A stretch of DNA of 64,000 bases from Rhizobium sp. Leaf306 (lineage in GTDB: Bacteria > Pseudomonadota > Alphaproteobacteria > Rhizobiales > Rhizobiaceae). This document shows positions 1-64,000 of this stretch, one piece after another. The notes under the pieces were generated by a model, which made no database searches, had not been told where the DNA came from, and saw only the letters and a program-made list of their open reading frames with translations. The translations under genes and the position numbers were made by a program. Each line of letters opens with the position of its first letter. The first letter of the stretch is position 1. The stretch is taken from the NCBI RefSeq assembly GCF_001423425.1, contig NZ_LMNX01000002.1, forward strand, positions 62,001 to 126,000, written 5' to 3'.

Positions 1-48
1 CGCGATTACGATGACGACTGCGCCTACCAACCATACGATGCTATTCAT
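1..48 (-). CDS. Small membrane protein, N-terminal part only
   Basis: An ATG at 48 on the minus strand is preceded by a good ribosome binding site (AGGAG, about 8 nt upstream). The frame stays open to the window edge, so only the first 16 residues are visible. They read MNSIVWLVGAVVIVIA, a hydrophobic N-terminal membrane segment. Very short one-helix proteins with this kind of start are common in Rhizobiaceae. The function is unknown and the remainder lies left of the window. Confidence 0.6.
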   Translation of the reverse strand, partial: MNSIVWLVGAVVIVIA

Positions 49-142
49 GATAGTGTCTCCTTTTGCTGTTGGGAGGTGAACGGTGAGGCGTAAAAAAGGT
101 TCCTGAAAACGTGATCTCTGCGTCGACAGATGTGAGTCCGCC

Positions 143-391
143 TCAGGCGCCGGGTGCTGCACTGCCATCGCCCCGTCGCAACCGCTTCAGCTGGTTGACG
201 ACGCGCAGGGAATTGTTGGCTCGGAGGGCCGATCCGTCGGAGCTTGTGGACAGGATGCGAAGCATGTCTTCTGCCTCATCCACCGAAATGGTGCCTCTTG
301 CGGCAAGGCCGTCGATCATCAGCAGCATTGCGCCCTCAAGCGCCAGCGACCGCCGCTGTGCTTCCGTCTCAGTCTCTTGCATTTCCGGCAT
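143..391 (-). CDS. Small conserved-type hypothetical protein (82 aa)
   Basis: I chose the ATG at 391 because AAGGAG lies 6 nt upstream. Upstream in-frame starts at 412 and 475 lack such a site, and the one at 475 would come within about 15 nt of the neighbouring gene. The product begins MPEMQETETE and is a soluble, Glu/Arg/Leu-rich, probably helical protein with no signal peptide or membrane segment. No family is recognised. It follows the DUF983 gene (491-883) in the same direction, about 100 nt downstream, so the two may be co-transcribed. It ends in a short basic, Gly/Ala-rich tail. Confidence 0.55.
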   Translation of the reverse strand: MPEMQETETEAQRRSLALEGAMLLMIDGLAARGTISVDEAEDMLRILSTSSDGSALRANNSLRVVNQLKRLRRGDGSAAPGA

Positions 392-490
392 AACAGGCTC
401 CTTGCTTGTCATGTCGAATGGTTGGCGCGGGAAATTGTTCCGGTACTCGCGCGACGAGCGGCAGTCGGAGACCACCCGGTCGCACCAGAA

Positions 491-883
491 TCAGACGTCG
501 TTCGGGCTTCCTTGCAATCTGCCCTCCCGCGCCCGGTAGATATATTGGCTGGCGACGAGCCAGCCTTTCAGCGGTCGCAGCGGCAGGATGCAGGTCAGAA
601 GCAGGAAGGGGAGAGAGATGAGAAGATGCACCCAGAACGGCGGCGAAAACACCGTCTCGATCCACACTGCGAGTGCCACCGAGGGCACGCAGGCAAAGCA
701 GATGACGAAGAAGGCCGGACCGTCTGCGGGATCCGCAAAGGCGTAATCAAGCCCGCACGCTTCGCATCGCGGCCTGATCGTCAGAAAGCCCTTGAAGAGA
801 TGGCCCTGGCCGCAGCGCGGGCAGCGCCCTCGCACGCCCGTTGCGTAAGGCGAAAGCGGCGCCCAGTTCCCGTCGTCTGCCAT
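491..883 (-). CDS. DUF983 family zinc-ribbon membrane protein
   Basis: The 130-residue product starts at an ATG with GGGAGG just upstream. Its first third carries two CxxC pairs (CPRCGQG near residue 23 and CEACG near residue 41), which form a likely zinc ribbon. Two hydrophobic segments follow, at roughly residues 58-80 and 86-108. This order and length match the DUF983 family, which is widespread in alphaproteobacteria and has no assigned function, although some members sit near cytochrome oxidase assembly genes. No such genes are seen here. The protein should sit in the inner membrane with its zinc ribbon at one face. Confidence 0.8.
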   Translation of the reverse strand: MADDGNWAPLSPYATGVRGRCPRCGQGHLFKGFLTIRPRCEACGLDYAFADPADGPAFFVICFACVPSVALAVWIETVFSPPFWVHLLISLPFLLLTCILPLRPLKGWLVASQYIYRAREGRLQGSPNDV

Positions 884-1011
884 GTTGCCTCCCAATCATG
901 CCATGTCGATCTACCCGACACGGAATAAGTGCAACGGCTGCAACCCACAAGAGGCGCGCGTGAGGCGCGTCAATCTGCCTCGCCCGACGAAAGTCGATCG
1001 CAGGGCGCCCT

Positions 1012-1302
1012 CTAGTCGGAGAAGGACTCTGAAATCACGTGCCGATCGATGATGCGCAGGCTGCGGTCCGGCTCGATCACATAGGTCTCGCTCACCCGGT
1101 CGCCGAACTGGTCGATGAACTCATGCGGAAACGTGCTGCCGATGGGGGATTTGGTCAGCTTCGAACGCGGCTGGCCGCCATAGGTGATGCTCCCCTTGAT
1201 CGGGGCAATGTCAGATCCGCCGCCACTGGCGCCGGCGGTCGTGCAACTGCTGAGCGCCAGGGCAAGTCCCAGAAGGCCGGCAGAGAAGGCGACGATTTTC
1301 AT
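1012..1302 (-). CDS. Small putative lipoprotein (96 aa)
   Basis: The ATG at 1302 has a GAGG site about 8 nt upstream and gives a clean lipoprotein signal: a short basic start, a hydrophobic stretch, then the lipobox LSSC with Cys20 as the expected acylation site. An upstream in-frame start would bury this signal and is rejected. The mature part, about 76 residues, is polar, begins Gly/Ser-rich, and matches no family I know. The likely location is the inner or outer membrane, facing the periplasm. It stands alone; the next gene to the right points the other way. Confidence 0.65.
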   Translation of the reverse strand: MKIVAFSAGLLGLALALSSCTTAGASGGGSDIAPIKGSITYGGQPRSKLTKSPIGSTFPHEFIDQFGDRVSETYVIEPDRSLRIIDRHVISESFSD

Positions 1303-1547
1303 GACATTATCCTCATTGGTTAGCACACGCTGCACCCACCTCTATCCAACTTAGGGTCCAGAGCGCTTTTGGCTAGATTGAACCATTCTGCCTGTGCGCT
1401 CATGCCGTCGGCAGCGGGCGAGCGGGAACAGCGGGCGCCATTTCTTCTCGACGCAACGGTGTCAGTGGGGCATTCTTGTAAACGGACAACCTCCTGAAAG
1501 CTCACAGATCGAGCGCGATTCCAATCAACGATCGAAGGGATGAAACA

Positions 1548-1790
1548 ATGGCGCCACGGACGATACCCGCAGAACTCGATGCTGCCTTAACGGCGTTGCC
1601 TCTGAGGACCGGCATCTATGTGCCGGAAGATCTTCTGGAAGACTGGTTTGCGCCAGGGACGGGCATGAGCCCTGTCAGTGCCGAGGCGTTGTCGCAGGCC
1701 GAAACCTACGGCCGAAAACTCGAGTGCGAGTTCAAATATTACCCGGAAAGATTGGAAGGCGTGTTCTGGAAATGGGTGCCGGCTCTTTAA
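1548..1790 (+). CDS. Small hypothetical protein (80 aa)
   Basis: The ORF starts with ATG after AAGGGATGAAACA, an acceptable ribosome binding site. The product begins MAPRTIPAEL, is soluble and mildly acidic, and has a Trp/Tyr-rich C-terminus (FKYYPERLEGVFWKWVPAL). There is no signal peptide, membrane segment or recognised domain. Codon use looks like that of the neighbours. It is followed by a strong hairpin at 1831-1864, which fits a real transcription unit. The function is unknown. Confidence 0.55.
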   Translation: MAPRTIPAELDAALTALPLRTGIYVPEDLLEDWFAPGTGMSPVSAEALSQAETYGRKLECEFKYYPERLEGVFWKWVPAL

Positions 1791-1830
1791 GGAGCCTGTT
1801 GTCCGCTGATCCGCGCTGCTGCGCAAATCG

Positions 1831-1864
1831 TGTAGGTTCGGAAATTATCCAATCCGAACCTACA
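1831..1864. terminator. Hairpin between convergent genes
   Basis: TGTAGGTTCGGA is followed after 10 nt by its exact reverse complement TCCGAACCTACA, giving a perfect 12-bp stem. It lies between the stop of the rightward gene at 1790 and the stop of leftward hutX at 1869. Neither side has a long T run, so it may act as a bidirectional hairpin or 3'-end stabiliser, not a textbook intrinsic terminator. Confidence 0.6.
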
Positions 1865-1868
1865 TCAC

Positions 1869-2393
1869 TTACAGGCTCGCGTAACGATCGCGCAAAGCCT
1901 CGAATTTCACCAGCTGATCCGCCATCAGTTCACGGCCAGCGTCGCGCTTGACGAAAACCTTGAACATGGCGGCGCCCTTCTGGTTCATGAACCAGACCGA
2001 GCAGGAACGGCGACCATGGAACGCACGGTCGACGAAGGTGATAGAGGCGCAGTTGTCCTTGCGGATGTGGCCACCGATCGGGCTGTCGCCATGGATGTTG
2101 AACCAGCCGTGGCTTTCCGATCCGGCCGGAAGGATGCCGTCGATCTCGGCCACCACGTCCTCCGTGTGAACGAGAAACAGCACGACGCCCCAGGTGGTCA
2201 GCTCCGACCAGATTTCGTCGAAGCGTTCCTTGCCGGCAATGACGGCCGACCCCTCCGGCAGGACTGCCAGGATTTCTGCCGCCGTCACACCGGCGCCTGC
2301 TGCAATCGATTCAACGACGCCGTCGGGCTTTTCTGAGAGGGCTTTGAGCGCGCGTTCGCGGCGGTCGGGCGCGATCTCCGAGTGGGTGTCCAT
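1869..2393 (-). CDS. hutX: Haem utilisation cytosolic carrier protein HutX
   Basis: This 174-residue soluble protein matches the HutX/HuvX family: an N-terminal helical part with ALSEKPDGVVESIAAGAG, then a beta-rich haem-binding part with GWFNIHGDSPIGGHIRKD and SITFVDRAFHGRRSCS. HutX-type proteins accept haem after import and pass it to a haem-degrading enzyme. The gene starts 8 nt after the stop of the IsdG-type monooxygenase gene (2402-2749), so the two form one operon. Both lie opposite hmuTUV. No hmuS is present here, so HutX probably fills the intracellular carrier role. Confidence 0.88.
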   Translation of the reverse strand: MDTHSEIAPDRRERALKALSEKPDGVVESIAAGAGVTAAEILAVLPEGSAVIAGKERFDEIWSELTTWGVVLFLVHTEDVVAEIDGILPAGSESHGWFNIHGDSPIGGHIRKDNCASITFVDRAFHGRRSCSVWFMNQKGAAMFKVFVKRDAGRELMADQLVKFEALRDRYASL

Positions 2394-2401
2394 TGCGGAC
2401 C

Positions 2402-2749
2402 TCAGGCTGCGTCGGCGGCGCGGACGCCGTTCTTGTCTTCACTGATGATGACTTCGAAACCTTCAAACTGCGGGCCGGAGAGGTATTCGACCTTGCCGCG
2501 GTTCTGGCCGGCATTGGCATGGGCTGCACGGAACTGTTCGGACTTTGTCCAGGCCTGGAAATGTTCGACGGTTTCCCAGAGCGTGTGGGAGGCATAGAGC
2601 GTGTGATCGTCGGCCTTCGGTCCCTTCAGCATGTGAAACTCGAGATAGCCTGGCACTTCGGCAAGCCGGCCCTGGCGGCTTTTCCACATGTCTTCAAACG
2701 CTTGCTCGAAGCCCGGCACGACGCGGAAACGGTTCATGGCGATGTACAT
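2402..2749 (-). CDS. hmuQ: Haem-degrading monooxygenase, IsdG/HmuQ type
   Basis: I chose the ATG at 2749 (MYIAMNRFRV), which has GAGG about 9 nt upstream and gives the usual family length (115 aa). The protein has the antibiotic-biosynthesis-monooxygenase (dimeric ferredoxin-like) fold pattern. It keeps the catalytic triad known from IsdG: Asn6, Trp67 and His77 at the expected spacing. Such enzymes open the haem ring with O2 and release iron; rhizobial homologues are named HmuQ/HmuD. It is first in a leftward operon with hutX and divergent from the haem ABC importer. The activity is inferred from the triad and context, and the symbol is by analogy. Confidence 0.82.
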   Translation of the reverse strand: MYIAMNRFRVVPGFEQAFEDMWKSRQGRLAEVPGYLEFHMLKGPKADDHTLYASHTLWETVEHFQAWTKSEQFRAAHANAGQNRGKVEYLSGPQFEGFEVIISEDKNGVRAADAA

Positions 2750-2780
2750 GGAATCAATCCTCACATAAGTTTCACTTCGC

Positions 2781-2846
2781 ACTCAAGTTATCTCTTGATG
2801 CCTGTCTTGAAAACCGGAAAAAACTTGTCTAGTCAACTCAAGTTAT
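2781..2846. promoter_or_regulatory. Candidate operator region between divergent haem genes
   Basis: The 160-bp divergent region between hmuQ-like (start 2749) and hmuT (start 2911) contains two exact copies of ACTCAAGTTAT at 2781-2791 and 2836-2846, 55 bp apart. The first copy also forms the inverted repeat TCAAG-N6-CTTGA. Haem genes in rhizobia are normally iron-controlled by Irr or RirA. Neither repeat matches the IRO-box (TGA-N9-TCA) or a clear Irr box, so the regulator cannot be named. Direct-repeat operators 5 helical turns apart are an inference. Confidence 0.35.
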
Positions 2847-2910
2847 AGGGCGGCTGGGGCGGATCGCATCGCAACCGAGTTTGCCCTCTGGTATCACAAG
2901 GGCGGGTCTC

Positions 2911-3810
2911 ATGGTTTTCTCTCTCCGGGCTTCCTCACCAAGCGTTACACGTCTGATCGCGCTTGCCATCGTCACCGCCGCGGTCGCATTCAGCAGCGCC
3001 ACGGCATCGGAAACGGGCAATCCGGACGCCCGGCGCATCGTTTCGATCGGCGGCACGATCACCGAAATCCTCTACGATCTGGGCGCCGAGGACCGTATTG
3101 TAGCGCGAGATTCCACCAGTTCCTATCCTGCCGCCGCAAATTCCAAGCCTGACGTCGGCTATATCAGGGCACTGTCGGCCGAGGGCATTCTCGGCCAGAA
3201 GCCGGATCTGATCCTGATGGAGGAGGGGGCCGGTCCGCCGCCGGTGCTGGAGATCCTCAAGGCCAGCGAGATCCCTGTCGTGGTCATCCCGACACCGCCG
3301 GATCCGGCCAAGATCGGCCAGAAGATTCGTGACGTCGGTGCCGCTGTCGCCCTTGCCGACAAGGCGGGCGTGCTCGCCGCAAAGACCGAGGACGGATTGA
3401 AGGCGCTTGCTGACGATGTGGTGAAGATTGCCGGCGAAAAGAAGAAGGTGCTGTTCGTTCTCTCCGTCGCCAACGGGCGGCTGATGGCGGGCGGTGCCGA
3501 TACGGAAGCCGGCGCGATCATCGAAATGGCGGGTGGCGTCAATGCCGCGCCCTCGATCAAAGGCTACAAGCCGCTGTCCGACGAGGCGGTGATTGCCGCG
3601 GCTCCTGACGTGATCCTCTCCATGTCACGCGGCGACCATTCGACCACGCCGGATGAGATGTTCGCGCTGCCGTCGATGCAGACGACGCCGGCCGCCGCGT
3701 CCAAGTCGCTAATCTCGATGGATGGCCTGCTGCTGCTGGGCTTTGGTCCGCGCACGCCTGAGGCCGGTCGTGCGCTTGCCGAAAAACTCTATCCGGATGC
3801 GATGCACTGA
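2911..3810 (+). CDS. hmuT: Haem ABC transporter, periplasmic binding protein HmuT
   Basis: The ATG at 2911 gives a proper Sec signal peptide (basic start, hydrophobic core, cleavage near ATASE); a TTG at 2881 would only add a polar extension. The 299-residue product belongs to the TroA/BtuF-like class III binding proteins, recognisable from RRIVSIGGTITEILYDLGAE at the start of the mature chain and a GYKPLSDEAVIAAAPDVIL segment. It should carry haem from the outer-membrane receptor to HmuUV. The outer-membrane receptor (hmuR) is not in this window. It overlaps hmuU by one base (stop TGA / start ATG), so translation is coupled. Confidence 0.92.
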   Translation: MVFSLRASSPSVTRLIALAIVTAAVAFSSATASETGNPDARRIVSIGGTITEILYDLGAEDRIVARDSTSSYPAAANSKPDVGYIRALSAEGILGQKPDLILMEEGAGPPPVLEILKASEIPVVVIPTPPDPAKIGQKIRDVGAAVALADKAGVLAAKTEDGLKALADDVVKIAGEKKKVLFVLSVANGRLMAGGADTEAGAIIEMAGGVNAAPSIKGYKPLSDEAVIAAAPDVILSMSRGDHSTTPDEMFALPSMQTTPAAASKSLISMDGLLLLGFGPRTPEAGRALAEKLYPDAMH

Positions 3811-4898
3811 TGATGAAGGCGCTGGCCATGCCGTTTCGCAACACGGGCGAGGGCGATCGCACGTCGCAGGGCGTGCTGGTCATCGTCCTTCTCGTGGTGC
3901 TCCTGATCGCCGCCTGCCTTCTTTCGCTCGGCGTCGGCCCGACCGGCGTCGGCCTTCGCGATCTCTTCGCCTACCTGACGGGCAACGGTGACAGCCTCAC
4001 CACCCAGGAACGGGTCATCCTCGAAGCCGTCCGCCTGCCGCGCACGGCGCTCGGCCTTCTGGTCGGCGCGGGGCTCGCTGTCTCAGGTGCAATGATGCAG
4101 GGCCTGTTTCGCAATCCGCTTGCCGATCCCGGCATCGTTGGCGTCACATCCGGTGCAGGCCTTGCGGCGGTCTTGGCGATCGTACTCGGCGGCACGGTGC
4201 TTGCCCCGGTCTCGATGCTGCTTGGAAACCAGTTCCTGCCGCTGATGGCGTTTTTCGGCGGCCTGATCAACACCTGGATGCTCTATGTTATCGCCACCCG
4301 CGACGGCCGAACCTCGACCACGGCGCTGATCCTTTGCGGCATCGCGATCGGTGCCCTGTCGGGCGCCTTCATGGGGCTTCTGATCGTCATGGCCGATGAC
4401 CGGCAGTTGCGCGACATCACGTTCTGGAGCCTCGGTTCCCTCGGCGGTGCCACCTACGGGCGGGTGCTGTCGATCCTTCCGTTCATCGTCTTTGTGATGG
4501 CGATCATCCCCTTCGTCGCGCGCGGTCTCGATGCGCTTGTGCTTGGCGATGCGGCGGCCTTCCACATGGGCGTGCCGGTGCAGCGGCTGAAGCGGATCGT
4601 CATCGTCGCGGTTGCAGCGGCCTGCGGCTCCACGGTCGCCGTCGCCGGCTCGATCGGTTTTGTCGGGATCGTGGTGCCGCATCTGCTGCGGCTTGCGATG
4701 GGGCCGTCGCACCGGTTTCTGCTGCCGGGCTCGGCGCTCGGCGGCGGCGCGCTTCTGCTGATCGCCGATGCCGTGGCTCGTACCGTTGCGGCACCCGCGG
4801 AACTGCCGATCGGGGTGATTACGGCGCTGTTCGGCGCGCCGGTCTTTCTGTTCCTGCTGATCGGACGCAACGGCATCGGCATGCGGGACCTGCCATGA
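3810..4898 (+). CDS. hmuU: Haem ABC transporter permease HmuU (FecCD family)
   Basis: This 362-residue, very hydrophobic protein has the length and helix pattern of FecCD/BtuC permeases, with about 10 transmembrane segments. Family stretches include RLPRTALGLLVGAGLAVSGA early on and GFVGIVVPHLLR plus LGGGALLLIADAVARTV near the C-terminus, the region that contacts the ATPase. It forms the inner-membrane channel for haem with HmuV. The start overlaps the stop of hmuT, and hmuV begins 22 nt downstream after GAGGAGGACGGGC, so the three genes are one operon. Confidence 0.93.
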   Translation: MMKALAMPFRNTGEGDRTSQGVLVIVLLVVLLIAACLLSLGVGPTGVGLRDLFAYLTGNGDSLTTQERVILEAVRLPRTALGLLVGAGLAVSGAMMQGLFRNPLADPGIVGVTSGAGLAAVLAIVLGGTVLAPVSMLLGNQFLPLMAFFGGLINTWMLYVIATRDGRTSTTALILCGIAIGALSGAFMGLLIVMADDRQLRDITFWSLGSLGGATYGRVLSILPFIVFVMAIIPFVARGLDALVLGDAAAFHMGVPVQRLKRIVIVAVAAACGSTVAVAGSIGFVGIVVPHLLRLAMGPSHRFLLPGSALGGGALLLIADAVARTVAAPAELPIGVITALFGAPVFLFLLIGRNGIGMRDLP

Positions 4899-4920
4899 GG
4901 GGCATACGAGGAGGACGGGC

Positions 4921-5703
4921 ATGATCAGGGCAGAAAACGTCACCGTCAGCCGCGCCGGTCGCAAGCTGATCGATCAAGTCAGCCTAACGCTGGAGCCCGG
5001 CCGTTTCAGCGTGGTGATTGGCCCGAACGGTGCCGGAAAATCGACGCTGATGAAGGTCCTGTCCGGCGAGATGGTGCCGGATAGCGGGCATGTTTCCTAT
5101 TACGGTGCCGATGTGGCGGCCTGCAAGCCGGTCGATCTGGCGAGGCGCCGAGCGGTGCTACCGCAGGCGACGCAGCTGGCCTTTCCCTTCTCGGCGCTGG
5201 AGATCGCCCGCATGGGTGCGGTTGCCAACGGTTCGCTCAATCCGGGAGAGGAAGCGCGCAAGGCTCTGGCACGGGTGGGCCTGCGCGGTTTCGAAAGCCG
5301 GCCCTATCCGTCGATGTCCGGCGGCGAGCAGCAGCGCGTCCAGTTTGCCCGCGCGCTGGCGCAGGTGCCAAGGGCGGTGGTCGACGGCGTGCCGTGCGCG
5401 CTGTTTCTCGACGAGCCGACCGCCAGTCTCGATCTGGGCCACCAGATCTCGGTGCTGGAAACCGCCCGCGATTTTGCGGCTGCCGGTGGCATGGTTCTCG
5501 CCATCCTGCACGACCTCAACCTTGCCGCGGAATTTGCCGACCATTTGGTGGTTTTGAACCACGGCTGCGTGGTTGCGGAAGGTCCCTGCCATGACACCGT
5601 GAGCGACGAGATGATTGCTTCCGTCTATGGCATCGCCGGTGCCGTCGGTCGCGTGCCGGCAGCGCATGTGCCTTACGTTCTGCCGCAGTCGCGGCATCGC
5701 TAG
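4921..5703 (+). CDS. hmuV: Haem ABC transporter ATP-binding protein HmuV
   Basis: This 260-residue ABC ATPase has Walker A GPNGAGKST at residues 34-42, the signature SGGEQQR near residue 139, Walker B ALFLDEPT near residue 161, and the H-loop in LAILHDLNLA. It energises haem import through HmuU. The start follows GAGGAGGACGGGC. The extra stretch RAVVDGVPCALFLDEP before Walker B is typical of HmuV/BhuV proteins and separates them from FecE-like ATPases. Its stop at 5703 almost touches the stop of the convergent ybaN gene. Confidence 0.93.
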   Translation: MIRAENVTVSRAGRKLIDQVSLTLEPGRFSVVIGPNGAGKSTLMKVLSGEMVPDSGHVSYYGADVAACKPVDLARRRAVLPQATQLAFPFSALEIARMGAVANGSLNPGEEARKALARVGLRGFESRPYPSMSGGEQQRVQFARALAQVPRAVVDGVPCALFLDEPTASLDLGHQISVLETARDFAAAGGMVLAILHDLNLAAEFADHLVVLNHGCVVAEGPCHDTVSDEMIASVYGIAGAVGRVPAAHVPYVLPQSRHR

Positions 5704-5704
5704 C

Positions 5705-6061
5705 TCAGGCGTCCGGTCGCGTCAGCATGAAGATGGCCGGGCCGATCATCAGCGCGGCCACCAGAATGGCGAGCCAGGCTGCCGGGTGCGAGCCGAACCA
5801 GAAGCCGGTATAGCTGACGGCCATCAGCGAGATCGCCGTGACCTTTGCCCTTCGCGAAATAGCGCCGCGCTCGCGCCAATTTCGGAGCGGCGGGCCGAGC
5901 GTCTTGTGGTTCATCAGCCACGCTTCCAGCTTCGGCGAGGACCGCGCAAAGCAGGCGACGGCCAGCAGCAGGAACGGCGTCGTCGGCAGGATCGGCAGGA
6001 AGGCGCCGATCACGCCAAGCCCCACGAACAGCCAGCCGAGACTGAGAAAGATGTAACGCAT
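5705..6061 (-). CDS. YbaN family (DUF454) inner-membrane protein
   Basis: The 118-residue product starts at the ATG at 6061. It has three to four hydrophobic segments and the DUF454 hallmark at the N-terminus: LGWLFVGLGVIGAFLPILPT followed by TPFLLLAVACFARSSP. YbaN/DUF454 proteins are small inner-membrane proteins of unknown function; in some bacteria they lie beside haem or iron uptake genes, as here with hmuTUV. The gene converges on hmuV with one base between stops, so no separate terminator fits there. A role in haem uptake would be inference from position only. Confidence 0.82.
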   Translation of the reverse strand: MRYIFLSLGWLFVGLGVIGAFLPILPTTPFLLLAVACFARSSPKLEAWLMNHKTLGPPLRNWRERGAISRRAKVTAISLMAVSYTGFWFGSHPAAWLAILVAALMIGPAIFMLTRPDA

Positions 6062-6254
6062 CAAAGGACCTACGGGAATCTGCTGACAAGGATAGACAAG
6101 TTCGCGGCGCCCGTCTTCATGTAAAGAATCAACTGCACGGGGATGCTGTCTGGTGTTCTGCCATGGGGAGCGGGACCCCTGATATGGCCTCTACCCTTCC
6201 CATTTGAAACCCTGTCGGTATAGTGCCGCCGATTTCGAAGAAGCAGGAGCGATG

Positions 6255-7244
6255 ATGTCTAAGGAAAAGGTGCTTGTCGTTGGTGGGGCAGGGTATATCG
6301 GGTCCCATACGTGCCTCGTGCTGGCGGACCGGGGTTACGAGCCCGTCGTTTTCGACAATCTTTCCAACGGTCATGCGGAATTCGTGCGTTGGGGCGAGCT
6401 CGAACAGGGCGATATCCGCGACCGTGCACGGCTCGACGAAGTGCTCGCCAAGCACAAGCCGGACGCCATCCTGCATTTCGCTGCGCTGATCGAAGTCGGC
6501 GAATCCGTCAAGAACCCGGTCGGTTTCTACGACAACAATGTCATCGGTGCGCTGACGCTTCTGTCGGCCGCGATCGACGCTGGCGTGAAGGCCTTCGTGT
6601 TCTCCTCGACCTGCGCAACTTACGGTCTTCCAGACCGGGTGCCGATGGACGAGACTCACAAGCAGGCGCCGATCAACCCTTACGGCCGCACCAAATTCAT
6701 CATCGAGCAGGTGCTGAAGGACTACGGCACCTACAAGGACCTGAAATCGGTCATGCTGCGCTATTTCAACGCGGCCGGTGCCGATTTCGAAGGCCGGATC
6801 GGCGAATGGCATACGCCCGAAACTCATGCGATCCCGCTTGCCATCGAGGCAGCGCTTGGCCGTCGCCAGGGCTTCAAGGTGTTCGGCGACGATTACGACA
6901 CGCGTGACGGCACCTGCGTGCGCGACTATATCCACGTGCTCGATCTGGCCGACGCGCATGTACGCGCGGTCGACTACCTGCTCGCCGGCGGCGATACGGT
7001 TGAGCTCAATCTCGGCACCGGCACCGGCACCACTGTCAAGGAACTGCTGGACGCCATCTCCGATGTGTCGGGCAAGCCGTTCCCGGTCGAATATGTCGGC
7101 CGCCGCGAAGGCGATTCCACCTCGCTCGTCGCCAACAACGACAAGGCCAAGGCCGTGCTCGGCTGGGAGCCGCAATATTCCCTGGAAGACATTATCCGCT
7201 CCGCCTGGGACTGGCACTCCAAGTCCAACCACATCCTCCAATAG
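6255..7244 (+). CDS. galE: UDP-glucose 4-epimerase
   Basis: I chose the second of two tandem ATGs (6255) because AGGAG lies 5 nt upstream of it and only 2 nt upstream of the first. The 329-residue short-chain dehydrogenase-like enzyme has the NAD-binding GGAGYIGS at residues 10-17, the SSTCATYG segment near residue 118, and the catalytic YxxxK (Tyr143, Lys147). It interconverts UDP-glucose and UDP-galactose. In rhizobia this enzyme (also called ExoB) feeds galactose into exopolysaccharide and lipopolysaccharide. No polysaccharide genes flank it, so a general cytosolic role is the safe call. A VOC-family gene follows after 12 nt, probably co-transcribed. Confidence 0.95.
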   Translation: MSKEKVLVVGGAGYIGSHTCLVLADRGYEPVVFDNLSNGHAEFVRWGELEQGDIRDRARLDEVLAKHKPDAILHFAALIEVGESVKNPVGFYDNNVIGALTLLSAAIDAGVKAFVFSSTCATYGLPDRVPMDETHKQAPINPYGRTKFIIEQVLKDYGTYKDLKSVMLRYFNAAGADFEGRIGEWHTPETHAIPLAIEAALGRRQGFKVFGDDYDTRDGTCVRDYIHVLDLADAHVRAVDYLLAGGDTVELNLGTGTGTTVKELLDAISDVSGKPFPVEYVGRREGDSTSLVANNDKAKAVLGWEPQYSLEDIIRSAWDWHSKSNHILQ

Positions 7245-7256
7245 GGAGCGCCCCTC

Positions 7257-7652
7257 ATGGCAAAGATGGTGCACTCGATGATCCGCGTGCTGGACGAAGC
7301 TCGCTCGGTCGAGTTCTACGACAACGCGTTCGGCCTGAAGGTCGCCGATCGCCGGCCGTTCGCAGAGTTCACGCTGATCTACCTCTCCAATCTCGAAACC
7401 GGTTTCGAACTGGAACTGACGGTCAACGGCAATCGTTCTGAACCCTACAACCTTGGAGACGGTTACGGCCATCTGGCGGTGACGGTCGAGGATGTCGAGG
7501 CGGAACACAAGCGCTTCTCCGAACTGGGCCTGACGGTGGGCAAGCTTGCGGACATGCCGCATGAAGGCCGGCCGTTTGCAAAATTCTTCTTCGTCACCGA
7601 TCCGGATGGCTACAGGACCGAAGTCATCCAGCGCGGCGGACGTTTCACCTAA
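7257..7652 (+). CDS. VOC family protein, lactoylglutathione lyase-like
   Basis: This 131-residue one-domain glyoxalase-fold protein begins [18 protein letters not shown] and ends with [16 protein letters not shown], both typical of glyoxalase I (GloA). Likely metal ligands are His6 in MVHSMIRV, Glu in the ELELTVN segment, His in YGHLAVTV, and Glu in YRTEVIQ. It may detoxify methylglyoxal as its glutathione adduct in the cytosol. The start has GGGAG upstream, and the gene sits between galE (12 nt) and ung (11 nt) in one apparent operon. Other VOC enzymes share the fold, so the exact substrate is not certain. Confidence 0.78.
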
Positions 7653-7663
7653 AGGACACCTGT

Positions 7664-8356
7664 ATGGCGGACGGCGATATCAAGCTCGAGGAAACCTGGA
7701 AATTCGCGCTCGAAACAGAGTTCGAGGATCCTTATATGGCCGATCTCAAGAGCTTCCTTGTGTCCGAGAAGAAGGCGGGAAAGCTCATCTTTCCAAAGGG
7801 TTCGGAGTATTTCCGTGCACTTGACCTGACGCCGCTCGATGAGGTGAAGGTGGTGATCCTCGGACAGGACCCGTATCACGGGGAAGGCCAGGCGCATGGC
7901 CTGTGCTTCTCCGTCCGGCCCGGCGTGCGTATCCCGCCGTCACTTGTGAACATCTACAAGGAGATGGAAGCGGATCTCGGCATCGCGCCGGCCAAGCACG
8001 GTTTTCTCGAGCATTGGGCCGAACAGGGCGTGCTGCTTTTGAACAGCGTGCTGACCGTGGAAGAGGGCAAGGCCGCGGCGCATCAGGGCAAGGGTTGGGA
8101 ACGCTTCACGGACGCTGTCATCCGCACCGTCAACGAGGAATGCGACGGCGTCGTCTTCATTCTCTGGGGAGCCTATGCCCAGAAGAAGGCGGCTTTTGTC
8201 GATGAGGAACGGCACCTAGTCATCAAGTCCGCCCACCCGTCGCCGCTGTCCGCTCATAACGGGTTTCTCGGCTCGAAGCCGTTTTCCAAGGCGAATGAGT
8301 ATCTGCAGTCCATCGGCAAGGATCCTGTCGATTGGCAGCTGCCGGAAACCGTCTGA
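7664..8356 (+). CDS. ung: Uracil-DNA glycosylase
   Basis: The 230-residue protein carries both family-1 UDG signatures: the water-activating loop [14 protein letters not shown] with catalytic Asp69, and the C-terminal HPSPLSA loop that enters the minor groove. The enzyme removes uracil from DNA after cytosine deamination or dUTP misincorporation, starting base-excision repair. The length is normal for the family. The ATG follows AAAGGACACCTGT. It is the last gene of the galE-VOC-ung run; the next rightward gene starts 143 nt further on behind its own ribosome binding site. Confidence 0.97.
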
Positions 8357-8499
8357 GCGGTGAACGCTTAGGTCACCTCGTCAACGAAAAATGAACAATC
8401 CGTTCGGATGTGATCCTCTATCCAATTCGCATGCGATCACCAATTATCACCCCAGACAACGGCTCGCTCCCGAGCCGACAAATTGAAAAGGGGTTTGAC

Positions 8500-9429
8500 A
8501 TGATTAACCAGATCAAGGGCCTCCACCACGTCACGTCGATGGCGGCCAGCGCGTCCACCAACAACCGGTTCTTCACCGATACGCTCGGCCTGCGCCGGGT
8601 CAAGAAGACCGTCAACTTCGATGCGCCTGACGTCTATCATCTCTATTACGGCGACGAAATCGGCACGCCCGGCTCGGTCATGACCTATTTCCCGTTCCCG
8701 CATATCGCCAGGGGCCGCCCCGGCTCAGGCGAAGTGGGCACGACCGTATTCTCTGTACCGCAGGGCTCGCTCGGCTACTGGACGGATCGTCTGACCAAAG
8801 CCGGTGCCGATGGTTTGAAGGCCGACGAAGCCTTTGGCGAAAAGCGCCTGCAGTTTGCAGGTCCAGACGGCGACGGGTTTGCGCTGGTCGAAGTCAAGGA
8901 TGACGACCGCGCCCAGTGGACGGGCAACGGCGTCGGTGCCGACGAAGCGATCCGCGGCTTTCATTCAGCGTCGCTCAGACTGCGCGACGACGGTGCCAAT
9001 GCCGAGCTCTTGAAGTTCATGGGCTATGAACAGGTTGATGCCAGAGACGGTGTCACGCGGTTCGGCATGCCCGGCGGTAACGGCGCCGACTTTATCGACG
9101 TCGAGACGATGCCGAATATTTCGGGCGCACGTCTCGGTGCCGGCTCCGTGCATCACCTGGCGTTTGCGGTCGAAAACCGTGAAAAGCAGCTCGAAGTCCG
9201 CAAGGCACTGATGGATACGGGGTACCAGGTCACGCCGGTGATCGACCGCGATTACTTCTGGGCCATCTACTTCCGCACGCCCGGCGGCGTGCTGTTTGAG
9301 ATCGCGACCAATGAACCCGGTTTCGACCGCGACGAGGATACCGCGCATCTGGGCGAGGCCCTGAAGCTGCCGACCCAGCACGAGCATCTGCGCTCGACGC
9401 TCGAGGAGCACTTGGAACCGCTGGCCTAA
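8500..9429 (+). CDS. Ring-cleaving dioxygenase, MhqO-like (two VOC domains)
   Basis: The ATG at 8500 has AAGGGG 6 nt upstream. The 309-residue product has two tandem VOC halves. The first starts IKGLHHVTSMAASASTNNRF, a near-perfect family signature, and the second starts after about residue 150, with VHHLAFAV and GVLFEIATNEPGF supplying metal ligands. This architecture matches the MhqO/MhqA group, linked in Bacillus to detoxification of quinones and hydroquinones. A serine hydrolase of the MhqD type follows after 11 nt, the same pairing as in mhqNOD, which supports a quinone/electrophile role. No MarR-type regulator gene lies alongside. Confidence 0.82.
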   Translation: MINQIKGLHHVTSMAASASTNNRFFTDTLGLRRVKKTVNFDAPDVYHLYYGDEIGTPGSVMTYFPFPHIARGRPGSGEVGTTVFSVPQGSLGYWTDRLTKAGADGLKADEAFGEKRLQFAGPDGDGFALVEVKDDDRAQWTGNGVGADEAIRGFHSASLRLRDDGANAELLKFMGYEQVDARDGVTRFGMPGGNGADFIDVETMPNISGARLGAGSVHHLAFAVENREKQLEVRKALMDTGYQVTPVIDRDYFWAIYFRTPGGVLFEIATNEPGFDRDEDTAHLGEALKLPTQHEHLRSTLEEHLEPLA

Positions 9430-9440
9430 GGAGAGAGACG

Positions 9441-10064
9441 ATGAGTTTCGACAGTTATGTGCACCGGGCGCGGCCCGGTGCACCCGGTGCGCCGATCCTG
9501 TTTACCTTTCATGGCACCGGCGGCGACGAGAACCAGTTCTTCGATTTTGCGAGCCGGCTCGTGCCGGGTGCTACGATCGTCTCTCCGCGCGGCGACGTCG
9601 CCGAGCATGGGGCGGCGCGCTTTTTCCGCCGCAAGGCGGAAGGGGTCTACGATCTCGACGATCTCGCCCGTGCGACTAAGCGGATGTCTGACTTCGTGGA
9701 AGCCAATCGCGACCGCTACGAATCCTCGACCGTGCTTGGCCTCGGGTTTTCGAACGGCGCCAACATTCTTGCCAATGTGATGATCGAAAGGCCCGGCCTG
9801 TTTGAGGCGGGCGTGCTGATGCATCCGCTCATCCCGTTCACGCCGCCTGCGCGCACGACGGGTGAGAAGGCGCATGTGCTGATCACCGCCGGCGAGCGGG
9901 ACCCGATCTGCCCGGTGCCGCAGACGCAGGCACTTGCCGACTATCTCCGCGCGGCCGGTGACGAGGTCACGCTGGAATGGCATGCCAGCGGCCACGAGAT
10001 TCGCCCGAACGAGATCGAAGCGATCAAGACGTTTCTGGCGCCCTATGGTGCCCGCGGCGAATAA
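9441..10064 (+). CDS. Alpha/beta hydrolase, MhqD/carboxylesterase type
   Basis: This 207-residue cytosolic hydrolase has the phospholipase/carboxylesterase fold: LFTFHGTGGDENQF near the oxyanion hole, the nucleophile elbow GFSNGAN (Ser near residue 103), the acid in TAGERDPICPV, and the catalytic His in WHASGHEI. It follows the dioxygenase gene by 11 nt behind AAGGAGAGAGACG, so they are translated from one message. In Firmicutes MhqD is induced with MhqO by quinones; its natural substrate is unsettled. A role in processing ring-cleavage products is an inference from this pairing. Confidence 0.82.
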   Translation: MSFDSYVHRARPGAPGAPILFTFHGTGGDENQFFDFASRLVPGATIVSPRGDVAEHGAARFFRRKAEGVYDLDDLARATKRMSDFVEANRDRYESSTVLGLGFSNGANILANVMIERPGLFEAGVLMHPLIPFTPPARTTGEKAHVLITAGERDPICPVPQTQALADYLRAAGDEVTLEWHASGHEIRPNEIEAIKTFLAPYGARGE

Positions 10065-10107
10065 TTGAGATCGCCGGGCCCGCAGATCCGCGGGCCTGGC
10101 TTAGCCG

Positions 10108-11148
10108 TCAGATATGCGGCTCGGAATAGGCCGTGCACTCGCCGACATCCTGCCATGTCGGCTTTCTGCCGGCGCGCTTTGCCTTGCGGTCGGAATGGCC
10201 GAGATAGAGATCGAGGCGGCGGTCGTGCAGGCCGGGAACCAGGCTCAGCGGTGAGAAGGGCAGCGGCGAGAACGGATTGGTGCGGTGATAGGCATGCAGT
10301 TCCACCCGCATCGTGTGCTTGAAGCTGACCGCGCGCGAATGGAACGCATAGGTATCGGCAACGACAAGCGTATTGGCCGGCACAGTCACCTTCTTCGGCT
10401 CGAAATCACCAAGCGTGGTCAGCTCTTCCGGCGTGATGCGGAATGATCCGTCCGCGTGATGGGCGCGGTTGTCCGTACTGGCGATCAGGCTTTGCCGATA
10501 TTCCCATTCGATCCGCTTTTCCGTCAGCTTGTGGCTGCCCGGCACGAATACGAAGGGACCGTTGTCCGCCTCCACATCATCGAGAAACAGCCAGGCCTTG
10601 GAGGTCGAGTGAAACGTGTCCGCGTGCAGTGCGGTCTGCGGATCGGCCTTGGCCAGCGCCGGTTCGGCAATCACCGTCTGGATGAAGTGGATCGGATCGC
10701 CGCCGGCACCGCCGACATAGCGCAGGAGGCCGGCGATCGACTGATTGTGGCTGAAGCGAGCCAGATCCGGCAGGCGCTTCAGCGCTGTCGGGCCGATCGG
10801 AATCATCCGCGTCACCGCCTGTCCCTGCCGCATCTCGCGTGCCGGCAGAGGCTCGCTCTTGAGGAAATCGCGGATGCGCAGGAAGACGTCCTGCGGCAAT
10901 GCGTTTTGCCGGATCACGAACCCGTCGCGATCAAACGCGCTGCGTTCCTCCGGTCTGACCTGTGACCCCAGGATGCGGCGACGGTAGTCTGCCATCCGAG
11001 CGGCTATCCGCACCCGCTCCCGATGCAGGCCAAGCTCGTTCAGGTGCGGATGGCCGATCAGCGGGTTTTTGCGAAACGACTTGTCGCTGCCAAGAATGCC
11101 AAGCGCCAGCCGCGGATAGCGCCACCATTGAATTGTTTGCTCCGCCAT
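10108..11148 (-). CDS. Phytanoyl-CoA dioxygenase (PhyH) family protein
   Basis: The 346-residue product (ATG at 11148) has the Fe(II)/2-oxoglutarate facial triad of the PhyH family: His175 and Asp177 in ALHADTFHS, and His270 in ADTYAFHSRA, with Arg281 (TMRVELHAYHR) likely to bind 2-oxoglutarate. It therefore should hydroxylate some small molecule in the cytosol using O2. The N-terminal 70 residues are basic and aromatic, with no signal peptide. It stands alone between convergent and divergent neighbours, so the context gives no substrate. PhyH relatives act on lipids, amino acids and secondary metabolites. Confidence 0.8.
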   Translation of the reverse strand: MAEQTIQWWRYPRLALGILGSDKSFRKNPLIGHPHLNELGLHRERVRIAARMADYRRRILGSQVRPEERSAFDRDGFVIRQNALPQDVFLRIRDFLKSEPLPAREMRQGQAVTRMIPIGPTALKRLPDLARFSHNQSIAGLLRYVGGAGGDPIHFIQTVIAEPALAKADPQTALHADTFHSTSKAWLFLDDVEADNGPFVFVPGSHKLTEKRIEWEYRQSLIASTDNRAHHADGSFRITPEELTTLGDFEPKKVTVPANTLVVADTYAFHSRAVSFKHTMRVELHAYHRTNPFSPLPFSPLSLVPGLHDRRLDLYLGHSDRKAKRAGRKPTWQDVGECTAYSEPHI

Positions 11149-11328
11149 CCCCAACCCCGTATCTTCGTCGCTGCGATCATACCATCAGGCATTGAGGCCG
11201 CAAGGGATCAGGTCGCCTGCTCTTTGCCCCGTCCCAGGCTCGTTTTCAGGGGAGGGTTGGCTTGCAGCGTCGGCCGTTGAGAGGTCTAGTGCGCCATTGC
11301 CATGCTTTGAAGAGAGTAGCACTCCTCG

Positions 11329-11718
11329 ATGAAGACGACATTCAATCCGCCATCCGTCCGTCAGCCGTTCGGCGCCTACAATCACGGTCTGCTCGTGCCG
11401 CCAGGCGCCAGTCTGATGGTCACCTCGGGCCAGCTCGGCATTGGCCTTGACGATGCGATCCCGGCCGATGTTACCGCCCAGGCAGAACTCTGCTTTAAGG
11501 CGATTGGGGCGATCCTTGACGAGGCCAAGATGACCTATGCCGACGTCATCCGCATTTCCGGCTTCGTGACGAGGCGCGAGGACTTCCAGGCCTACATGGC
11601 GGTGCGCGATCGTTTCACGCTCGACCCAAAGCCAGTCTCGACGCTGATCATCGTCGGCGGATTCACCCGCGCGGAATTTCTGGTCGAGGTCGAGGTGACG
11701 GCTGCAAAGGTATTTTAG
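11329..11718 (+). CDS. RidA family protein
   Basis: The 129-residue product shows the YjgF/RidA pattern: GAYNHGLLVPPGASLMVTSG for the N-terminal strands, then a helix with ILDEAKMTYADVIRISGFVT, and a FLVEVEVTA C-terminus. RidA enzymes hydrolyse reactive enamine/imine intermediates made by PLP enzymes such as threonine dehydratase. The usual C-terminal Arg-x-x-E-hydrophobic motif appears here as RAEFLVEVE. The ribosome binding site is weak (GAGAG). It is monocistronic. The family is clear; whether it is the housekeeping RidA or a paralogue with another substrate is not. Confidence 0.82.
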   Translation: MKTTFNPPSVRQPFGAYNHGLLVPPGASLMVTSGQLGIGLDDAIPADVTAQAELCFKAIGAILDEAKMTYADVIRISGFVTRREDFQAYMAVRDRFTLDPKPVSTLIIVGGFTRAEFLVEVEVTAAKVF

Positions 11719-11916
11719 GGCGGATCTCGCTTTGCCACGATACTATCAGGATAAAATGGTAATAATCTTGTCAGTTCATGCCTTGTTTTCGAAATTTACT
11801 GTGCCGATTAAACAAAATTCGAAATAATCAACGACGGGCACGCTAGACTATATTGAAACGTTTCTCGCAAAGTGATGATGTCCTTTCAGGGTAAGGGGCT
11901 TTCCGGGGGACATTTC

Positions 11917-12345
11917 ATGCGCCACTACATGGTTGGAGCTGCACTGTTTTCGTGTGCGCTTGTCTTTGCGTCGTCCGCACTGTCCGCCGGCCTGGTCGCC
12001 AGCGTCAGCCTGTCGTCCCAGACGATGACGGTGAGCGAAGACGGTGTTGATGTCTACCGGTGGCCGGTATCGACCGCTCGGAAAGGCTACAGCACGCCGC
12101 TCGGCAGCTGGAGCGCAAAATGGCTCTCGAGGAGCCACAGGTCGCGCAAGTACGACAACGCGCCAATGCCGTTCGCCGTGTTCTACAATGGCGGCTATGC
12201 CGTGCATGCGACGTTCGATACCAAGCGCCTCGGTCGACCAGCCTCCCATGGCTGTATCAGGCTGCATCCGGAAAATGCCGCAACCTTTTTCGCGCTGACG
12301 AGCCGGTATGGAACCGCTAACACCCGCATCGTTGTCGGCTATTAG
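11917..12345 (+). CDS. L,D-transpeptidase (YkuD domain)
   Basis: I chose the ATG at 11917 (GGGGGA 6 nt upstream), which exposes a clean Sec signal peptide cleaved near LSAGL. The 142-residue product is almost entirely one YkuD domain, with the catalytic stretch HATFDTKRLGRPASHGCIRL: the essential His near residue 97, His111 and the nucleophile Cys113. Such enzymes make 3-3 peptidoglycan cross-links or attach proteins to peptidoglycan in the periplasm, and rhizobia rely heavily on them. Next to it, in the opposite direction, lies a lytic transglycosylase lipoprotein, another wall enzyme. The stop lies 36 nt from that gene's stop. Confidence 0.88.
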   Translation: MRHYMVGAALFSCALVFASSALSAGLVASVSLSSQTMTVSEDGVDVYRWPVSTARKGYSTPLGSWSAKWLSRSHRSRKYDNAPMPFAVFYNGGYAVHATFDTKRLGRPASHGCIRLHPENAATFFALTSRYGTANTRIVVGY

Positions 12346-12380
12346 GCCGTGTGCAGCTTAGCCTGCACGGGAACCAAGGT

Positions 12381-12956
12381 TCAGTATCCGCAACGGCGCA
12401 GTTGCGCCTCGTATCTGGCTGCCATGGCGGCAGATTTCTTTGCGGTCTGGCGAACCCCGCCGCCGAACTGGCCGCGCTCATAGCCGCCGTGGCCGGTATA
12501 GTAGGCGAGGTAGAGGTTGTAGGTATCGCTGAGGGGGATGTTGTTCCGGATATGGCTCTGGTGGTGATACCAGCCGACAAAGCGGATGGCATCGCCGAAG
12601 TCACTGCGGCTGGCGGCCCAGCGACCCGTCGATTTGCGGTAACCGTCCCAGGTTCCGTCCAGCGCCTGTGCGTAGCCATAGGCCGAAGAGATACGGCCCC
12701 AGGGAATGATGCCGAGCACATATTTGCGCGGCGGGCGGGCGCGGGCGCGGAAACTCGACTCGACGTAGATCGTCGCCATCAGGATCGGGACCGGCACGCC
12801 GTATTCGCGGCTTGCTGCGCGCGCCTGGCGGGCCCAGTTGTTGAAAAGCCCGTCTCTCTGCTCGAAAATCGCGCAGGCATCTCCGATCCGGCTCGGCGCG
12901 GAGGCGCAAGCCGTGAGGGACATCATCAGAAGGGCGATGTAAAACGCATTACGCAT
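12381..12956 (-). CDS. Lytic transglycosylase (SLT domain) lipoprotein
   Basis: The 191-residue product starts with a lipoprotein signal (lipobox LTAC, Cys17) and continues with a lysozyme-like SLT domain: VPILMATIYVESSFRAR has the catalytic Glu, followed by SSAYGYAQALDGTWDGY and YNLYLAYYTGHGGY, which match the family's GLMQ and AYNAG elements. It should cleave the glycan strand of peptidoglycan from a membrane anchor. The LTAC site and N-terminal length point to small SLT lipoproteins (EmtA-like), not the large soluble Slt. It converges with the L,D-transpeptidase gene; a weak CCGTG...CACGG hairpin lies between the stops. Confidence 0.85.
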   Translation of the reverse strand: MRNAFYIALLMMSLTACASAPSRIGDACAIFEQRDGLFNNWARQARAASREYGVPVPILMATIYVESSFRARARPPRKYVLGIIPWGRISSAYGYAQALDGTWDGYRKSTGRWAASRSDFGDAIRFVGWYHHQSHIRNNIPLSDTYNLYLAYYTGHGGYERGQFGGGVRQTAKKSAAMAARYEAQLRRCGY

Positions 12957-13133
12957 CGCGCGTTCTTTCAGGCTTGGACTTAAGGCTCTATCTCTGAGGT
13001 TTCAGACTGGAACAATGCCACTAAAACTTAACGAAAAGTTTAACGGCCCAGAAAGCAGCCGAAAGGCTCCACGCGCTCGCCTCGGCGCGATGGTTTGCGA
13101 TCGTCGACATTGAAGGGGTTGCGGAGACTCGGA

Positions 13134-13337
13134 CTAATCGTCGAGGTATCGTTCGCGGTCCTCGACCATCACTTTTTTGGAGAAGGCTGACTGGATCAGC
13201 GCTGCGGGCAAAAGCACGATAAACGCGACCACGGTGGCGACACCGTAGGCGAGGGCGGCCAGCGCCCATAGAATGCGGTTGATCATCGGCTTCATCCAGG
13301 TTGCCCGATCGGTTGCCTCGGCCTGCACACATAGCAC
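13134..13337 (-). CDS. Small one-helix membrane protein
   Basis: The frame encodes up to 67 residues with one strong hydrophobic segment (LWALAALAYGVATVVAFIVL) and a charged C-terminal tail ending KVMVEDRERYLDD. The GTG at 13337 has GGAG about 8 nt upstream, while an internal ATG at 13295 lacks a good site, so the start is uncertain. No family is recognised. It probably sits in the inner membrane with an acidic tail in the cytoplasm. The region from here to the transglycosylase gene (12957-13133) holds no other gene I can support. Confidence 0.45.
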   Translation of the reverse strand: MLCVQAEATDRATWMKPMINRILWALAALAYGVATVVAFIVLLPAALIQSAFSKKVMVEDRERYLDD

Positions 13338-13441
13338 GAAGATCTCTCCAATTCATGAGTATGTTTTCACATACACGAACTGCGCAGAGAAGTTTTATAG
13401 CGCAGTAACAGGGGCGTTCGCGGAAGCCCCGATAACGACAG

Positions 13442-13468
13442 AAAAAGGCCGCTCAATGGAGCGGCCTT
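13442..13468 (-). terminator. Rho-independent terminator
   Basis: AAGGCCGCTC and GAGCGGCCTT form a perfect 10-bp stem with a 4-nt loop. On the minus strand the stem runs into TTTTTC, so it terminates the leftward gene 13498-13845, whose stop lies 30 nt upstream. Confidence 0.85.
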
Positions 13469-13497
13469 GATCATGTCTGCGATACGCCAGAGGGCGA

Positions 13498-13845
13498 TCA
13501 GCAAGTTGGATTGGTTTCCATGGTCATCATGGCTCCACCGGCGGTACCAGTGTTGGTGCTGGCGCCCGGATTCGAGTTGTTGCCGGAAGCCACGCCCGGA
13601 TCCTTCATCGTGCCTGCCTGGCAGTTGGTCGATGGCGTTGTGCCGGATGTGCTGTTGGTCGAGGACGAATCCACGCCCGGCAGCGACGTTGTCGGCGCGG
13701 TCTGTTCGACACCGGACATCGGCATCGACTTGCCGGTGCTTCCGGATCCGTCATTGCCGCCCGAACCGGAGCCGCTGGTCTGTGCAAAAGCCGAGGTTGC
13801 GAGACCGAGCGAAAGGGCTGCGACGTTGAATAGTTTAATGCTCAT
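13498..13845 (-). CDS. Exported Ser/Gly/Thr-rich protein (115 aa)
   Basis: The start has AAGGAA about 9 nt upstream. The product has a Sec signal peptide cleaved after AFAQ (near residue 22). The mature 93 residues are a low-complexity mix of Ser, Gly, Thr, Asn and Pro with few charges, one Cys in the middle (TNCQAG) and one as the last residue (NPTC). The two cysteines could form a disulfide in the periplasm. I recognise no domain. A strong intrinsic terminator follows, so it is a single-gene unit. Similar short disordered exported proteins occur in rhizobia without known function. Confidence 0.65.
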   Translation of the reverse strand: MSIKLFNVAALSLGLATSAFAQTSGSGSGGNDGSGSTGKSMPMSGVEQTAPTTSLPGVDSSSTNSTSGTTPSTNCQAGTMKDPGVASGNNSNPGASTNTGTAGGAMMTMETNPTC

Positions 13846-14070
13846 GGGAGTGTTTCCTTCTTGTTGTCCTCACAGTTACCAAACCGCCCCAGGTGCCGTT
13901 GGTTCCAGCTATTGCGCGCCAATTCCTTTTGTGTGCCAGCGCGGGAAAAAAAATGGATTTCAATAAAATTGCATCTATTCGTTTAAGCGCGCCGCAAACC
14001 TGGCTGCGTATGGTCGTCCCATAACGAAACGAGATGGCAACAGAGCCATCCGCCAAACAGGGTACGGGCC

Positions 14071-14625
14071 ATGATCAAGAAGCTCATCATTTCCGCGATC
14101 GTACTGACCGCGCTGGTTGCAGGCAAGGAAGCCAATGCTGCAGGTCCGGGCTCGTTTGCCCGCTCGCTCTCAGGCGTTTCCGCTCTCCACATGCAGGTCG
14201 CCCAGAACCGTACCCATGGCGCTGAAGGCTCCAACACGATTTCCGAATTTACCATCGATCAGGCCCACGAACTGAAGCGCGTCAACGACGCGGTCGACGG
14301 CAAGCTTGCAGCCGTCGACGGCTATCTCGACACGTTCGCCGACGACCTTGCTGCCGATCAGGATCTCTGCCTCGATTGCGCCGATCTCAAGCGCGACCAT
14401 CTCGTTTCCATCGGCTGGGATAGCCGCAACCTGACGATCGGCTACGCTCTCAACGACGAGGGCCGGATCGAACGGGTCCTAGTTGTTGCAACGCCGCGCG
14501 GCGACATCGTGCTCTCGCATGGCGGCCTGACGGTCGACAGGACTGCCCAGACGATGACCGAGACCACGAAGGCTAGCGATGCTCTGTCTTCGCCAGCTGC
14601 CACTGCCGACCATTACGATATCTAA
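14071..14625 (+). CDS. Exported, degenerate transglutaminase-like (BTLCP) protein
   Basis: The 184-residue product has a signal peptide ending near EANAAG. The middle part lines up with bacterial transglutaminase-like cysteine proteinases: ELKRVNDAVDGKL matches the family's VN-x-x-VN helix, CLDCADLKRDHLVSIGW matches the GDCEDY-x-x-LKR-x-x-L-x-x-x-G element, and RVLVVATPRGDIVLSHG matches HAVL-x-V-x-T-x-x-GD-x-VLDN. Cys103 takes the catalytic Cys position, but the expected His is Arg135 and the final Asp-Asn is Ser149-His150. It is therefore probably inactive as a protease. The alignment is by eye. A strong terminator follows, and the gene stands alone. Confidence 0.55.
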   Translation: MIKKLIISAIVLTALVAGKEANAAGPGSFARSLSGVSALHMQVAQNRTHGAEGSNTISEFTIDQAHELKRVNDAVDGKLAAVDGYLDTFADDLAADQDLCLDCADLKRDHLVSIGWDSRNLTIGYALNDEGRIERVLVVATPRGDIVLSHGGLTVDRTAQTMTETTKASDALSSPAATADHYDI

Positions 14626-14642
14626 AGCTCACTGACCCTGCT

Positions 14643-14686
14643 GGCCGGTGGCGTCGACGTGCCCTGACGCTGCCGGCCCTTTTTTT
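14643..14686 (+). terminator. Rho-independent terminator
   Basis: GGCCGGTGGCGTC pairs with GACGCTGCCGGCC over 13 bp, with two G-T wobbles, and is followed by CTTTTTTT. It ends the rightward gene 14071-14625 and separates it from the convergent EamA gene. Confidence 0.85.
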
Positions 14687-14708
14687 CCAAGTTGTCGCCC
14701 GTTCGCGT

Positions 14709-15596
14709 CTATCGCTGTGCGGGCTTTCCCCATTCTGCGATGGCAATGCCGCCAAGCGCCAGAACCAGCGCCACGATGTGGAATGCCTGCAGGTTTTCGC
14801 CAAGCACGATCACCGAAAGCAGGGTGCCAAAAACCGGCACCAGATTGATGAACAGGCCGGCCCGGTTGGCACCGATCTCCTCGACGCCGCGGATATAGAG
14901 CACCTGCGCGATCAGCGATGCGAAGACGGCGGTGTAGACTGCGATGATCCAGCCGTTGGCGTCCGGCCAGATCATTCGGTCAGCCGAATATTCCCACGCG
15001 GCGGCGGGAATGCTGCCGAGCAGGGCGAACAGCGCCGGGATTGCCATCAGGCTGCGCCAGCTGATGGCCGGGCGAAAACGCAGCGTCACCGTATAGACCG
15101 CATAGGCGACGATCGCGATCATCATGACCGCATCGCCGAAATTGACGCTGAGCGTGACGATGGTCGACAGGTCGCCATGGGCTGCCGTCAAAAGCCCGCC
15201 CATCAGGGTCAGCGCGAAGCCGACGATCTGCAGCCAGGATACTTTCATCCGGAACAGCACGAAATTGAACAGGAAGATCAGCACCGGAATAAGCGTCTGC
15301 TCGACGGTGACGTTGATCGCCGTGGTGTAATTGACCGCGGTGTAGAGCGCCGCATTGAAGACGACGTAGCCGACGAGGCCGAGAAAGGCGAGAAGCGGCA
15401 GGTTCGACCGGATCACGGGCCAATCGCGGCGAAGATCGGGTATGGAGATCGCGAAAATGATGACGGTCGCGAACGCCCATCGCCAGAAGGTCAGGAGCAT
15501 CGGGCTGATATGACCGATGGCAAGCTTGCCCGCGACCGCATTGCCGCCCCAGCACAGCGTCGCAACGATCAGGAAGATATAGGCTCTGCGGTACAC
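14709..15596 (-). CDS. EamA/DMT superfamily transporter
   Basis: The 295-residue protein starts at GTG (GGAGGAG 6 nt upstream) and has about 10 transmembrane helices in two EamA repeats. The first is marked by TLCWGGNAVAGKLAIGHISP and WRWAFA. The second ends with NLVPVFGTLLSVIVLGE near the C-terminus. Members of this family export metabolites or amino acids across the inner membrane; the substrate cannot be read from sequence. It stands alone, convergent with 14071-14625 and divergent from purA. Confidence 0.85.
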   Translation of the reverse strand: MYRRAYIFLIVATLCWGGNAVAGKLAIGHISPMLLTFWRWAFATVIIFAISIPDLRRDWPVIRSNLPLLAFLGLVGYVVFNAALYTAVNYTTAINVTVEQTLIPVLIFLFNFVLFRMKVSWLQIVGFALTLMGGLLTAAHGDLSTIVTLSVNFGDAVMMIAIVAYAVYTVTLRFRPAISWRSLMAIPALFALLGSIPAAAWEYSADRMIWPDANGWIIAVYTAVFASLIAQVLYIRGVEEIGANRAGLFINLVPVFGTLLSVIVLGENLQAFHIVALVLALGGIAIAEWGKPAQR

Positions 15597-15933
15597 GATA
15601 ATCTCCTCCGCGTGCCGTATCGACGGCCCGTCCTTGCCCTATCGTCTTTCGTCGGCGCCGACCTTGGCCGGAACGCTTGGCGTGGGCCATAGCGTGGGAA
15701 TTTGCAAATTGTCACGCAAAAACCGTCCAGCATTCACAAACAGGTCGCTTTCCTCGGGCCAAGGCATTATAGATGCGCGCGTTTGCAGGGGCGGGTCCGG
15801 CGCGGTTTCGGACGAGCGCCCTTGTGGGAGAGAACTCTATCTGGCGCTCGCAACGCCGCTGTCTCAGAGCAGCGGTGCTGTCGCGGCGCCGTGGCGTGCT
15901 TGAAGGGCAGGCCCGAAACGCAGGAAAGCAAAG
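15597..15933. other. 337-bp intergenic region before purA
   Basis: This divergent region between the EamA transporter and purA should hold promoters for both. I see a 12-bp palindrome AATTTGCAAATT at 15699-15710 and two copies of GCGTGGG just before it. No recognised riboswitch or known operator is evident, and I cannot support a gene here. The region next to purA is GC-rich and could fold into a leader hairpin. Confidence 0.4.
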
Positions 15934-17229
<1,296 letters not shown>

Positions 17230-17287
17230 TGTCAACTATTGATTATCCATTCAGCCGGCTTGAGCCCGGCGACAATGAGAAGTGCTG

Positions 17288-19738
17288 ATGGCAGATTTTG
17301 TAGCGGTGATCCGCCGCGCTGTTGATGGTCTGGCGACAAACTCGCCTGAAGCCCGCGCGAAAGTATATGAAAAAGCGCGTGGTGCCGTTCAACGGCAGCT
17401 CGAGAACATGAAGCCGCGGCCGCCGGAAGAAATGCTCCGGCGGCAGATGGACAAGCTCGAAACGGCGATCGTCGAAGTCGAGAGCGAGCACGCGGAGGCG
17501 CTGGCGCCGTTCGAGAACGAGGCTGGTTTTGCCGACGACGAATTTGCCGCTGGCCAGCCTGCGCCCGCTGAAGAGACGGTGTTGCCGGCTCCAGCGGAGC
17601 CCGAGCAGGAACCGGCACCCGCTCCGGGCGAAGAGCCCGAACAGGCAGCACCGCTCGCCGCTACCGAGCCGGCTGGCTATTCGTATGACGAGCCTCCGCT
17701 CTATGAGGAACGGCACGAGCCTGTTGCTCCTGTTGCAGCCGAAGAACGCGAACCTGACGTTGCCCATTACGAACCGGCTGTAGAGCCGGAGACGTATGGG
17801 GCACGCACGGCCTACGAAGAGCGTCCGCTTTACGAAGAGCCTGCGCCGTCCGAGGAGCAGGACACTGTTCATCAAGGTGGATGGCCGGTCGGTGATGTCG
17901 CTGCCGTCAGTGAACGCGATGAGCAGGTCCACAACGAACCTGTGGCCGATGACGGCCGGGCACATTCCGTCGACGCGCCGATCGAGCAGTATCCCGGGAC
18001 TGTCGACGAGCCTGTTGCAAACGAGCGGGATGATGATCTTCCCTACTCGGCTGCCCATCAGGACGATGACGTCGCCCACGTCCAGTGGCCACCGCAGACC
18101 AGTGCGGAGCCAGCGCGCACGGAACATGCGCCGCTTTTCGAAGAGCCCACCTGGCATGAGCCGGCGCATTCCGAAAACACCGCCGCAGCCGCCTGGGACG
18201 ACGTTCCGGAACTGGTGCCGGCCGGTCCCGTCGAGCCGGTCCATCAGAACCAGCCGCAGGCCGATCTAAACAGTGGTGATCGCGTCGACGCGCATTTCGA
18301 CCAGGAAACCCATGTTTCTGCCGATGCAGTTCGCATGCCATCGGTCGCTGAGCTCCCAAGTTTCGGCCAGACCGGGACGGAGACCGGGCGCAAAGACGAC
18401 AGCGACGATTTCTTCGCGGGCTACCAGCTTGACGCAAAAGCGGATGAGCAGGCACAAAAACCTGCCGGCAAGGATCACGAGAAGGATCCCTGGAGCGATC
18501 TGGATGACCTGATCGGGTACAGCAAGGGCGCGGCAATTGCCGGCGCCGGCGCTGCCGCCTCGAGCCCGAGACAGGCCCAGTCGGATGACAATCTCGAAGA
18601 CCTGATGCCGACCCCGGCTAAGCCATACCGGGTGACGACGACGCGCAAGCGCAATTACGGTGGCCTCGCACTCGGACTGGTCGGCCTTCTGCTGCTGGGT
18701 GGCGCTGGTTATGCCGCCTGGATGAACCGCGACGCGCTGAGCGAGATGGTCGAAGGCTTCATGCCATCTTCCTCGACGGACACGGCGGTCTCGACCGCTG
18801 AAACGCCCGCGACCTCGCAACCGGCCTCCGGGAACGCAACTACGGCTCCGGCAGCAGCGCCGGCCAACCCGACGCCTTCGACGCAACAGGCAAATGGCCA
18901 GTCCGCCGGTCAGACGAGCCCGCCGCCAGCCGCGGACGGTTCGACCGCCAGCCCGAAATTCACCCAGCGTCTGATGCCGGATGGCACAGAGGTGGATGAA
19001 GGTCCGGGTTCGGCCGGAAGCCTTGCCCAGAACGCCGAAGGGCAGTCGGTGGCGCAGCTCAACGCCCCGCCGACCACGCCGCCTGCGGCGCCTGGTGCTG
19101 CCGCGACGGCTGCAACCGCGCCCGGCGCACCTGCAGCGCCTGCCCCCGACGCCAATCCGGCAGCGACCCCTGCGGTCTCCGGCGAAAAGATGTTCCTCTA
19201 TGAAGAGCGTCTTGGCCAGACCGCGCCGACCGCGATCGACGGAAGCGTTTCCTGGTCTCTGCAGCGCGAACCGGGTTCCAACGGCGGTCCGCCTCAGGCT
19301 GAAGTCCAGGCCCGCATCACCATACCCGGTCGTGGTCTGACCGCGCTTGTGACGTTCAAGCGCAACTCGGATCCGTCGCTGCCCGCGAGCCATCTGATCG
19401 AGATCGTCTTTGCCGTCCCGCCGGACTTCGAGGGCGGTGCAATCGACAGCGTCCAGCGCATTGCGATGAAGACATCCGAGCAGGATCGCGGCAACGCCCT
19501 GATCGCGGTTCCGGCCAAGATCACCGACGACTTCCACATGATCGCACTCAACGATTTCCCGGATGCCCGCAACACCAATATGGAGCTGCTGCGCACCCGC
19601 AACTGGATCGACATCCCGGTCGCCTATCGCAACGGACGCCGCGCGCTGTTCACGCTCCAGAAGGGGCCTGAAGGCGAAAAGGCGTTCAACGAGGCCATCC
19701 GCGAATGGGGCCAGGCCGGCGGCCAGACGGGCCAGTAA
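17288..19738 (+). CDS. Large Pro/Glu-rich membrane protein of unknown function (816 aa)
   Basis: The ATG at 17288 follows GAGAAG. The protein has a helical N-terminus (about residues 1-80, MADFVAVIRRAVDGL...), a long acidic Pro/Glu/His-rich disordered part to about residue 440, one transmembrane helix near residues 456-478 (GLALGLVGLLLLGGAGYAAW), a Pro/Ala/Thr-rich linker, and a folded C-terminal domain of roughly 180 residues that begins KMFLYEERLGQ and ends IREWGQ. The predicted topology puts the disordered part in the cytosol and the C-terminal domain in the periplasm. I do not recognise the family. Its place after purA and its own terminator suggest a stable unit. Confidence 0.75.
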   Translation: MADFVAVIRRAVDGLATNSPEARAKVYEKARGAVQRQLENMKPRPPEEMLRRQMDKLETAIVEVESEHAEALAPFENEAGFADDEFAAGQPAPAEETVLPAPAEPEQEPAPAPGEEPEQAAPLAATEPAGYSYDEPPLYEERHEPVAPVAAEEREPDVAHYEPAVEPETYGARTAYEERPLYEEPAPSEEQDTVHQGGWPVGDVAAVSERDEQVHNEPVADDGRAHSVDAPIEQYPGTVDEPVANERDDDLPYSAAHQDDDVAHVQWPPQTSAEPARTEHAPLFEEPTWHEPAHSENTAAAAWDDVPELVPAGPVEPVHQNQPQADLNSGDRVDAHFDQETHVSADAVRMPSVAELPSFGQTGTETGRKDDSDDFFAGYQLDAKADEQAQKPAGKDHEKDPWSDLDDLIGYSKGAAIAGAGAAASSPRQAQSDDNLEDLMPTPAKPYRVTTTRKRNYGGLALGLVGLLLLGGAGYAAWMNRDALSEMVEGFMPSSSTDTAVSTAETPATSQPASGNATTAPAAAPANPTPSTQQANGQSAGQTSPPPAADGSTASPKFTQRLMPDGTEVDEGPGSAGSLAQNAEGQSVAQLNAPPTTPPAAPGAAATAATAPGAPAAPAPDANPAATPAVSGEKMFLYEERLGQTAPTAIDGSVSWSLQREPGSNGGPPQAEVQARITIPGRGLTALVTFKRNSDPSLPASHLIEIVFAVPPDFEGGAIDSVQRIAMKTSEQDRGNALIAVPAKITDDFHMIALNDFPDARNTNMELLRTRNWIDIPVAYRNGRRALFTLQKGPEGEKAFNEAIREWGQAGGQTGQ

Positions 19739-19770
19739 TCGACCGGTCGCAGGACATAGGTCATACGAGA

Positions 19771-19795
19771 AGGGTCGCGAGAGCGGCCCTTTTCC
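19771..19795 (+). terminator. Rho-independent terminator
   Basis: AGGGTCGC and GCGGCCCT form an 8-bp stem (one T-G wobble) with loop GAGA, followed by TTTTCC. It lies 30 nt after the stop of the large membrane protein gene. Confidence 0.7.
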
Positions 19796-19835
19796 ATTTC
19801 CAGCCTCCCGTTGCGAACTCCCATGGCTCCGGTCA

Positions 19836-19862
19836 AAGAAAAAGGCCGCAAAATGCGGCCTT
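19836..19862 (-). terminator. Rho-independent terminator of rpoH
   Basis: AAGGCCGCA and TGCGGCCTT form a perfect 9-bp stem with a 3-nt loop. On the minus strand it is followed by TTTTTCTTTG, 25 nt after the rpoH stop. Confidence 0.85.
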
Positions 19863-19888
19863 CGGTCTGCGAGTGCTGGTGTCTCTCG

Positions 19889-20791
19889 TTACGCGTCGAC
19901 GACGCGCAATGCCTGGGCCTGGGCGAGGGCTTCCTTGCGCACCGCATCCTGCACCTTTTCGAAGGCGCGGACCTCGATCTGGCGGACGCGTTCGCGGCTG
20001 ATGTCGAACTCGGTCGACAGTTCTTCGAGCGTCACCGGGTCTTCCGACAGACGGCGGGCTTCGAAGATGCGGCGCTCGCGTTCGTTCAGCACGGCAAGTG
20101 CCTTGCCGAGCATGCGGCGGCGCGTGTCGAGCTCGTCCTGCTGGATCAGGACCGCTTCCTGGCTCTCATGATCGTCGACCAGCCAATCCTGCCACTGGCC
20201 GGCTTCGCCTTCAGCAGCCCGGATCGGGGCGTTGAGCGAAGCGTCGCCGGAGAGGCGGCGGTTCATCGAGATCACTTCTTCCTCGGATACGTTCAGCTTG
20301 GTGGCGATCTCGGTCACCTGGTGCGGCTTCAGATCGCCTTCCTCGATCGCCTGGATCTTGCCCTTGAGGCGGCGCAGGTTGAAGAACAGCCGCTTCTGGT
20401 TGGCGGTCGTGCCCATCTTGACCAGCGACCAGGAGCGCAGGATGTATTCCTGGATCGAGGCCTTGATCCACCACATTGCATAGGTCGCCAGACGGAAGCC
20501 GCGTTCCGGGTCGAATTTCTTGACGGCCTGCATCAGACCGACATTGCCTTCCGACACGACTTCGCCGATCGGCAGGCCGTAGCCGCGATAGCCCATGGCG
20601 ATCTTTGCAACGAGACGCAGGTGGCTCGTCACCATCTTGTGGGCGGCAGCGCGGTCGCCATGCTCAGCGTAACGCTTCGCGAGCATGTATTCCTGCTGTG
20701 GCTCCAGCATCGGGAATTTGCGGATTTCGTCGAGATAGCGATTGAGACCGGCTTCGCCGGCGGTAATCGAAGGCAGATTGTTACGGGCCAT
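19889..20791 (-). CDS. rpoH: RNA polymerase heat-shock sigma factor (sigma-32)
   Basis: The 300-residue product starts MARNNLPSITAGEAGLNRYL. It has sigma region 2 (AYRYGEHGDRAAAHKMVTSH-like segment, then GNVGLMQAVKKFDPERGF and YAMWWIKASIQEYILRSW), the RpoH box NQKRLFFNLRRLK, and region 4 with FDISRERVRQIEVRAFEKV. It directs transcription of heat-shock genes; alphaproteobacteria often carry two copies (RpoH1, RpoH2), and this one cannot be told apart with certainty. The ATG at 20791 follows GGGGTGCTTC. A promoter-like pair lies upstream, and rluD lies 205 nt further upstream in the same direction. Confidence 0.96.
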   Translation of the reverse strand: MARNNLPSITAGEAGLNRYLDEIRKFPMLEPQQEYMLAKRYAEHGDRAAAHKMVTSHLRLVAKIAMGYRGYGLPIGEVVSEGNVGLMQAVKKFDPERGFRLATYAMWWIKASIQEYILRSWSLVKMGTTANQKRLFFNLRRLKGKIQAIEEGDLKPHQVTEIATKLNVSEEEVISMNRRLSGDASLNAPIRAAEGEAGQWQDWLVDDHESQEAVLIQQDELDTRRRMLGKALAVLNERERRIFEARRLSEDPVTLEELSTEFDISRERVRQIEVRAFEKVQDAVRKEALAQAQALRVVDA

Positions 20792-20898
20792 GAAGCACCC
20801 CTTTCCGATCGTTGTCGGTTCCCGGCAGATTTCATCTGCCCTTACGGCGAACCGATTATGGCGCGGATCGTTCCCGACCCCGCACCAATGCAAGTGTC

Positions 20899-20926
20899 AG
20901 ATAAGTGTGGCGGAACAGCGATTCAA
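20899..20926 (-). promoter_or_regulatory. Candidate sigma-70-type promoter of rpoH
   Basis: On the minus strand TTGAAT (20926-20921) and TTATCT (20904-20899) are spaced by 16 nt, about 110 nt before the rpoH ATG. An inverted repeat CATTAC-N6-GTAATG (20948-20965) lies just upstream and could be an operator. Both are read by eye only. Confidence 0.35.
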
Positions 20927-20996
20927 GCGTTCACACCAACGTTATGACATTACAAATGCGTAATGATCGATCGGACTTCCGGCGACGGTCAGGCCG

Positions 20997-22022
20997 TCAT
21001 TGCCGCAGGGCTTCGATCAACTGTTCCAGGTCGTCGGGGATCGGAGCCTCGAATTCCATCACCTCGCCGGTGCGGGGATGTTCGAACACAAGCAGATAGG
21101 CGTGCAGCGCCTGGCGCGGGAAGGCGCTGACGACGGTGCGGGCGGGCTCGGGGATCTTGTTGACCTTGGTCTTGAAGCCACCGGCATAATCGAGGTCGCC
21201 GATGAGGGGATGGCCGATATGGGCCATGTGGACGCGGATCTGGTGGGTGCGGCCGGTTTCCAGCCGGCATTCGATCAGCGCTGCCAGAGAGGTTGCCTCA
21301 GGCGTTTCGTGAAAGCGCTCGATGACTTCGTAATGGGTCACGGCTTCGCGCGCGTCTGCGGCATTCTCGCGGGTGACGGCGCGTTTCGTCCGGTCTCCAC
21401 CGGCGCGGCCGAGCGGTGCGTCGATCGTGCCCTTCAAACCTTTCGGGCGACCCCAGACGACCGCCATATAGGCGCGTTCCAGCGGACCGGAACGGCCATG
21501 GTCGGCGAACTGGTCGGCCAGGTGGCGATGCGCCAGGTCGTTCTTGGCAGCGACCATGACGCCCGACGTATCCTTGTCGAGCCTGTGGACGATGCCCGGC
21601 CGCTTGACGCCGCCGATGCCCGATAGTGTGTCGCCGCAGTGGTAGATCAGCGCGTTGACGAGGGTCCCGGTCCAATTGCCGGCGCCGGGATGCACCACGA
21701 GACCCGGCGGCTTGGCGATGACGATCAGGTCCTCGTCTTCATAGAGAACATCGAGCGGAATATCCTCGCCCTTGGGTTCGGGATCTTCCGGTTCCGGCAA
21801 TGTGATCTCGATTTGATCGCCGGGCGACACCTTCTTCTTCGGCTCGGTGCAGGCCTTGCCGTTCAGCAGTACGACACCCTGTTCGATCAGCGCCTTGATG
21901 CGGTTTCTGGAGAATTCGCCGTCCAGAACCTGTGTCAGCCACGCATCCAACCGCCCTTCTGCTGCCTCATCGGCAGTCAGGACTTTCCTCGGGGCTTCGG
22001 CTTGTTTAAAGGGGTCGTTCAT
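20997..22022 (-). CDS. rluD: Ribosomal large subunit pseudouridine synthase, RluD type
   Basis: I chose the ATG at 22022 (MNDPFKQAEAP); a much longer open frame upstream overlaps the neighbouring gene on the other strand. The 341-residue enzyme has an N-terminal S4 RNA-binding domain (residues about 22-70, RLDAWLTQVL...NRIKALIEQG), and the RluA-family catalytic motif HRLDKDTSG with catalytic Asp149. RluD makes pseudouridines in helix 69 of 23S rRNA. Its length and S4 domain favour RluD over RluA, which lacks S4. It is divergent from 22068, with only 45 nt between starts. Confidence 0.92.
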   Translation of the reverse strand: MNDPFKQAEAPRKVLTADEAAEGRLDAWLTQVLDGEFSRNRIKALIEQGVVLLNGKACTEPKKKVSPGDQIEITLPEPEDPEPKGEDIPLDVLYEDEDLIVIAKPPGLVVHPGAGNWTGTLVNALIYHCGDTLSGIGGVKRPGIVHRLDKDTSGVMVAAKNDLAHRHLADQFADHGRSGPLERAYMAVVWGRPKGLKGTIDAPLGRAGGDRTKRAVTRENAADAREAVTHYEVIERFHETPEATSLAALIECRLETGRTHQIRVHMAHIGHPLIGDLDYAGGFKTKVNKIPEPARTVVSAFPRQALHAYLLVFEHPRTGEVMEFEAPIPDDLEQLIEALRQ

Positions 22023-22067
22023 TCCGGTTTCCGTCAATTCGCAATCTTGCACGCATAAGGACAATTC

Positions 22068-22457
22068 ATGCCCCAACCAGAAGTCGAGGAAAAGGAAGAG
22101 CCGCTTGATCCGGCGATGGAGAGAATCCGCCGGAAGATGGTGCTTCTGCAGCTCGTTTCGGGCGGGATCCTGTTTGTCTGCTTTATGGCGGTCCTCGCCG
22201 CGATTGTCTACAAGATCTCCCAGCGTCCCGCAGACGGCCCCGCAACGGTCGCGACGTCCGGAAGTTTCACCGTTCCGTCGGACCAGCCGCTGAAGGCCAC
22301 CGCCGCACTGCCGACCGGTTTCCAAATCGACAATGTGTCGATGTCCGGCAGCCAGCTCGTCTTCCTCGGCCAGCTCAACGGCTCCCGCAAGGTGTTCGTG
22401 TTCGACATCGTGCTCGGCCGGATCGTCGCCGACGTGACGATCGCTACCGGTCCGTGA
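22068..22457 (+). CDS. Single-helix membrane protein, DUF6476-like
   Basis: The 129-residue product has a short acidic cytosolic start (MPQPEVEEKEEPLDPAMERI), one transmembrane helix near residues 26-48 (LLQLVSGGILFVCFMAVLAA), and a beta-rich outer part with GTP-like repeats of hydrophobic strands (LVFLGQLNGSRKVFVFDIVL). I recall this layout from DUF6476 proteins of alphaproteobacteria, which have no known function; the assignment is from memory. The ATG follows AAGGACAATTC. The stop overlaps the start of the TrmH-type gene by one base, so the pair is translationally coupled. Confidence 0.65.
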   Translation: MPQPEVEEKEEPLDPAMERIRRKMVLLQLVSGGILFVCFMAVLAAIVYKISQRPADGPATVATSGSFTVPSDQPLKATAALPTGFQIDNVSMSGSQLVFLGQLNGSRKVFVFDIVLGRIVADVTIATGP

Positions 22458-23278
22458 TGGAGACAATCCGCATCGAGGATGCGGACGACCCGCGGATCGC
22501 CGAATTTCAGGCGGTCCGCGATCGCGACCTGACGGGCAGGGGCGGGCGGTTTATCGCCGAGGGCACGGTGGTGCTGCGCATGCTGGCGCAGGCCCACCGG
22601 GCCAAGTCCGGCTTCGTCGCGGAGAAGCTTCTGCTTCTGGAAAATCGGGTGTCCGGGCTGGAAGACATCCTTGGCCGTTTCCCTGACGATGTTTCGGTCT
22701 ATGTCGCATCCTCTGCCGTTCTCGACCGGATTGTCGGCTTCCACCTCCACCGCGGCGTGCTGGCGATCGGTCGCAGGGCTGAGGAGCCGTCGATTGCGGA
22801 CCTCCTGCAGAACCTGCCGGAAAAGGCATTGGTCGTTGCGGCCTTCGGCATTTCCAACCACGACAATATCGGCTCGATCTTCCGCAATGCGGCCGCCTTC
22901 GGCGCCGATGCGGTGCTGCTCGATGCCGCCTGCTGCGATCCGCTCTATCGAAAGTCGCTGCGGGTTTCTGTCGGCTCCGTGCTCTCGGTGCCCTATGCAC
23001 GCACCGGGACGATGACGGAGCTTCTGGACGCCCTGATGTCGCGCGACTTCGCGATCTGGGGCTTATCGCCTGCCGGACACGCCGAAATCCGCGACGTACC
23101 GGCGCATCCGAAGATGGCACTGATCACCGGAACCGAGGGCGACGGACTGCCGGCGCATATCCTGTCTGCGGTCAAGACCGCGCGCATTGCCCAGATGCCG
23201 GGACTGGACAGTCTCAACGCCGCAACCGCGACCGGCATCGCGCTCTACGAGATCGCCATGCGGCAGGGCCGGCTCTAG
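22457..23278 (+). CDS. TrmH/SpoU family RNA 2'-O-methyltransferase
   Basis: The 273-residue protein has the SPOUT knot motifs: NHDNIGSIFRNAAAFGAD (motif 1, Asn and Arg), ALITGTEGDGLP (motif 2), and PGLDSLNAATATGIALYE (motif 3, with the conserved Ser-Leu-Asn). It should methylate a ribose 2'-OH in tRNA or rRNA with SAM. The N-terminal part, about 110 residues (RDLTGRGGRFIAEGTVVLRM), is an RNA-binding extension typical of RlmB/TsnR-like members. The precise RNA target cannot be read off. The ATG overlaps the stop of the upstream membrane protein gene. Confidence 0.88.
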   Translation: METIRIEDADDPRIAEFQAVRDRDLTGRGGRFIAEGTVVLRMLAQAHRAKSGFVAEKLLLLENRVSGLEDILGRFPDDVSVYVASSAVLDRIVGFHLHRGVLAIGRRAEEPSIADLLQNLPEKALVVAAFGISNHDNIGSIFRNAAAFGADAVLLDAACCDPLYRKSLRVSVGSVLSVPYARTGTMTELLDALMSRDFAIWGLSPAGHAEIRDVPAHPKMALITGTEGDGLPAHILSAVKTARIAQMPGLDSLNAATATGIALYEIAMRQGRL

Positions 23279-23294
23279 GGATTTCAGGTGTCGT

Positions 23295-24545
23295 TCAGGA
23301 CGACGACTGCTCGTTCAGTTTCGCCATGGCCTTCTTGGCCTTGGCAGCCAGGCTTTCGCGATCGCTGTTGCCGGATTTTCCAGACAGGATCGTGTTGATC
23401 GGCGAGGCTTTGCCTTCGCGCGCGGCCGTGAGCGCCACAAGACTTGCAGCGATGGTTGCAAGCTCCTGCCGAAGTGCTGCATCGTTAGCGCCATCGCGAC
23501 TCTTTAAAAGCCGTTCCGACACTGCGGTCGCCCGGTTGCGGGCATCTTCTGCGAGATCGATCATGGCCGGCGTCATCATCGCAGCTGTCATCATGGTGGG
23601 CTCTGGGTCCATGCCCGTCGGGCGGGCGACGGCTAACACACCCTCCTCGAGGAGATGCGCCGCCTGGATGTCTTCGGGACCGGGCGTGTTGATCTTGCCT
23701 GAATTCGACTTCGGTTTTGATCCGGCTGGCGACCCGGTTTTGCGCAGGGCCCGGCTCGCGTCACGGGCTTCCGCATTGGCAGTTTTCAGTTTTTCGCGCA
23801 GCCGTTCGATTTCCTGCTGACGGCGGTCCAGCGCCTCTGCCCTGTCGGCACCCTCGGCGATCTCCCGGTCCAGCCTTTCCTGCAGCGCTATCCGGCGTTG
23901 CTCTTCCAGCTTGACCTTGCTCTCGGCTTCTTTGGCGCGGGTGGTCATGTCGCGAATTTCCGTGCGCAGCGTCTCGCGTTCGTCGCGAAGATTGCCGATC
24001 CGGGCCTTGAGCCCTTCCATCTCTGCCGCATGAGACGAGAGGTCGATGCGGAAATTGTCCGTATCGGCAATCAGCCGGGCAACGTGCTGCTGGCGTTCGC
24101 CGATCTCGACATCGCGCATCCGCAGGTCGTCGTGGGACTGTTCCAGCGCCACCTTCAGCTCCTGGATATAGCTGTCTTCCTGGCGAAGACGCGAGCGGGT
24201 GGCGGCAGCCTCGACATCCAGCGTGTCGGCCTGCATCTTCAGGTCCTGCCGGTCGTCTTCAAGCGTGCGGATGGTCGCGTTCAGCGCCTCGATATCGAGC
24301 ATCAGGCGGGTGTTTTTCTCGCGCGCCTGGATCAGTTCCTGAGAGGTCCGGGCGTTTTCCGCCGCATAGACGGCACGTGCCATATCACGCTGGGCACGCA
24401 CTTCCTCAGGGCTGATCGGCAGTGTCGCGCGGATGCGGTTTTCCGTGTAGCGCACGATCCGCCTGTGGATCGCCGGCGAAATCAGGATGGCAAGCAGCGC
24501 CGCGCTGAGGAAACCCAGGCCAAACAGGAGTGCGTATTGGATCAC
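23295..24545 (-). CDS. Membrane-anchored coiled-coil protein (416 aa)
   Basis: The GTG-started product has one N-terminal transmembrane helix (about residues 3-25, YALLFGLGFLSAALLAILIS) and then about 250 residues of continuous heptad-like coiled coil rich in Glu, Arg, Leu and Gln (for example EERERLREKLK-type stretches around residue 265). The C-terminal 120 residues are less regular and end in a Ser/Lys-rich tail. I recognise no catalytic domain. The layout suggests an inner-membrane scaffold with a long cytosolic rod. It resembles envelope or division scaffold proteins only in architecture. It sits beside eipA, 100 nt away in the same direction. Confidence 0.65.
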   Translation of the reverse strand: MIQYALLFGLGFLSAALLAILISPAIHRRIVRYTENRIRATLPISPEEVRAQRDMARAVYAAENARTSQELIQAREKNTRLMLDIEALNATIRTLEDDRQDLKMQADTLDVEAAATRSRLRQEDSYIQELKVALEQSHDDLRMRDVEIGERQQHVARLIADTDNFRIDLSSHAAEMEGLKARIGNLRDERETLRTEIRDMTTRAKEAESKVKLEEQRRIALQERLDREIAEGADRAEALDRRQQEIERLREKLKTANAEARDASRALRKTGSPAGSKPKSNSGKINTPGPEDIQAAHLLEEGVLAVARPTGMDPEPTMMTAAMMTPAMIDLAEDARNRATAVSERLLKSRDGANDAALRQELATIAASLVALTAAREGKASPINTILSGKSGNSDRESLAAKAKKAMAKLNEQSSS

Positions 24546-24645
24546 GGAAAGCCGTTCTTTGTGTCTGGAGCGGACAGGCTCTTTTTAAGCACGGGCGCCT
24601 GCACCCGGCAAGTGGGCTCGCCCGGTGGAGGTGTCAGCCTGCCGC

Positions 24646-25236
24646 TCAGAAGGGGTTCCAGGTGGCTTCGCGGGTCATCTTCAGATAGCCGACATTGATG
24701 CCGAGACGGGCGCCAAGGCCGGTGCGGATCGGCACCAGGATCACGTTGTTGTTGCGCAGGACAGTCATCCCGACGCCGGCGACTACGAAGGCCGAGCCGG
24801 AAACGCCGCCGAAGCGGGCATAGAGCGAATCGACCGTCGGCAGGTCATAGACCAGCATCATGGCGCGGGTGCCCTGGCCGCCGTAATCGATGCCGAGCGA
24901 TGGGCCCTGCCAGTAGGTCGGATGCTGTCCGGCATTCTTCGTGTATAGCTGGCCTTCGCCATAGGTCAGGCCGGCGATGAAGGCCCCGGAGCCTTCCTGG
25001 CCGAGAATGTAACCGTTGGGCAGGCCGTATTTCGAGAAAGCGTTTTCCACCACCTTGGCGAGACCGCCGCTGGTGGAGCCGAAAAAGCCGTGGCCGGCAT
25101 CGACAATTTCCTGCATCGAATACTGCGAAGCATTCTGCTGGGCGGATGCCCTTTCGATTGTGACACAGAAAGCGGTTGCCATGACCACGAAAGCGGTGGC
25201 AAAGCGAGCGAAGGCGGAAAGGTTCTGGCGGCGCAT
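24646..25236 (-). CDS. eipA: Envelope integrity protein EipA (DUF1134)
   Basis: The 196-residue exported protein (signal peptide ending near RASAQ) is almost entirely a DUF1134 domain: EIVDAGHGFFGSTSGGLAKV, KYGLPNGYILGQEGSGAF, YWQGPSLGIDYGGQGTRAMM, and the C-terminal VGYLKMTREATWNPF. In Brucella this family, named EipA, is a periplasmic barrel needed for envelope integrity, and its expression there is reported to depend on CtrA. Here it is divergent from chpT with a near-consensus CtrA site between the two genes, which fits that control. Family certain; regulation inferred. Confidence 0.9.
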   Translation of the reverse strand: MRRQNLSAFARFATAFVVMATAFCVTIERASAQQNASQYSMQEIVDAGHGFFGSTSGGLAKVVENAFSKYGLPNGYILGQEGSGAFIAGLTYGEGQLYTKNAGQHPTYWQGPSLGIDYGGQGTRAMMLVYDLPTVDSLYARFGGVSGSAFVVAGVGMTVLRNNNVILVPIRTGLGARLGINVGYLKMTREATWNPF

Positions 25237-25309
25237 ATTGAAGTCCGTTTGTTAAATCTTCCGTTATCAAGCGTCATGCTTAAGCCGCCTCTATCTTGGC
25301 GGCATGACG

Positions 25310-25324
25310 TTAACAATCGGTTTA
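25310..25324. promoter_or_regulatory. Near-consensus CtrA site between eipA and chpT
   Basis: TTAA (25310-25313), seven bases, then TTTA (25321-25324) differs from the CtrA box TTAA-N7-TTAA by one base. It lies 73 nt before the eipA ATG and 113 nt before the chpT ATG, so it could serve either gene. Confidence 0.4.
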
Positions 25325-25437
25325 CCACAAATGGTGTCATTATGGCGGCACCTATACACATTGACCGTCGACAATCCCCGCGCAATGTTGCTGTGGCACA
25401 TGCGCGAGGGAATATTTTCATCCAGCCGGAGACACGC

Positions 25438-26112
25438 ATGCCTAAAAATCCCAATCTAACCCTCGGCGGTCCGGATCTGGCAGCTCTCCTCTGCAGCCGG
25501 GTCTGCCACGATATCATCTCGCCGGTCGGAGCCATCAACAATGGCCTGGAGCTTCTCGATGAGGGAGCCGCCGACGCGGATGCGCTCGACCTGATCCGTA
25601 CATCGGCCATGAACGCCTCGGTGCGTCTGAAATTCGCGCGGCTTGCTTTCGGCGCCTCCGGCTCTGTTGGTGCATCGATCGATACGGGCGAGGCCGAAAA
25701 GGCTGCCAAGGAGTTCGCGGTCGCCGAAAAGAAGACGGAAGTCTCCTGGAACGGCCCGCGCGCCATCATCCCGAAGAACCGGGTCAAGCTGCTCCTCAAC
25801 CTCTTCACTGTCGCTTACGGCGGCATTCCGCGTGGCGGCTCTCTCGATGTGACACTCGAAAACCCGGAATTCGACGCGAAGTTCATCATCACCATCAAGG
25901 GCCGGATGATGCGCGTGCCGGCGAAATTCGTCGAAGTGCTGTCGGGTGCCATGGAAGAGGCGGTCGATGCCCACACGATCCAGCCCTATTACACGGTTCT
26001 GCTGGCCGACGAATGCGGCATGGATTTGAAATACGTGGTGTCTGAAGACAAGATCACATTCATCGCGGAAACCGTCCCTGCCGAAGTGCCGGCCGTTTCC
26101 GAAGAGGTCTGA
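25438..26112 (+). CDS. chpT: Histidine phosphotransferase ChpT
   Basis: I chose the ATG at 25438 (CGGAGA upstream) because it yields the usual length (224 aa); a longer upstream frame runs through the promoter. The N-terminus LAALLCSRVCHDIISPVGA has the phosphorylated His24 in the ChpT dimer helix, followed by NNGLELLDEGAAD and a degenerate ATPase-like C-terminal domain without ATP-binding motifs. ChpT takes phosphate from the hybrid kinase CckA and gives it to CtrA and CpdR. ctrA lies about 1 kb downstream on the other strand. It acts in the cytosol as a dimer. Confidence 0.93.
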   Translation: MPKNPNLTLGGPDLAALLCSRVCHDIISPVGAINNGLELLDEGAADADALDLIRTSAMNASVRLKFARLAFGASGSVGASIDTGEAEKAAKEFAVAEKKTEVSWNGPRAIIPKNRVKLLLNLFTVAYGGIPRGGSLDVTLENPEFDAKFIITIKGRMMRVPAKFVEVLSGAMEEAVDAHTIQPYYTVLLADECGMDLKYVVSEDKITFIAETVPAEVPAVSEEV

Positions 26113-26138
26113 GACCCGATCAAGCGCTCTGACATGTG

Positions 26139-26174
26139 AAAAGCGCGGGTTGCCCTGAGGCGGCCCGCGCTTTT
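26139..26174. terminator. Terminator after chpT
   Basis: AAAAGCGCGGG and CCCGCGCTTTT form a perfect 11-bp stem around a 14-nt loop, 26 nt after the chpT stop. The stem itself ends in TTTT on both strands. Confidence 0.75.
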
Positions 26175-26265
26175 CGCGCTGCGCCTGACGCGTAACTCTT
26201 TCTTAGCTTCATTCGGGTCATGGTGGATGTTGCCTAGGGACGGGCACAGCATCAGGGGAAACACG

Positions 26266-26628
26266 ATGCAGCGAATGATGATTGCAGACAGTTCGGACAT
26301 CGTGCGCAAAGTGGGCAAGCGCATTCTCTCGGAGATCGGCTTCCTGGTTTCCGAAGCGGGCACTGCGCAGGAAGCACTGACCGGCTGCCGTGCAACCTTG
26401 CCGAACTTCCTGATCGTCGATGCAGGCCTCGACGACGCGCTCGGTCTGATCGCTTCCGTCCGGGCAATGGACCGCGGCAAGGACGTCAAGATCTTCTACT
26501 GCGTCATCGAGACGGACCTGAAGAAGATGATGGCCGGCAAACGCGCCGGCGCCAGCGATTTTCTCCTCAAACCTTTCGACCGCAAGATCCTGACATCGGT
26601 GTTCGGCGGCTTTGCTGTTGCGGCTTGA
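26266..26628 (+). CDS. Single-domain response regulator with non-canonical receiver residues
   Basis: The ATG at 26266 follows AGGGGAAACACG. The 120-residue product is one receiver domain: Asp52 (FLIVDAG) is the likely phosphorylation site and the DFLLKPFD segment keeps the switch Lys. Two core positions differ from canonical receivers: the acidic pair near residue 8 is Asp-Ser, and the switch Thr/Ser after strand 4 is Cys (KIFYC). It has no output domain and is not CpdR or DivK by sequence. Its place between chpT and ctrA suggests a role in the same phosphorelay, but that is inference. Confidence 0.8.
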   Translation: MQRMMIADSSDIVRKVGKRILSEIGFLVSEAGTAQEALTGCRATLPNFLIVDAGLDDALGLIASVRAMDRGKDVKIFYCVIETDLKKMMAGKRAGASDFLLKPFDRKILTSVFGGFAVAA

Positions 26629-26682
26629 TAGTTTCAGCGTTTGCGGCGTGCGCTGAGTGAAGCCGCGTCTCGGAGGTGTCCT

Positions 26683-26934
26683 GTGAGCGAAGAAGAACTT
26701 CTCGTTCTCTACCCTGTACCCAGTCTCATCGCGACGCTACTTCAAAGCGAGAGAGCGAAGGGGAGCCCTCTGACGGAAGACGAGGTCATCGAAATCACCG
26801 ACACGTGTGAGGTCATCGCAGTTTCTCGTGATGTTGCTCAGAAAATGGACGAGCAGCGCGGCTACCTCGACATCGATCCAGAGAACTGCTGGGTTGAGTG
26901 GCAACAAGCTCGAACCGTGTTTATGGAAACTTGA
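26683..26934 (+). CDS. Small acidic hypothetical protein (83 aa)
   Basis: A GTG at 26683 with GGAGG 6 nt upstream is preferred over an upstream TTG at 26641 that lacks a site. The product begins MSEEELLVLYPVPSLIATLL, is acidic and soluble, and ends with ENCWVEWQQARTVFMET. No domain is recognised. It lies 54 nt after the receiver gene in the same direction and converges on ctrA, so it may share the receiver gene's transcript. Confidence 0.6.
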   Translation: MSEEELLVLYPVPSLIATLLQSERAKGSPLTEDEVIEITDTCEVIAVSRDVAQKMDEQRGYLDIDPENCWVEWQQARTVFMET

Positions 26935-26987
26935 TCCGGACACCGCGCTGAATTCGTCAATCCTCAGCGCTTTCGGCAATCTCAAAC

Positions 26988-27012
26988 GCAAAAACACCCG
27001 CTTGCGCGGGTG
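26988..27012 (-). terminator. Rho-independent terminator of ctrA
   Basis: CACCCGC and GCGGGTG form a 7-bp GC stem with a 4-nt loop. On the minus strand it is followed by TTTTTG. It lies 34 nt after the ctrA stop. Confidence 0.8.
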
Positions 27013-27046
27013 CTCTTCAATCCGGGATAGGGAAAAGTTTTCAGGC

Positions 27047-27748
27047 TCAGGCGGTTTCTGCGAGCTCGACATTGTCAGGTTCGCGCAGCACGTAGCCACG
27101 GCCCCAGACAGTCTCGATGTAGTTCGCGCCACCGGCCGCATTTGCGAGCTTCTTGCGCAGCTTGCAGATGAAGACGTCGATGATCTTCAGTTCCGGCTCG
27201 TCCATACCGCCATAAAGGTGGTTGAGGAACATTTCCTTGGTGAGCGTGGTCCCCTTGCGGAGCGAAAGAAGCTCCAGCATCTGGTATTCCTTGCCCGTCA
27301 GGTGCACACGCTGGCCGCCGACTTCGACGGTCTTGGCGTCGAGGTTCACGATCAGTTCGCCGGTGATGATGATCGACTGGGCATGGCCCTTCGAACGGCG
27401 AACGATGGCGTGGATACGTGCAACCAGTTCGTCCTTGTGGAACGGCTTGGTCATGTAGTCGTCTGCGCCGAAACCAAGGCCTCGTACCTTGTCTTCGATG
27501 CCCGCCATGCCCGACAGGATCAGGATTGGCGTCTTGACCTTTGACAATCTCAGAGTGCGAAGCACTTCATAACCCGACATGTCGGGGAGATTGAGGTCAA
27601 GAAGAATGATATCGTAGTCATACAACTTACCAAGGTCGACGCCTTCTTCGCCAAGGTCGGTCGTATAGCAATTGAAGCTTTCCGATTTCAGCATCAGCTC
27701 GATCGACTGGGCCGTCGCGCTGTCATCTTCGATGAGTAGAACCCGCAT
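27047..27748 (-). CDS. ctrA: Cell-cycle master regulator CtrA
   Basis: The 233-residue OmpR-type response regulator is unmistakable: receiver with Asp51 ([13 protein letters not shown]), Lys in [11 protein letters not shown], and a winged-helix C-terminal domain with [20 protein letters not shown] and [12 protein letters not shown]. CtrA binds TTAA-N7-TTAA and controls replication, division and polar functions in alphaproteobacteria. The start has AAGGGG 6 nt upstream. The C-terminus ends Thr-Ala, not the Ala-Ala degron of Caulobacter CtrA, so ClpXP recognition may differ. Upstream lie 427 nt with three GANTC sites. Confidence 0.98.
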
Positions 27749-28175
27749 AATTTTCCCCTTTACCGCCGCGTAAGGTTACCGATGCCCCCTTACTCGATAC
27801 GGATCCAGACTGAGCCTGATTTGGAAGCTGCCAGAAACTGGTTAACAAATTATGAGCGGTCCTGGCAAGGTGCATCATTTTGTTAAGCAAAATTAGTAGC
27901 AGCCTGTTTTACTTTAAGGATTGGCCATCGCCAGCTTGATTCAGCGGAGGAGGAAACCCCGCTAAGTGATTCAAACGACTCCGACATTGTCGTGACCGAA
28001 AACCGGCCTTGGCATTTACCGACCCTTAAATGATCAGGCTTATTGTTAATGATGCCTGTAAATGAAAGGTTAACGCGGCGCCAAATTTGTTAACGCCTCG
28101 GAAATTTTTTGAGCCTCGCACTGTATTGAACAGGGGTTTACCGGCCTGGGTCTCGCTATCCACGGAGTATTGCGT
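27749..28175. promoter_or_regulatory. 427-bp ctrA/fliJ divergent control region
   Basis: No gene is seen here. Three GANTC (CcrM methylation) sites cluster at 27938-27942, 27968-27972 and 27977-27981, about 190-230 nt upstream of the ctrA start. A CtrA-like TAAA-N7-TTAAC lies at 28059-28074. Several other TTAA half-sites occur (for example 27842 and 28090 areas) without correct spacing. The region is AT-rich compared with neighbours. In Caulobacter and some rhizobia ctrA promoters are controlled by CcrM/GcrA and by CtrA itself; this arrangement fits. Confidence 0.55.
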
Positions 28176-28526
28176 ATGAAATCGCGTGACAATCTTGTTC
28201 GCCTGAAGAACTTTCAGGTTAACGAAAAGCGTCGTCAACTGCAGCAGTTGCAGACGATGATGGCCGAATTCGAAAGAATGGCGAAGGAACTGGAGCACCA
28301 GATCACCGTCGAGGAGAAGAAATCGGGAATTTCTGACCCGAATCACTTCGCCTATCCAACTTTTGCCAAGGCTGCCCGCCAGCGGGCCGACAATCTGCAA
28401 GTCTCGATCCGGGAACTTCGGATCCAGCAGGATGCGGCCGAGCTTGCGCTGGAAGAGGCGGAAGCCGAATTTGCAAAGGCGTCGGCGCTCGAAGAGCGCG
28501 ACACCGGTATGCGCGCCCGCGCCTGA
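28176..28526 (+). CDS. fliJ: FliJ-like flagellar export chaperone
   Basis: The ATG at 28176 has GGAG about 9 nt upstream. The 116-residue product is almost wholly alpha-helical coiled coil, with LVRLKNFQVNEKRRQLQQL at the N-terminus and ELALEEAEAEFAKASALEER near the end. Size, charge pattern and the FliJ-like first helix match the flagellar type III export chaperone FliJ. In several rhizobia and Brucella a fliJ gene lies divergent from ctrA, as here. No other flagellar genes are in the window, so the identification rests on pattern and synteny. Confidence 0.7.
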   Translation: MKSRDNLVRLKNFQVNEKRRQLQQLQTMMAEFERMAKELEHQITVEEKKSGISDPNHFAYPTFAKAARQRADNLQVSIRELRIQQDAAELALEEAEAEFAKASALEERDTGMRARA

Positions 28527-28680
28527 TGCCTTACGGCTGGTTGCCAGCCGAGCGCATCACACGATAGCGAGAGGACTTTGACGAGGGGACCGCATAACGG
28601 TGCCCCCGTTTTTGCTTTTTCGACTTTTCCCACGGAGCGGCAGGGCAGACGTGTGGCCCAAGCTTTGCTATGGGTGCCGG

Positions 28681-29139
28681 ATGAGAAGGCTTATCTGGTT
28701 TTCGCTTTATGCGGCAGCTTGCGTTTTTCTGGTCCTGGGACTTTCCCTGCCGATCATTCGCTTCGACCGGCTGTATTTCTTTCGCGAGACGCCGTCGCTG
28801 GTCGAGCTCGTTTCTGCTCTATGGGGGCAGGGCGATGTCGCGCTTGCGCTCATCGTCGGACTGTTCTCGATTGTCTTCCCGGTTGCAAAGCTTATGGCGC
28901 TCGGCGCGCAAGCCTTTCGCGGCAATCGTCAGCCGGGATTTTTCGCGCGCGTGATGCCGCATCTTGCGAAATGGTCGATGATGGATGTGATGCTGGTGGC
29001 ACTCGTGGTGTTTGCGGCCAAGACATCCGGCCTCGCGCAGGCAGTAACGCAACCCGGCCTGTGGTTCTATGCGGCTTCGGCGATCATCGCCGGCATATTG
29101 CCGCAACTGGCGCGGCGAGAACCGTCCTTGTCCCGGTAA
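28681..29139 (+). CDS. Paraquat-inducible protein A (PqiA) domain membrane protein
   Basis: I start at the ATG at 28681 (MRRLIWFSLYAAACVF) because the longer upstream frame is polar and lacks a site. The 152-residue product has about four transmembrane helices and the PqiA pattern LSLPIIRFDRLYFF then ALIVGLFSIVFPVAKL and WSMMDVMLVALVVFAAK. Full PqiA has two such units; this is one. PqiA proteins pair with MCE-type lipid transport proteins, but no pqiB or mla gene is adjacent. Function at the inner membrane is unknown. It lies 154 nt after fliJ. Confidence 0.78.
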   Translation: MRRLIWFSLYAAACVFLVLGLSLPIIRFDRLYFFRETPSLVELVSALWGQGDVALALIVGLFSIVFPVAKLMALGAQAFRGNRQPGFFARVMPHLAKWSMMDVMLVALVVFAAKTSGLAQAVTQPGLWFYAASAIIAGILPQLARREPSLSR

Positions 29140-29156
29140 GTTTCAAACCAGGGCAA

Positions 29157-29191
29157 ATAAAAAGTGCCGCTGCGGTGAGGCAACGGCACTT
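29157..29191 (-). terminator. Terminator of sciP
   Basis: AAGTGCCG and CGGCACTT form a perfect 8-bp stem with a 14-nt loop. On the minus strand it runs into TTTTTATTT. It lies 37 nt after the sciP stop and also sits 18 nt after the convergent pqiA-like gene. Confidence 0.75.
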
Positions 29192-29227
29192 CGATTTTAC
29201 CGATGAACAGTGGTCTGCTGACTTCGC

Positions 29228-29503
29228 CTAATGGCGGTACTGCTGAATGCGGGTGGTCCGAAGACCGGCCAGGCCGTGGTCGTTGATAGACGCTTGCCAG
29301 GACAGGAATTCTTCGACGGTGAGCGTATAACGCTCGCAGGCTTCTTCCAAGCTCAACAGGCCGCCGCGAACCGCGGCGACAACCTCTGCCTTACGACGGA
29401 TAACCCAGCGGCGCGTATTGGCCGGCGGAAGATCCGCAATCGTAAGCGGGCTGCCATCGGGACCGATGACATATTTAACTCGGGGACGTATCATTTCGGT
29501 CAT
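29228..29503 (-). CDS. sciP: CtrA inhibitor SciP (DUF1153)
   Basis: The 91-residue product (ATG at 29503) is a near-perfect DUF1153/SciP sequence: RPRVKYVIGPDGSPLTIADL, then TRRWVIRRKAEVVAAVRGGL, and the helix-turn-helix with LSLEEACERYTLTVEEFLSW. SciP binds CtrA at promoters and blocks recruitment of RNA polymerase, setting the timing of CtrA-dependent transcription. Its position about 1.7 kb from ctrA, in the same direction, is usual for rhizobia. Upstream lie two GANTC sites and a near-consensus CtrA box, which fits control by CtrA as in Caulobacter. Confidence 0.95.
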   Translation of the reverse strand: MTEMIRPRVKYVIGPDGSPLTIADLPPANTRRWVIRRKAEVVAAVRGGLLSLEEACERYTLTVEEFLSWQASINDHGLAGLRTTRIQQYRH

Positions 29504-29505
29504 TG

Positions 29506-29622
29506 GACTCTCTACACAACGCAAGACCACAAACGAGAGCCTACCGGGGCAGTTTTAACATTTGACTAAACGAGACGCGCCATTTGTGGCCAAACCCGCA
29601 TTGGTCGCAATTCACTTGATTC
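29506..29622 (-). promoter_or_regulatory. sciP upstream region with GANTC and CtrA-like sites
   Basis: GACTC at 29506-29510 and GATTC at 29618-29622 flank TTAA-N7-CTAA at 29555-29569, which differs from the CtrA consensus by one base. The whole stretch 29504-29791 (288 nt) between sciP and the DUF2793 gene holds no gene I can support. Confidence 0.45.
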
Positions 29623-29791
29623 GAGCCGACAAAAACCTTTTAAAACAAGGCATTGTTAGAGTTGTCTTAAGTGATGAATTTCTTGTTTTATTTCATGGCT
29701 GCTCCGGAAGAGGACACATTGTGGCCACCGCGCGGGTAAAATGGCCGATCTTTGCAACTGGAATTGCGATAATCGGCCACGTCGATTTTGG

Positions 29792-30820
29792 TCAGAGCAG
29801 GGTCAGCGAGAGCTCCGTCTTGCCGACACCCAGTGTCACCTGTGCGGTGCCGGAGTGCTGAAGCGTCAGGCTATCGCCTGCGCTCAGCGAAAACACGCCG
29901 CTTGCGCCTTGCGACTGCGCGCCACCCGTTATGCCGTTGAGTGTCATCAGTGTCTCCGTACCGTTGCGCAGCAGCACCGCCCCATGCCCAGACGATGTGG
30001 TGGCGACGAGATTGAGGGTGACGAGGTAGATGCCCGCGGCAGGAATCGTGATCGCGTTGCCGCCACCCGCGGCCGCAGCCCCAAGCACGAAACTGCCCTG
30101 GTTGAGGGCGTAGGTGGTAAAGCCGCTCTGCTGACCCGATGTCGGTGTGAACGTGGTGCCTGTGCGATAGGCGCGCGCTGCCGGCTGGTTGGGTCGGCTG
30201 ACACGACCTGTCGGGCTGATGGCGAGACCCGTGCGCCAGGTGGTGCCGTCGCTGATCTTGATGGAGAATTCGGTGTTCCCGGCAAGCCCCATTTCTGCGA
30301 ACCCGGTCCAGTTGGACTGGAACAGCAGCGATGCGGTGTCGGTTGCGGCCGCCTTGTTGACCTTGATCTGGTGGCCGTTGCCGGCGTGGTTGAAGAGGCT
30401 TGCAGGAGACGACAGCGACAATCGGCTGGTGGCATCGGCGACAGCGTTTATGCCGAGCAGGCTCAGGGTGCCCTGATCCGGCAGCGGAACATCCCGCCAG
30501 GTAGCGCCGTCGAAGACCCGCAGGCGAGAAGTTTCCGCAAACCATGCCCGCCATCCCGTCTTCACGGTCAGGAAGGTCCAGGCGCCGTCCTGCCAGGCGG
30601 CGACGCACCCGGTCTTGCCCGTCCATTCACCGGTTGCGCCAGCGCCGACCAGATGGCGATTGCCCTCGGCCGGCGTCGTCGGCGGAGCCGACAGTTCGGA
30701 GAGGATTGTCAGATGCACCAGCGTGTCCAGAACAAGCAGCGCCTCGTTATGGGTGACGTGCTTTTGCGCCTGCGACGGCAGGATGAAGGGCATGTCGAGT
30801 TGGGTGGTCGTATCGGGCAT
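29792..30820 (-). CDS. DUF2793 phage/GTA-type structural protein
   Basis: The ATG at 30820 has GGAG 6 nt upstream. The 342-residue product starts with a DUF2793 domain (about residues 8-115): LPSQAQKHVTHNEALLVLD, then AWQDGAWTFLTVKTGWRAWF and FDGATWRDV. A middle beta part follows (NHAGNGHQIKVNKAAATDTA), and the last 130 residues look like a C1q/TNF-type jelly roll (FTPTSGQQSGFT... ending GVGKTELSLTLL). DUF2793 proteins occur in prophages, tail fibres and, as I recall, head spikes of gene transfer agents. No other phage gene is near. Expected role: receptor-binding spike. Confidence 0.72.
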   Translation of the reverse strand: MPDTTTQLDMPFILPSQAQKHVTHNEALLVLDTLVHLTILSELSAPPTTPAEGNRHLVGAGATGEWTGKTGCVAAWQDGAWTFLTVKTGWRAWFAETSRLRVFDGATWRDVPLPDQGTLSLLGINAVADATSRLSLSSPASLFNHAGNGHQIKVNKAAATDTASLLFQSNWTGFAEMGLAGNTEFSIKISDGTTWRTGLAISPTGRVSRPNQPAARAYRTGTTFTPTSGQQSGFTTYALNQGSFVLGAAAAGGGNAITIPAAGIYLVTLNLVATTSSGHGAVLLRNGTETLMTLNGITGGAQSQGASGVFSLSAGDSLTLQHSGTAQVTLGVGKTELSLTLL

Positions 30821-31082
30821 GTTGCGCTCCAAAAGTTGGCCAGTGTTGGTCGCGTGCATTTTACGGCCGTGCCTGCGCGTGAGGATGTAACTCGTGTTAA
30901 GTGACTGAAATATAATACGTGCCTGCGCCAAAATCGGCGCCCGCAACGTCCGGCGTGGCGGGACGGCAACGGTGTGGGGGCTTGTCTCGCCATGGCTTCA
31001 AACAGGCGTTCTGATGTCCCGATTGCCCTTGTTTCTTCGTCCGCATGTGCGAATGTGGGCGCAACGAGCACGGGAACACGGC

Positions 31083-32336
31083 ATGCGATATTCCGCCTTA
31101 TCGATCATCAAGCAGGCGCTTTCGGGCAATCGTCGCTGGACGCCGGCATGGCGCGAGCCGGAGCCGAAACCGCATTACGATGTGATCATCGTCGGCGGTG
31201 GCGGGCATGGTCTGGCGACGGCCTACTACCTTGCCAAGGAATTCGGCATCACCAATGTCGCTGTGATCGAGAAGGGCTATATCGGGTCGGGCAATGTCGG
31301 CCGCAACACCACGATCATCCGGTCCAACTACCTGCTGGAAGGCAATAATCCGTTCTACGAGATGTCCTTGAAGTTGTGGGAAGGGCTGGAGCGGGACTTC
31401 AACTACAATGCCATGGTGTCGCAGCGTGGCGTGCTGAATCTTTTCCATTCCGACGGCCAGCGCGATGAATACGCGCGTCGCGGCAATGCGATGCGGCTTC
31501 ACGGCGTCGATGCGGATCTGCTCGACCGCGAACAGGTGCGAAGGCTCGCGCCCTATCTTAATTTCGACCACGGCCGCTTTCCCGTCATGGGCGGTCTCCT
31601 GCAAAAGCGCGGCGGCACGGTGCGTCACGATGCGGTCGCCTGGGGCTACGCACGGGGTGCCGATGCGAGAGGTGTCGATATCATCCAGCATTGCGAGGTG
31701 ACGGGCATTCGCCGTGGACCGGGCGGCGAAGTCGAGGGCGTCGAGACGACCAAGGGCTTTATCGGCTGCAACCGGCTGGCGCTGGCCGCTGCCGGCAACA
31801 CGACGACGGTCGGGCGCATGGCGGATCTGGCGCTGCCGATCGAGACGCATGTGCTGCAGGCCTTCGTATCGGAGGGGCTGAAGCCGGTCATTGACAACGT
31901 CATCACCTATGGCGCGGGACATTTCTACATCTCGCAGTCGGACAAGGGCGGTCTCGTGTTTGGTGCCAATATCGACTACTATTCCTCCTATGCGCAGCGC
32001 GGCAATCTTGCGACCGTCGAGGAGACGATGCAGGAGGGCGTGTCGCTGATCCCCGGACTTTCGCGCGCCAAAGCACTGCGGGCCTGGGGCGGCGTCATGG
32101 ACATGTCGATGGACGGATCACCGATCATTGACCGCACGCCGATCGACAATCTCTATCTCAATGCCGGCTGGTGCTATGGCGGCTTCAAGGCCACGCCGGC
32201 TTCTGGCTTCTGCTTCGCGCATCTGATCGCCAAGAACGAAACCCATCACGTCTCGCGCTTCATGCGGCTCGACCGGTTCGAGCGGGGCTATGTGCTCGAC
32301 GAGGGCGGCAAAGGCCCGCAACCGAACATGCACTGA
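31083..32336 (+). CDS. soxB: Sarcosine oxidase subunit beta
   Basis: I chose the ATG at 31083 (MRYSALSIIKQALSGN), the standard start of rhizobial SoxB, giving 417 aa; an upstream extension to 30972 is not family-like. The FAD-binding Rossmann motif DVIIVGGGGHGLATAY is near residue 34, and the C-terminal LNAGWCYGGFKATPASG segment is family-typical. With alpha, gamma and delta subunits it oxidises sarcosine to glycine, passing formaldehyde to tetrahydrofolate. It is first in soxBDAG. A TATAAT at 30911-30916 lies in its 5' region but lacks a good -35. Confidence 0.95.
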   Translation: MRYSALSIIKQALSGNRRWTPAWREPEPKPHYDVIIVGGGGHGLATAYYLAKEFGITNVAVIEKGYIGSGNVGRNTTIIRSNYLLEGNNPFYEMSLKLWEGLERDFNYNAMVSQRGVLNLFHSDGQRDEYARRGNAMRLHGVDADLLDREQVRRLAPYLNFDHGRFPVMGGLLQKRGGTVRHDAVAWGYARGADARGVDIIQHCEVTGIRRGPGGEVEGVETTKGFIGCNRLALAAAGNTTTVGRMADLALPIETHVLQAFVSEGLKPVIDNVITYGAGHFYISQSDKGGLVFGANIDYYSSYAQRGNLATVEETMQEGVSLIPGLSRAKALRAWGGVMDMSMDGSPIIDRTPIDNLYLNAGWCYGGFKATPASGFCFAHLIAKNETHHVSRFMRLDRFERGYVLDEGGKGPQPNMH

Positions 32337-32386
32337 GCCGTATCCGCACCGAGACGAAGACCGAGAACAAAGACCGAGATCAAGAC

Positions 32387-32659
32387 ATGGCAAGCCTGAT
32401 TACCTGCCCCCATTGCGGAACGCGGCCGAAGGAAGAGTTTTCGGTTCGCGGTGCCGTGATTGCCCGCCCGTCGGCGTCCGAAAAGGACGAGGCCTGGCAC
32501 CGCTATGTCTATGTCCGCGACAATCCCAAAGGCAGATATCAGGAGTACTGGCATCACGCGGCCGGCTGCCGCCGCTGGCTGGTGGTCAATCGCGACAATC
32601 TCACGCATGAGGTTTTCGGGGTGACGGATGCGCAAGCGTCGAGGGAGGGGAGCCGATGA
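32387..32659 (+). CDS. soxD: Sarcosine oxidase subunit delta
   Basis: The 90-residue protein begins MASLITCPHCGTRPKEEF, with the zinc-binding Cys7 and Cys10, and continues with the SoxD pattern YQEYWHHAAGCRRWLVVNRD that supplies the remaining ligands. It is the small structural subunit of heterotetrameric sarcosine oxidase. The stop overlaps the soxA start (ATGA), so the two are translationally coupled. The 50-nt gap before it contains imperfect AGACCGAG repeats of no clear meaning. Confidence 0.94.
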   Translation: MASLITCPHCGTRPKEEFSVRGAVIARPSASEKDEAWHRYVYVRDNPKGRYQEYWHHAAGCRRWLVVNRDNLTHEVFGVTDAQASREGSR

Positions 32660-35613
32660 GCGCCTATCGCCTCGATGCCGGTGGTCTCGTCAACCGGGCC
32701 AATCCCCTGACATTCACATTCGACGGCAAGAGCTATACCGGGTTCGACGGCGATACGCTCGCCTCGGCGCTGATTGCCAACGACCAGATGCTGATGGGCC
32801 GCAGCTTCAAGTATCACCGCCCGCGTGGCCCGGTGACATCAGGTTCCGCCGAGCCGAATGCATTGATGACGATCGGTAGCGGCGCCCGTTCCGAGCCGAA
32901 CGTGCGCGCGACGGTGGCCGAGCTTTACAATGGCCTCACCGCCGTCAGCCAGAACCGCTGGCCGTCGCTCGCCTTTGATCTGGGGGCCGTCAACGGCTTG
33001 CTGTCGCCGTTTCTTGGCGCAGGCTTCTACTACAAGACCTTTATGTGGCCGGCGATGCTCTGGGAAAAGCTCTACGAGCCGCTGATCCGCCGTGCCGCCG
33101 GGCTCGGCAAGCTGACCATGGAGGCGGATCCGGATCGCTACGAGAAAGCCTGGGCGCATTGCGATCTGCTGGTCGTCGGCTCAGGGCCTGCGGGCCTGAT
33201 GGCGGCACTTTCAGCCGCCCGGGCCGGTGCGCGTGTGCTGATTGCCGATGAAAGTGCCCGCTTCGGGGGCTCGCTGCTATCCGAAAACGTCGTGATCGGC
33301 GGGCAGGCGGCGAGCGACTACGCCGCCGGTCTGGTCGAGGAGCTCGCGTCCTTTCCGAACGTGACGATGATGCCGCGCACGACCGTGTTCGGCTGGTATG
33401 ACGACATGGTGTTCGGCGCCGTCGAGCGGGTGCAGAAGCACGTGGAAACGCCGTCGCCGGATCTGCCGGTCGAGTGTGTCTGGCGCATCGTCGCCAAACG
33501 GGCGATCCTTGCCTCCGGTGCCGAAGAGCGGCCTCTCGTGTTCGGCGGCAACGACCGGCCGGGCGTGATGACCGCCAATGCGGCGCGCACCTATCTCAAT
33601 CGCTACGGCGTCGCTGCCGGCTCCAAGGTGGCCGTCTTTACCAATGGCGGCTCCGGTTATCGTACGGCGGGCGATCTTTCCGCCCGTGGCGTCGAGGTGA
33701 CCGCAATCATCGATGCGCGCGCGACGTCCACCGATCCGGCGCCCTACGGCGTTCGTGTCATTCATGGCGGCGCCGTCGTCGCCACAAGGGGCCGCAACCG
33801 CATCGATGCGCTGGTGGCAGAGCGTGCCGGCTTCGAGGAGGAGATCGCCTGCGATGCGCTGGCCATGGCGGGCGGATGGTCGCCGATCGTGCATCTCATG
33901 TGCCAGCGCGGTGCCAAGCCCGTGTGGTCGGACGCGGCGCAAGCCTTTCTGGCGCCGGATGTGGGATCAGGCTTTGTTGCTGCCGGATCCGCTGGCTGTG
34001 CCGACAGCATCGCCGCCTGCCTTCGCGACGGGGCGTCCAAGGCAGCTGCGTTTTCGACCGAACTCGGCTTTGCCGCCTATGCGGCAAACATTCCCGAGGT
34101 TGAGGGCGAATACGATCCTGATTTCGCGCCACTCTGGTATGTGCCGGGGGCCAAGGACAAGGCCTTCGTCGATTTCCAGAACGACGTGCATGTCAGCGAT
34201 CTCGGTCTCGCGCAGCGCGAGGGTTTCCGGCACATCGAGCACACCAAGCGCTACACCACGTCAGGCATGGCGACCGACCAGGGCAAGCTCGGCAATGTCG
34301 CGACGATCGGCATCGTCGCTGCCATGCGCGGCGTGTCGCCGGCCGAAATCGGCACCACGACCTTCCGGCCGTTCTACACGCCGGTCTCGATGGGCGCGCT
34401 CGCCGGCACATCGCGGGCCGAGCACGCGGCGCCGGTCAGGACCTCGCCTTTGTATGGCTGGGCCAAGAAGAATGGCGCGACCTTCGTCGAGAGCGGCCTC
34501 TGGTACCGCTCCTCCTGGTTTGCGCGCGACGGAGAAAAAACCTGGCGCGACAGCGTTGACCGCGAAGTGCGCAACGTGCGCGAAAACGCCGGTCTCTGCG
34601 ATGTCTCGACGCTCGGCAAGATCGAGATCTTCGGCACAGGCGCTGCTGAATTCCTGAACCGGGTTTATTCCAACGCCTTCCTGAAGCTGCCGGTCGGCAA
34701 GGCGCGTTACGGCCTGATGCTGCGCGAGGATGGGATGGTCTTCGACGACGGCACGACCAGCCGCCTGTCGGAAAACCACTATGTGATGACCACCACGACG
34801 ACTTACGCGACAGAAGTGATGGCGCATCTGGAATTTGCAAGCCAGACCTTCTGGCCTCATCTCGACGTGCGCTTCGTCTCCTCCTCCGACCAGTGGGCGC
34901 AGATGTCGCTGGCCGGACCGAAGGCGCGGATCATCCTTGCCCGGATCGTGGAAGACGACATTTCCGATGCGGCGATGCCGTTTCTCGGTGCGAAGGTCGT
35001 CACGCTCAAGGGTGGGCTGAAGGCGCGTCTGTTCCGCATCTCGTTTTCGGGCGAGCTGGCCTATGAGCTGGCAGTGCCCGCAGGCTACGGAGAGGCGGTG
35101 GCCGATGCGATCATGCAAGCGGGCCGCGAGGACGGTATCTGTGCCTACGGCGTCGAGGCGCTCAACGTCCTGCGCATCGAAAAAGGCTTTGTCACCCATG
35201 CCGAACTGGAAGGCCGCACGACACCCGACGATCTCGGTTACGGAAAGATGATGGCGATGACCAAGCCGGATTTCATCGGCAAGCGCCTCTCGACCCGTTT
35301 CGGCCTCACCGCCGCCGATCGCCTCCAACTCGTCGGCCTGAAGCCTGTGGAAACCGACAAGGAGTTCATGGCGGGCGCCCATCTGTTGAAAGATGGCGCG
35401 GCCGCGACGCTTGCGGGCGACCAGGGCTTCGTATCATCAGCCTGCTATTCGCCGACGCTCGGACACACGATCGGTCTCGGCCTTCTCAAATCCGGCCGCG
35501 AGCGGATCGGCGAGAAGATCACTGTCTGGGATGGACTTCGCGGCACCGAAGTCGCGGCGGAAGTCTGCCTGCCGGTCTTTGTCGATCCACAAAACACAAA
35601 ACAACATCTTTGA
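32656..35613 (+). CDS. soxA: Sarcosine oxidase subunit alpha
   Basis: The 985-residue protein has the SoxA layout: an N-terminal part with the FDGKSYTGFDGDTLASALIA strand set, an NAD/FAD-type Rossmann domain around residue 172 (DLLVVGSGPAGLMAALSAA), a middle region with RAILASGAEERPLVFGGNDR, and a C-terminal aminomethyltransferase (GcvT-like) half from about residue 610 (GATFVESGLWYRSSWF, then LCDVSTLGKIEIFG). The GcvT half moves the formaldehyde unit to tetrahydrofolate. It starts after GGGAGGGGAGCCG and overlaps soxD. Length is typical. Confidence 0.96.
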   Translation: MSAYRLDAGGLVNRANPLTFTFDGKSYTGFDGDTLASALIANDQMLMGRSFKYHRPRGPVTSGSAEPNALMTIGSGARSEPNVRATVAELYNGLTAVSQNRWPSLAFDLGAVNGLLSPFLGAGFYYKTFMWPAMLWEKLYEPLIRRAAGLGKLTMEADPDRYEKAWAHCDLLVVGSGPAGLMAALSAARAGARVLIADESARFGGSLLSENVVIGGQAASDYAAGLVEELASFPNVTMMPRTTVFGWYDDMVFGAVERVQKHVETPSPDLPVECVWRIVAKRAILASGAEERPLVFGGNDRPGVMTANAARTYLNRYGVAAGSKVAVFTNGGSGYRTAGDLSARGVEVTAIIDARATSTDPAPYGVRVIHGGAVVATRGRNRIDALVAERAGFEEEIACDALAMAGGWSPIVHLMCQRGAKPVWSDAAQAFLAPDVGSGFVAAGSAGCADSIAACLRDGASKAAAFSTELGFAAYAANIPEVEGEYDPDFAPLWYVPGAKDKAFVDFQNDVHVSDLGLAQREGFRHIEHTKRYTTSGMATDQGKLGNVATIGIVAAMRGVSPAEIGTTTFRPFYTPVSMGALAGTSRAEHAAPVRTSPLYGWAKKNGATFVESGLWYRSSWFARDGEKTWRDSVDREVRNVRENAGLCDVSTLGKIEIFGTGAAEFLNRVYSNAFLKLPVGKARYGLMLREDGMVFDDGTTSRLSENHYVMTTTTTYATEVMAHLEFASQTFWPHLDVRFVSSSDQWAQMSLAGPKARIILARIVEDDISDAAMPFLGAKVVTLKGGLKARLFRISFSGELAYELAVPAGYGEAVADAIMQAGREDGICAYGVEALNVLRIEKGFVTHAELEGRTTPDDLGYGKMMAMTKPDFIGKRLSTRFGLTAADRLQLVGLKPVETDKEFMAGAHLLKDGAAATLAGDQGFVSSACYSPTLGHTIGLGLLKSGRERIGEKITVWDGLRGTEVAAEVCLPVFVDPQNTKQHL

Positions 35614-35623
35614 GGGCATGACG

Positions 35624-36175
35624 ATGGCTTTGACACTTCTCCACCGCCATGCGCTCGAAGATCACATCCTGGGCTTCGAGACGAGCGCCAACCCCAACCA
35701 CCTGTCCGTCGCGCGGCGGCCGGTGATCTTTTCGGTGCTTGCCCATGCGGGCCAGGAGCAGGCCGTGGGCCTAGCACTCAAGGCTGCCCCGGATATCGCG
35801 CCGCGCTTCTGCGGCCCGGCGGAATGGCTGGCGGTGTCGCTCACCGCAGGCTCAGAGACCGTTGCCGGTCACTTATCCGAAATATCCGGCGCCTCCGTCG
35901 TTGATCAGAGCGACGGCAAGGTGCTGATGGCGATTTCGGGACCCAGCGTGCGGCAGATCCTTGCAAAATGCGTCGGCGTCGATCTGCATCCGCAGGCGTT
36001 TGCGCCGGGGCATTCCGCAAACATGCTGTTCGGCCACGTCGCAGTGAATTTGGCGCGCACCGGCCCCGATGCCTTCGAGATCATCACGCCCCGGTCGTTC
36101 GCCGGCTCGGTCTACGAGGACCTGATGGAAATGGGCCGCGAATTCGCCCTGACGGCATCGTTTTCGGGCGGGTGA
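35624..36175 (+). CDS. soxG: Sarcosine oxidase subunit gamma
   Basis: I chose the ATG at 35624 (GAGGG 8 nt upstream) over the ATG at 35618, which sits too close to the site. The 183-residue product matches SoxG: LLHRHALEDHILGFET at the N-terminus and VLMAISGPSVRQILAKCVGVDL in the middle, with PGHSANMLFGHVAVNLAR. It is the small GcvT-like subunit completing the soxBDAG operon, 10 nt after soxA. It ends 25 nt from the convergent higA gene. Confidence 0.92.
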   Translation: MALTLLHRHALEDHILGFETSANPNHLSVARRPVIFSVLAHAGQEQAVGLALKAAPDIAPRFCGPAEWLAVSLTAGSETVAGHLSEISGASVVDQSDGKVLMAISGPSVRQILAKCVGVDLHPQAFAPGHSANMLFGHVAVNLARTGPDAFEIITPRSFAGSVYEDLMEMGREFALTASFSGG

Positions 36176-36199
36176 AATTCGTCCGGGCCGTGACAGGTC

Positions 36200-36502
36200 T
36201 CAACCCGCCAAGGCATATTCCTCGATAGTCGCGAGTTCCGCCTCAAGAGCCTGCGCCTGCGTTTTCAGGTCGTAGCTCGTCTGCATATTCATCCACAGTT
36301 CAGGCGAGGTCTTGAAGAACCTCGCGAGACACAGCGCTGTATCCGGCGTGATTCCGACTTTCTCCGCGACGATACGTTCGATCGGCGTGCGTGGAACGTT
36401 GAGCTTTTTTGCAAGAGCGTAAGGTGTCATGTCCAGCGGCTCGAGATAGAGATCCCGCAAGATTTCGCCTGGATGAATTGCCGGGAGTACAGAGTTCACC
36501 AT
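36200..36502 (-). CDS. higA: HigA family addiction-module antitoxin, orphan
   Basis: The 100-residue product has the HigA pattern: IHPGEILRDLYLEPLDMTPY, the helix-turn-helix YALAKKLNVPRTPIERIVAE, then ALCLARFFKTSPELWMNMQT. Antitoxins of this family bind their own promoter and normally neutralise a HigB RNase encoded just upstream. Here only 80 nt separate it from the next leftward gene (36583-36849), which does not look like HigB, so no toxin partner is present. A perfect 12-bp inverted repeat lies 34 nt upstream of the start. It may now act as a stand-alone regulator. Confidence 0.88.
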   Translation of the reverse strand: MVNSVLPAIHPGEILRDLYLEPLDMTPYALAKKLNVPRTPIERIVAEKVGITPDTALCLARFFKTSPELWMNMQTSYDLKTQAQALEAELATIEEYALAG

Positions 36503-36536
36503 TTACGTCGCCTCGATGCCTCATGGGTGCATCCGA

Positions 36537-36565
36537 CTTTTAGTATCATGCATTGATACTAAAAG
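36537..36565 (-). promoter_or_regulatory. Perfect palindromic operator upstream of higA
   Basis: CTTTTAGTATCA and TGATACTAAAAG are exact reverse complements separated by TGCAT. The 29-bp site lies 34 nt before the higA ATG. Such sites are typical HigA operators with overlapping promoter elements. Confidence 0.7.
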
Positions 36566-36582
36566 CGTCAAGTCGAAGCGCT

Positions 36583-36849
36583 TCAGTGCTTCTCGCGAAC
36601 GAAGCTCCAGAGGCCCTTTTCCTGCGATGCTGCGGTGACGAGGTCGGGGCGCTTCTCCAGTGCCGGTACGAGGCTGTGCAGGCCTTCGACGCGGTTCAGG
36701 AGGTCGACGAATTCGGGGGCGAGGTCCTCGGCGAAATCGCGGCAGAAGCCGTGGATCACGCCGAACTCGATCGTCTTGCGCGGTGTCGCGTCGCGCATCG
36801 TGGTCAATACGCTGCCTACCAGTTCGTCGAAGCTCAGCACGTTTGTCAT
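36583..36849 (-). CDS. Small hypothetical protein (88 aa)
   Basis: The ATG at 36849 has AGGAAA about 7 nt upstream. The product begins MTNVLSFDELVGSVLTTMRD, is soluble and slightly acidic, and ends QEKGLWSFVREKH. No domain is recognised. Its length and charge do not resemble HigB-type RNase toxins (which are basic with a RelE fold), though it lies directly upstream of higA. The higA operator lies between the two genes, which also suggests separate units. Confidence 0.6.
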   Translation of the reverse strand: MTNVLSFDELVGSVLTTMRDATPRKTIEFGVIHGFCRDFAEDLAPEFVDLLNRVEGLHSLVPALEKRPDLVTAASQEKGLWSFVREKH

Positions 36850-37055
36850 GGCGCTATTTCCTGTCGCTTGGCGTTCATGAAAGGGCATACGCGGCGATTG
36901 AAAAATTAGTTTCAGCTTCCTGTCGCAAGATGGCGCGAAACGAACAGCGACTATGTCGGAAACGACAAACCCCGGTTCGCAGAACAGCCTATTGGCAATT
37001 CTCGGGAGGTTCTAGGCTCACCCCAAACAGGCATCAAGTTAGGGGAACGGGATAC

Positions 37056-39482
37056 ATGAAAAGCCATGCTCGAGTTGTCGTCATCGGTGGTGGTGTCGTC
37101 GGATGTTCGGTCCTCTACCATCTGACCAAGCTCGGCTGGAGCGATGTCGTGTTGCTTGAGCGTTCGGAGCTCACCTCAGGCTCCACCTGGCATGCGGCGG
37201 GGGGCATGCATACGATCAACGGCGATCCGAACGTCGCCAAGCTACAAAAATACACGGTCGAACTCTACAAGGAGATCGAGGCCTATTCCGGCCAGGATAT
37301 CGGCCTGCACATGACCTCCGGCCTGATGCTGGCGGCGACGCCGGAGCGGTTCGACTGGTTCAAGTCGCTGCTTGCCAAGGGCAAGTATGCAAACGGTGAA
37401 GCGCGGCTCGTCTCGGTCGAGGAAGCGCATGCGATGATGCCGTTGCTCAACCCGACGCAGTTCGTGGGCGCCGTGTTCGATCCGCACGAGGGCCATCTCG
37501 ACCCCTACGGCACCACCCATGCCTATGCGAAATCGGCTAAGAAGAACGGTGCCGAGATCTACCTGCATACCAAGGTCGAGGATCTGGTGCAGCTTCCCGA
37601 CGGAACCTGGCGGGTGATCACGGACAAGGGCGAGATCCGCTGCGAACATGTGGTGAATGCGGCCGGTCTCTGGGCCCGCGAAGTGGGGCGCATGGTCGGG
37701 CTGGAACTGCCGGTTCTTGCCATGGAGCACATGTATCTGATCACCGAGGATATGCCCGAGGTCGTGGATTTCAACAAGACGTCCGGTCGCGAACTGATGC
37801 ACTGCGTCGATTTCGACGGCGAGATCTACATTCGTCAGGAACGCAACGGCATGCTGATGGGCACCTATGAAAAGGACTGCCGGCCCTGGTCGCCGATCGA
37901 GACGCCCTGGACGTTCGGCCACGAACTCTTGGCCGAGGACCTTGAGCGCATCACGAACGAGCTGGAAGTGGGCTTCCGGCATTTCCCGGCCTTCAACAAT
38001 GCCGGCATCAAGACGATCATCAACGGGCCCTTCACCTTTTCGCCTGACGGCAATCCGCTTGTCGGGCCCGTGCGCGGCATGACGAATTTCTGGTCGGCCT
38101 GCGCTGTCATGGCCGGGTTCAGCCAGGGCGGCGGCGTAGGGCTGGCGCTCGCCAACTGGATCGTCGAGGGCGATCCCGGTTTCGACGTGTTCGCCATGGA
38201 TGTCACCCGCTACGGCGATTACGCGTCGCTTGCCTATACCAATGCGAAGGTGCGCGAAAACTATTCCCGCCGCTTCTCGATCCGCTATCCCAACGAGGAA
38301 CTGCCGGCTGCGCGACCACTGTTGACGACGCCGATCTACGACGCGCTGAAGGCGAGGGGTGCGGTGTTCGGCGCGTCCTACGGGCTCGAAACGCCGCTGT
38401 GGTTTGCGCCTGAAGGCGTCGAGGATGCGTTTTCCTGGCGCCGTTCCACCGATTTCGAGCATGTCGGCCGCGAGGCAAAGGCGGTGCGCGACAGCGTCGG
38501 GCTGATGGAGACCTCGGGGTTCGCCAAATATTCGATCGGGGGCGAGGGCGCGCATGCCTGGCTCGATCATATTCTCGCGGGCAAGGTTCCAGCCGTCGGC
38601 CGTATGGCGCTTTCGCCGATGCTGAACGAGGCCGGCAAGCTGATCGGCGATTTCACGCTCGCCAATCTCGGCGACGACGCGTTCCTGCTGATCGGCTCCG
38701 GCATTGCCGAGGACTATCATATGCGCTGGTTCGAGACGCATCTGCCGGATGACGATTCGGTCTCGTTCGATTGTCTCAATCTCGGTCTGGTCGGCCTGTC
38801 GATTGCGGGCCCCCGGTCACGCGATGTGCTGCAAAAACTCACCCATCTCGACCTGTCGGATCCGGCTCTGCCGTTCATGGGCATTGTCGAGATCGATCTC
38901 GGCATGGCGCCGGTCATCGTCGGCCGTGTCAGCTATACCGGCGATCTCGGCTTCGAGCTTTGGATGAAGCCGGAATATCAGCGCTATCTGTTCGATCTCA
39001 TCATGGAGGCCGGTTCGGAGTTCGGGATCACCCTGTTCGGCCTCCGCGCCTTGAATGCGCTACGTGTCGAAAAATCCTTCGGCAGCTGGTCTCGCGAATA
39101 CCGGCCGCTTTACGGTCCCGTGGAAGCGGGGCTCGGTCGCTTCATCGCCTATGGCAAGGAGGCCGATTTCATCGGCAAGGCCGCGGCGATCGAGGAAAAG
39201 GCGGAGGGCGGCGCGCTGCGTCTCGTCACCTTCGTCGTCGATGCAAAAGATGCGGACGTGCTCGGCGACGAGCCGATCTCGCTTGACGGCCAGGTCTGCG
39301 GCTGGGTGACCTCGGGTGGATACGCCCATGCCGCCGGCGTGTCGGTCGCCATGGGCTATGTGCCGAAAGAGGTCTCCCGAACGGAGGAGGGGTGGCAGAT
39401 CGAGGTGCTCGGCGAGATGCTCATCGCCCGGCTTCAGCCGCATCCGATCTTTGACGCCAACGGGTCGCGCATGCGGTCCTGA
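37056..39482 (+). CDS. Dimethylglycine/sarcosine dehydrogenase-type FAD oxidoreductase
   Basis: I chose the ATG at 37056 (AGGGGAACGGGATAC upstream) because the FAD Rossmann motif VVVIGGGVVGCSVLYHL follows at residue 5; the longer frame is a run-through. The 808-residue protein has an N-terminal DAO-type FAD domain (ELTSGSTWHAAGGMHTINGD near residue 38), a FAO-type middle, and a C-terminal GcvT half (from about residue 440: RRSTDFEHVGREAKAVRDSV, GITLFGLRALNALRVEK). It demethylates dimethylglycine or sarcosine, transferring the methyl carbon to tetrahydrofolate. It lies next to soxBDAG. Substrate choice cannot be settled by sequence. Confidence 0.85.
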   Translation: MKSHARVVVIGGGVVGCSVLYHLTKLGWSDVVLLERSELTSGSTWHAAGGMHTINGDPNVAKLQKYTVELYKEIEAYSGQDIGLHMTSGLMLAATPERFDWFKSLLAKGKYANGEARLVSVEEAHAMMPLLNPTQFVGAVFDPHEGHLDPYGTTHAYAKSAKKNGAEIYLHTKVEDLVQLPDGTWRVITDKGEIRCEHVVNAAGLWAREVGRMVGLELPVLAMEHMYLITEDMPEVVDFNKTSGRELMHCVDFDGEIYIRQERNGMLMGTYEKDCRPWSPIETPWTFGHELLAEDLERITNELEVGFRHFPAFNNAGIKTIINGPFTFSPDGNPLVGPVRGMTNFWSACAVMAGFSQGGGVGLALANWIVEGDPGFDVFAMDVTRYGDYASLAYTNAKVRENYSRRFSIRYPNEELPAARPLLTTPIYDALKARGAVFGASYGLETPLWFAPEGVEDAFSWRRSTDFEHVGREAKAVRDSVGLMETSGFAKYSIGGEGAHAWLDHILAGKVPAVGRMALSPMLNEAGKLIGDFTLANLGDDAFLLIGSGIAEDYHMRWFETHLPDDDSVSFDCLNLGLVGLSIAGPRSRDVLQKLTHLDLSDPALPFMGIVEIDLGMAPVIVGRVSYTGDLGFELWMKPEYQRYLFDLIMEAGSEFGITLFGLRALNALRVEKSFGSWSREYRPLYGPVEAGLGRFIAYGKEADFIGKAAAIEEKAEGGALRLVTFVVDAKDADVLGDEPISLDGQVCGWVTSGGYAHAAGVSVAMGYVPKEVSRTEEGWQIEVLGEMLIARLQPHPIFDANGSRMRS

Positions 39483-39762
39483 CCGTCGAAAGCTGAAGAA
39501 GCGGATAAGCCAAGACCGAAGCAGACCAGAGGTTATTTCTCTATAGTTTTTGCCATTCGTGTGGAAATCGTGCCGTTTTTTCAACAATGCCAAGCGGATT
39601 TGCGTCACGTGCTGCAAAAGCCACTGAAATTATGTCTGCCTCTTTCTTTTGCACTTCACATTTCGATCGAAACCGGTAGGAATCAAAAAAATTGAAGATC
39701 CTATCAGGGACATTCAAGCGAAAGATGCGGCCGCCAAGGATCGCATCCGCAGGGGAAAATAT

Positions 39763-40665
39763 ATGGAATATTTTATCCAGCAGCTCATAAACGGGCTGAC
39801 TCTCGGATCCATCTATGGGCTCGTGGCAATCGGCTATACGATGGTTTACGGCATCATCGGCATGATCAACTTTGCCCATGGTGACATCTTCATGCTCGGC
39901 GGCTTTGCCGCCCTGATCGTGTTCCTGCTTGCCACATCCTTCTTCGCCGGCATTCCGGTGGCGCTGCTGCTTTTGCTGATGCTGCTCGTCGGCATGCTGA
40001 TGACAGGCCTGTGGAACTGGACGATCGAGCGGATCGCCTACCGTCCGCTGCGCGGCTCGTTCCGCCTGGCGCCGCTGATCACCGCGATCGGCATGTCGAT
40101 CTTTCTGTCGAACTTCATCCAGGTGACGCAGGGTCCGCGCAACAAGCCGATCCCGCCGCTGGTCACCGACACCTATCATTTCGGTGCGATCACGGTGTCG
40201 CTGAAGCAGATCCTGATCGTCGTGATCACCTCGATCCTGCTGTTTGCGTTCTGGTACATCGTCAACAAGACGCCGCTCGGCCGTGCCCAGCGCGCCACCG
40301 AACAGGATCGCAAGATGGCGGCTCTGCTCGGCGTCGACGTCGACAAGACGATCTCGATCACCTTCATCATGGGCGCGGCTCTCGCCGCCGTCGCCGGTGC
40401 CATGTACCTGATGTACTACGGTGTCGCCTCGTTCAACGACGGCTTCATTCCGGGTGTGAAGGCATTCACCGCAGCCGTTCTCGGCGGCATCGGCTCTCTG
40501 CCGGGCGCTGTTCTCGGCGGGTTGCTGATCGGCCTCATCGAAAGCCTGTGGTCGGCGTATTTCTCGATCGCCTACAAGGATGTCGCGACCTTTGCGATCC
40601 TCGCCTTCGTGCTGATCTTCAAGCCGACCGGCATCCTCGGTCGTCCTGAAGTGGAGAAGGTGTAA
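39763..40665 (+). CDS. livH: Branched-chain amino acid ABC permease LivH (BraD)
   Basis: The ATG at 39763 (AGGGG 7 nt upstream) gives 300 aa; an upstream in-frame start at 39649 lies in a non-coding-looking AT-rich stretch. About 8 transmembrane helices are seen, with the LivH hallmarks [36 protein letters not shown] and [20 protein letters not shown]. It forms the inner-membrane channel with LivM. It is the first gene of livHMGF-DUF6867-livJ. The 280-nt gap before it (39483-39762) should hold the promoter; I see no recognised site. Confidence 0.95.
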
Positions 40666-40666
40666 C

Positions 40667-42055
40667 ATGGCGACCGTATCGGAAACCGTTCCCAACAACG
40701 TCATGGCCAAGGCGATCAAGGAAGGCATATTTGCGGGCGTCATCGCCTTCCTGATGTTCTCCCTGTTCGTCGGCATCGAGACCTATCAGGATATCAACAA
40801 CCAGCTCGTCTGGCGCACCCGCTGGGGCCTGCTTGCGGTGTTCGTGGCAGTCGCTGCCGTCGGTCGCTTCATGACCGTCGCCTTTATCAAGCCCCATCTC
40901 GACCGTCGCAAACTTGCCAAGGCCAAAGCCGGCATTCTCGAGATTTCGGAAGAGAAGAGCTTCTTCCATCGCCACTTCCTCAAGTTCGCGCTGGTCTTCC
41001 TGCTCATCTATCCATTCCTGTCGCTGCTGATCGTCGGCAAGCAGGGCTCGCTGAAATATGTCGACAACTTCGGCATCCAGATCCTCATCTATGTGATGCT
41101 CGCCTGGGGCCTCAACATCGTCGTCGGTCTCGCCGGTCTGCTCGATCTTGGCTATGTCGCCTTCTATGCGGTCGGCGCCTATTCCTACGCGCTTCTGTCA
41201 TCCTATTTCGGCTTCTCGTTCTGGCTGCTGCTGCCGATGTCCGGCATTCTCGCCGCGCTCTGGGGCGTCATCCTCGGCTTCCCGGTGTTGAGATTGCGGG
41301 GTGACTACCTTGCCATCGTGACGCTCGCCTTCGGTGAAATCATCCGGCTTGTTCTGATCAACTGGACCGACGTCACCAAGGGCACGTTCGGTATCTCGGG
41401 CATTGCCAAGGCGTCGTTCTTCGGCATCTGGTCGTTCGATACGGGCTCCCCGAACAACTTCGTCAAGGCCTGGGGTCTTTCGGCTTCGTCGGTCTATTAC
41501 AAGATCTTCCTGTTCTACATCATCCTCGCGCTCTGCATGCTGACGGCATATGTCACCATTCGCCTGCGTCGCATGCCGATCGGTCGTGCATGGGAAGCGT
41601 TGCGCGAAGACGAAATCGCCTGCCGCTCGCTCGGCATCAACACCGTCACCACCAAGCTCACGGCATTTGCCACGGGCGCGATGTTCGGCGGTTTTGCGGG
41701 CTCCTTCTTCGCGACCCGCCAGGGCTTCGTCTCTCCGGAAAGCTTCGTCTTCCTGGAATCGGCGGTCATTCTGGCCATCGTGGTTCTCGGCGGCATGGGT
41801 TCGCTGACCGGTATCGCGATCGCCGCTGTCATCATGGTCGGCGGTACCGAAATCCTGCGCGAGATGTCGTTCCTGAAGATCATCTTCGGCCCCGACTTCA
41901 CCCCGGAACTCTACCGCATGCTGCTGTTCGGGCTGGCGATGATCATCGTCATGCTGTTCAAGCCGCGTGGCTTCGTGGGCTCGCGTGAGCCGACAGCCTT
42001 CCTGAAGGAGCGCAAGGCCATCTCCGGCAGCTTCACCAAGGAAGGCCACGGCTGA
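40667..42055 (+). CDS. livM: Branched-chain amino acid ABC permease LivM (BraE)
   Basis: The 462-residue permease starts one base after the livH stop. The LivM core runs from about residue 125: [20 protein letters not shown] then [16 protein letters not shown], and the C-terminal [20 protein letters not shown] matches the family. It has an N-terminal extension of about 120 residues with three extra hydrophobic segments, usual for rhizobial BraE. The stop overlaps the livG start by one base. Confidence 0.94.
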
Positions 42056-42933
42056 TGGCGACGGATATGACGACTATGACGAAAGACACGATCCTGAGGG
42101 TCGAGCATCTGTCGATGCGGTTTGGTGGCCTGATGGCGATCGACGACTTCTCGTTCGAAGCCAAGCGCGGTGAAATCACCGCGCTGATTGGCCCGAACGG
42201 CGCTGGCAAGACGACGGTGTTCAACTGCATCACCGGCTTTTACAAGCCGACGATGGGCATGCTGACCCTGCATCGCAGCAACGGCCGGGAGTTCCTTTTG
42301 GAACGCCTTCGCGATTTCGAGATCAACAAGGTCGCGGGTGTTGCCCGTACCTTCCAGAACATCCGGCTGTTTTCCGGCCTGACGGTTCTCGAAAACCTGC
42401 TGGTTGCGCAGCACAATGTGCTGATGAAGGCTTCGGGTTACACGATCCTCGGCCTCTTGGGTCTGCCGACCTACAAGAACGCTGCCAAGGCCGCGATCGA
42501 AAAGGCTGAATACTGGTTGGACAAGGCGGATCTGACAGACCGCGCCGACGACCCGGCCGGCGATCTTTCCTATGGCGCCCAGCGCCGGCTGGAAATTGCC
42601 CGCGCCATGTGCACAGGGCCGGAGCTTCTGTGCCTGGACGAGCCCGCCGCCGGCCTCAACCCGAAGGAATCGCTGACGCTCAACGCGCTGTTGCGCGGCA
42701 TCCGCGACGAAGGCACGTCGCTGCTCCTGATCGAGCACGACATGTCCGTCGTCATGGAGATTTCGGATCACGTCGTGGTTCTGGAATACGGCCAGAAGAT
42801 TTCCGACGGAACGCCTGATCACGTGAAGAACGACCCGAGGGTGATCGCAGCCTATCTCGGCGTCGAGGATGATGAAGTTGAAGAAATCGAGGAAAAGCTC
42901 GACAAGGGCATTATTGAAGAGGGGTCCGTCTGA
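42055..42933 (+). CDS. livG: Branched-chain amino acid ABC ATPase LivG (BraF)
   Basis: The 292-residue ABC ATPase has Walker A GPNGAGKTT near residue 46, the Q-loop in VARTFQNIRLF, a signature in LSYGAQRRLEIARA, and Walker B LLCLDEPAAGLNP with the H-loop in LIEHDMSVVM. It energises branched-chain amino acid uptake with LivF. It overlaps livM and livF by one base each, a tight operon. The C-terminal tail is acidic (DDEVEEIEEKLD). Confidence 0.95.
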   Translation: MATDMTTMTKDTILRVEHLSMRFGGLMAIDDFSFEAKRGEITALIGPNGAGKTTVFNCITGFYKPTMGMLTLHRSNGREFLLERLRDFEINKVAGVARTFQNIRLFSGLTVLENLLVAQHNVLMKASGYTILGLLGLPTYKNAAKAAIEKAEYWLDKADLTDRADDPAGDLSYGAQRRLEIARAMCTGPELLCLDEPAAGLNPKESLTLNALLRGIRDEGTSLLLIEHDMSVVMEISDHVVVLEYGQKISDGTPDHVKNDPRVIAAYLGVEDDEVEEIEEKLDKGIIEEGSV

Positions 42934-43661
42934 TGGCCGGTGAACCCCTTCTGAAAGTCCAGGGCGTCGAAACCTACTACGGCAACATCCGGGCCCTCGA
43001 CGGCGTCAATGTCGAAGTCAACAAGGGCGAGATCGTCAGTCTGATCGGCGCCAACGGTGCCGGCAAGTCGACGCTGATGATGACGATCTGCGGCAGCCCG
43101 CAGGCCCGCAAGGGTCAGGTCATCTTCGACGGCGAAGACATCACGCAGGTGCCGACGCATTTGATTGCGCGTCGGCGTATCGCCCAGTCGCCGGAAGGCC
43201 GCCGCATCTTTCCGCGCATGACCGTGCACGAAAACCTGCAGATGGGCGCCGGTCTCGACAACCTCAAGTATTTCAAAGAGGACGTCGAAAAGATCTTCAC
43301 CCTGTTTCCGCGCCTCAAGGAACGCCAGGCCCAGCGCGGCGGCACGCTTTCGGGCGGCGAGCAGCAGATGCTGTCGATCGGCCGTGCACTGATGGCGCGT
43401 CCGAAACTCCTTCTTCTGGACGAGCCGTCGCTCGGCCTCGCACCATTGATCGTCAAGGGCATTTTCGAGGCGATCAAGAAGCTGAACAAGGAAGAGGGGC
43501 TCACCGTCTTCCTCGTCGAGCAGAACGCGTTTGCGGCACTCAAACTGTCCGATCGCGCCTATGTGATGGTCAATGGCAAGGTGACGATGTCCGGCTCCGG
43601 CAAGGAACTGCTCGCAAATCCCGAAGTCCGCGCCGCCTATCTCGAGGGGGGCCGGCATTGA
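42933..43661 (+). CDS. livF: Branched-chain amino acid ABC ATPase LivF (BraG)
   Basis: The 242-residue ATPase has Walker A GANGAGKST near residue 37, the LivF-type stretch AQSPEGRRIFPRMTVHENLQ, signature LSGGEQQMLSIGRALM, Walker B LLLLDEPSLGLAP, and the H-loop VEQNAFAAL. It pairs with LivG. Its ATG overlaps the livG stop. The DUF6867 gene follows after 39 nt. Confidence 0.95.
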   Translation: MAGEPLLKVQGVETYYGNIRALDGVNVEVNKGEIVSLIGANGAGKSTLMMTICGSPQARKGQVIFDGEDITQVPTHLIARRRIAQSPEGRRIFPRMTVHENLQMGAGLDNLKYFKEDVEKIFTLFPRLKERQAQRGGTLSGGEQQMLSIGRALMARPKLLLLDEPSLGLAPLIVKGIFEAIKKLNKEEGLTVFLVEQNAFAALKLSDRAYVMVNGKVTMSGSGKELLANPEVRAAYLEGGRH

Positions 43662-43700
43662 GCACCATGATCATCATTCCGGCGACCGGGGGACACTGAG

Positions 43701-44054
43701 ATGCAGGGCCTGTTTTTCGAAACCGATACTGGCGTGCGTTATTTCCTGCGCGCACTCGTCATGGTCCTCGGCTTCTGGACGGCGTGGCGCGCCGGCAAGG
43801 CGGTCGCAGAAGGCTGGAACGGCTATGGCCATGTCATCGCCTACACGCTGCTTCTGGCCGTCGCGATGCAGTTCATGCACTACGCGCTGTTCCAGGGACC
43901 GTTCATCAGCCCGTTCCATTACATCATCGATGTGGTGCTGCTGATGGCGTTTTCCATCTCCGGATTCCGCATTCGCCGCACCCGTCAGATGGTTCAGAAC
44001 TACTACTGGCTCTATCAGCCTGTCTCCGCTTTCTCATGGAAGAAGAAAGATTGA
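43701..44054 (+). CDS. DUF6867 family membrane protein
   Basis: The 117-residue product has three hydrophobic segments (RYFLRALVMVLGFWTAWRAG, VIAYTLLLAVAMQFMHYAL, IIDVVLLMAFSISGFRI) and a basic C-terminus (RRTRQMVQNYYWLYQPVSAF). This matches DUF6867, a small family found between livF/braG and livJ/braC in rhizobia. Its role in the transporter is unknown; the conserved position suggests an accessory membrane subunit or stability factor. It starts 39 nt after livF. A TTGACA element overlaps its stop codon. Confidence 0.82.
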   Translation: MQGLFFETDTGVRYFLRALVMVLGFWTAWRAGKAVAEGWNGYGHVIAYTLLLAVAMQFMHYALFQGPFISPFHYIIDVVLLMAFSISGFRIRRTRQMVQNYYWLYQPVSAFSWKKKD

Positions 44055-44079
44055 CAGTCGCTCATTTCTGACTTCAGAT
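44051..44079 (+). promoter_or_regulatory. Candidate separate promoter of livJ
   Basis: A perfect TTGACA at 44051-44056 is followed after 17 nt by TCAGAT, a poor -10. It would give livJ a 110-nt leader and its own transcription, useful because binding proteins are needed in excess. The -10 is weak, so this is tentative. Confidence 0.3.
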
Positions 44080-44194
44080 TGGGTTGGGTCAAATAAGAAT
44101 ACACCAGAGGGTGGAACATTTCTCCGGCGCAATGATGGTGGGTATTGCGTCCGGGTCCCAAAAAACCGCTCACCTAAAAACTGGGAGTAAATCA

Positions 44195-45319
44195 ATGAAG
44201 AAGTCTCTTCTTTCCGCCGTCGCGCTGACGGCGATGGTCGCATTCAGCGGCAACGCCTGGGCCGATATCATTATCGGCGTTGGCGGCCCGCTGACCGGCC
44301 CGAATGCTGCATTCGGCGCGCAGCTGCAGAAGGGTGCTGAACAGGCTATCGCCGATATCAATGCCGCCGGCGGCATCAACGGCGAAAAGCTGGTCATCGC
44401 GCTCGGCGACGACGTTTCCGATCCGAAGCAGGGCATTTCCGTTGCCAACAAGTTCGCGTCCGATGGCGTGAAGTATGTGGTCGGTCACTTCAACTCGGGC
44501 GTTTCGATCCCGGCTTCGCAGGAAGTCTATGCCGAAAACGGCATGCTCGAAGTCACCCCTGCAGCAACCAACCCTGTCTTCACCGAGCGCGGCCTGTGGA
44601 ACACGTTCCGCACCTGCGGCCGTGACGACCAGCAGGGCGGCGTCGCCGGCAAGTATCTTGCCGAGAAGTTCGCCGATGCAAAGATCGCGATCATCGACGA
44701 CAAGACACCTTACGGCCAGGGTCTCGCTGAAGAAACCATGAAAGCCTACAACGCGGCCGGCAAGAAGCAGGTCATCCGCGAAGGCGTCAACGTCGGCGAC
44801 AAGGACTTCTCAGCGCTGATTTCCAAGATGAAGGAAGCCGGTGTTTCGATCATCTACTGGGGTGGTCTCCACACGGAAGCCGGCCTGATCATCCGTCAGG
44901 CGAAGGATGCTGGCCTCAAGGCAACGCTCGTATCGGGTGACGGTATCGTCTCCAACGAACTGGCCTCGATCGCTGGCGATGCAGTCGAAGGCACGCTGAA
45001 CACGTTCGGTCCCGATCCGACACTGCGTCCGGAGAACAAGGAACTGGTTGCCAAGTTCAAGGCTGCCGGCTTCAACCCTGAAGCCTACACGCTCTATTCC
45101 TACGCAGCCGTTCAGGTCATCGCCGAAGGCATCAAGCTTGCTGGCAGCCCTGACGACGCAGAAGTCGTTGCCAAGGCTCTCAAGGAAAAGGGTCCGTTCA
45201 AGACCGTTCTCGGCGACATGGCTTTCGACGCCAAGGGCGACCCGAAGCTCCCCGGCTACGTCATGTACGAGTGGAAGAAGGGGCCGGACGGCAAGTACAG
45301 CTACTTCCCGCAGGGCTGA
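44195..45319 (+). CDS. livJ: Branched-chain amino acid ABC substrate-binding protein LivJ/BraC
   Basis: The ATG at 44195 (GGGAG 7 nt upstream) exposes a signal peptide cleaved after GNAWAD. The 374-residue type I periplasmic binding protein shows [40 protein letters not shown], and [20 protein letters not shown]. It captures branched-chain and possibly other neutral amino acids in the periplasm for LivHMGF. It is the last gene of the operon and is followed by a strong terminator. Confidence 0.95.
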
Positions 45320-45350
45320 GCCTTCAAGGCTTGAACCATCGATTGACAGG

Positions 45351-45376
45351 AAGCCCGGCCATTGGCCGGGCTTTTT
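45351..45376 (+). terminator. Rho-independent terminator of the liv operon
   Basis: AAGCCCGGCC and GGCCGGGCTT form a perfect 10-bp stem with loop ATT, followed by TTTTTG. It lies 31 nt after the livJ stop. Confidence 0.92.
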
Positions 45377-45443
45377 GCATTGATGCCTGCAGGGTTCAGA
45401 TATCGAGCTCTAAGTTTCCCGAGCTCAAACCCTGAAAATCCCA

Positions 45444-46673
45444 TCAGAAACTTTCGGGGGTGAAACTGGCAAACCGCGCCGCGGGAAGAGGGCCGGCGGT
45501 CATCAGTGTGAAATCGAAATTCGACTTTGCTTCCGATCCCAGAACGTATTGACGGTGCACGCGCAGGAAATCGCGCTTGATCCTGTTGTAGCGCTCGGGC
45601 GCCATCATCCGCTTGACCCTGATGAAGGCAAGCGTCGCCTGGGGTGCATCTTCATGTCCTGCCAGCGCCACGACGCGGCTCTTGTAGAAATGAATGCTGT
45701 CGGTGAGGCACTGAACCTCCAGCCAGAAGATCTGTGGTGATCGGGCAATGCGGCCGACACATTCGCGCAATGTTGTAGCGGGCCGCAGCATCGAGCATTG
45801 CAGGATCGCGCCACCGAGCGTCACGAAGCTCACTTTGCGGTCGCTCTGATCTGCGCCCCGCCTGAACACATCAGGATTTTCCGCAAGCAGCATGCCGATC
45901 ACGTGCGTCGCGACAGCCGATCCCATGCTGTGCGACGTGATGAGATATTCGTCCGCATCCTCAGTCAGTGCCTCGCGGACACCCTCCATGCAGCTCGCCA
46001 GCCAGGCGTTGACATCGGGCCTGTCGAGATTGCCCATCGCGTCGGCCATCTCCCAGTCGGCAAACAGGTGCAGCGTGTGAAACCGTGCCATGAAGGGCAG
46101 GAAGGCGTAGCGGAACAGCGCAAGACCAAGCGGTATGCTCCACAACAGATGCAACATATTGAGCCCGAGCAGTGCGGGCAGGGCAGCGATCACGGCGGTG
46201 AGCCCAAGCGCTACCGCCACCAGCAGGAATGGAAACAGGAAAAATAGGCCGAACCGCCATGCATGCCTGAGATAGCCGGCCATGCCGCCCTGGGTGACGA
46301 TACGCAAGGCGCTTCGATAACCGTCGAGGATACGGCGCGGCAGCGGCTTGCCGTTCAGGCTGTTGACCAGCGCGCAGTGGTCGAAGATGTAGAACCGGCT
46401 CTGCGTGACGCCGTCGCCCGCATCCCGCACCCGACAGGTTATGTCGAAATACGCCGTCTTTGCGGTCCGCTGCAGCTCACCTGTCTGGAGATCCAGGTTC
46501 CATGTCTTGGCGCTCTGTGCCGCCGAGCGCACATAGCGGGCATGGTGCATGCCGGCGTCGAGCGGCTCGAAGCCCGGGAAATGCAGGACGACGCGTTTCC
46601 TCACCCGGTCCGCCGTCGGGGAGTTATCTGCGTCGTGGGGCGTCTGTGCCGTCAAAGGCGATTGTGTAGTCAT
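45444..46673 (-). CDS. Membrane-anchored alpha/beta hydrolase of unknown function
   Basis: The 409-residue product has an N-terminal hydrolase start (KRVVLHFPGFEPLDAGMHHA), two adjacent transmembrane helices near residues 140-190 (GLFFLFPFLLVAVALGLTAV and MLHLLWSIPLGLALF), then the nucleophile elbow ITSHSMGSAVATHVIG, which fits G/S-x-S-x-G with the first Gly replaced by Ser. The C-terminal part is basic. I know no characterised relative. It lies 108 nt after the response regulator gene in the same direction, so it may be that regulator's target or part of its operon. Confidence 0.7.
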   Translation of the reverse strand: MTTQSPLTAQTPHDADNSPTADRVRKRVVLHFPGFEPLDAGMHHARYVRSAAQSAKTWNLDLQTGELQRTAKTAYFDITCRVRDAGDGVTQSRFYIFDHCALVNSLNGKPLPRRILDGYRSALRIVTQGGMAGYLRHAWRFGLFFLFPFLLVAVALGLTAVIAALPALLGLNMLHLLWSIPLGLALFRYAFLPFMARFHTLHLFADWEMADAMGNLDRPDVNAWLASCMEGVREALTEDADEYLITSHSMGSAVATHVIGMLLAENPDVFRRGADQSDRKVSFVTLGGAILQCSMLRPATTLRECVGRIARSPQIFWLEVQCLTDSIHFYKSRVVALAGHEDAPQATLAFIRVKRMMAPERYNRIKRDFLRVHRQYVLGSEAKSNFDFTLMTAGPLPAARFASFTPESF

Positions 46674-46781
46674 GACTGCGGAGTTCCGGATGCGGCTTGT
46701 CTAGGCCGTTGAGGGTGCGCGCGGATCTATCCCTTGGCATCGCCGACTGCAAGTGTCTGGCCCCGGTCGGCCCGTTTGCAT

Positions 46782-47717
46782 CTAGTCGGGCCGGTCGCCT
46801 GTGTGCAGGACGTTCGCCGCCATAACCGCTGCCGAGGCGCGGTTTTCGACGCCGAGCTTGATGTAGATCTGCTCGAGATGCTTGTTCACGGTGCGGGCCG
46901 ACAGACCGAGGATATCGCCGATATCCTTGTTCGCCTTGCCCTTGGCGATCCATAAGAGCACTTCAGACTCCCGTTGCGTCAGGGGAAAATGCTGGCGCAG
47001 GATTTCGTCGTCCGGCCGCTTGATGACAGCGGCCGACAGCCGGAACAGGAATTCGTCGGCGCCGATCGCGCCGAGAAACGCAAACTGCAGGCTGGTCTGC
47101 AGGTTTTCGGACAGCGAGAAGGCGGCGTTGCGGGCAAAGCCTGCCGTATCGCGCTCCGCCATCCAGGCGCCGATGCGGCCCGCGACGATCGCAATTCCGT
47201 CATCGCTTTCCGTTGCGGCATTCATCAGCCGCGTTGCTTGCGGCGTCGACCAGCGGATCGAACCGTCGTTTCTGACCGCAAGCAGATGCCGGCCGGCGGC
47301 ATCGAGCGCGACGCGGGCGCTCTGGGCGGAGCGGGCGTTGGAAAGATGCACGCGTATTCTCGCCCGCAATTCGTCGATATTGATCGGCTTGCTCAGATAG
47401 TCGACGCCGCCGCTGTCCAGCGCGTTGACGACGTGTTCGGTTTCGGTCAGGCCCGTCATGAAGATCACTGGCACTTGAGCTGCCGCATGCGCCTTCAGTC
47501 TGCGGCAGGTCTCGAACCCGTCCATGCCGGGCATCACGGCGTCGAGCAGGATCAGATCGGGCGTGATGCGCTCGACGATCGAAAGCGCTGCCTGACCCGA
47601 CGTGGCGATCAGCACCGAAAAGCCGGATTGCTCCAGCGCCTCGGTCAGAAAACCGAGCGTGTCGGGACTGTCGTCCACCAAGAGGACGATATCGCGCGGT
47701 GTCGTCGCGTCAGCCAT
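46782..47717 (-). CDS. LuxR-type response regulator paired with the upstream hybrid kinase
   Basis: The 311-residue protein has a receiver domain (residues 10-125) with Asp59 (LILLDAVMPGMDG), the acidic pair Asp15-Asp16 and Lys in YLSKPINIDE, a middle PAS-like linker, and a C-terminal LuxR helix-turn-helix (LTQRESEVLLWIAKGKANKD, LGLSARTVNKHLEQIYIKL). Its ATG lies inside the end of the kinase gene (8-nt overlap), so the two are translationally coupled and almost certainly cognate partners. It should activate transcription of genes linked to the kinase's signal; the target is unknown. Confidence 0.9.
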   Translation of the reverse strand: MADATTPRDIVLLVDDSPDTLGFLTEALEQSGFSVLIATSGQAALSIVERITPDLILLDAVMPGMDGFETCRRLKAHAAAQVPVIFMTGLTETEHVVNALDSGGVDYLSKPINIDELRARIRVHLSNARSAQSARVALDAAGRHLLAVRNDGSIRWSTPQATRLMNAATESDDGIAIVAGRIGAWMAERDTAGFARNAAFSLSENLQTSLQFAFLGAIGADEFLFRLSAAVIKRPDDEILRQHFPLTQRESEVLLWIAKGKANKDIGDILGLSARTVNKHLEQIYIKLGVENRASAAVMAANVLHTGDRPD

Positions 47718-50700
47718 CGCTCTTTTCCCGTTCTTCCAGTTCCTGTGTCTCCATGCGTTCCAGGTATTTCATGTAACCGGCCATGTCGAAGGCCTTTACA
47801 TAGGTTCCGAGCTCTTCCGCGAACGGGCGGTGCGATTGGTCCGTGGCGAGATCCGCGAGCTTGGCTTCGATGCCGCGGACGTAGCCAATTTCACCGAGCC
47901 GCAGCAGATCCTGAAGATGGCCCGTCCCGGGGCTGATGACCGGCTGCTTGACCAGCGCCGAAAGCGTCAGCGCCGGCGCTTCGTCCTCGTAGACCCATTT
48001 AAGGGAGAGATGCGAGGCGAGCTTGTCGGCAAGGCGGCGCAGGTTGACGGGCTTGGACAGCGTATCGTCATGCCCTTCGCCACCGGCATCTGCGGTCGTG
48101 CCGTCGCCGATATTGGCCGAAAGCATGATCATGGGGGCCGTCTGGCCTTCTTCGCGCAACCGCGACACGAGCTGCCAGCCGCTCATGCCGGGCATGGAGA
48201 TATCGACCAGAAACAGATCCGGCCGCACACCCTCGATCAGCGTCAGGCATTCCGGTCCGTCGACGGCCGTCAGGATGACGAAATCCATCGGCGCCAGCAC
48301 CTCGCGCATCAGGTCACGGTGATCCTGGTTGTCGTCGACCACGACGATGGTTCGGCGCGGCCCGGTATAGGAGACGATCTTGCGCTCGGCCTCCGGCGTC
48401 GTATTCGGCCTCTCGATCGCCGACAGCATGAGACGCACCTTGAAGATCGAGCCTTCACCCTTGGTGCTGGCAACGGAGATTTCACCGCCGAGGGTGTTGG
48501 TCAGAAGCTGGGTGATCGTCAGCCCAAGCCCAAGTCCCGGCATCGGCCGGATGCTTTCCGCTTCGCCGCGCTGGAACGGCTCATAGATGCGGCCGAGATC
48601 CTTCTCCGCGATGCCGCGGCCGGTATCGGTCACGGTGAAAGTCGCGACCTGGCTGCGATAGCCGATCTCGAAGCGCACCGTGCCTTCGTCGGTGAATTTG
48701 ACCGCGTTGGAGAGGATATTGACGAGGATCTGGCGAAGCCGCTTTTCGTCGGTGCGCACATATTGCGGCAACGTGCGGGCGCGCACGTGTTCGAATGCAA
48801 GGCCCTTGGCCTGCGCCTGGAGGCTGAACATCTCGACGATCTGGTCGAGGAAATCCTGGATGTTGATCTCGTTTGAATAGACCTGCAGCCGCCCGGCCTC
48901 GATCTTTGAAATGTCGAGCAGCCCGTCAATCAGGCCGGAAAGATGATCCGCGGACCGCTTGATGACCTTGATCGCCGATTGCCGCGGGGCAGGGATGGTG
49001 TCGTCGCGTTCCAGGATCTGGGCATAGCCCAAAACGGCGTTGAGCGGCGTGCGCAACTCGTGGCTCAAGCCAACCACATACCGGCTCTTGGCGCGGTTGG
49101 CGGCTTCGGCGGTTTCCTTGGCATCCTGCAGCGCCGCGTCGGTTTTCTTGTGCGCCGAGATTTCCTTCAGCAGAAGCGTGTTCTGCCGCGAGGATTCCTC
49201 CTCGGCCACCATCCGGCTGTCATGCGCCAGCACGTAGAACCAGGAGAAGATGCCGGTGATGATGGCAAACACGAAGAAGACGATCAGGATCGTGCCGTAG
49301 ATGACATCGGCATTGGCGGGTGCTGCCTGGCCTACCTGATAGGCGATCAGCGACAGGATGGCACCGATTGCCGAGATGGAGATCACCGCCGTCATCCCGT
49401 AGCGGCCTAGCCGGGTCGTGAGCTTTGCAATGACGCTTTCGGTGAGGAATGTGCGCGCCACGGTGCCGATCTGTGTGTTCAGCCGCGCATGCGGCTTGCA
49501 CATGTCGTGGCAGCGGCTGTCGAGCGAACAGCACAGAGAACAGATCGGCGCCGCATAGGCCGGGCACCATGCCATGTCCTCGTGCTCGAACGGGTGTTCG
49601 CAGATCGAGCAGGTGATCGAACCCAGCGTCTTCCAGCTCTGGCGCGGCTTTCGGGCGAGATAGTATTTGCCCTTTGTGGCAAAGGCGATCGCTGGCGACA
49701 CCACGAAGGCGCTGAGCGTCAAATAGGTGGCAAGCGACGCCATCAGCGGTCCGAACAGGCCGAAATGGGCAGTCAGCGCAATGCCTGTCGCACCAAACAT
49801 GGCGCCGAGCCCGACCGGATTGACGTCATAGAGATGGGCGCGCTTGAACTCGATGCCGGGTGGCGACAGACCGAGCGGCTTGTTGATGAACAGATCCGCC
49901 GAAATTGTGCAGAGCCAGCTCATCGCGACGATCGAGAAGATGCCGAGCGTTTCCTCCAGCAGCCTGTAGATGCCGAGTTCCATCAGAAGCAGCGCGATGA
50001 TGACGTTGAACACCAGCCAGACGACTCGGCCGGGATGGCTGTGGGTCAGGCGCGAGAAGAAGTTCGACCAGGCAAGCGACCCCGCATAGGCGTTCATCAC
50101 GTTGATCTTCAGCTGCGACACGACCACGAAGGCGGCCATCAGCATCAGCGCCGCGGTTTCGTTGGGGATCATGTAGCCGAAGGCGGCGAGATACATGTGG
50201 GCAGGATCGGCCGCGTCCTCGACCGGCACAGCGCTCGAGAGCGTCAGGACGGCGAGGAAGGAGCCCGCGAGAAGTTTTGGAACGCCGACCAGCACCCAGC
50301 CGGGTCCCGCCAGAAACACCGCGAACCGGTGCCGCCATTTCCGCTGCCCTTCCGGCGGTAGAAAGCGCAGGAAATCGACCTGCTCGCCGATCTGCGGCAT
50401 CAGTGCCAAGATGACGGCGGAGGCCGCCCCGAATTCCACCAGATCGAAGGGTGCCGAACCGCCGACTTCGCCATTCGAATGGCTGATGCCGGCAAAGGCG
50501 CGCCAGAGGTCGAATTTCTGCCAGTCCATGAAGGCAATGAAGACGAAGGGCAGGATGTTGAGGATGATCCAGAACGGCTGGGTCAGAAGCTGGAACCGGG
50601 AGATCAGCTGCACGCCGTAGATGACCAGCGGGATCACCACCGCGGCGGAGATGATATAGCCGATCCAGGGCGGAATCCCGAAGGCGAGATCCAGCGCGCC

Positions 50701-51114
50701 GGTCATGATCGACGCTTCGATCGCAAACAGCATGAAGGTGAAGCTCGCATAGATCAGCGAGGTGATGGTGGAGCCGATATAGCCAAACGAGGCGCCGCGG
50801 GTGAGGAGATCGATATCGACCCCGTGGCGGATCGCATAGCGGCTGATCGGCAATCCCACGACCAGCATGACGAGAGCGGCCACCAGAATGGCGAAAAACG
50901 CGTTGGTCGTGCCGTAGGAGAGCGTGATCGCCCCGCCGATCGCCTCCAGTGCCAGAAACGAGATCGCACCGATCGCCGTCTGCGAAATCCGGCTCGACGA
51001 AAACCGCCTAGCGCTCTTTGCGGTAAACCGCAGCGCATAGTCTTCCAGCGTCTGGTTTGCGACCCAGCGATTGTACTCACGGCGAACCGGTATGATGCGT
51101 TGGCGTGCTGCCAT
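47710..51114 (-). CDS. NCS1-permease-like hybrid sensor histidine kinase with Cys-rich module
   Basis: The 1134-residue protein has, in order: a 12-helix NCS1 (purine-cytosine permease-like) domain at about residues 40-480; a cysteine cluster at 502-539 (Cys502, 505, 517, 525, 528, 529, 535, 539) like a zinc-binding module; two more membrane helices (about 572-595 and 604-630); HisKA with His685 (SHELRTPLN); an HATPase with DTGRG and GLGLGLT; a receiver with Asp971 (LFLVDISMPG); and a helical Hpt-like tail without an obvious phospho-His. It likely senses a transported or bound nitrogen compound and phosphorylates the coupled LuxR regulator. The ligand is unknown. Confidence 0.85.
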   Translation of the reverse strand: MAARQRIIPVRREYNRWVANQTLEDYALRFTAKSARRFSSSRISQTAIGAISFLALEAIGGAITLSYGTTNAFFAILVAALVMLVVGLPISRYAIRHGVDIDLLTRGASFGYIGSTITSLIYASFTFMLFAIEASIMTGALDLAFGIPPWIGYIISAAVVIPLVIYGVQLISRFQLLTQPFWIILNILPFVFIAFMDWQKFDLWRAFAGISHSNGEVGGSAPFDLVEFGAASAVILALMPQIGEQVDFLRFLPPEGQRKWRHRFAVFLAGPGWVLVGVPKLLAGSFLAVLTLSSAVPVEDAADPAHMYLAAFGYMIPNETAALMLMAAFVVVSQLKINVMNAYAGSLAWSNFFSRLTHSHPGRVVWLVFNVIIALLLMELGIYRLLEETLGIFSIVAMSWLCTISADLFINKPLGLSPPGIEFKRAHLYDVNPVGLGAMFGATGIALTAHFGLFGPLMASLATYLTLSAFVVSPAIAFATKGKYYLARKPRQSWKTLGSITCSICEHPFEHEDMAWCPAYAAPICSLCCSLDSRCHDMCKPHARLNTQIGTVARTFLTESVIAKLTTRLGRYGMTAVISISAIGAILSLIAYQVGQAAPANADVIYGTILIVFFVFAIITGIFSWFYVLAHDSRMVAEEESSRQNTLLLKEISAHKKTDAALQDAKETAEAANRAKSRYVVGLSHELRTPLNAVLGYAQILERDDTIPAPRQSAIKVIKRSADHLSGLIDGLLDISKIEAGRLQVYSNEINIQDFLDQIVEMFSLQAQAKGLAFEHVRARTLPQYVRTDEKRLRQILVNILSNAVKFTDEGTVRFEIGYRSQVATFTVTDTGRGIAEKDLGRIYEPFQRGEAESIRPMPGLGLGLTITQLLTNTLGGEISVASTKGEGSIFKVRLMLSAIERPNTTPEAERKIVSYTGPRRTIVVVDDNQDHRDLMREVLAPMDFVILTAVDGPECLTLIEGVRPDLFLVDISMPGMSGWQLVSRLREEGQTAPMIMLSANIGDGTTADAGGEGHDDTLSKPVNLRRLADKLASHLSLKWVYEDEAPALTLSALVKQPVISPGTGHLQDLLRLGEIGYVRGIEAKLADLATDQSHRPFAEELGTYVKAFDMAGYMKYLERMETQELEEREKSDG

Positions 51115-51204
51115 GCCTAAAAACGATCGCCTTTATCGGGGAGACTGATATTTAGGCAGTTTCGACTTTGGTGCAGGGTTTTGCAAGGGCGGTTTTACCG
51201 CCGC

Positions 51205-52866
51205 TCACACCTCGCTGCGCTTCAGCAGGTAATCCAGCCCACCGGCGCGATACCAGCGATAGCCATAGGGCTCGATCACGATGTGATGCTTGCCTTTGTC
51301 GTCCGCTGTGCTGTCCGAGTCGTCGGCGATGTCGATCAGGTTCTTGCCCGCATCCTCAAGGCCGACGTCGAAGGTGATCTCCACCGGCCGGTCGTGGAAA
51401 TTGTGGAGGATCACCAGCGCGTTGTCGCGCCAGTCGTAGCGCATGGCGAGCACACCGTCGTCGCCGGTATCGAGGCATTCGAATGTGCCCCAGCCGATCT
51501 CCGGCGCTTCCTTGCGCATACGGATCATCCGCTCCGTCCAGTTGAGCATGGAATCCGGATCGCGACGCTGGATGGCGACGTTGACGTGGTCGAAGCCGTA
51601 GGGTCCCTCGTGGATCACGGGCAGGATCGGTTTGTCGCTCTTGGTGAAGCCGCCCTGCGGCTCGTTCGACCATTGCATCGGCGTGCGGGCGCAGTTGCGC
51701 TCGGGCAGCGACAGGTCGTCGCCCATGCCGATTTCGTCGCCGTAGCGCAGAACCGGGGTTCCGGGCAGGGAATACATCAGGCTGTAGGCGAGTTTCAGGC
51801 GGCGCGGATCGCCGCCCAGCATCGGCGCCAGACGGCGGCGGATGCCGCGGTCGTAGAGCTGCATGTCCTTGTCCGGACCCATCTTGTCGAACACCGTCTG
51901 GCGCTGCTTGTCGGTCAGGCGGCCGAGATCGAGTTCGTCGTGGTTGCGCAGGAAAATGCCCCACTGGCCGGTCGCCGGGCGTTCCTTGGTGTCGTTCATC
52001 GCCTTTGCGAGCGGCCTCACGTCGGCGCTGGCCATCGCGTAAAACAGCGACTGGTTGACGTGGAAGTTGAACATCATCTGCATCCGGTCGCCGTCGTCGC
52101 CGAAATATTGCAGGTTCTCCTTCGGAACGACATTCGCTTCGGCCAGAATGATGCTGTCACCCTGGCGCCATTGCAGGAATTCGCGGAAGGACCGCAGCAT
52201 GTCGAACTGCTCCTTCGGCTTTGTGACGTCGGCGCCCTTTTCGGCAATCACGAAGGGAACCGCATCCATGCGGAAGCCGGAGACGCCGAGCTGCAGCCAA
52301 AAGCCCATGATCTTCAGGATCTCGGCCTGCACATGCGGGTTGGCGGTGTTGAGATCCGGCTGGAATTCGTAGAAGCGGTGGAAGTAGTACTCGCCGGAAG
52401 CCTTGTCGCGCGTCCATGTCGTCTTCTGGATGCCCGGAAACACCATGCCTTCATCGGCATTGGCCGGTTTCGTCTTCGACCAGACATACCAGTCGCGGTA
52501 GCGCGAATTCTTGTCCGCACAGGCCTCCTTGAACCAGGGATGTTCGTCCGACGTGTGGTTGACGACGAGATCGATCAGGACGCGGATGCCGCGTTGCTTG
52601 GCACTGTGGGTGAACTCGACGAAATCGCCGAGCGTGCCGTAGCGGGGATCGACGTTGTAATAGTCGGAGACATCATATCCGTCGTCGCGGCCGGGAGACG
52701 CCTGGAACGGCATCAGCCAGATCGCGGTTACGCCGAGGCCGGCGAGGTAGTCCAGGCGCCGCTGCACCCCTTGAAAATCACCGACCCCGTCGCCGTTGGA
52801 ATCCATGAAGGTTTCGACATTGAGGCAATAGAAGACGGCATTTTTGTACCAGAGGTCGTTGATCAC
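51205..52866 (-). CDS. GH13 alpha-amylase family enzyme, trehalose-synthase-like
   Basis: I prefer the GTG at 52866, which has GGAG 6 nt upstream, over a GTG at 52878. The 553-residue protein shows GH13 regions: WYKNAVFYCLNVETFMDSNG and GVTAIWLMPFQASPG at the start, LIDLVVNHTSDEHPWF (region I), FRMDAVPFV with the nucleophile Asp (region II), ILAEANVV with the acid/base Glu (region III), and FLRNHDELDL (region IV). The N-terminus resembles trehalose synthase, but that enzyme usually has a longer C-terminal part. It acts on alpha-glucosides in the cytosol; exact product unknown. It stands alone. Confidence 0.85.
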   Translation of the reverse strand: MINDLWYKNAVFYCLNVETFMDSNGDGVGDFQGVQRRLDYLAGLGVTAIWLMPFQASPGRDDGYDVSDYYNVDPRYGTLGDFVEFTHSAKQRGIRVLIDLVVNHTSDEHPWFKEACADKNSRYRDWYVWSKTKPANADEGMVFPGIQKTTWTRDKASGEYYFHRFYEFQPDLNTANPHVQAEILKIMGFWLQLGVSGFRMDAVPFVIAEKGADVTKPKEQFDMLRSFREFLQWRQGDSIILAEANVVPKENLQYFGDDGDRMQMMFNFHVNQSLFYAMASADVRPLAKAMNDTKERPATGQWGIFLRNHDELDLGRLTDKQRQTVFDKMGPDKDMQLYDRGIRRRLAPMLGGDPRRLKLAYSLMYSLPGTPVLRYGDEIGMGDDLSLPERNCARTPMQWSNEPQGGFTKSDKPILPVIHEGPYGFDHVNVAIQRRDPDSMLNWTERMIRMRKEAPEIGWGTFECLDTGDDGVLAMRYDWRDNALVILHNFHDRPVEITFDVGLEDAGKNLIDIADDSDSTADDKGKHHIVIEPYGYRWYRAGGLDYLLKRSEV

Positions 52867-53044
52867 GGGATGCTCCACGGCTTCGATCGATCCGGGGCAA
52901 TTGCATCAGACGTTGAATTGTTCCCGTCCGGTTGTGAGTTTGCGATCAAGCGTCGGAAAATGCCCTATCAAACCGGTGTAATAACGCTTGCTATTTTACC
53001 CGGATCAGCGGCTATGCTTCACCATCAACATGAGGAGACAGGTC

Positions 53045-53173
53045 ATGGCCAAGGGTCAGGTACGCGGCAACAAGGAAACGCGCAAACCCAAGAAGGACAA
53101 GGCCGCTCCAGCGGCTGCGCCGACTTTGGGTTCGCAGGTCAAGTCGGCCGAAAGCAACACCAAAAAGAAGTAG
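53045..53173 (+). CDS. Short basic peptide (42 aa), conserved-type
   Basis: The ATG at 53045 has GAGGAG 8 nt upstream. The 42-residue product begins MAKGQVRGNKETRKPKKDKA and ends in Lys-Lys-Lys; nearly half its residues are Lys, Arg, Ala or Pro. I recall near-identical short proteins from rhizobial genomes but no function. The strong ribosome binding site and sensible start make it a likely real gene. A role in binding nucleic acid or ribosomes is possible from the charge but not shown. Confidence 0.65.
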   Translation: MAKGQVRGNKETRKPKKDKAAPAAAPTLGSQVKSAESNTKKK

Positions 53174-53185
53174 TCTGCTCCTTCG

Positions 53186-54544
53186 TCATGCCGCGATCTC
53201 CTTGGTCGCCGGCAGACACAGGACGGCTTCAAGACCTCCCATATGCGACCGGGAGAGGCTCAGCTTCCCGCCGTAAGCATTTGCGATGTCGCCGGAAATC
53301 GCCAGGCCAAGGCCTGTTCCGGCGCCATCGTTGTCTTCCTCCTGCTGGCCGCGGACACCGCGCTTCAGCATGGAGGCGTAACGCTCCGGCGTGACGCCCG
53401 GGCCATCGTCCGCGATACGCAGCAACACCATCCCGCCGTCGCCCCTCGATGCCGTCAGCGCGATGCGCCGTCTTGCAAAACGGACAGCGTTGTCGAGAAT
53501 GTTGCCGATCGCTTCGGCCGCATCGGCCGGGTCCGCCTGGACCGTGAGCGCCGGATCGATGTCGAGGGCCCATTCGATCCCGCGGTCCTCGGTGACCGGC
53601 GACAGCACACTCACAAGCTTTCCCGAAATGCCGAGAAGCGATGTCGTCGCCATCTGTTCGACGCCCATTCGAGCGGCCTGCAACTGCCGGTCGGCGCGCT
53701 GGCGCACCAGCTCGATCTGCTGCAGGGCCGTTTCGCGACGGGCGTCCGGCAGATCCTCGACCAGATGGGAGAGCACCGTCAGCGGCGTCTTCAGGCCATG
53801 TGCCAGATCGCTTGCCCGGGCGCGCGCCCGCTCGACGGCATTTTCCCGCTCCGACAGAAGAAGGTTGATTTCGTTGACGAGCGGCGTGACTTCGCTTGGC
53901 CCCTGCGCACCGATGCTCGGCAGGCGACCGGCCCGGATATCGGCTACATCCCGGCGCAGGCGCGCCAGCGGCCTCAGGCCGACGAGGCTCTGCAGGAGTG
54001 CGGCCATAAAAAGCAGGGCGCCGATGGCAACCAGCATCATGACCAGAGGGCGGTGATAGGTGGCCAGCGCTTCCTCCATGTCGTTCTTGGAGAAGGCCGT
54101 GTAGAGGGTGAAGCGCTGCAGGGCATCGCCTTCGCCGATCGACATCTCCCTGACCGTGATCAGGATCGGGCGTCCATCGGGTCCCTCGGCCTGGTAGAAG
54201 CCGCAATAGAGATCGGGGGAAAACACCTGCCGCGAAAGTTCCTGGTCCCAAAGCGAGCGCGAGCGCAGCGGAGGTTTCCCGTCTGCGGGCGATATCTGCC
54301 AGTAGAGGCCACCGGCGGGGATCTGAAAGCGTGCATCGGACGGCTCGCTGGCCAGGGAGAGACCATTCTGCTGGATTGTCAGCCGGGCGCCGAGCGCGTC
54401 CGAGACGGCCGTCATCTCCGCGGAATATTGGTCGGCAACATAGTCCTCGAACAGGTGACCAAGCACGAACCAGGCGAGCCACAGGGCCACACCGATCGAT
54501 ATCAGGGCGCCGATTGCCAGCCGGAAACGCAGGGAGCGGATCAC
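53186..54544 (-). CDS. PhoQ/QseC-type sensor histidine kinase
   Basis: The GTG-started 452-residue kinase has two transmembrane helices (about residues 10-31 and 166-190) framing a periplasmic sensor part, a HAMP-like linker, HisKA with DLAHGLKTPLTVLSHL (phospho-His), and an HATPase with NILDNAVRFA, DDGPGV and GTGLGLAI. The His box with Gly-Leu-Lys marks the PhoQ/TctE-like subgroup. The start overlaps the regulator's stop (GTGA), so they are coupled. It is last in an operon with the PepSY gene and the response regulator. The signal is unknown; divalent cations or envelope peptides are typical for relatives. Confidence 0.9.
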   Translation of the reverse strand: MIRSLRFRLAIGALISIGVALWLAWFVLGHLFEDYVADQYSAEMTAVSDALGARLTIQQNGLSLASEPSDARFQIPAGGLYWQISPADGKPPLRSRSLWDQELSRQVFSPDLYCGFYQAEGPDGRPILITVREMSIGEGDALQRFTLYTAFSKNDMEEALATYHRPLVMMLVAIGALLFMAALLQSLVGLRPLARLRRDVADIRAGRLPSIGAQGPSEVTPLVNEINLLLSERENAVERARARASDLAHGLKTPLTVLSHLVEDLPDARRETALQQIELVRQRADRQLQAARMGVEQMATTSLLGISGKLVSVLSPVTEDRGIEWALDIDPALTVQADPADAAEAIGNILDNAVRFARRRIALTASRGDGGMVLLRIADDGPGVTPERYASMLKRGVRGQQEEDNDGAGTGLGLAISGDIANAYGGKLSLSRSHMGGLEAVLCLPATKEIAA

Positions 54545-55206
54545 GGGCGTTTCTCCGGCAAGACATAGCCAAAGCCGCGGCGGGTCTCGATCGCGTCGCT
54601 GTCGGTTTTCTTGCGCAAGCGGGCCACCATCGCCTCGACGGCGTTCTTGGCGGCGTCGTCGTCGCGGCCCTGAACCTGGCTTGCAAGCTCCGCCGGCGTC
54701 AGGACGGCACCGGGACGGTCAATGAACAGCGAGATCATCCGGTATTCCAGAGGGCTCAGATCCAGTTCGCGTCCGTCGAACGTCACACGGCGGGCCTGCT
54801 CGTCCAGCGTGAAGCGGTCGGCCGATTTGACGCGGGCCTGAACCTTGCCGGTTCGGCGAAGCAGGGCCTTCAGGCGGGCGAGCAGCTCCTCGCTGCGAAA
54901 CGGTTTCGGCAGGTAATCGTCGGCACCGGCGTCGAAGCCATCGACGCGTTCCATCCAGGAACCGCGCGCCGTCAGCACGAGGACGGGCTTTTCGACGCCG
55001 CTTGCCCGCCAGCGCTTGAGAATTGAAAGCCCGTCCATCCCCGGCAGGCCGAGATCGAGGATGATGGCTGCATGGTCGCCTGTCTCGCCCCGTTCCCAAA
55101 TGTCCGGTCCGTTCGACAGAGTTTCGACGAAATAGCCCTCGCGACTGAGCTTCTCGACAACGAGCGCTGCGATCTGGGGATCGTCTTCGGCAAGCAGGAT
55201 CTTCAT
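54541..55206 (-). CDS. OmpR-family response regulator
   Basis: The 221-residue protein has a receiver with Asp51 (AIILDLGLPGMDG), the acidic pair Asp8-Asp9 and Lys in DYLPKPFRSEE, and a winged-helix DNA-binding domain (LSPLEYRMISLFIDRPGAVL, VEAMVARLRKK, RRGFGYVL). It should bind direct repeats near its target promoters. It lies between the PepSY protein gene (4-nt gap) and the kinase gene (overlap), a standard PepSY-regulator-kinase operon. It resembles PhoP-like regulators more than FeuP. Confidence 0.92.
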   Translation of the reverse strand: MKILLAEDDPQIAALVVEKLSREGYFVETLSNGPDIWERGETGDHAAIILDLGLPGMDGLSILKRWRASGVEKPVLVLTARGSWMERVDGFDAGADDYLPKPFRSEELLARLKALLRRTGKVQARVKSADRFTLDEQARRVTFDGRELDLSPLEYRMISLFIDRPGAVLTPAELASQVQGRDDDAAKNAVEAMVARLRKKTDSDAIETRRGFGYVLPEKRP

Positions 55207-55210
55207 GATA

Positions 55211-55702
55211 TCAACCGCCTCCCAGAAGCGAGCCGCTTCTCGCATCGACCCGCAGTGTGCGGATGGCACCGTTGTTGTCACGCAGTTTCAGTTGATAGAC
55301 GTCGCGCGACGGCGAGCGGCTGAGACGGATGTCGATGATGCGACCATACCTGGTGGCGTCGATCTTTCTCAGCATCGTCTTCAGCGGCATGATCTGACCG
55401 CTGCGAACCGCGTCGCGGGCCCGATCGGAATCGTTTGCGTCATAGCCGGCACCCGATTTGTCATGGCTTCCCGCACCGTCCTTGCCGTGGTCATCACCGC
55501 CATCGTCATCGCCGCCGTGGTTATCGCCATCATCGCCACCGCCGTCATTGCCCGAGCCGCTACCGCCCGAACCGGAAGATCCGCCGCCATCGCTACCGCC
55601 GTCGCCGTCCTTGGCGAATGCGGGCGCAACGGGTGCGACGATCGCTGCCCCGAGTGTGGCCGCGAGCAGTGCAGCAAGATAGATACGACGGGTCACGCCC
55701 AT
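55211..55702 (-). CDS. Exported acidic PepSY-domain protein
   Basis: The 163-residue protein has a signal peptide (cleavage near APAFA-K), then a 60-residue low-complexity stretch of Asp, Gly and Ser (about residues 31-90, for example DDGDNHGGDDDGGDDHGKDG), and a C-terminal PepSY-like domain (93-160: ARDAVRSGQIMPLKTMLRKI, GRIIDIRLSRSPSRDVYQLK). PepSY proteins next to two-component genes are thought to modulate the periplasmic side of signalling. The acidic stretch could bind cations. It starts after CGGAG and leads the PepSY-regulator-kinase operon. Confidence 0.82.
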   Translation of the reverse strand: MGVTRRIYLAALLAATLGAAIVAPVAPAFAKDGDGGSDGGGSSGSGGSGSGNDGGGDDGDNHGGDDDGGDDHGKDGAGSHDKSGAGYDANDSDRARDAVRSGQIMPLKTMLRKIDATRYGRIIDIRLSRSPSRDVYQLKLRDNNGAIRTLRVDARSGSLLGGG

Positions 55703-55836
55703 TGATGCTCCGGACAGGAATGTGTGGCAGCGCTTGTGGGCTGCGAAAAACTACTCTGCCATGATGGCGATGTTGCTGCAAACGGCCGCACCCCCGCCGG
55801 CATCCGGCGGGGGTGCGGACAGTGGTCGGACAAAGC

Positions 55837-56211
55837 CTATTTGTGGCCGCCGCGCGTGCCGCCCTTGTGGTCGTTCTTGTTGTGGTTTGCAGAGTCATCG
55901 CTGCTCTTGCCGCCGCGCTTTCCGCCCTTGTCGTCGTTCTTGTCATGGGTCGCGGCGTCATCGCTGCTCTTTCCGCCGCGCTTTCCGCCCTTGTCGTCAT
56001 TCTTGTCATGGGTTGCAGCGTCGTCGCGGCTCTTGCCGCCGCGCTTGCCACCCTTGTCGTCATTGGCATCATGGTTCGGACCATCGTCCGCACCCTGGCG
56101 GGCAAAGGCTGCGGATGTGCCGGCAAAGGGAACGGCTGCCTGGACCAGTGGAAGCGAAGCGGTGAGGGCGAGTGCGGCGGCGAAGGTCGTCAGAGCAAGT
56201 TTCGTTTTCAT
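55837..56211 (-). CDS. Secreted low-complexity repeat protein (124 aa)
   Basis: The ATG at 56211 has AGAGGAAAC about 7 nt upstream and gives a signal peptide cleaved near VQAAV. From residue 42 the mature chain is four tandem 21-residue units (consensus DDAATHDKNDDKGGKRGGKS), rich in Asp, Lys, Gly and His, with no hydrophobic core; it is probably disordered. The matching DNA is a 63-bp tandem repeat. It lies upstream of the PepSY operon and divergent from urtA. Function unknown; the alternating charges would suit metal or polyanion binding. Confidence 0.78.
   Translation of the reverse strand: MKTKLALTTFAAALALTASLPLVQAAVPFAGTSAAFARQGADDGPNHDANDDKGGKRGGKSRDDAATHDKNDDKGGKRGGKSSDDAATHDKNDDKGGKRGGKSSDDSANHNKNDHKGGTRGGHK
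55840..56088 (-). repeat. 63-bp tandem repeat, about four copies
   Basis: The coding strand of the secreted repeat protein contains about four near-identical 63-bp units (the last is 60 bp). Copies two and three encode the same 20 residues with few silent changes. Such repeats expand and contract easily, so copy number may vary among strains. Confidence 0.85.
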
Positions 56212-56345
56212 GGCATGTTTCCTCTCGTATTTGGTTGACGAGTGCAGAATGCCATCGGGGCCCTGACAGGCCACTGAGTGCCGCTGTCAGCAAACTGTCA
56301 GACTGGAGAGGACTTGCCCTCCAACGGGCCGGTTCACCCCTCCCG

Positions 56346-56363
56346 ATACGTCATTCGACGTAT
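56346..56363. promoter_or_regulatory. Perfect inverted repeat upstream of urtA
   Basis: ATACGTC and GACGTAT are exact reverse complements separated by ATTC. The 18-bp site lies 88 nt before the urtA ATG and 134 nt before the divergent repeat-protein gene. The symmetry fits a dimeric regulator; which one is unknown. Confidence 0.45.
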
Positions 56364-56395
56364 ACGTTTTTGCGGTGCAGCAGCCGATAGTCCGG

Positions 56396-56410
56396 TTAAG
56401 CAACGGTTAA
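56396..56410 (+). promoter_or_regulatory. Perfect CtrA-type box upstream of urtA
   Basis: TTAA (56396-56399), exactly seven bases, TTAA (56407-56410) matches the CtrA consensus fully and is also a direct repeat CGGTTAA-GCAA-CGGTTAA. It lies 41 nt before the urtA ATG. With 8 fixed A/T bases in a GC-rich genome a chance match in 64 kb is possible but not frequent. Confidence 0.45.
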
Positions 56411-56451
56411 ATCTCCGGTTGCTTGAACGAACAAGAAGAGGGGTTCGACCA

Positions 56452-57744
56452 ATGACATTCAGGGTGAAACTTACCGGCGCGCTGCTTGCCGCTGCCATGT
56501 CCGCCACGGCGCTTTCGGGCGCATACGCTGCCGACGATACGATCAAGATCGGCGTTCTGCATTCGCTGTCCGGTACGATGGCGATTTCCGAGACGACGCT
56601 GAAAGACGCCATGCTGATGATGGTGGAAGAGCAGAACAAGAAGGGCGGCGTTTTGGGCAAGAAGCTCGAAGCCGTCGTCGTCGATCCGGCCTCCGACTGG
56701 CCGCTGTTTGCCGAAAAGGCCCGCCAGCTGATTTCGCAGGACAAGGTTGCAGCCGTTTTCGGTTGCTGGACCTCGTCGTCGCGCAAGTCGGTTCTTCCTG
56801 TCTTCGAAGAGCTGAACTCGATCCTGTTCTACCCGGTCCAGTACGAGGGTGAAGAATCCTCGCGCAACATCTTCTACACGGGTGCCGCGCCAAACCAGCA
56901 GGCCATTCCGGCTGTCGACTATCTCGCCAAGGAAGAAGGCGTCCAGCGCTGGGTTCTCGCCGGCACCGACTATGTCTATCCGCAGACGACCAACAAGATC
57001 CTCAAGGCTTACCTGATGTCGAAGGGCGTCGCCGAGGCCGACATCATGGTCAACTACACGCCGTTCGGTCATTCCGACTGGCAGACCATCGTTTCCGACA
57101 TCAAGAAGTTCGGCTCTGCCGGCAAGAAGACCGCCGTTGTTTCCACCATCAACGGTGACGCCAACGTGCCGTTCTACAAGGAACTCGGCAACCAGGGCAT
57201 CAAGGCCGAAGACATTCCGGTCGTGGCCTTCTCGGTCGGCGAAGAAGAGCTTGCCGGTCTCGACACCAAGCCGCTGGTCGGCCATCTCGCCGCCTGGAAC
57301 TATTTCCAGTCCGTCGATGCCGAGGTCAATGCGTCCTTCATCAAGGAATGGCACGCCTTTACCAAGAACGACAAGCGCGTGACCAACGATCCGATGGAAG
57401 CCGCCTATATCGGTTTCCAGGCCTGGGTTAAGGCCGTCGAATCCGCCGGGACGACCGACACGAACGCGGTTCTGGACTCGATCATCGGCGTTTCGGTGCC
57501 GAACCTGTCGGGCGGCTATTCCACCGTCATGCCGAACCACCACATCACCAAGCCGGTGCTGATCGGTGAAATCCAGGCCGACGGCCAGTTCGAAATCGTC
57601 CAGGAAACGCCGGCCGTCGTCGGTGACGAATGGTCGGATTACCTGCCGGACTCCAAGGACCTGATCTCCGATTGGCGCAAGCCCATGTCCTGCGGCAACT
57701 TCAACGTTGCCACCGGCAAGTGCGGCGGCAAGGGCGGCAGCTGA
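56452..57744 (+). CDS. urtA: Urea ABC transporter substrate-binding protein UrtA
   Basis: The ATG at 56452 (GAGGGG 9 nt upstream) exposes a signal peptide cleaved near GAYAAD. The 430-residue protein shows UrtA hallmarks: IKIGVLHSLSGTMAISETTL, VFGCWTSSSRKSVLPVFEEL, LFYPVQYEGEESSRNIFYTG, and the C-terminal CGNFNVATGKCGG. It binds urea in the periplasm for UrtBCDE. It is followed by a 118-bp palindromic element before urtB. The operon leads to ureD, so imported urea feeds urease. Confidence 0.97.
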   Translation: MTFRVKLTGALLAAAMSATALSGAYAADDTIKIGVLHSLSGTMAISETTLKDAMLMMVEEQNKKGGVLGKKLEAVVVDPASDWPLFAEKARQLISQDKVAAVFGCWTSSSRKSVLPVFEELNSILFYPVQYEGEESSRNIFYTGAAPNQQAIPAVDYLAKEEGVQRWVLAGTDYVYPQTTNKILKAYLMSKGVAEADIMVNYTPFGHSDWQTIVSDIKKFGSAGKKTAVVSTINGDANVPFYKELGNQGIKAEDIPVVAFSVGEEELAGLDTKPLVGHLAAWNYFQSVDAEVNASFIKEWHAFTKNDKRVTNDPMEAAYIGFQAWVKAVESAGTTDTNAVLDSIIGVSVPNLSGGYSTVMPNHHITKPVLIGEIQADGQFEIVQETPAVVGDEWSDYLPDSKDLISDWRKPMSCGNFNVATGKCGGKGGS

Positions 57745-57800
57745 TCCGGGTTATCTCTTCATGATCGGAGAGGGGAGCGAGCGGAATGCCGCGTCTCCTC

Positions 57801-57918
57801 TCCTCATCCCTGTGCTTGTCACAGGGATCCAGCAGCGTAGCGTCAGCGACGCGGAAGAGTTTTTTCGGCCCAAGGACTTGGGCCGACTGGATTCCTGTGA
57901 CGAGCACAGGAATGAGGA
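57801..57918. repeat. 118-bp palindromic element between urtA and urtB
   Basis: Arms of 32 nt at 57801-57832 and 57887-57918 are inverted copies of each other at 29 of 32 positions. Between them lies a second perfect hairpin, CGGCCCAAG-GA-CTTGGGCCG (57866-57885), and a TTTTTT run at 57860-57865. The layout resembles intergenic mosaic-type repeats of Rhizobiales. It can form a strong RNA structure that might attenuate transcription from urtA into urtB. Confidence 0.8.
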
Positions 57919-57972
57919 GTGTTGAGCCAGCCTCCAATCCGCAAGTATCCGCCATGTGTGAAGGGCGATGTC

Positions 57973-59589
57973 GTGACAACAAGAAGCTTCATCAGAGCGG
58001 TTTTTGCCGTTCTCCTCCTCGCTCTAGCAGCGCCAGCATTTTCGCAAGGGGCTGATCCGAAGCCGCTGTTTAACCAGCTCGCCGATGCCGATTTCGGCCA
58101 GGCTGAATCGATCGTCGCTCAGATCGCCACCAGTGGCGATATCCGCGTTGTGCCGGCGCTTGAGGCTTTTGCCGAGGGTGATCTCTATTTCCGCAAGGCG
58201 GACAAGGCCGTGTTCGTGGCAAAACCCGCCGGCGCGCAGCTCGATCTCATCGATCCGGTGACGGCGGAAAGTGCCGGCCAGGTCGCCAAGGGGGCAGTCA
58301 CCAAGATCCGCGTCAACAATACGCTGCGGCGCGCCATTCGTGCAGCGCTTGGCGGTCTGACGCTGATGAGCCCTGATCGCGGTGTCCGTCTTGCCGCAGC
58401 CGATGCGATCCTTTTGTCGCCGAGTGCGGAGGCGCTGGATCTCGTCGAGGCTGCGATTGCCAAGGAAACAGACCGCGACGTCAAATTCCGCATGGAAGAG
58501 GCGCGCGCCGTCTCGGTGCTCTCATCCGACCGCTCGCTCGACGAAAAGCGGGCCGCCATCCAGACCATGGGCAATCTTGGCGGGCGCAGCGCGCTCGGCA
58601 TCCTGAGTTCGGTTTCGTCAACGATCGATCCGAGCCTGAAAGCCGATCTAGATGCGGCGATCAAAGCAATCCAGAACGAGCAGCAGCTGTGGGATATGGC
58701 CCAGAACGTCTGGTACGGCGTGTCGCTCGGTTCCGTGCTGCTCTTGGCCGCGATCGGACTTGCCATCACCTTCGGCGTGATGGGCATCATCAACATGGCG
58801 CATGGCGAAATGGTCATGCTCGGCGCCTATTCCACCTATGTGGTGCAGGAAGTGATCCGCAGTCACGCGCCGGGCCTGTTCGACTGGTCGCTGACGATTG
58901 CGCTGCCGGTCGCCTTTCTCGTCACCGGCGCCGTCGGCTTCGTCGTGGAGCGCGGTATCATCCGCTTTCTCTATGGCCGGCCGCTGGAAACGCTGCTTGC
59001 AACCTGGGGCGTGTCGCTGATCCTGCAGCAGACGATCCGGTCGATATTTGGCCCCACCAACAAGGAAGTCGGCAACCCGTCCTGGATGTCCGGTTCGTTT
59101 CCGCTCGGCGGCATGACGATCACCTGGAACCGCATGTGGATCGTCATCTTCTCGCTGTCGATCTTCTTCGCGCTGCTGGTGGTGATGAAGAAATCCGCCT
59201 TCGGCCTCAATATGCGGGCCGTCACCCAGAACCGCCGCATGGCGTCGTCGATGGGCATCCGCACGCCATGGGTCGATGCGCTGACCTTCGCGCTCGGCTC
59301 GGGCATTGCCGGTATCGCCGGCGTCGCGCTCAGCCAAATCGACAACGTCTCGCCCAATCTCGGCCAGAGCTACATCATCGACAGTTTCATGGTCGTGGTG
59401 TTCGGCGGCGTCGGAAATCTCTGGGGCACGCTGGTCGGGGCACTGTCGCTCGGGGTGCTTAACAAGTTCCTCGAACCCTCGGTTGGCGCCGTTCTCGGCA
59501 AGATCCTGGTTCTGGTTCTCATCATTCTCTTCATCCAGAAACGTCCGCGCGGTCTTTTCGCGCTCAAGGGAAGGGCGATCGAAGCATGA
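57973..59589 (+). CDS. urtB: Urea ABC transporter permease UrtB
   Basis: I chose the GTG at 57973 (AAGGG 7 nt upstream), which gives a signal peptide (TRSFIRAVFAVLLLALAAPAF) and the usual length, 538 aa. The N-terminal 250 residues form a periplasmic helical-repeat domain typical of UrtB. The LivH-like permease follows: GLAITFGVMGIINMAHGEMV and MVVVFGGVGNLWGTLVGALS. The start lies 54 nt after the palindromic element. The stop overlaps the urtC ATG (ATGA). Confidence 0.93.
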   Translation: MTTRSFIRAVFAVLLLALAAPAFSQGADPKPLFNQLADADFGQAESIVAQIATSGDIRVVPALEAFAEGDLYFRKADKAVFVAKPAGAQLDLIDPVTAESAGQVAKGAVTKIRVNNTLRRAIRAALGGLTLMSPDRGVRLAAADAILLSPSAEALDLVEAAIAKETDRDVKFRMEEARAVSVLSSDRSLDEKRAAIQTMGNLGGRSALGILSSVSSTIDPSLKADLDAAIKAIQNEQQLWDMAQNVWYGVSLGSVLLLAAIGLAITFGVMGIINMAHGEMVMLGAYSTYVVQEVIRSHAPGLFDWSLTIALPVAFLVTGAVGFVVERGIIRFLYGRPLETLLATWGVSLILQQTIRSIFGPTNKEVGNPSWMSGSFPLGGMTITWNRMWIVIFSLSIFFALLVVMKKSAFGLNMRAVTQNRRMASSMGIRTPWVDALTFALGSGIAGIAGVALSQIDNVSPNLGQSYIIDSFMVVVFGGVGNLWGTLVGALSLGVLNKFLEPSVGAVLGKILVLVLIILFIQKRPRGLFALKGRAIEA

Positions 59590-60761
59590 TTACCGGCTTC
59601 ATTCTGCGTGCACTCGAAGGCAAGATCGTCGTTGCCATCGCCATCCTGCTCGGCGTCGCCATTCTCGTCCCGGCGCTCAATCTCCTGACCTCGCCAGACA
59701 GCGCGTTCCACATCCCGACCTATGCGATGGCGCTGATGGGCAAGTATCTCTGCTACGCGCTTCTGGCGCTGGCACTCGATCTGGTCTGGGGCTATTGCGG
59801 CATCCTCTCGCTCGGCCACGGCGCGTTCTTTGCGCTCGGCGGCTATGCGATGGGCATGTATCTGATGCGCCAGATCGGCTCGCGCGGCACCTACGGCAAT
59901 CCGCTGCTGCCCGATTTCATGGTCTTCCTCAACTGGAAGGAACTGCCGTGGTTCTGGTACGGGTTCGATCACTTCGCCTTTGCGATGCTGATGGTTCTGG
60001 TCGTGCCCGGCCTGCTGGCCTTCGTCTTCGGCTGGTTCGCCTTCCGGAGCCGCGTCAACGGCGTCTACCTGTCGATCATCACCCAGGCGATGACCTATGC
60101 GCTGCTGCTCGCCTTCTTCCGCAACGACATGGGTTTCGGCGGCAATAACGGCCTGACCGATTTCAAGGAAATCCTCGGCTTCAACGTGCAGGCCGGCGGC
60201 ACCCGTGCAGCGCTGTTTGCGATGTCGGCGATCATGCTGGCTCTCTGCCTTCTGGTCGCCTCGGCCATCACCCGCTCGAAATTCGGCAAGGTGCTGGTTG
60301 GCGTGCGCGATGCGGAAAGCCGGGTTCGCTTCCTCGGCTTCCGGGTGGAGAATATCAAGCTCTTCACCTTCGTCGTTTCGGCCATGTTTGCCGGCATTGC
60401 CGGTGCGCTGTTCGTGCCGCAGGTCGGCATCATCAATCCAGGCGAATTTGCCCCCGCCAACTCGATCGAAGTCGTCGTCTGGACGGCGGTCGGCGGGCGC
60501 GGCACGCTGATCGGCCCGATCATCGGCGCCATCCTCGTCAATGCCGGGAAAAGCTATTTCACCGGCGCCTTCCCGGAAATCTGGCTGTTTGCGCTGGGCG
60601 GCCTGTTCATTGCCGTCACGCTGTTCCTGCCGCGGGGCATCGTCGGCACCATCCAGCACGGCTTTGCTGGCCGCAAGGCGCTGAAGGCAGCGGTCGAGGC
60701 GGAAAAGGGCAGGGATGCCGGGGCGGTCCCGGTTGCGCGACAGGTTCAGGCAGCGGAGTGA
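59586..60761 (+). CDS. urtC: Urea ABC transporter permease UrtC
   Basis: The 391-residue LivM-like permease has about 10 transmembrane helices with LLALALDLVWGYCGILSLGH, GAFFALGGYAMGMY and VVWTAVGGRGTLIGPIIGAI. It pairs with UrtB to form the urea channel. Its ATG overlaps the urtB stop, and urtD starts 4 nt after its stop, so the genes are one translational chain. Confidence 0.95.
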   Translation: MITGFILRALEGKIVVAIAILLGVAILVPALNLLTSPDSAFHIPTYAMALMGKYLCYALLALALDLVWGYCGILSLGHGAFFALGGYAMGMYLMRQIGSRGTYGNPLLPDFMVFLNWKELPWFWYGFDHFAFAMLMVLVVPGLLAFVFGWFAFRSRVNGVYLSIITQAMTYALLLAFFRNDMGFGGNNGLTDFKEILGFNVQAGGTRAALFAMSAIMLALCLLVASAITRSKFGKVLVGVRDAESRVRFLGFRVENIKLFTFVVSAMFAGIAGALFVPQVGIINPGEFAPANSIEVVVWTAVGGRGTLIGPIIGAILVNAGKSYFTGAFPEIWLFALGGLFIAVTLFLPRGIVGTIQHGFAGRKALKAAVEAEKGRDAGAVPVARQVQAAE

Positions 60762-60765
60762 GACG

Positions 60766-61527
60766 ATGAACACGATTGCCGAAACACGCACGAAAAGCCT
60801 GCTCTATCTCGAAGACGTCTCCGTCTCCTTCGACGGGTTCAAGGCGATCAATTCGCTGTCGCTCGTGGTCGAACCGGGAGAGCTTCGCGCCATCATCGGC
60901 CCGAACGGTGCCGGCAAGACGACGATGATGGACATCATCACGGGCAAGACGCGTCCCGACACCGGCCGGGTGATCTTCGAGGACACGATCGACCTCACCA
61001 AGAAGGACGAGGCCGATATCGCCCAGCTCGGCATCGGCCGCAAATTCCAGAAGCCGACCGTGTTCGAAAGCCACACCGTGTGGGATAATCTCGAACTGGC
61101 GCTCAACCGGTCGCGCAGCGTGTTCGGCACGCTGTTCTATACGCTGTCTGCAGACGACAAGGCGCGCATCGAGGAAATCCTCGAGACGATCCGCATGTCC
61201 CACCGCAAAAACGAATATGCCGCCAATCTTTCGCACGGCCAGAAACAGTGGCTCGAGATCGGCATGCTGCTCGCGCAGGAACCGAAACTGCTTCTTGTCG
61301 ACGAGCCGGTCGCCGGCATGACGGATGCCGAGACATCCGAGACCGCATTGCTGCTGAAGGAAATCGCCAAGACCCGCTCGGTCGTGGTGGTGGAACACGA
61401 CATGGGCTTCATCCGTGATCTCGGCGTCAAGGTGACGTGTCTCGCGGAAGGGTCGGTGCTGGCCGAAGGGTCGATCGATTTCGTGTCGAACGATCCGAAG
61501 GTGATCGAGAATTATCTGGGGCGGTGA
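60766..61527 (+). CDS. urtD: Urea ABC transporter ATPase UrtD
   Basis: The 253-residue ATPase has Walker A GPNGAGKTT near residue 45, the Q-loop in IGRKFQKPTVF, signature LSHGQKQWLEIGMLL (the UrtD-type His in place of the second Gly), Walker B LLLVDEPVAGMTD, and the H-loop VEHDMGFIR. It powers urea uptake with UrtE. It starts 4 nt after urtC; an upstream in-frame start would overlap urtC by about 50 nt and lacks a site. A palindromic element follows 6 nt after the stop. Confidence 0.95.
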   Translation: MNTIAETRTKSLLYLEDVSVSFDGFKAINSLSLVVEPGELRAIIGPNGAGKTTMMDIITGKTRPDTGRVIFEDTIDLTKKDEADIAQLGIGRKFQKPTVFESHTVWDNLELALNRSRSVFGTLFYTLSADDKARIEEILETIRMSHRKNEYAANLSHGQKQWLEIGMLLAQEPKLLLVDEPVAGMTDAETSETALLLKEIAKTRSVVVVEHDMGFIRDLGVKVTCLAEGSVLAEGSIDFVSNDPKVIENYLGR

Positions 61528-61533
61528 GGGATT

Positions 61534-61649
61534 ACCCTCCCCTTGAGGGGGAGGGTCGGCGCAAAGCGCCGGGGTGGGGTGATCTTTGGGATCCCGGCGG
61601 TCACCCCCACCCGCAGCTTCGCTGCGACCTCCCCCCTCAAGGGGGAGGT
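61534..61649. repeat. 116-bp palindromic element between urtD and urtE
   Basis: ACCCTCCCCTTGAGGGGGAG at the left and CTCCCCCCTCAAGGGGGAGG at the right are each nearly self-complementary and together form an inverted repeat, with GGGGTGGGGTGA facing TCACCCCCACCC in the middle. CCTCCCC-TTGA-GGGGGAGG elements of this kind are scattered in many Rhizobiales intergenic regions. It may fold in the mRNA and influence urtD/urtE levels. Confidence 0.78.
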
Positions 61650-61711
61650 GAAAGGGTGCCGCAAGCTTGTCGATACTCCAGCGGCCGACACAACGAGAAA
61701 AGAGACCGACC

Positions 61712-62407
61712 ATGCTGACAGTCGAAAACGTCAATCTCCATTACGGTGCGGCACAGGCCCTGCGCGGCGTGTCGATCAAGGCGGATATGGGCAAGATCAC
61801 CTGCGTGCTTGGTCGTAACGGCGTCGGCAAGTCGTCGCTGTTGCGCGCCGTCACCGGGCAGCATCCGGTGTCAGCCGGTACGATCAGCTTCCAGGGCGAG
61901 ACGTTGAACGGATTGGCGCCCTATCACCGTGCCAAGCACGGCATCGGCTATGTGCCGCAGGGGCGCGAGATCTTTCCGCTGCTGACCGTTCAGGAAAACC
62001 TGCAAAGCGGGTACGCACCGCTGGAGCGCAAGGACAAGTTTATCCCGGATGACATCTTCGCGCTGTTCCCGGTGCTCAAATCCATGCTGGGGCGCCGCGG
62101 CGGTGATTTGTCCGGCGGCCAGCAGCAGCAGCTGGCGATCGGCCGGGCCATGGTCACGCGGCCGAAGATCCTGGTGCTGGACGAGCCGACCGAAGGCATC
62201 CAGCCGTCGATCATCAAGGATATCGGCCGGGCCATCCGCTACCTGCGCGACAGTACCGGCATGGCAATCCTGCTGGTCGAACAGTATCTCGACTTCTGCC
62301 GGGAGCTGGCAGATCATGTCTATATTATGGATCGTGGCGAGATCGTGCACGAAGGCGCCGCTGAGACGCTGGATACGGCAGAAGCAAGGCGGCACCTCAC
62401 TGTTTAG
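61712..62407 (+). CDS. urtE: Urea ABC transporter ATPase UrtE
   Basis: The ATG at 61712 gives 231 aa starting MLTVENVNLHYGAAQALRGV. Motifs: Walker A GRNGVGKSS (about residues 34-42), the LivF-like GYVPQGREIFPLLTVQENLQ, signature LSGGQQQQLAIGRAMV, Walker B LVLDEPTEGIQP and H-loop VEQYLDFCR. It pairs with UrtD. The ribosome binding site (AAGAGA) is weaker than for the other urt genes. The esterase gene follows after 130 nt. Confidence 0.95.
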   Translation: MLTVENVNLHYGAAQALRGVSIKADMGKITCVLGRNGVGKSSLLRAVTGQHPVSAGTISFQGETLNGLAPYHRAKHGIGYVPQGREIFPLLTVQENLQSGYAPLERKDKFIPDDIFALFPVLKSMLGRRGGDLSGGQQQQLAIGRAMVTRPKILVLDEPTEGIQPSIIKDIGRAIRYLRDSTGMAILLVEQYLDFCRELADHVYIMDRGEIVHEGAAETLDTAEARRHLTV

Positions 62408-62537
62408 GGGTGAATGTTTGCATGGCTTCTATTCGTTAACGCGGTTTCAAAGCCTGGGCCTGTGTGCTAGATGAACAGCAGATGAACGCATCTTCCGAAC
62501 ATCGTAGATAACCCCCGCACCCCATGATGAGGCGCTG

Positions 62538-63764
62538 ATGGTCTTTGAACGCATTGTTGGTTCTCGTTCCCGCTCCGCCCTTCGCGCCACCGCGACCGGA
62601 GCGTTTTTCTTGGCCGCAGGTGCCGCTTTTGCCGGCTGTGGCCAGCCTATGACGCCGGGTCTCCACCCGGTCACCATCGAGACCGACGGTATCGAACGCC
62701 AGGCCGTCTACTTCGTGCCGTCCTCCTATACAGGCAAGGACAAACTGCCCGTCGTGTTCGATTTTCACGGCAGCAACTCCAATCCGGTCGGCCAGTTGAA
62801 GCGCTCTTCCTGGGACAAGGTTGCCGAAAAGAACGGGTTTATCGCCGTGGCGCTGCAAGGCAGCCTGTCCGGCAAGGCGCCGGGCACCTATGGCTGGAAC
62901 GTTCCGCATGTGCAGGTGAGCCAGGCTATTCTTCCCAATGGCGCCCAGGGCGGCCAGGACGAGATAGCCTTTATCGAGGATGCCGTCGAAGAGGTGAAGG
63001 ATGAACTTTGCGTCGATCCGAACCGCATCTTTGCCTCGGGTTATTCCGGTGGCGGCCGCATGCTGTCAGCCTATGTCTGCTCCGGTCAAGACGATTTCGT
63101 CGCGGCCGGTTTCGTCAATTCGCTGCGCGCCGGTCGTCCCGTCGAGACCGATGGCAAGTGGGGCCCGGACGCGGCCAACTGCAATCCGGCCAAGCCGATC
63201 TCGATCGTGGCCTTTGCGGGCGAAAAAGATGCCCAGAACCCCTATGCCGGCGGCGGCAGCGCCTATTGGCAGTATGGTTTCAAGACCGCGATCAAGCGCT
63301 GGACCGATCTCGACGGCTGCAAGGGCAACGGTAACGCAAAGACTGTCGAAGGCGTGACCTACACGATGTACGGCACCTGCACCAACGGCGCCCGCATCGC
63401 GACCTACGTGTTTGAAAAGGGCACGCATGACTGGCCGAAGCCTTCAGAAGCCCGGGAAGCGGTGATGGCTGCCGCCAAGGATGGCGTTGCCGGTGTCACC
63501 AAGGTTTCGAGCGTCGTGCCGGCCAAGCCTGCCTTCGACGCCAATGTCGACCCGGCTTTCCGCATGTGGGATTTCTTCTCGAAGGCCGACACGACGGATA
63601 TGGTCGCCACCGCGGCACCGGCGAAATCCTCTAGCGGATCGAAGTCTGGCACGACTGTTGCGTCTGACTGCTCGACACAGATCAACATGCAGGACACGAC
63701 GTGCAGCAGCATTCAGCCGACGACACCCCGCCGCAGCGGGCAAGGGGTTCGGGACGCCTTGTAA
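62538..63764 (+). CDS. Exported PHB-depolymerase-type esterase (LpqC/CE1-like)
   Basis: The ATG follows GAGGCGCTG. The 408-residue product has an N-terminal signal ([20 protein letters not shown], possibly a lipoprotein), [20 protein letters not shown] for the oxyanion region, the nucleophile elbow [11 protein letters not shown], an acid in [17 protein letters not shown] and the catalytic His in EKGTHDWP. It is of the polyhydroxybutyrate depolymerase/feruloyl esterase class and acts in the periplasm or outside. The last 60 residues are a Ser/Thr-rich tail whose end overlaps ureD by 64 nt. The substrate is unknown. Confidence 0.82.
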
Positions 63765-64000
63765 CGAAGGCGTTTGCCGGGCGCACACGGCTTGACCAGT
63801 TCTTCCAGGAGGGCTGCGCAAAAATACGCCTTCCGGAAACCTTTTCGCCTGAAATGGAGGCGATTCTCATCAACACGTCAGGGGGACTGACGGGCGGCGA
63901 CGTGATCGATTGGTCCGTCGCCGCATCCGCTTCCACCCGCCTCTCGGTCACCACGCAGGCCAACGAGAAAATCTACAAGGCGGCCGCAGACACCGCTTCC
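63701..64000 (+). CDS. ureD: Urease accessory protein UreD, N-terminal part
   Basis: A frame opening at GTG 63701 (AGGA about 7 nt upstream) stays open to the window edge, 100 codons. From residue 23 it reads [20 protein letters not shown], then [15 protein letters not shown] and [17 protein letters not shown], which are clear UreD (UreH) signatures. UreD forms the platform on which UreF and UreG load nickel into urease. Placement right after urtABCDE predicts ureABC and further accessory genes to the right. The start overlaps the esterase gene by 64 nt; a start inside the conserved part is impossible. Confidence 0.9.

Follow-up and report, generated by a model that had tools for sequence, protein, structure and literature searches.

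An NCS1-type transceptor histidine kinase predicted to control urea and amide uptake genes in Pseudomonadota

The window analysed here, a stretch of 64,000 nucleotides from Rhizobium sp. Leaf306, encodes on its minus strand a hybrid histidine kinase of 1134 amino acids (47710..51114) whose open reading frame, Pfam domains, profile-profile relationships and predicted fold describe it as an NCS1-type transceptor, i.e., a signalling protein built on a transporter-like domain. We consider it probable that this protein is a transceptor kinase for urea or short-chain amides, which would control urt and fmd genes via a partner regulator and a candidate operator. Comparison across loci gives good support to the view that the kinase, the regulator and the candidate site make up one system acting on urt and fmd genes.

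Architecture of the kinase and its transporter-derived sensor

From the N-terminus onwards, the kinase consists of a transporter-like region, a cluster of eight cysteines, two helices, the HisKA, HATPase_c and receiver domains, and a tail. Pfam places HisKA at residues 676-741, HATPase_c at 788-897 and Response_reg at 923-1032, and reports no significant domain ahead of residue 676. The catalytic His685 and Asn803 of the HisKA/HATPase_c unit (residues 676-897; 48424..49089, minus strand) are kept in all 144 aligned relatives, and Asp971 of the receiver (residues 923-1032; 48019..48348, minus strand) in 141, the other three having gaps at this position. With these three domains and their catalytic residues, the protein qualifies as a hybrid histidine kinase, and the open reading frame and Pfam bear out an earlier sequence-only reading that had placed HisKA, HATPase and a receiver in a single chain of this length. 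That reading also expected two further membrane helices after the cysteines; in the AlphaFold2 model, helices 568-597 and 599-654 follow the cluster and would form a membrane hairpin continuing into a signalling coiled coil (residues 568-654; 49153..49413, minus strand). Matches to Pfam DUF6526, which stayed under the cut-off with a best E of 0.0013 across 24 relatives, and to other families were dismissed as noise from this helical hairpin. The C-terminal tail (residues 1041-1134; 47713..47994, minus strand) was rightly described as lacking a clear phospho-His: His1066 is a histidine in 78 and His1095 in 37 of the 144 relatives, and since Pfam also detects no Hpt domain there, an Hpt tail was rejected.

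The N-terminal domain (residues 1-490; 49645..51114, minus strand; 12 predicted membrane helices) had been proposed to resemble an NCS1 permease, with a HMMER match to PF02133, the Pfam NCS1 family, as the check. The check failed: PF02133 has no match in the window's genome and none among 24 relatives, even at E<=10, and a sequence search of the PDB likewise returned no match at E<=10. The proposal itself stood by other means. For residues 1-490, a profile built on 143 relatives was compared by hhalign with one of 25 NCS1 proteins (25 of 32 sequences kept, those outside 380-620 aa being removed) and scored 99.7% (E 2e-25, 434 columns), as against 14.9% for APC, 0.1% for SSF and at most 0.2% for urtB, urtC and livM, the five control families. 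The AlphaFold2 model of residues 1-655, built from 49 sequences with L113 left out of the alignment (pLDDT 74.5, pTM 0.75), gave CodB and Mhp1 as its best Foldseek matches. VIA-align Z scores were 28.2 for CodB and 25.8, 24.8 and 22.8 for Mhp1 entries, the last being level with the runners-up, a YcsG model (22.5) and NRAMP (22.0). A free-standing protein encoded in another locus (L236), 25% identical, does match PF02133 (E 3.6e-9) and forms a bridge between this domain and the PF02133 NCS1 proteins. Judged by profile-profile comparison and predicted fold, the kinase N-terminus belongs to NCS1.

Two alignments to Mhp1, made by sequence only, were used to map the pocket. They place L129, E133 and N341 of the kinase at Trp117, Gln121 and Asn318 of Mhp1; the counterpart of K336 is Thr313 or, with one gap taken out, Ser312, an alignment uncertainty of one residue. 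The hydantoin ring bound by Mhp1 has Trp117 stacked on it and is bonded by Gln121 and Asn318 (PMC4195764), and the Na2 site of that protein is made up of the TM8 residues Ala309, Ser312 and Thr313 (PMC3812048). At position 129, 84 of the 144 relatives have Leu and 59 have Phe; E133 is Glu in 143 (with one gap), and Q241, E244, Q245, K336, N338 and N341 are invariant in all 144. The three TM8 sodium-site residues are not kept, S333 and the invariant K336 being found there, and the Na+ site thus appears to be replaced by an invariant lysine. From the pocket mapping, the conserved polar residues and K336, we infer that the sensor handles a small polar ligand, either as a sodium-independent receptor or as a transporter coupled to protons.

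The eight-cysteine module (residues 502-539; 49498..49611, minus strand) has the spacing C-x2-C-x11-C-x7-C-x2-CC-x5-C-x3-C. Every one of its cysteines (502, 505, 517, 525, 528, 529, 535 and 539) is present in all 144 aligned relatives, so that the cluster noticed in the single sequence passes the conservation check proposed for it, and D513, Y520, S526, L527 and L531 are likewise invariant. When 398 genomes of the phylum were searched with the cysteine region alone, matches lay within the kinase family, the exceptions being four weak ones from frames that are short or interrupted (E 0.003-0.008); a scan of the collected loci for the motif gave 235 matches, all of the CSLCC type. Pfam finds no domain between residues 490 and 676, and neither Pfam nor Foldseek provides a significant sequence or structure match for the module. 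The long AlphaFold2 model is weak here (pLDDT <50 at residues 516-534). Modelled alone from 47 sequences, the module reached a pLDDT of 72.7 and shows, with moderate confidence, small beta hairpins and helices and no four-helix bundle. Eight of the best ten Foldseek matches were RING, LIM, PHD, ZZ or C1 fingers (best E 1.1), and the best structural Z, 3.8, was to a fold of the cross-brace zinc finger kind; Prok-RING_1 matched 6 of 24 members under the cut-off (best E 0.12), with other noise families scoring alike. A two-zinc cross-brace fold may be suggested from these models, and the earlier idea of a metal module is plausible. Because 12 predicted helices precede it, the module is probably on the cytoplasmic side.

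Distribution, gene neighbourhood and putative ligand

Of the 398 genomes sampled from the phylum, 52 contain full-length relatives of the kinase (56 matches, of which 4 partial ones were removed), a distribution that puts the architecture far beyond chance. In L199 and L227, the NCS1-cysteine sensor is joined to a receiver-less kinase followed by a receiver-kinase protein, and in L055, a fragment, to a receiver-less kinase followed by a protein that starts like the receiver-kinase protein. Because these three loci join the sensor to another kind of kinase, the NCS1-cysteine unit moves as a module. Among PLSDB plasmids, the sensor is present in 524 records, 342 of which are from Klebsiella; two such Klebsiella plasmids (L417, L418) bear the entire kinase-regulator-urtABCDE-formamidase unit. 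A further locus (L046, 8511-14189) has a 1892-residue open frame, with the kinase starting at about residue 760.

In the window, the probable target genes urtA (56452..57744; NCBIfam UrtA score of 559 bits against a cut-off of 492.75), urtB (57919..59589; 432.5 against 250.3), urtC (59586..60761; 452.4 against 296.2), urtD (60715..61527; 386.5 against 304.1) and urtE (61667..62407; 341 against 285.8) lie on the plus strand, urtA coding for the binding protein of a urea ABC transporter and starting 5.3 kb from the kinase start. The relevance attributed earlier to urtABCDE, then put at about 5 kb, is supported by the set of kinase loci, which were chosen by the kinase and not by its neighbours and include the window's own (L031). 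By tblastn, urtA, fmdA or ureC was found in 137 of 144 kinase loci (23 of 25, 76 of 80 and 38 of 39 in the three locus sets), and four of the seven remaining loci are contigs shorter than 13 kb. The commonest neighbour is urtA (128/144 loci), which is upstream of the kinase and divergent from it in 119 of these 128. UrtA (1e-60) occurs in 51 of 52 genomes with the kinase and in 121 of 346 others (Fisher 6.5e-20, kinship not corrected).

The recurring neighbours are a urea/amide ABC transporter, formamidase (FmdA or an unrelated CN-hydrolase type), aliphatic amidase and urease, labels that were verified on one example each: FmdA scored 769 against a cut-off of 500 and aliphatic amidase 712 against 427, and single examples also confirmed the FmdB zinc ribbon, UreC and UreG. 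The formamidase that accompanies urt on the Klebsiella plasmids is of the CN-hydrolase kind and has no relation to FmdA. Three enzyme types for one class of substrates recur (FmdA, CN hydrolases acting as amidase or formamidase, and urease), and unrelated enzymes of this sort around one sensor point to that class, which would be urea and amides; it has also been suggested that urtABCDE accompanied by formamidase may carry formamide (PMC13209695). Because 137 of the 144 loci have urtA, formamidase or urease genes alongside, our best inference for the ligand is urea or a short-chain amide.

Free-standing NCS1 relatives occur in several settings. One of 535 aa, annotated as hypothetical, is encoded on an Acinetobacter lwoffii plasmid (L421, 9950-11557); it is 41% identical, retains two CxxC pairs, i.e., half of the cysteine cluster, and lies directly 5′ of ureEFG-ureJ-ureD-ureABC. 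The relative in L236 (9449-14484) is lined up with genes for a CN hydrolase, for a binding protein of the Peripla_BP_5 family and for an AmiR/ANTAR regulator, and those in L415 and L416 have no amide genes alongside. As for the surroundings in the window, an alpha-amylase family gene (51205-52878) and a second two-component pair (53186-55281; histidine kinase 53186-54544, regulator 54541-55281) lie between the kinase and urtA, unlike in many relatives, where the two adjoin. On the other side, a 409-aa gene without a Pfam match at E 0.01 (45444-46673) comes after the regulator, followed by an ABC cluster of the branched-chain amino acid type (39649-45319), whose binding protein gene is close to the kinase at 37 of the 80 loci on named contigs.

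Partner regulator and candidate operator

The gene directly after the kinase (46782..47717, minus strand) shares 8 bases with it and codes for a response regulator with a receiver, a LuxR/GerE DNA-binding domain and the recognition helix SARTVNKHLE, as judged by Pfam and helix comparison. The coupling of the kinase to a LuxR regulator, noted earlier for this one locus, holds for most loci: a same-strand regulator of 270-345 aa directly follows the kinase in 124 of 145 loci and overlaps it in 120.

A candidate operator of this regulator emerged from the intergenic regions between kinase and urtA, 46 of 86 being kept after dereplication. The heptamer TACGTCA is exact in 34 of these 46 regions (1.25 in shuffles), and two facing heptamers with a 2-base gap are present in 23. 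Heptamers in a 7-2-7 arrangement are characteristic of NarL-type regulators, and the LuxR-type partner probably has TACGTCA-N2-TGACGTA as its operator. With at most two mismatches allowed, this pattern occurs at 106 sites in the 144 loci (2.95 Mb): 96 are before urtA, 7 before fmdA, 3 before the kinase and none elsewhere, and the reversed pattern gave 2. The urtA sites fall in 95 of 128 urtA loci, mostly 74-214 bp upstream of the gene start. These counts include loci that in many cases overlap the discovery set, some being duplicates of one genome (L036/L099, L038/L106), and the kinase loci are related to each other and partly duplicated. Less circular support comes from the fmdA sites, from loci such as the window, L033 and L035, in which the kinase is distant and the site stays with urtA, and from three loci obtained later and outside the discovery set, i.e., the near-identical Klebsiella plasmids L417 and L418 and L419 from Burkholderia, where a site is located in the kinase-urtA interval or immediately ahead of the kinase. 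No site was found in L420 and L421.

In the window, the candidate operator is TACGTCATTCGACGTA (56347..56362), a 7-2-7 palindrome with one mismatch to the consensus, located 89 bp before urtA. It is unique in the window at up to three mismatches, but 1.07 such sites are expected, so that it is not significant alone; with up to two mismatches, the window's genome has 6 sites, fewer than the 11 that match the reversed pattern. The case for the operator rests on conservation across loci and not on a single genome. The sole other one-mismatch site in this genome (L311; G000:C3:806326-806341) has neighbours that we take to be a Gfo/Idh-like (sugar-type) oxidoreductase gene and a TIM-barrel-like gene.

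Occurrence of the site is linked to that of the kinase. The 760-base regions upstream of urtA in 60 kinase-less genomes, taken in list order from the 121 with UrtA, hold no site at up to three mismatches, although this control is imperfect since kinase-less UrtA is mostly of another paralogue class. For urtA genes not adjacent to the kinase in 20 kinase genomes, there were 0 sites at one, 1 at two and 3 at three mismatches.

Of the 128 urtA loci, 33 lack the consensus at up to two mismatches, and no site was found at loci such as L048-L052, L054, L210 and L213-L217, though most of these have the RTVNKHLE helix. About a dozen of the 33 are explained by Bradyrhizobium-type variants, whose conserved site, missed by the first consensus, is an operator variant; others of the 33 yielded no site. 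Regulators with the helix RTVNK pair with TACGTCA, those with the Bradyrhizobium-type helix RTVDK with TACGC[AG]A-TC-TTGCGTA (11 of 13 loci), and five with ATVKK or ATAKK with TACGCC[AG], which in four cases belongs to a urtA at some distance from the kinase. Two genomes (G518 and G368) have two systems each, with each helix type accompanied by its own operator type (locus groupings L212/L224 with L378 and L220/L221 with L380). Predicted operator variants thus track variants of the regulator helix, twice inside one genome. A wider operator pattern, fixed after the first variants were known, matches 0 of 60 kinase-less urtA promoters.

Proposed mechanism, alternatives and relation to known systems

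In the mechanism that we favour, the NCS1-type fold, with its Na+ site apparently substituted by lysine and its ring-stacking tryptophan gone, would bind urea, formamide or acetamide from outside. The resulting change of shape would be relayed to the kinase through the membrane hairpin and the cysteine module, which probably binds zinc and probably lies in the cytoplasm, and phosphate would pass from His685 to the receiver and/or to the co-transcribed LuxR-type regulator. The regulator would then bind TACGTCA-N2-TGACGTA before urtABCDE and, in relatives, also before fmdA and the kinase gene, and its binding would turn on the genes for uptake and hydrolysis. Chances are about even that the protein represents a third kind of transporter-derived sensor kinase, one that would combine an NCS1 urea/amide receptor, a sodium-site lysine convergent with that of CbrA, a cytoplasmic two-zinc finger as coupler, and a LuxR-type regulator with a 7-2-7 operator of its own at urt and fmd promoters, and that would be widespread in Pseudomonadota and on Klebsiella plasmids.

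Other readings have to be weighed against the same observations. Structurally characterised NCS1 proteins transport hydantoins and cytosine, and the Asn318 position of Mhp1 is retained as Asn341, so that the domain might sense a purine, pyrimidine, hydantoin or ureide, with urea uptake as a downstream response. We regard this as quite unlikely: the tryptophan that stacks on the ring in Mhp1 (PMC4195764) is Leu or Phe (84 and 59 of 144), Gln121 is replaced by Glu133, and the neighbours that recur are urea and amide genes. A purine, pyrimidine or ureide signal, the guess of the sequence-only reading, was consequently rejected as first choice. It is likewise improbable that the NCS1 part reads loaded UrtA, or the flux through UrtBC, rather than free ligand. 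The high frequency of urtA among the neighbours (128/144 loci) would fit this, but in L221, L224, L225 and L229 the kinase is next to urease with urtA distant, and the invariance of E133, Q241, E244, K336 and N341 fits a site for a small ligand.

The eight invariant cysteines, together with the nickel requirement of urease, could suggest that the cysteine module is the true sensor (of zinc, nickel or redox state) and the NCS1 part a membrane anchor. Little probability is given to this, as the transporter part, with its invariant polar pocket residues, is at least equally conserved, formamidase-linked loci lack a nickel enzyme of the urease kind, and the free-standing relative beside urease in L421 retains just two CxxC pairs. 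Finally, the DNA site, which is predicted from sequence and lies mainly before urtA, might serve another urt regulator and be tied to the kinase by shared ancestry alone. This is unlikely in view of the 60 kinase-less urtA promoters, none of which has the site, and of the site variants, which follow the recognition helix even in the two genomes with two systems each. A urea/amide transceptor acting through its partner regulator is the reading that we retain.

Few transporter-fused kinases have been characterised, those in the literature considered here being of the SLC5/STAC and Amt types. The system described here offers a regulator, a candidate site and a testable ligand class for the use of urea and amide nitrogen by root-nodule and soil bacteria, and bears as well on a gene cluster present on many Klebsiella plasmids. 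Among open-licence papers, we found no described NCS1-kinase and no such regulator of urt/fmd loci; for one genome, a second urtABCDE operon is mentioned, but not studied, that adjoins genes for a hybrid kinase and a regulator of the LuxR family (PMC13296017). The genes of known Urt/Fmd uptake loci, i.e., urtABCDE, fmdA, fmdB, amidase and urease, are those found in the kinase loci. Mhp1 and CodB share fold and profile with the sensor domain, which differs from them by its fusion to a cysteine module and a kinase and by the changes of W117 to L/F, of Q121 to E and of the Na2-site position to K336. Cross-brace zinc fingers (RING, LIM, PHD, ZZ, C1, FYVE) resemble the module in having eight cysteines in two interleaved pairs, although its match to them is below significance (Foldseek E 1.1, Z 3.8).

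Ks-Amt5 is, like the NCS1 kinase, a transporter-derived sensor fused to a histidine kinase, and it binds its ion without translocating it (PMC5764959); unlike the NCS1 kinase, it is an Amt trimer with ammonium as ligand and no cysteine module. The closest parallel is with the SLC5/STAC kinases CbrA, CrbS and RpuS, which also line up a transporter of the LeuT-fold class, a small linker domain and a histidine kinase. The CbrA transporter has a lysine, K196, in its Na2 site (PMC13022988), as the NCS1 kinase has K336 at the corresponding position, and the STAC domain of CbrA is cytoplasmic, the side on which the cysteine module is predicted to lie. As the sequence alone had suggested, the transporter family differs from that of CbrA, being NCS1 and not SLC5 (hhalign 0.1% to SSF; PF00474 was not found in the window's genome), and the linker appears to differ too: Pfam detects no domain in it, and the moderate-confidence model of the eight-cysteine module does not resemble STAC, a four-helix bundle. 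In addition, Pfam finds no PAS domain in the NCS1 kinase, in contrast to the SLC5/STAC kinases, and the gene context is urea and amide here, and histidine, acetate or pyruvate there. The NCS1 kinase is best read as an analogue of CbrA with another transporter family and another linker, and such a second family, joined by a different linker, would allow comparison of how a kinase reads the motion of a transporter.
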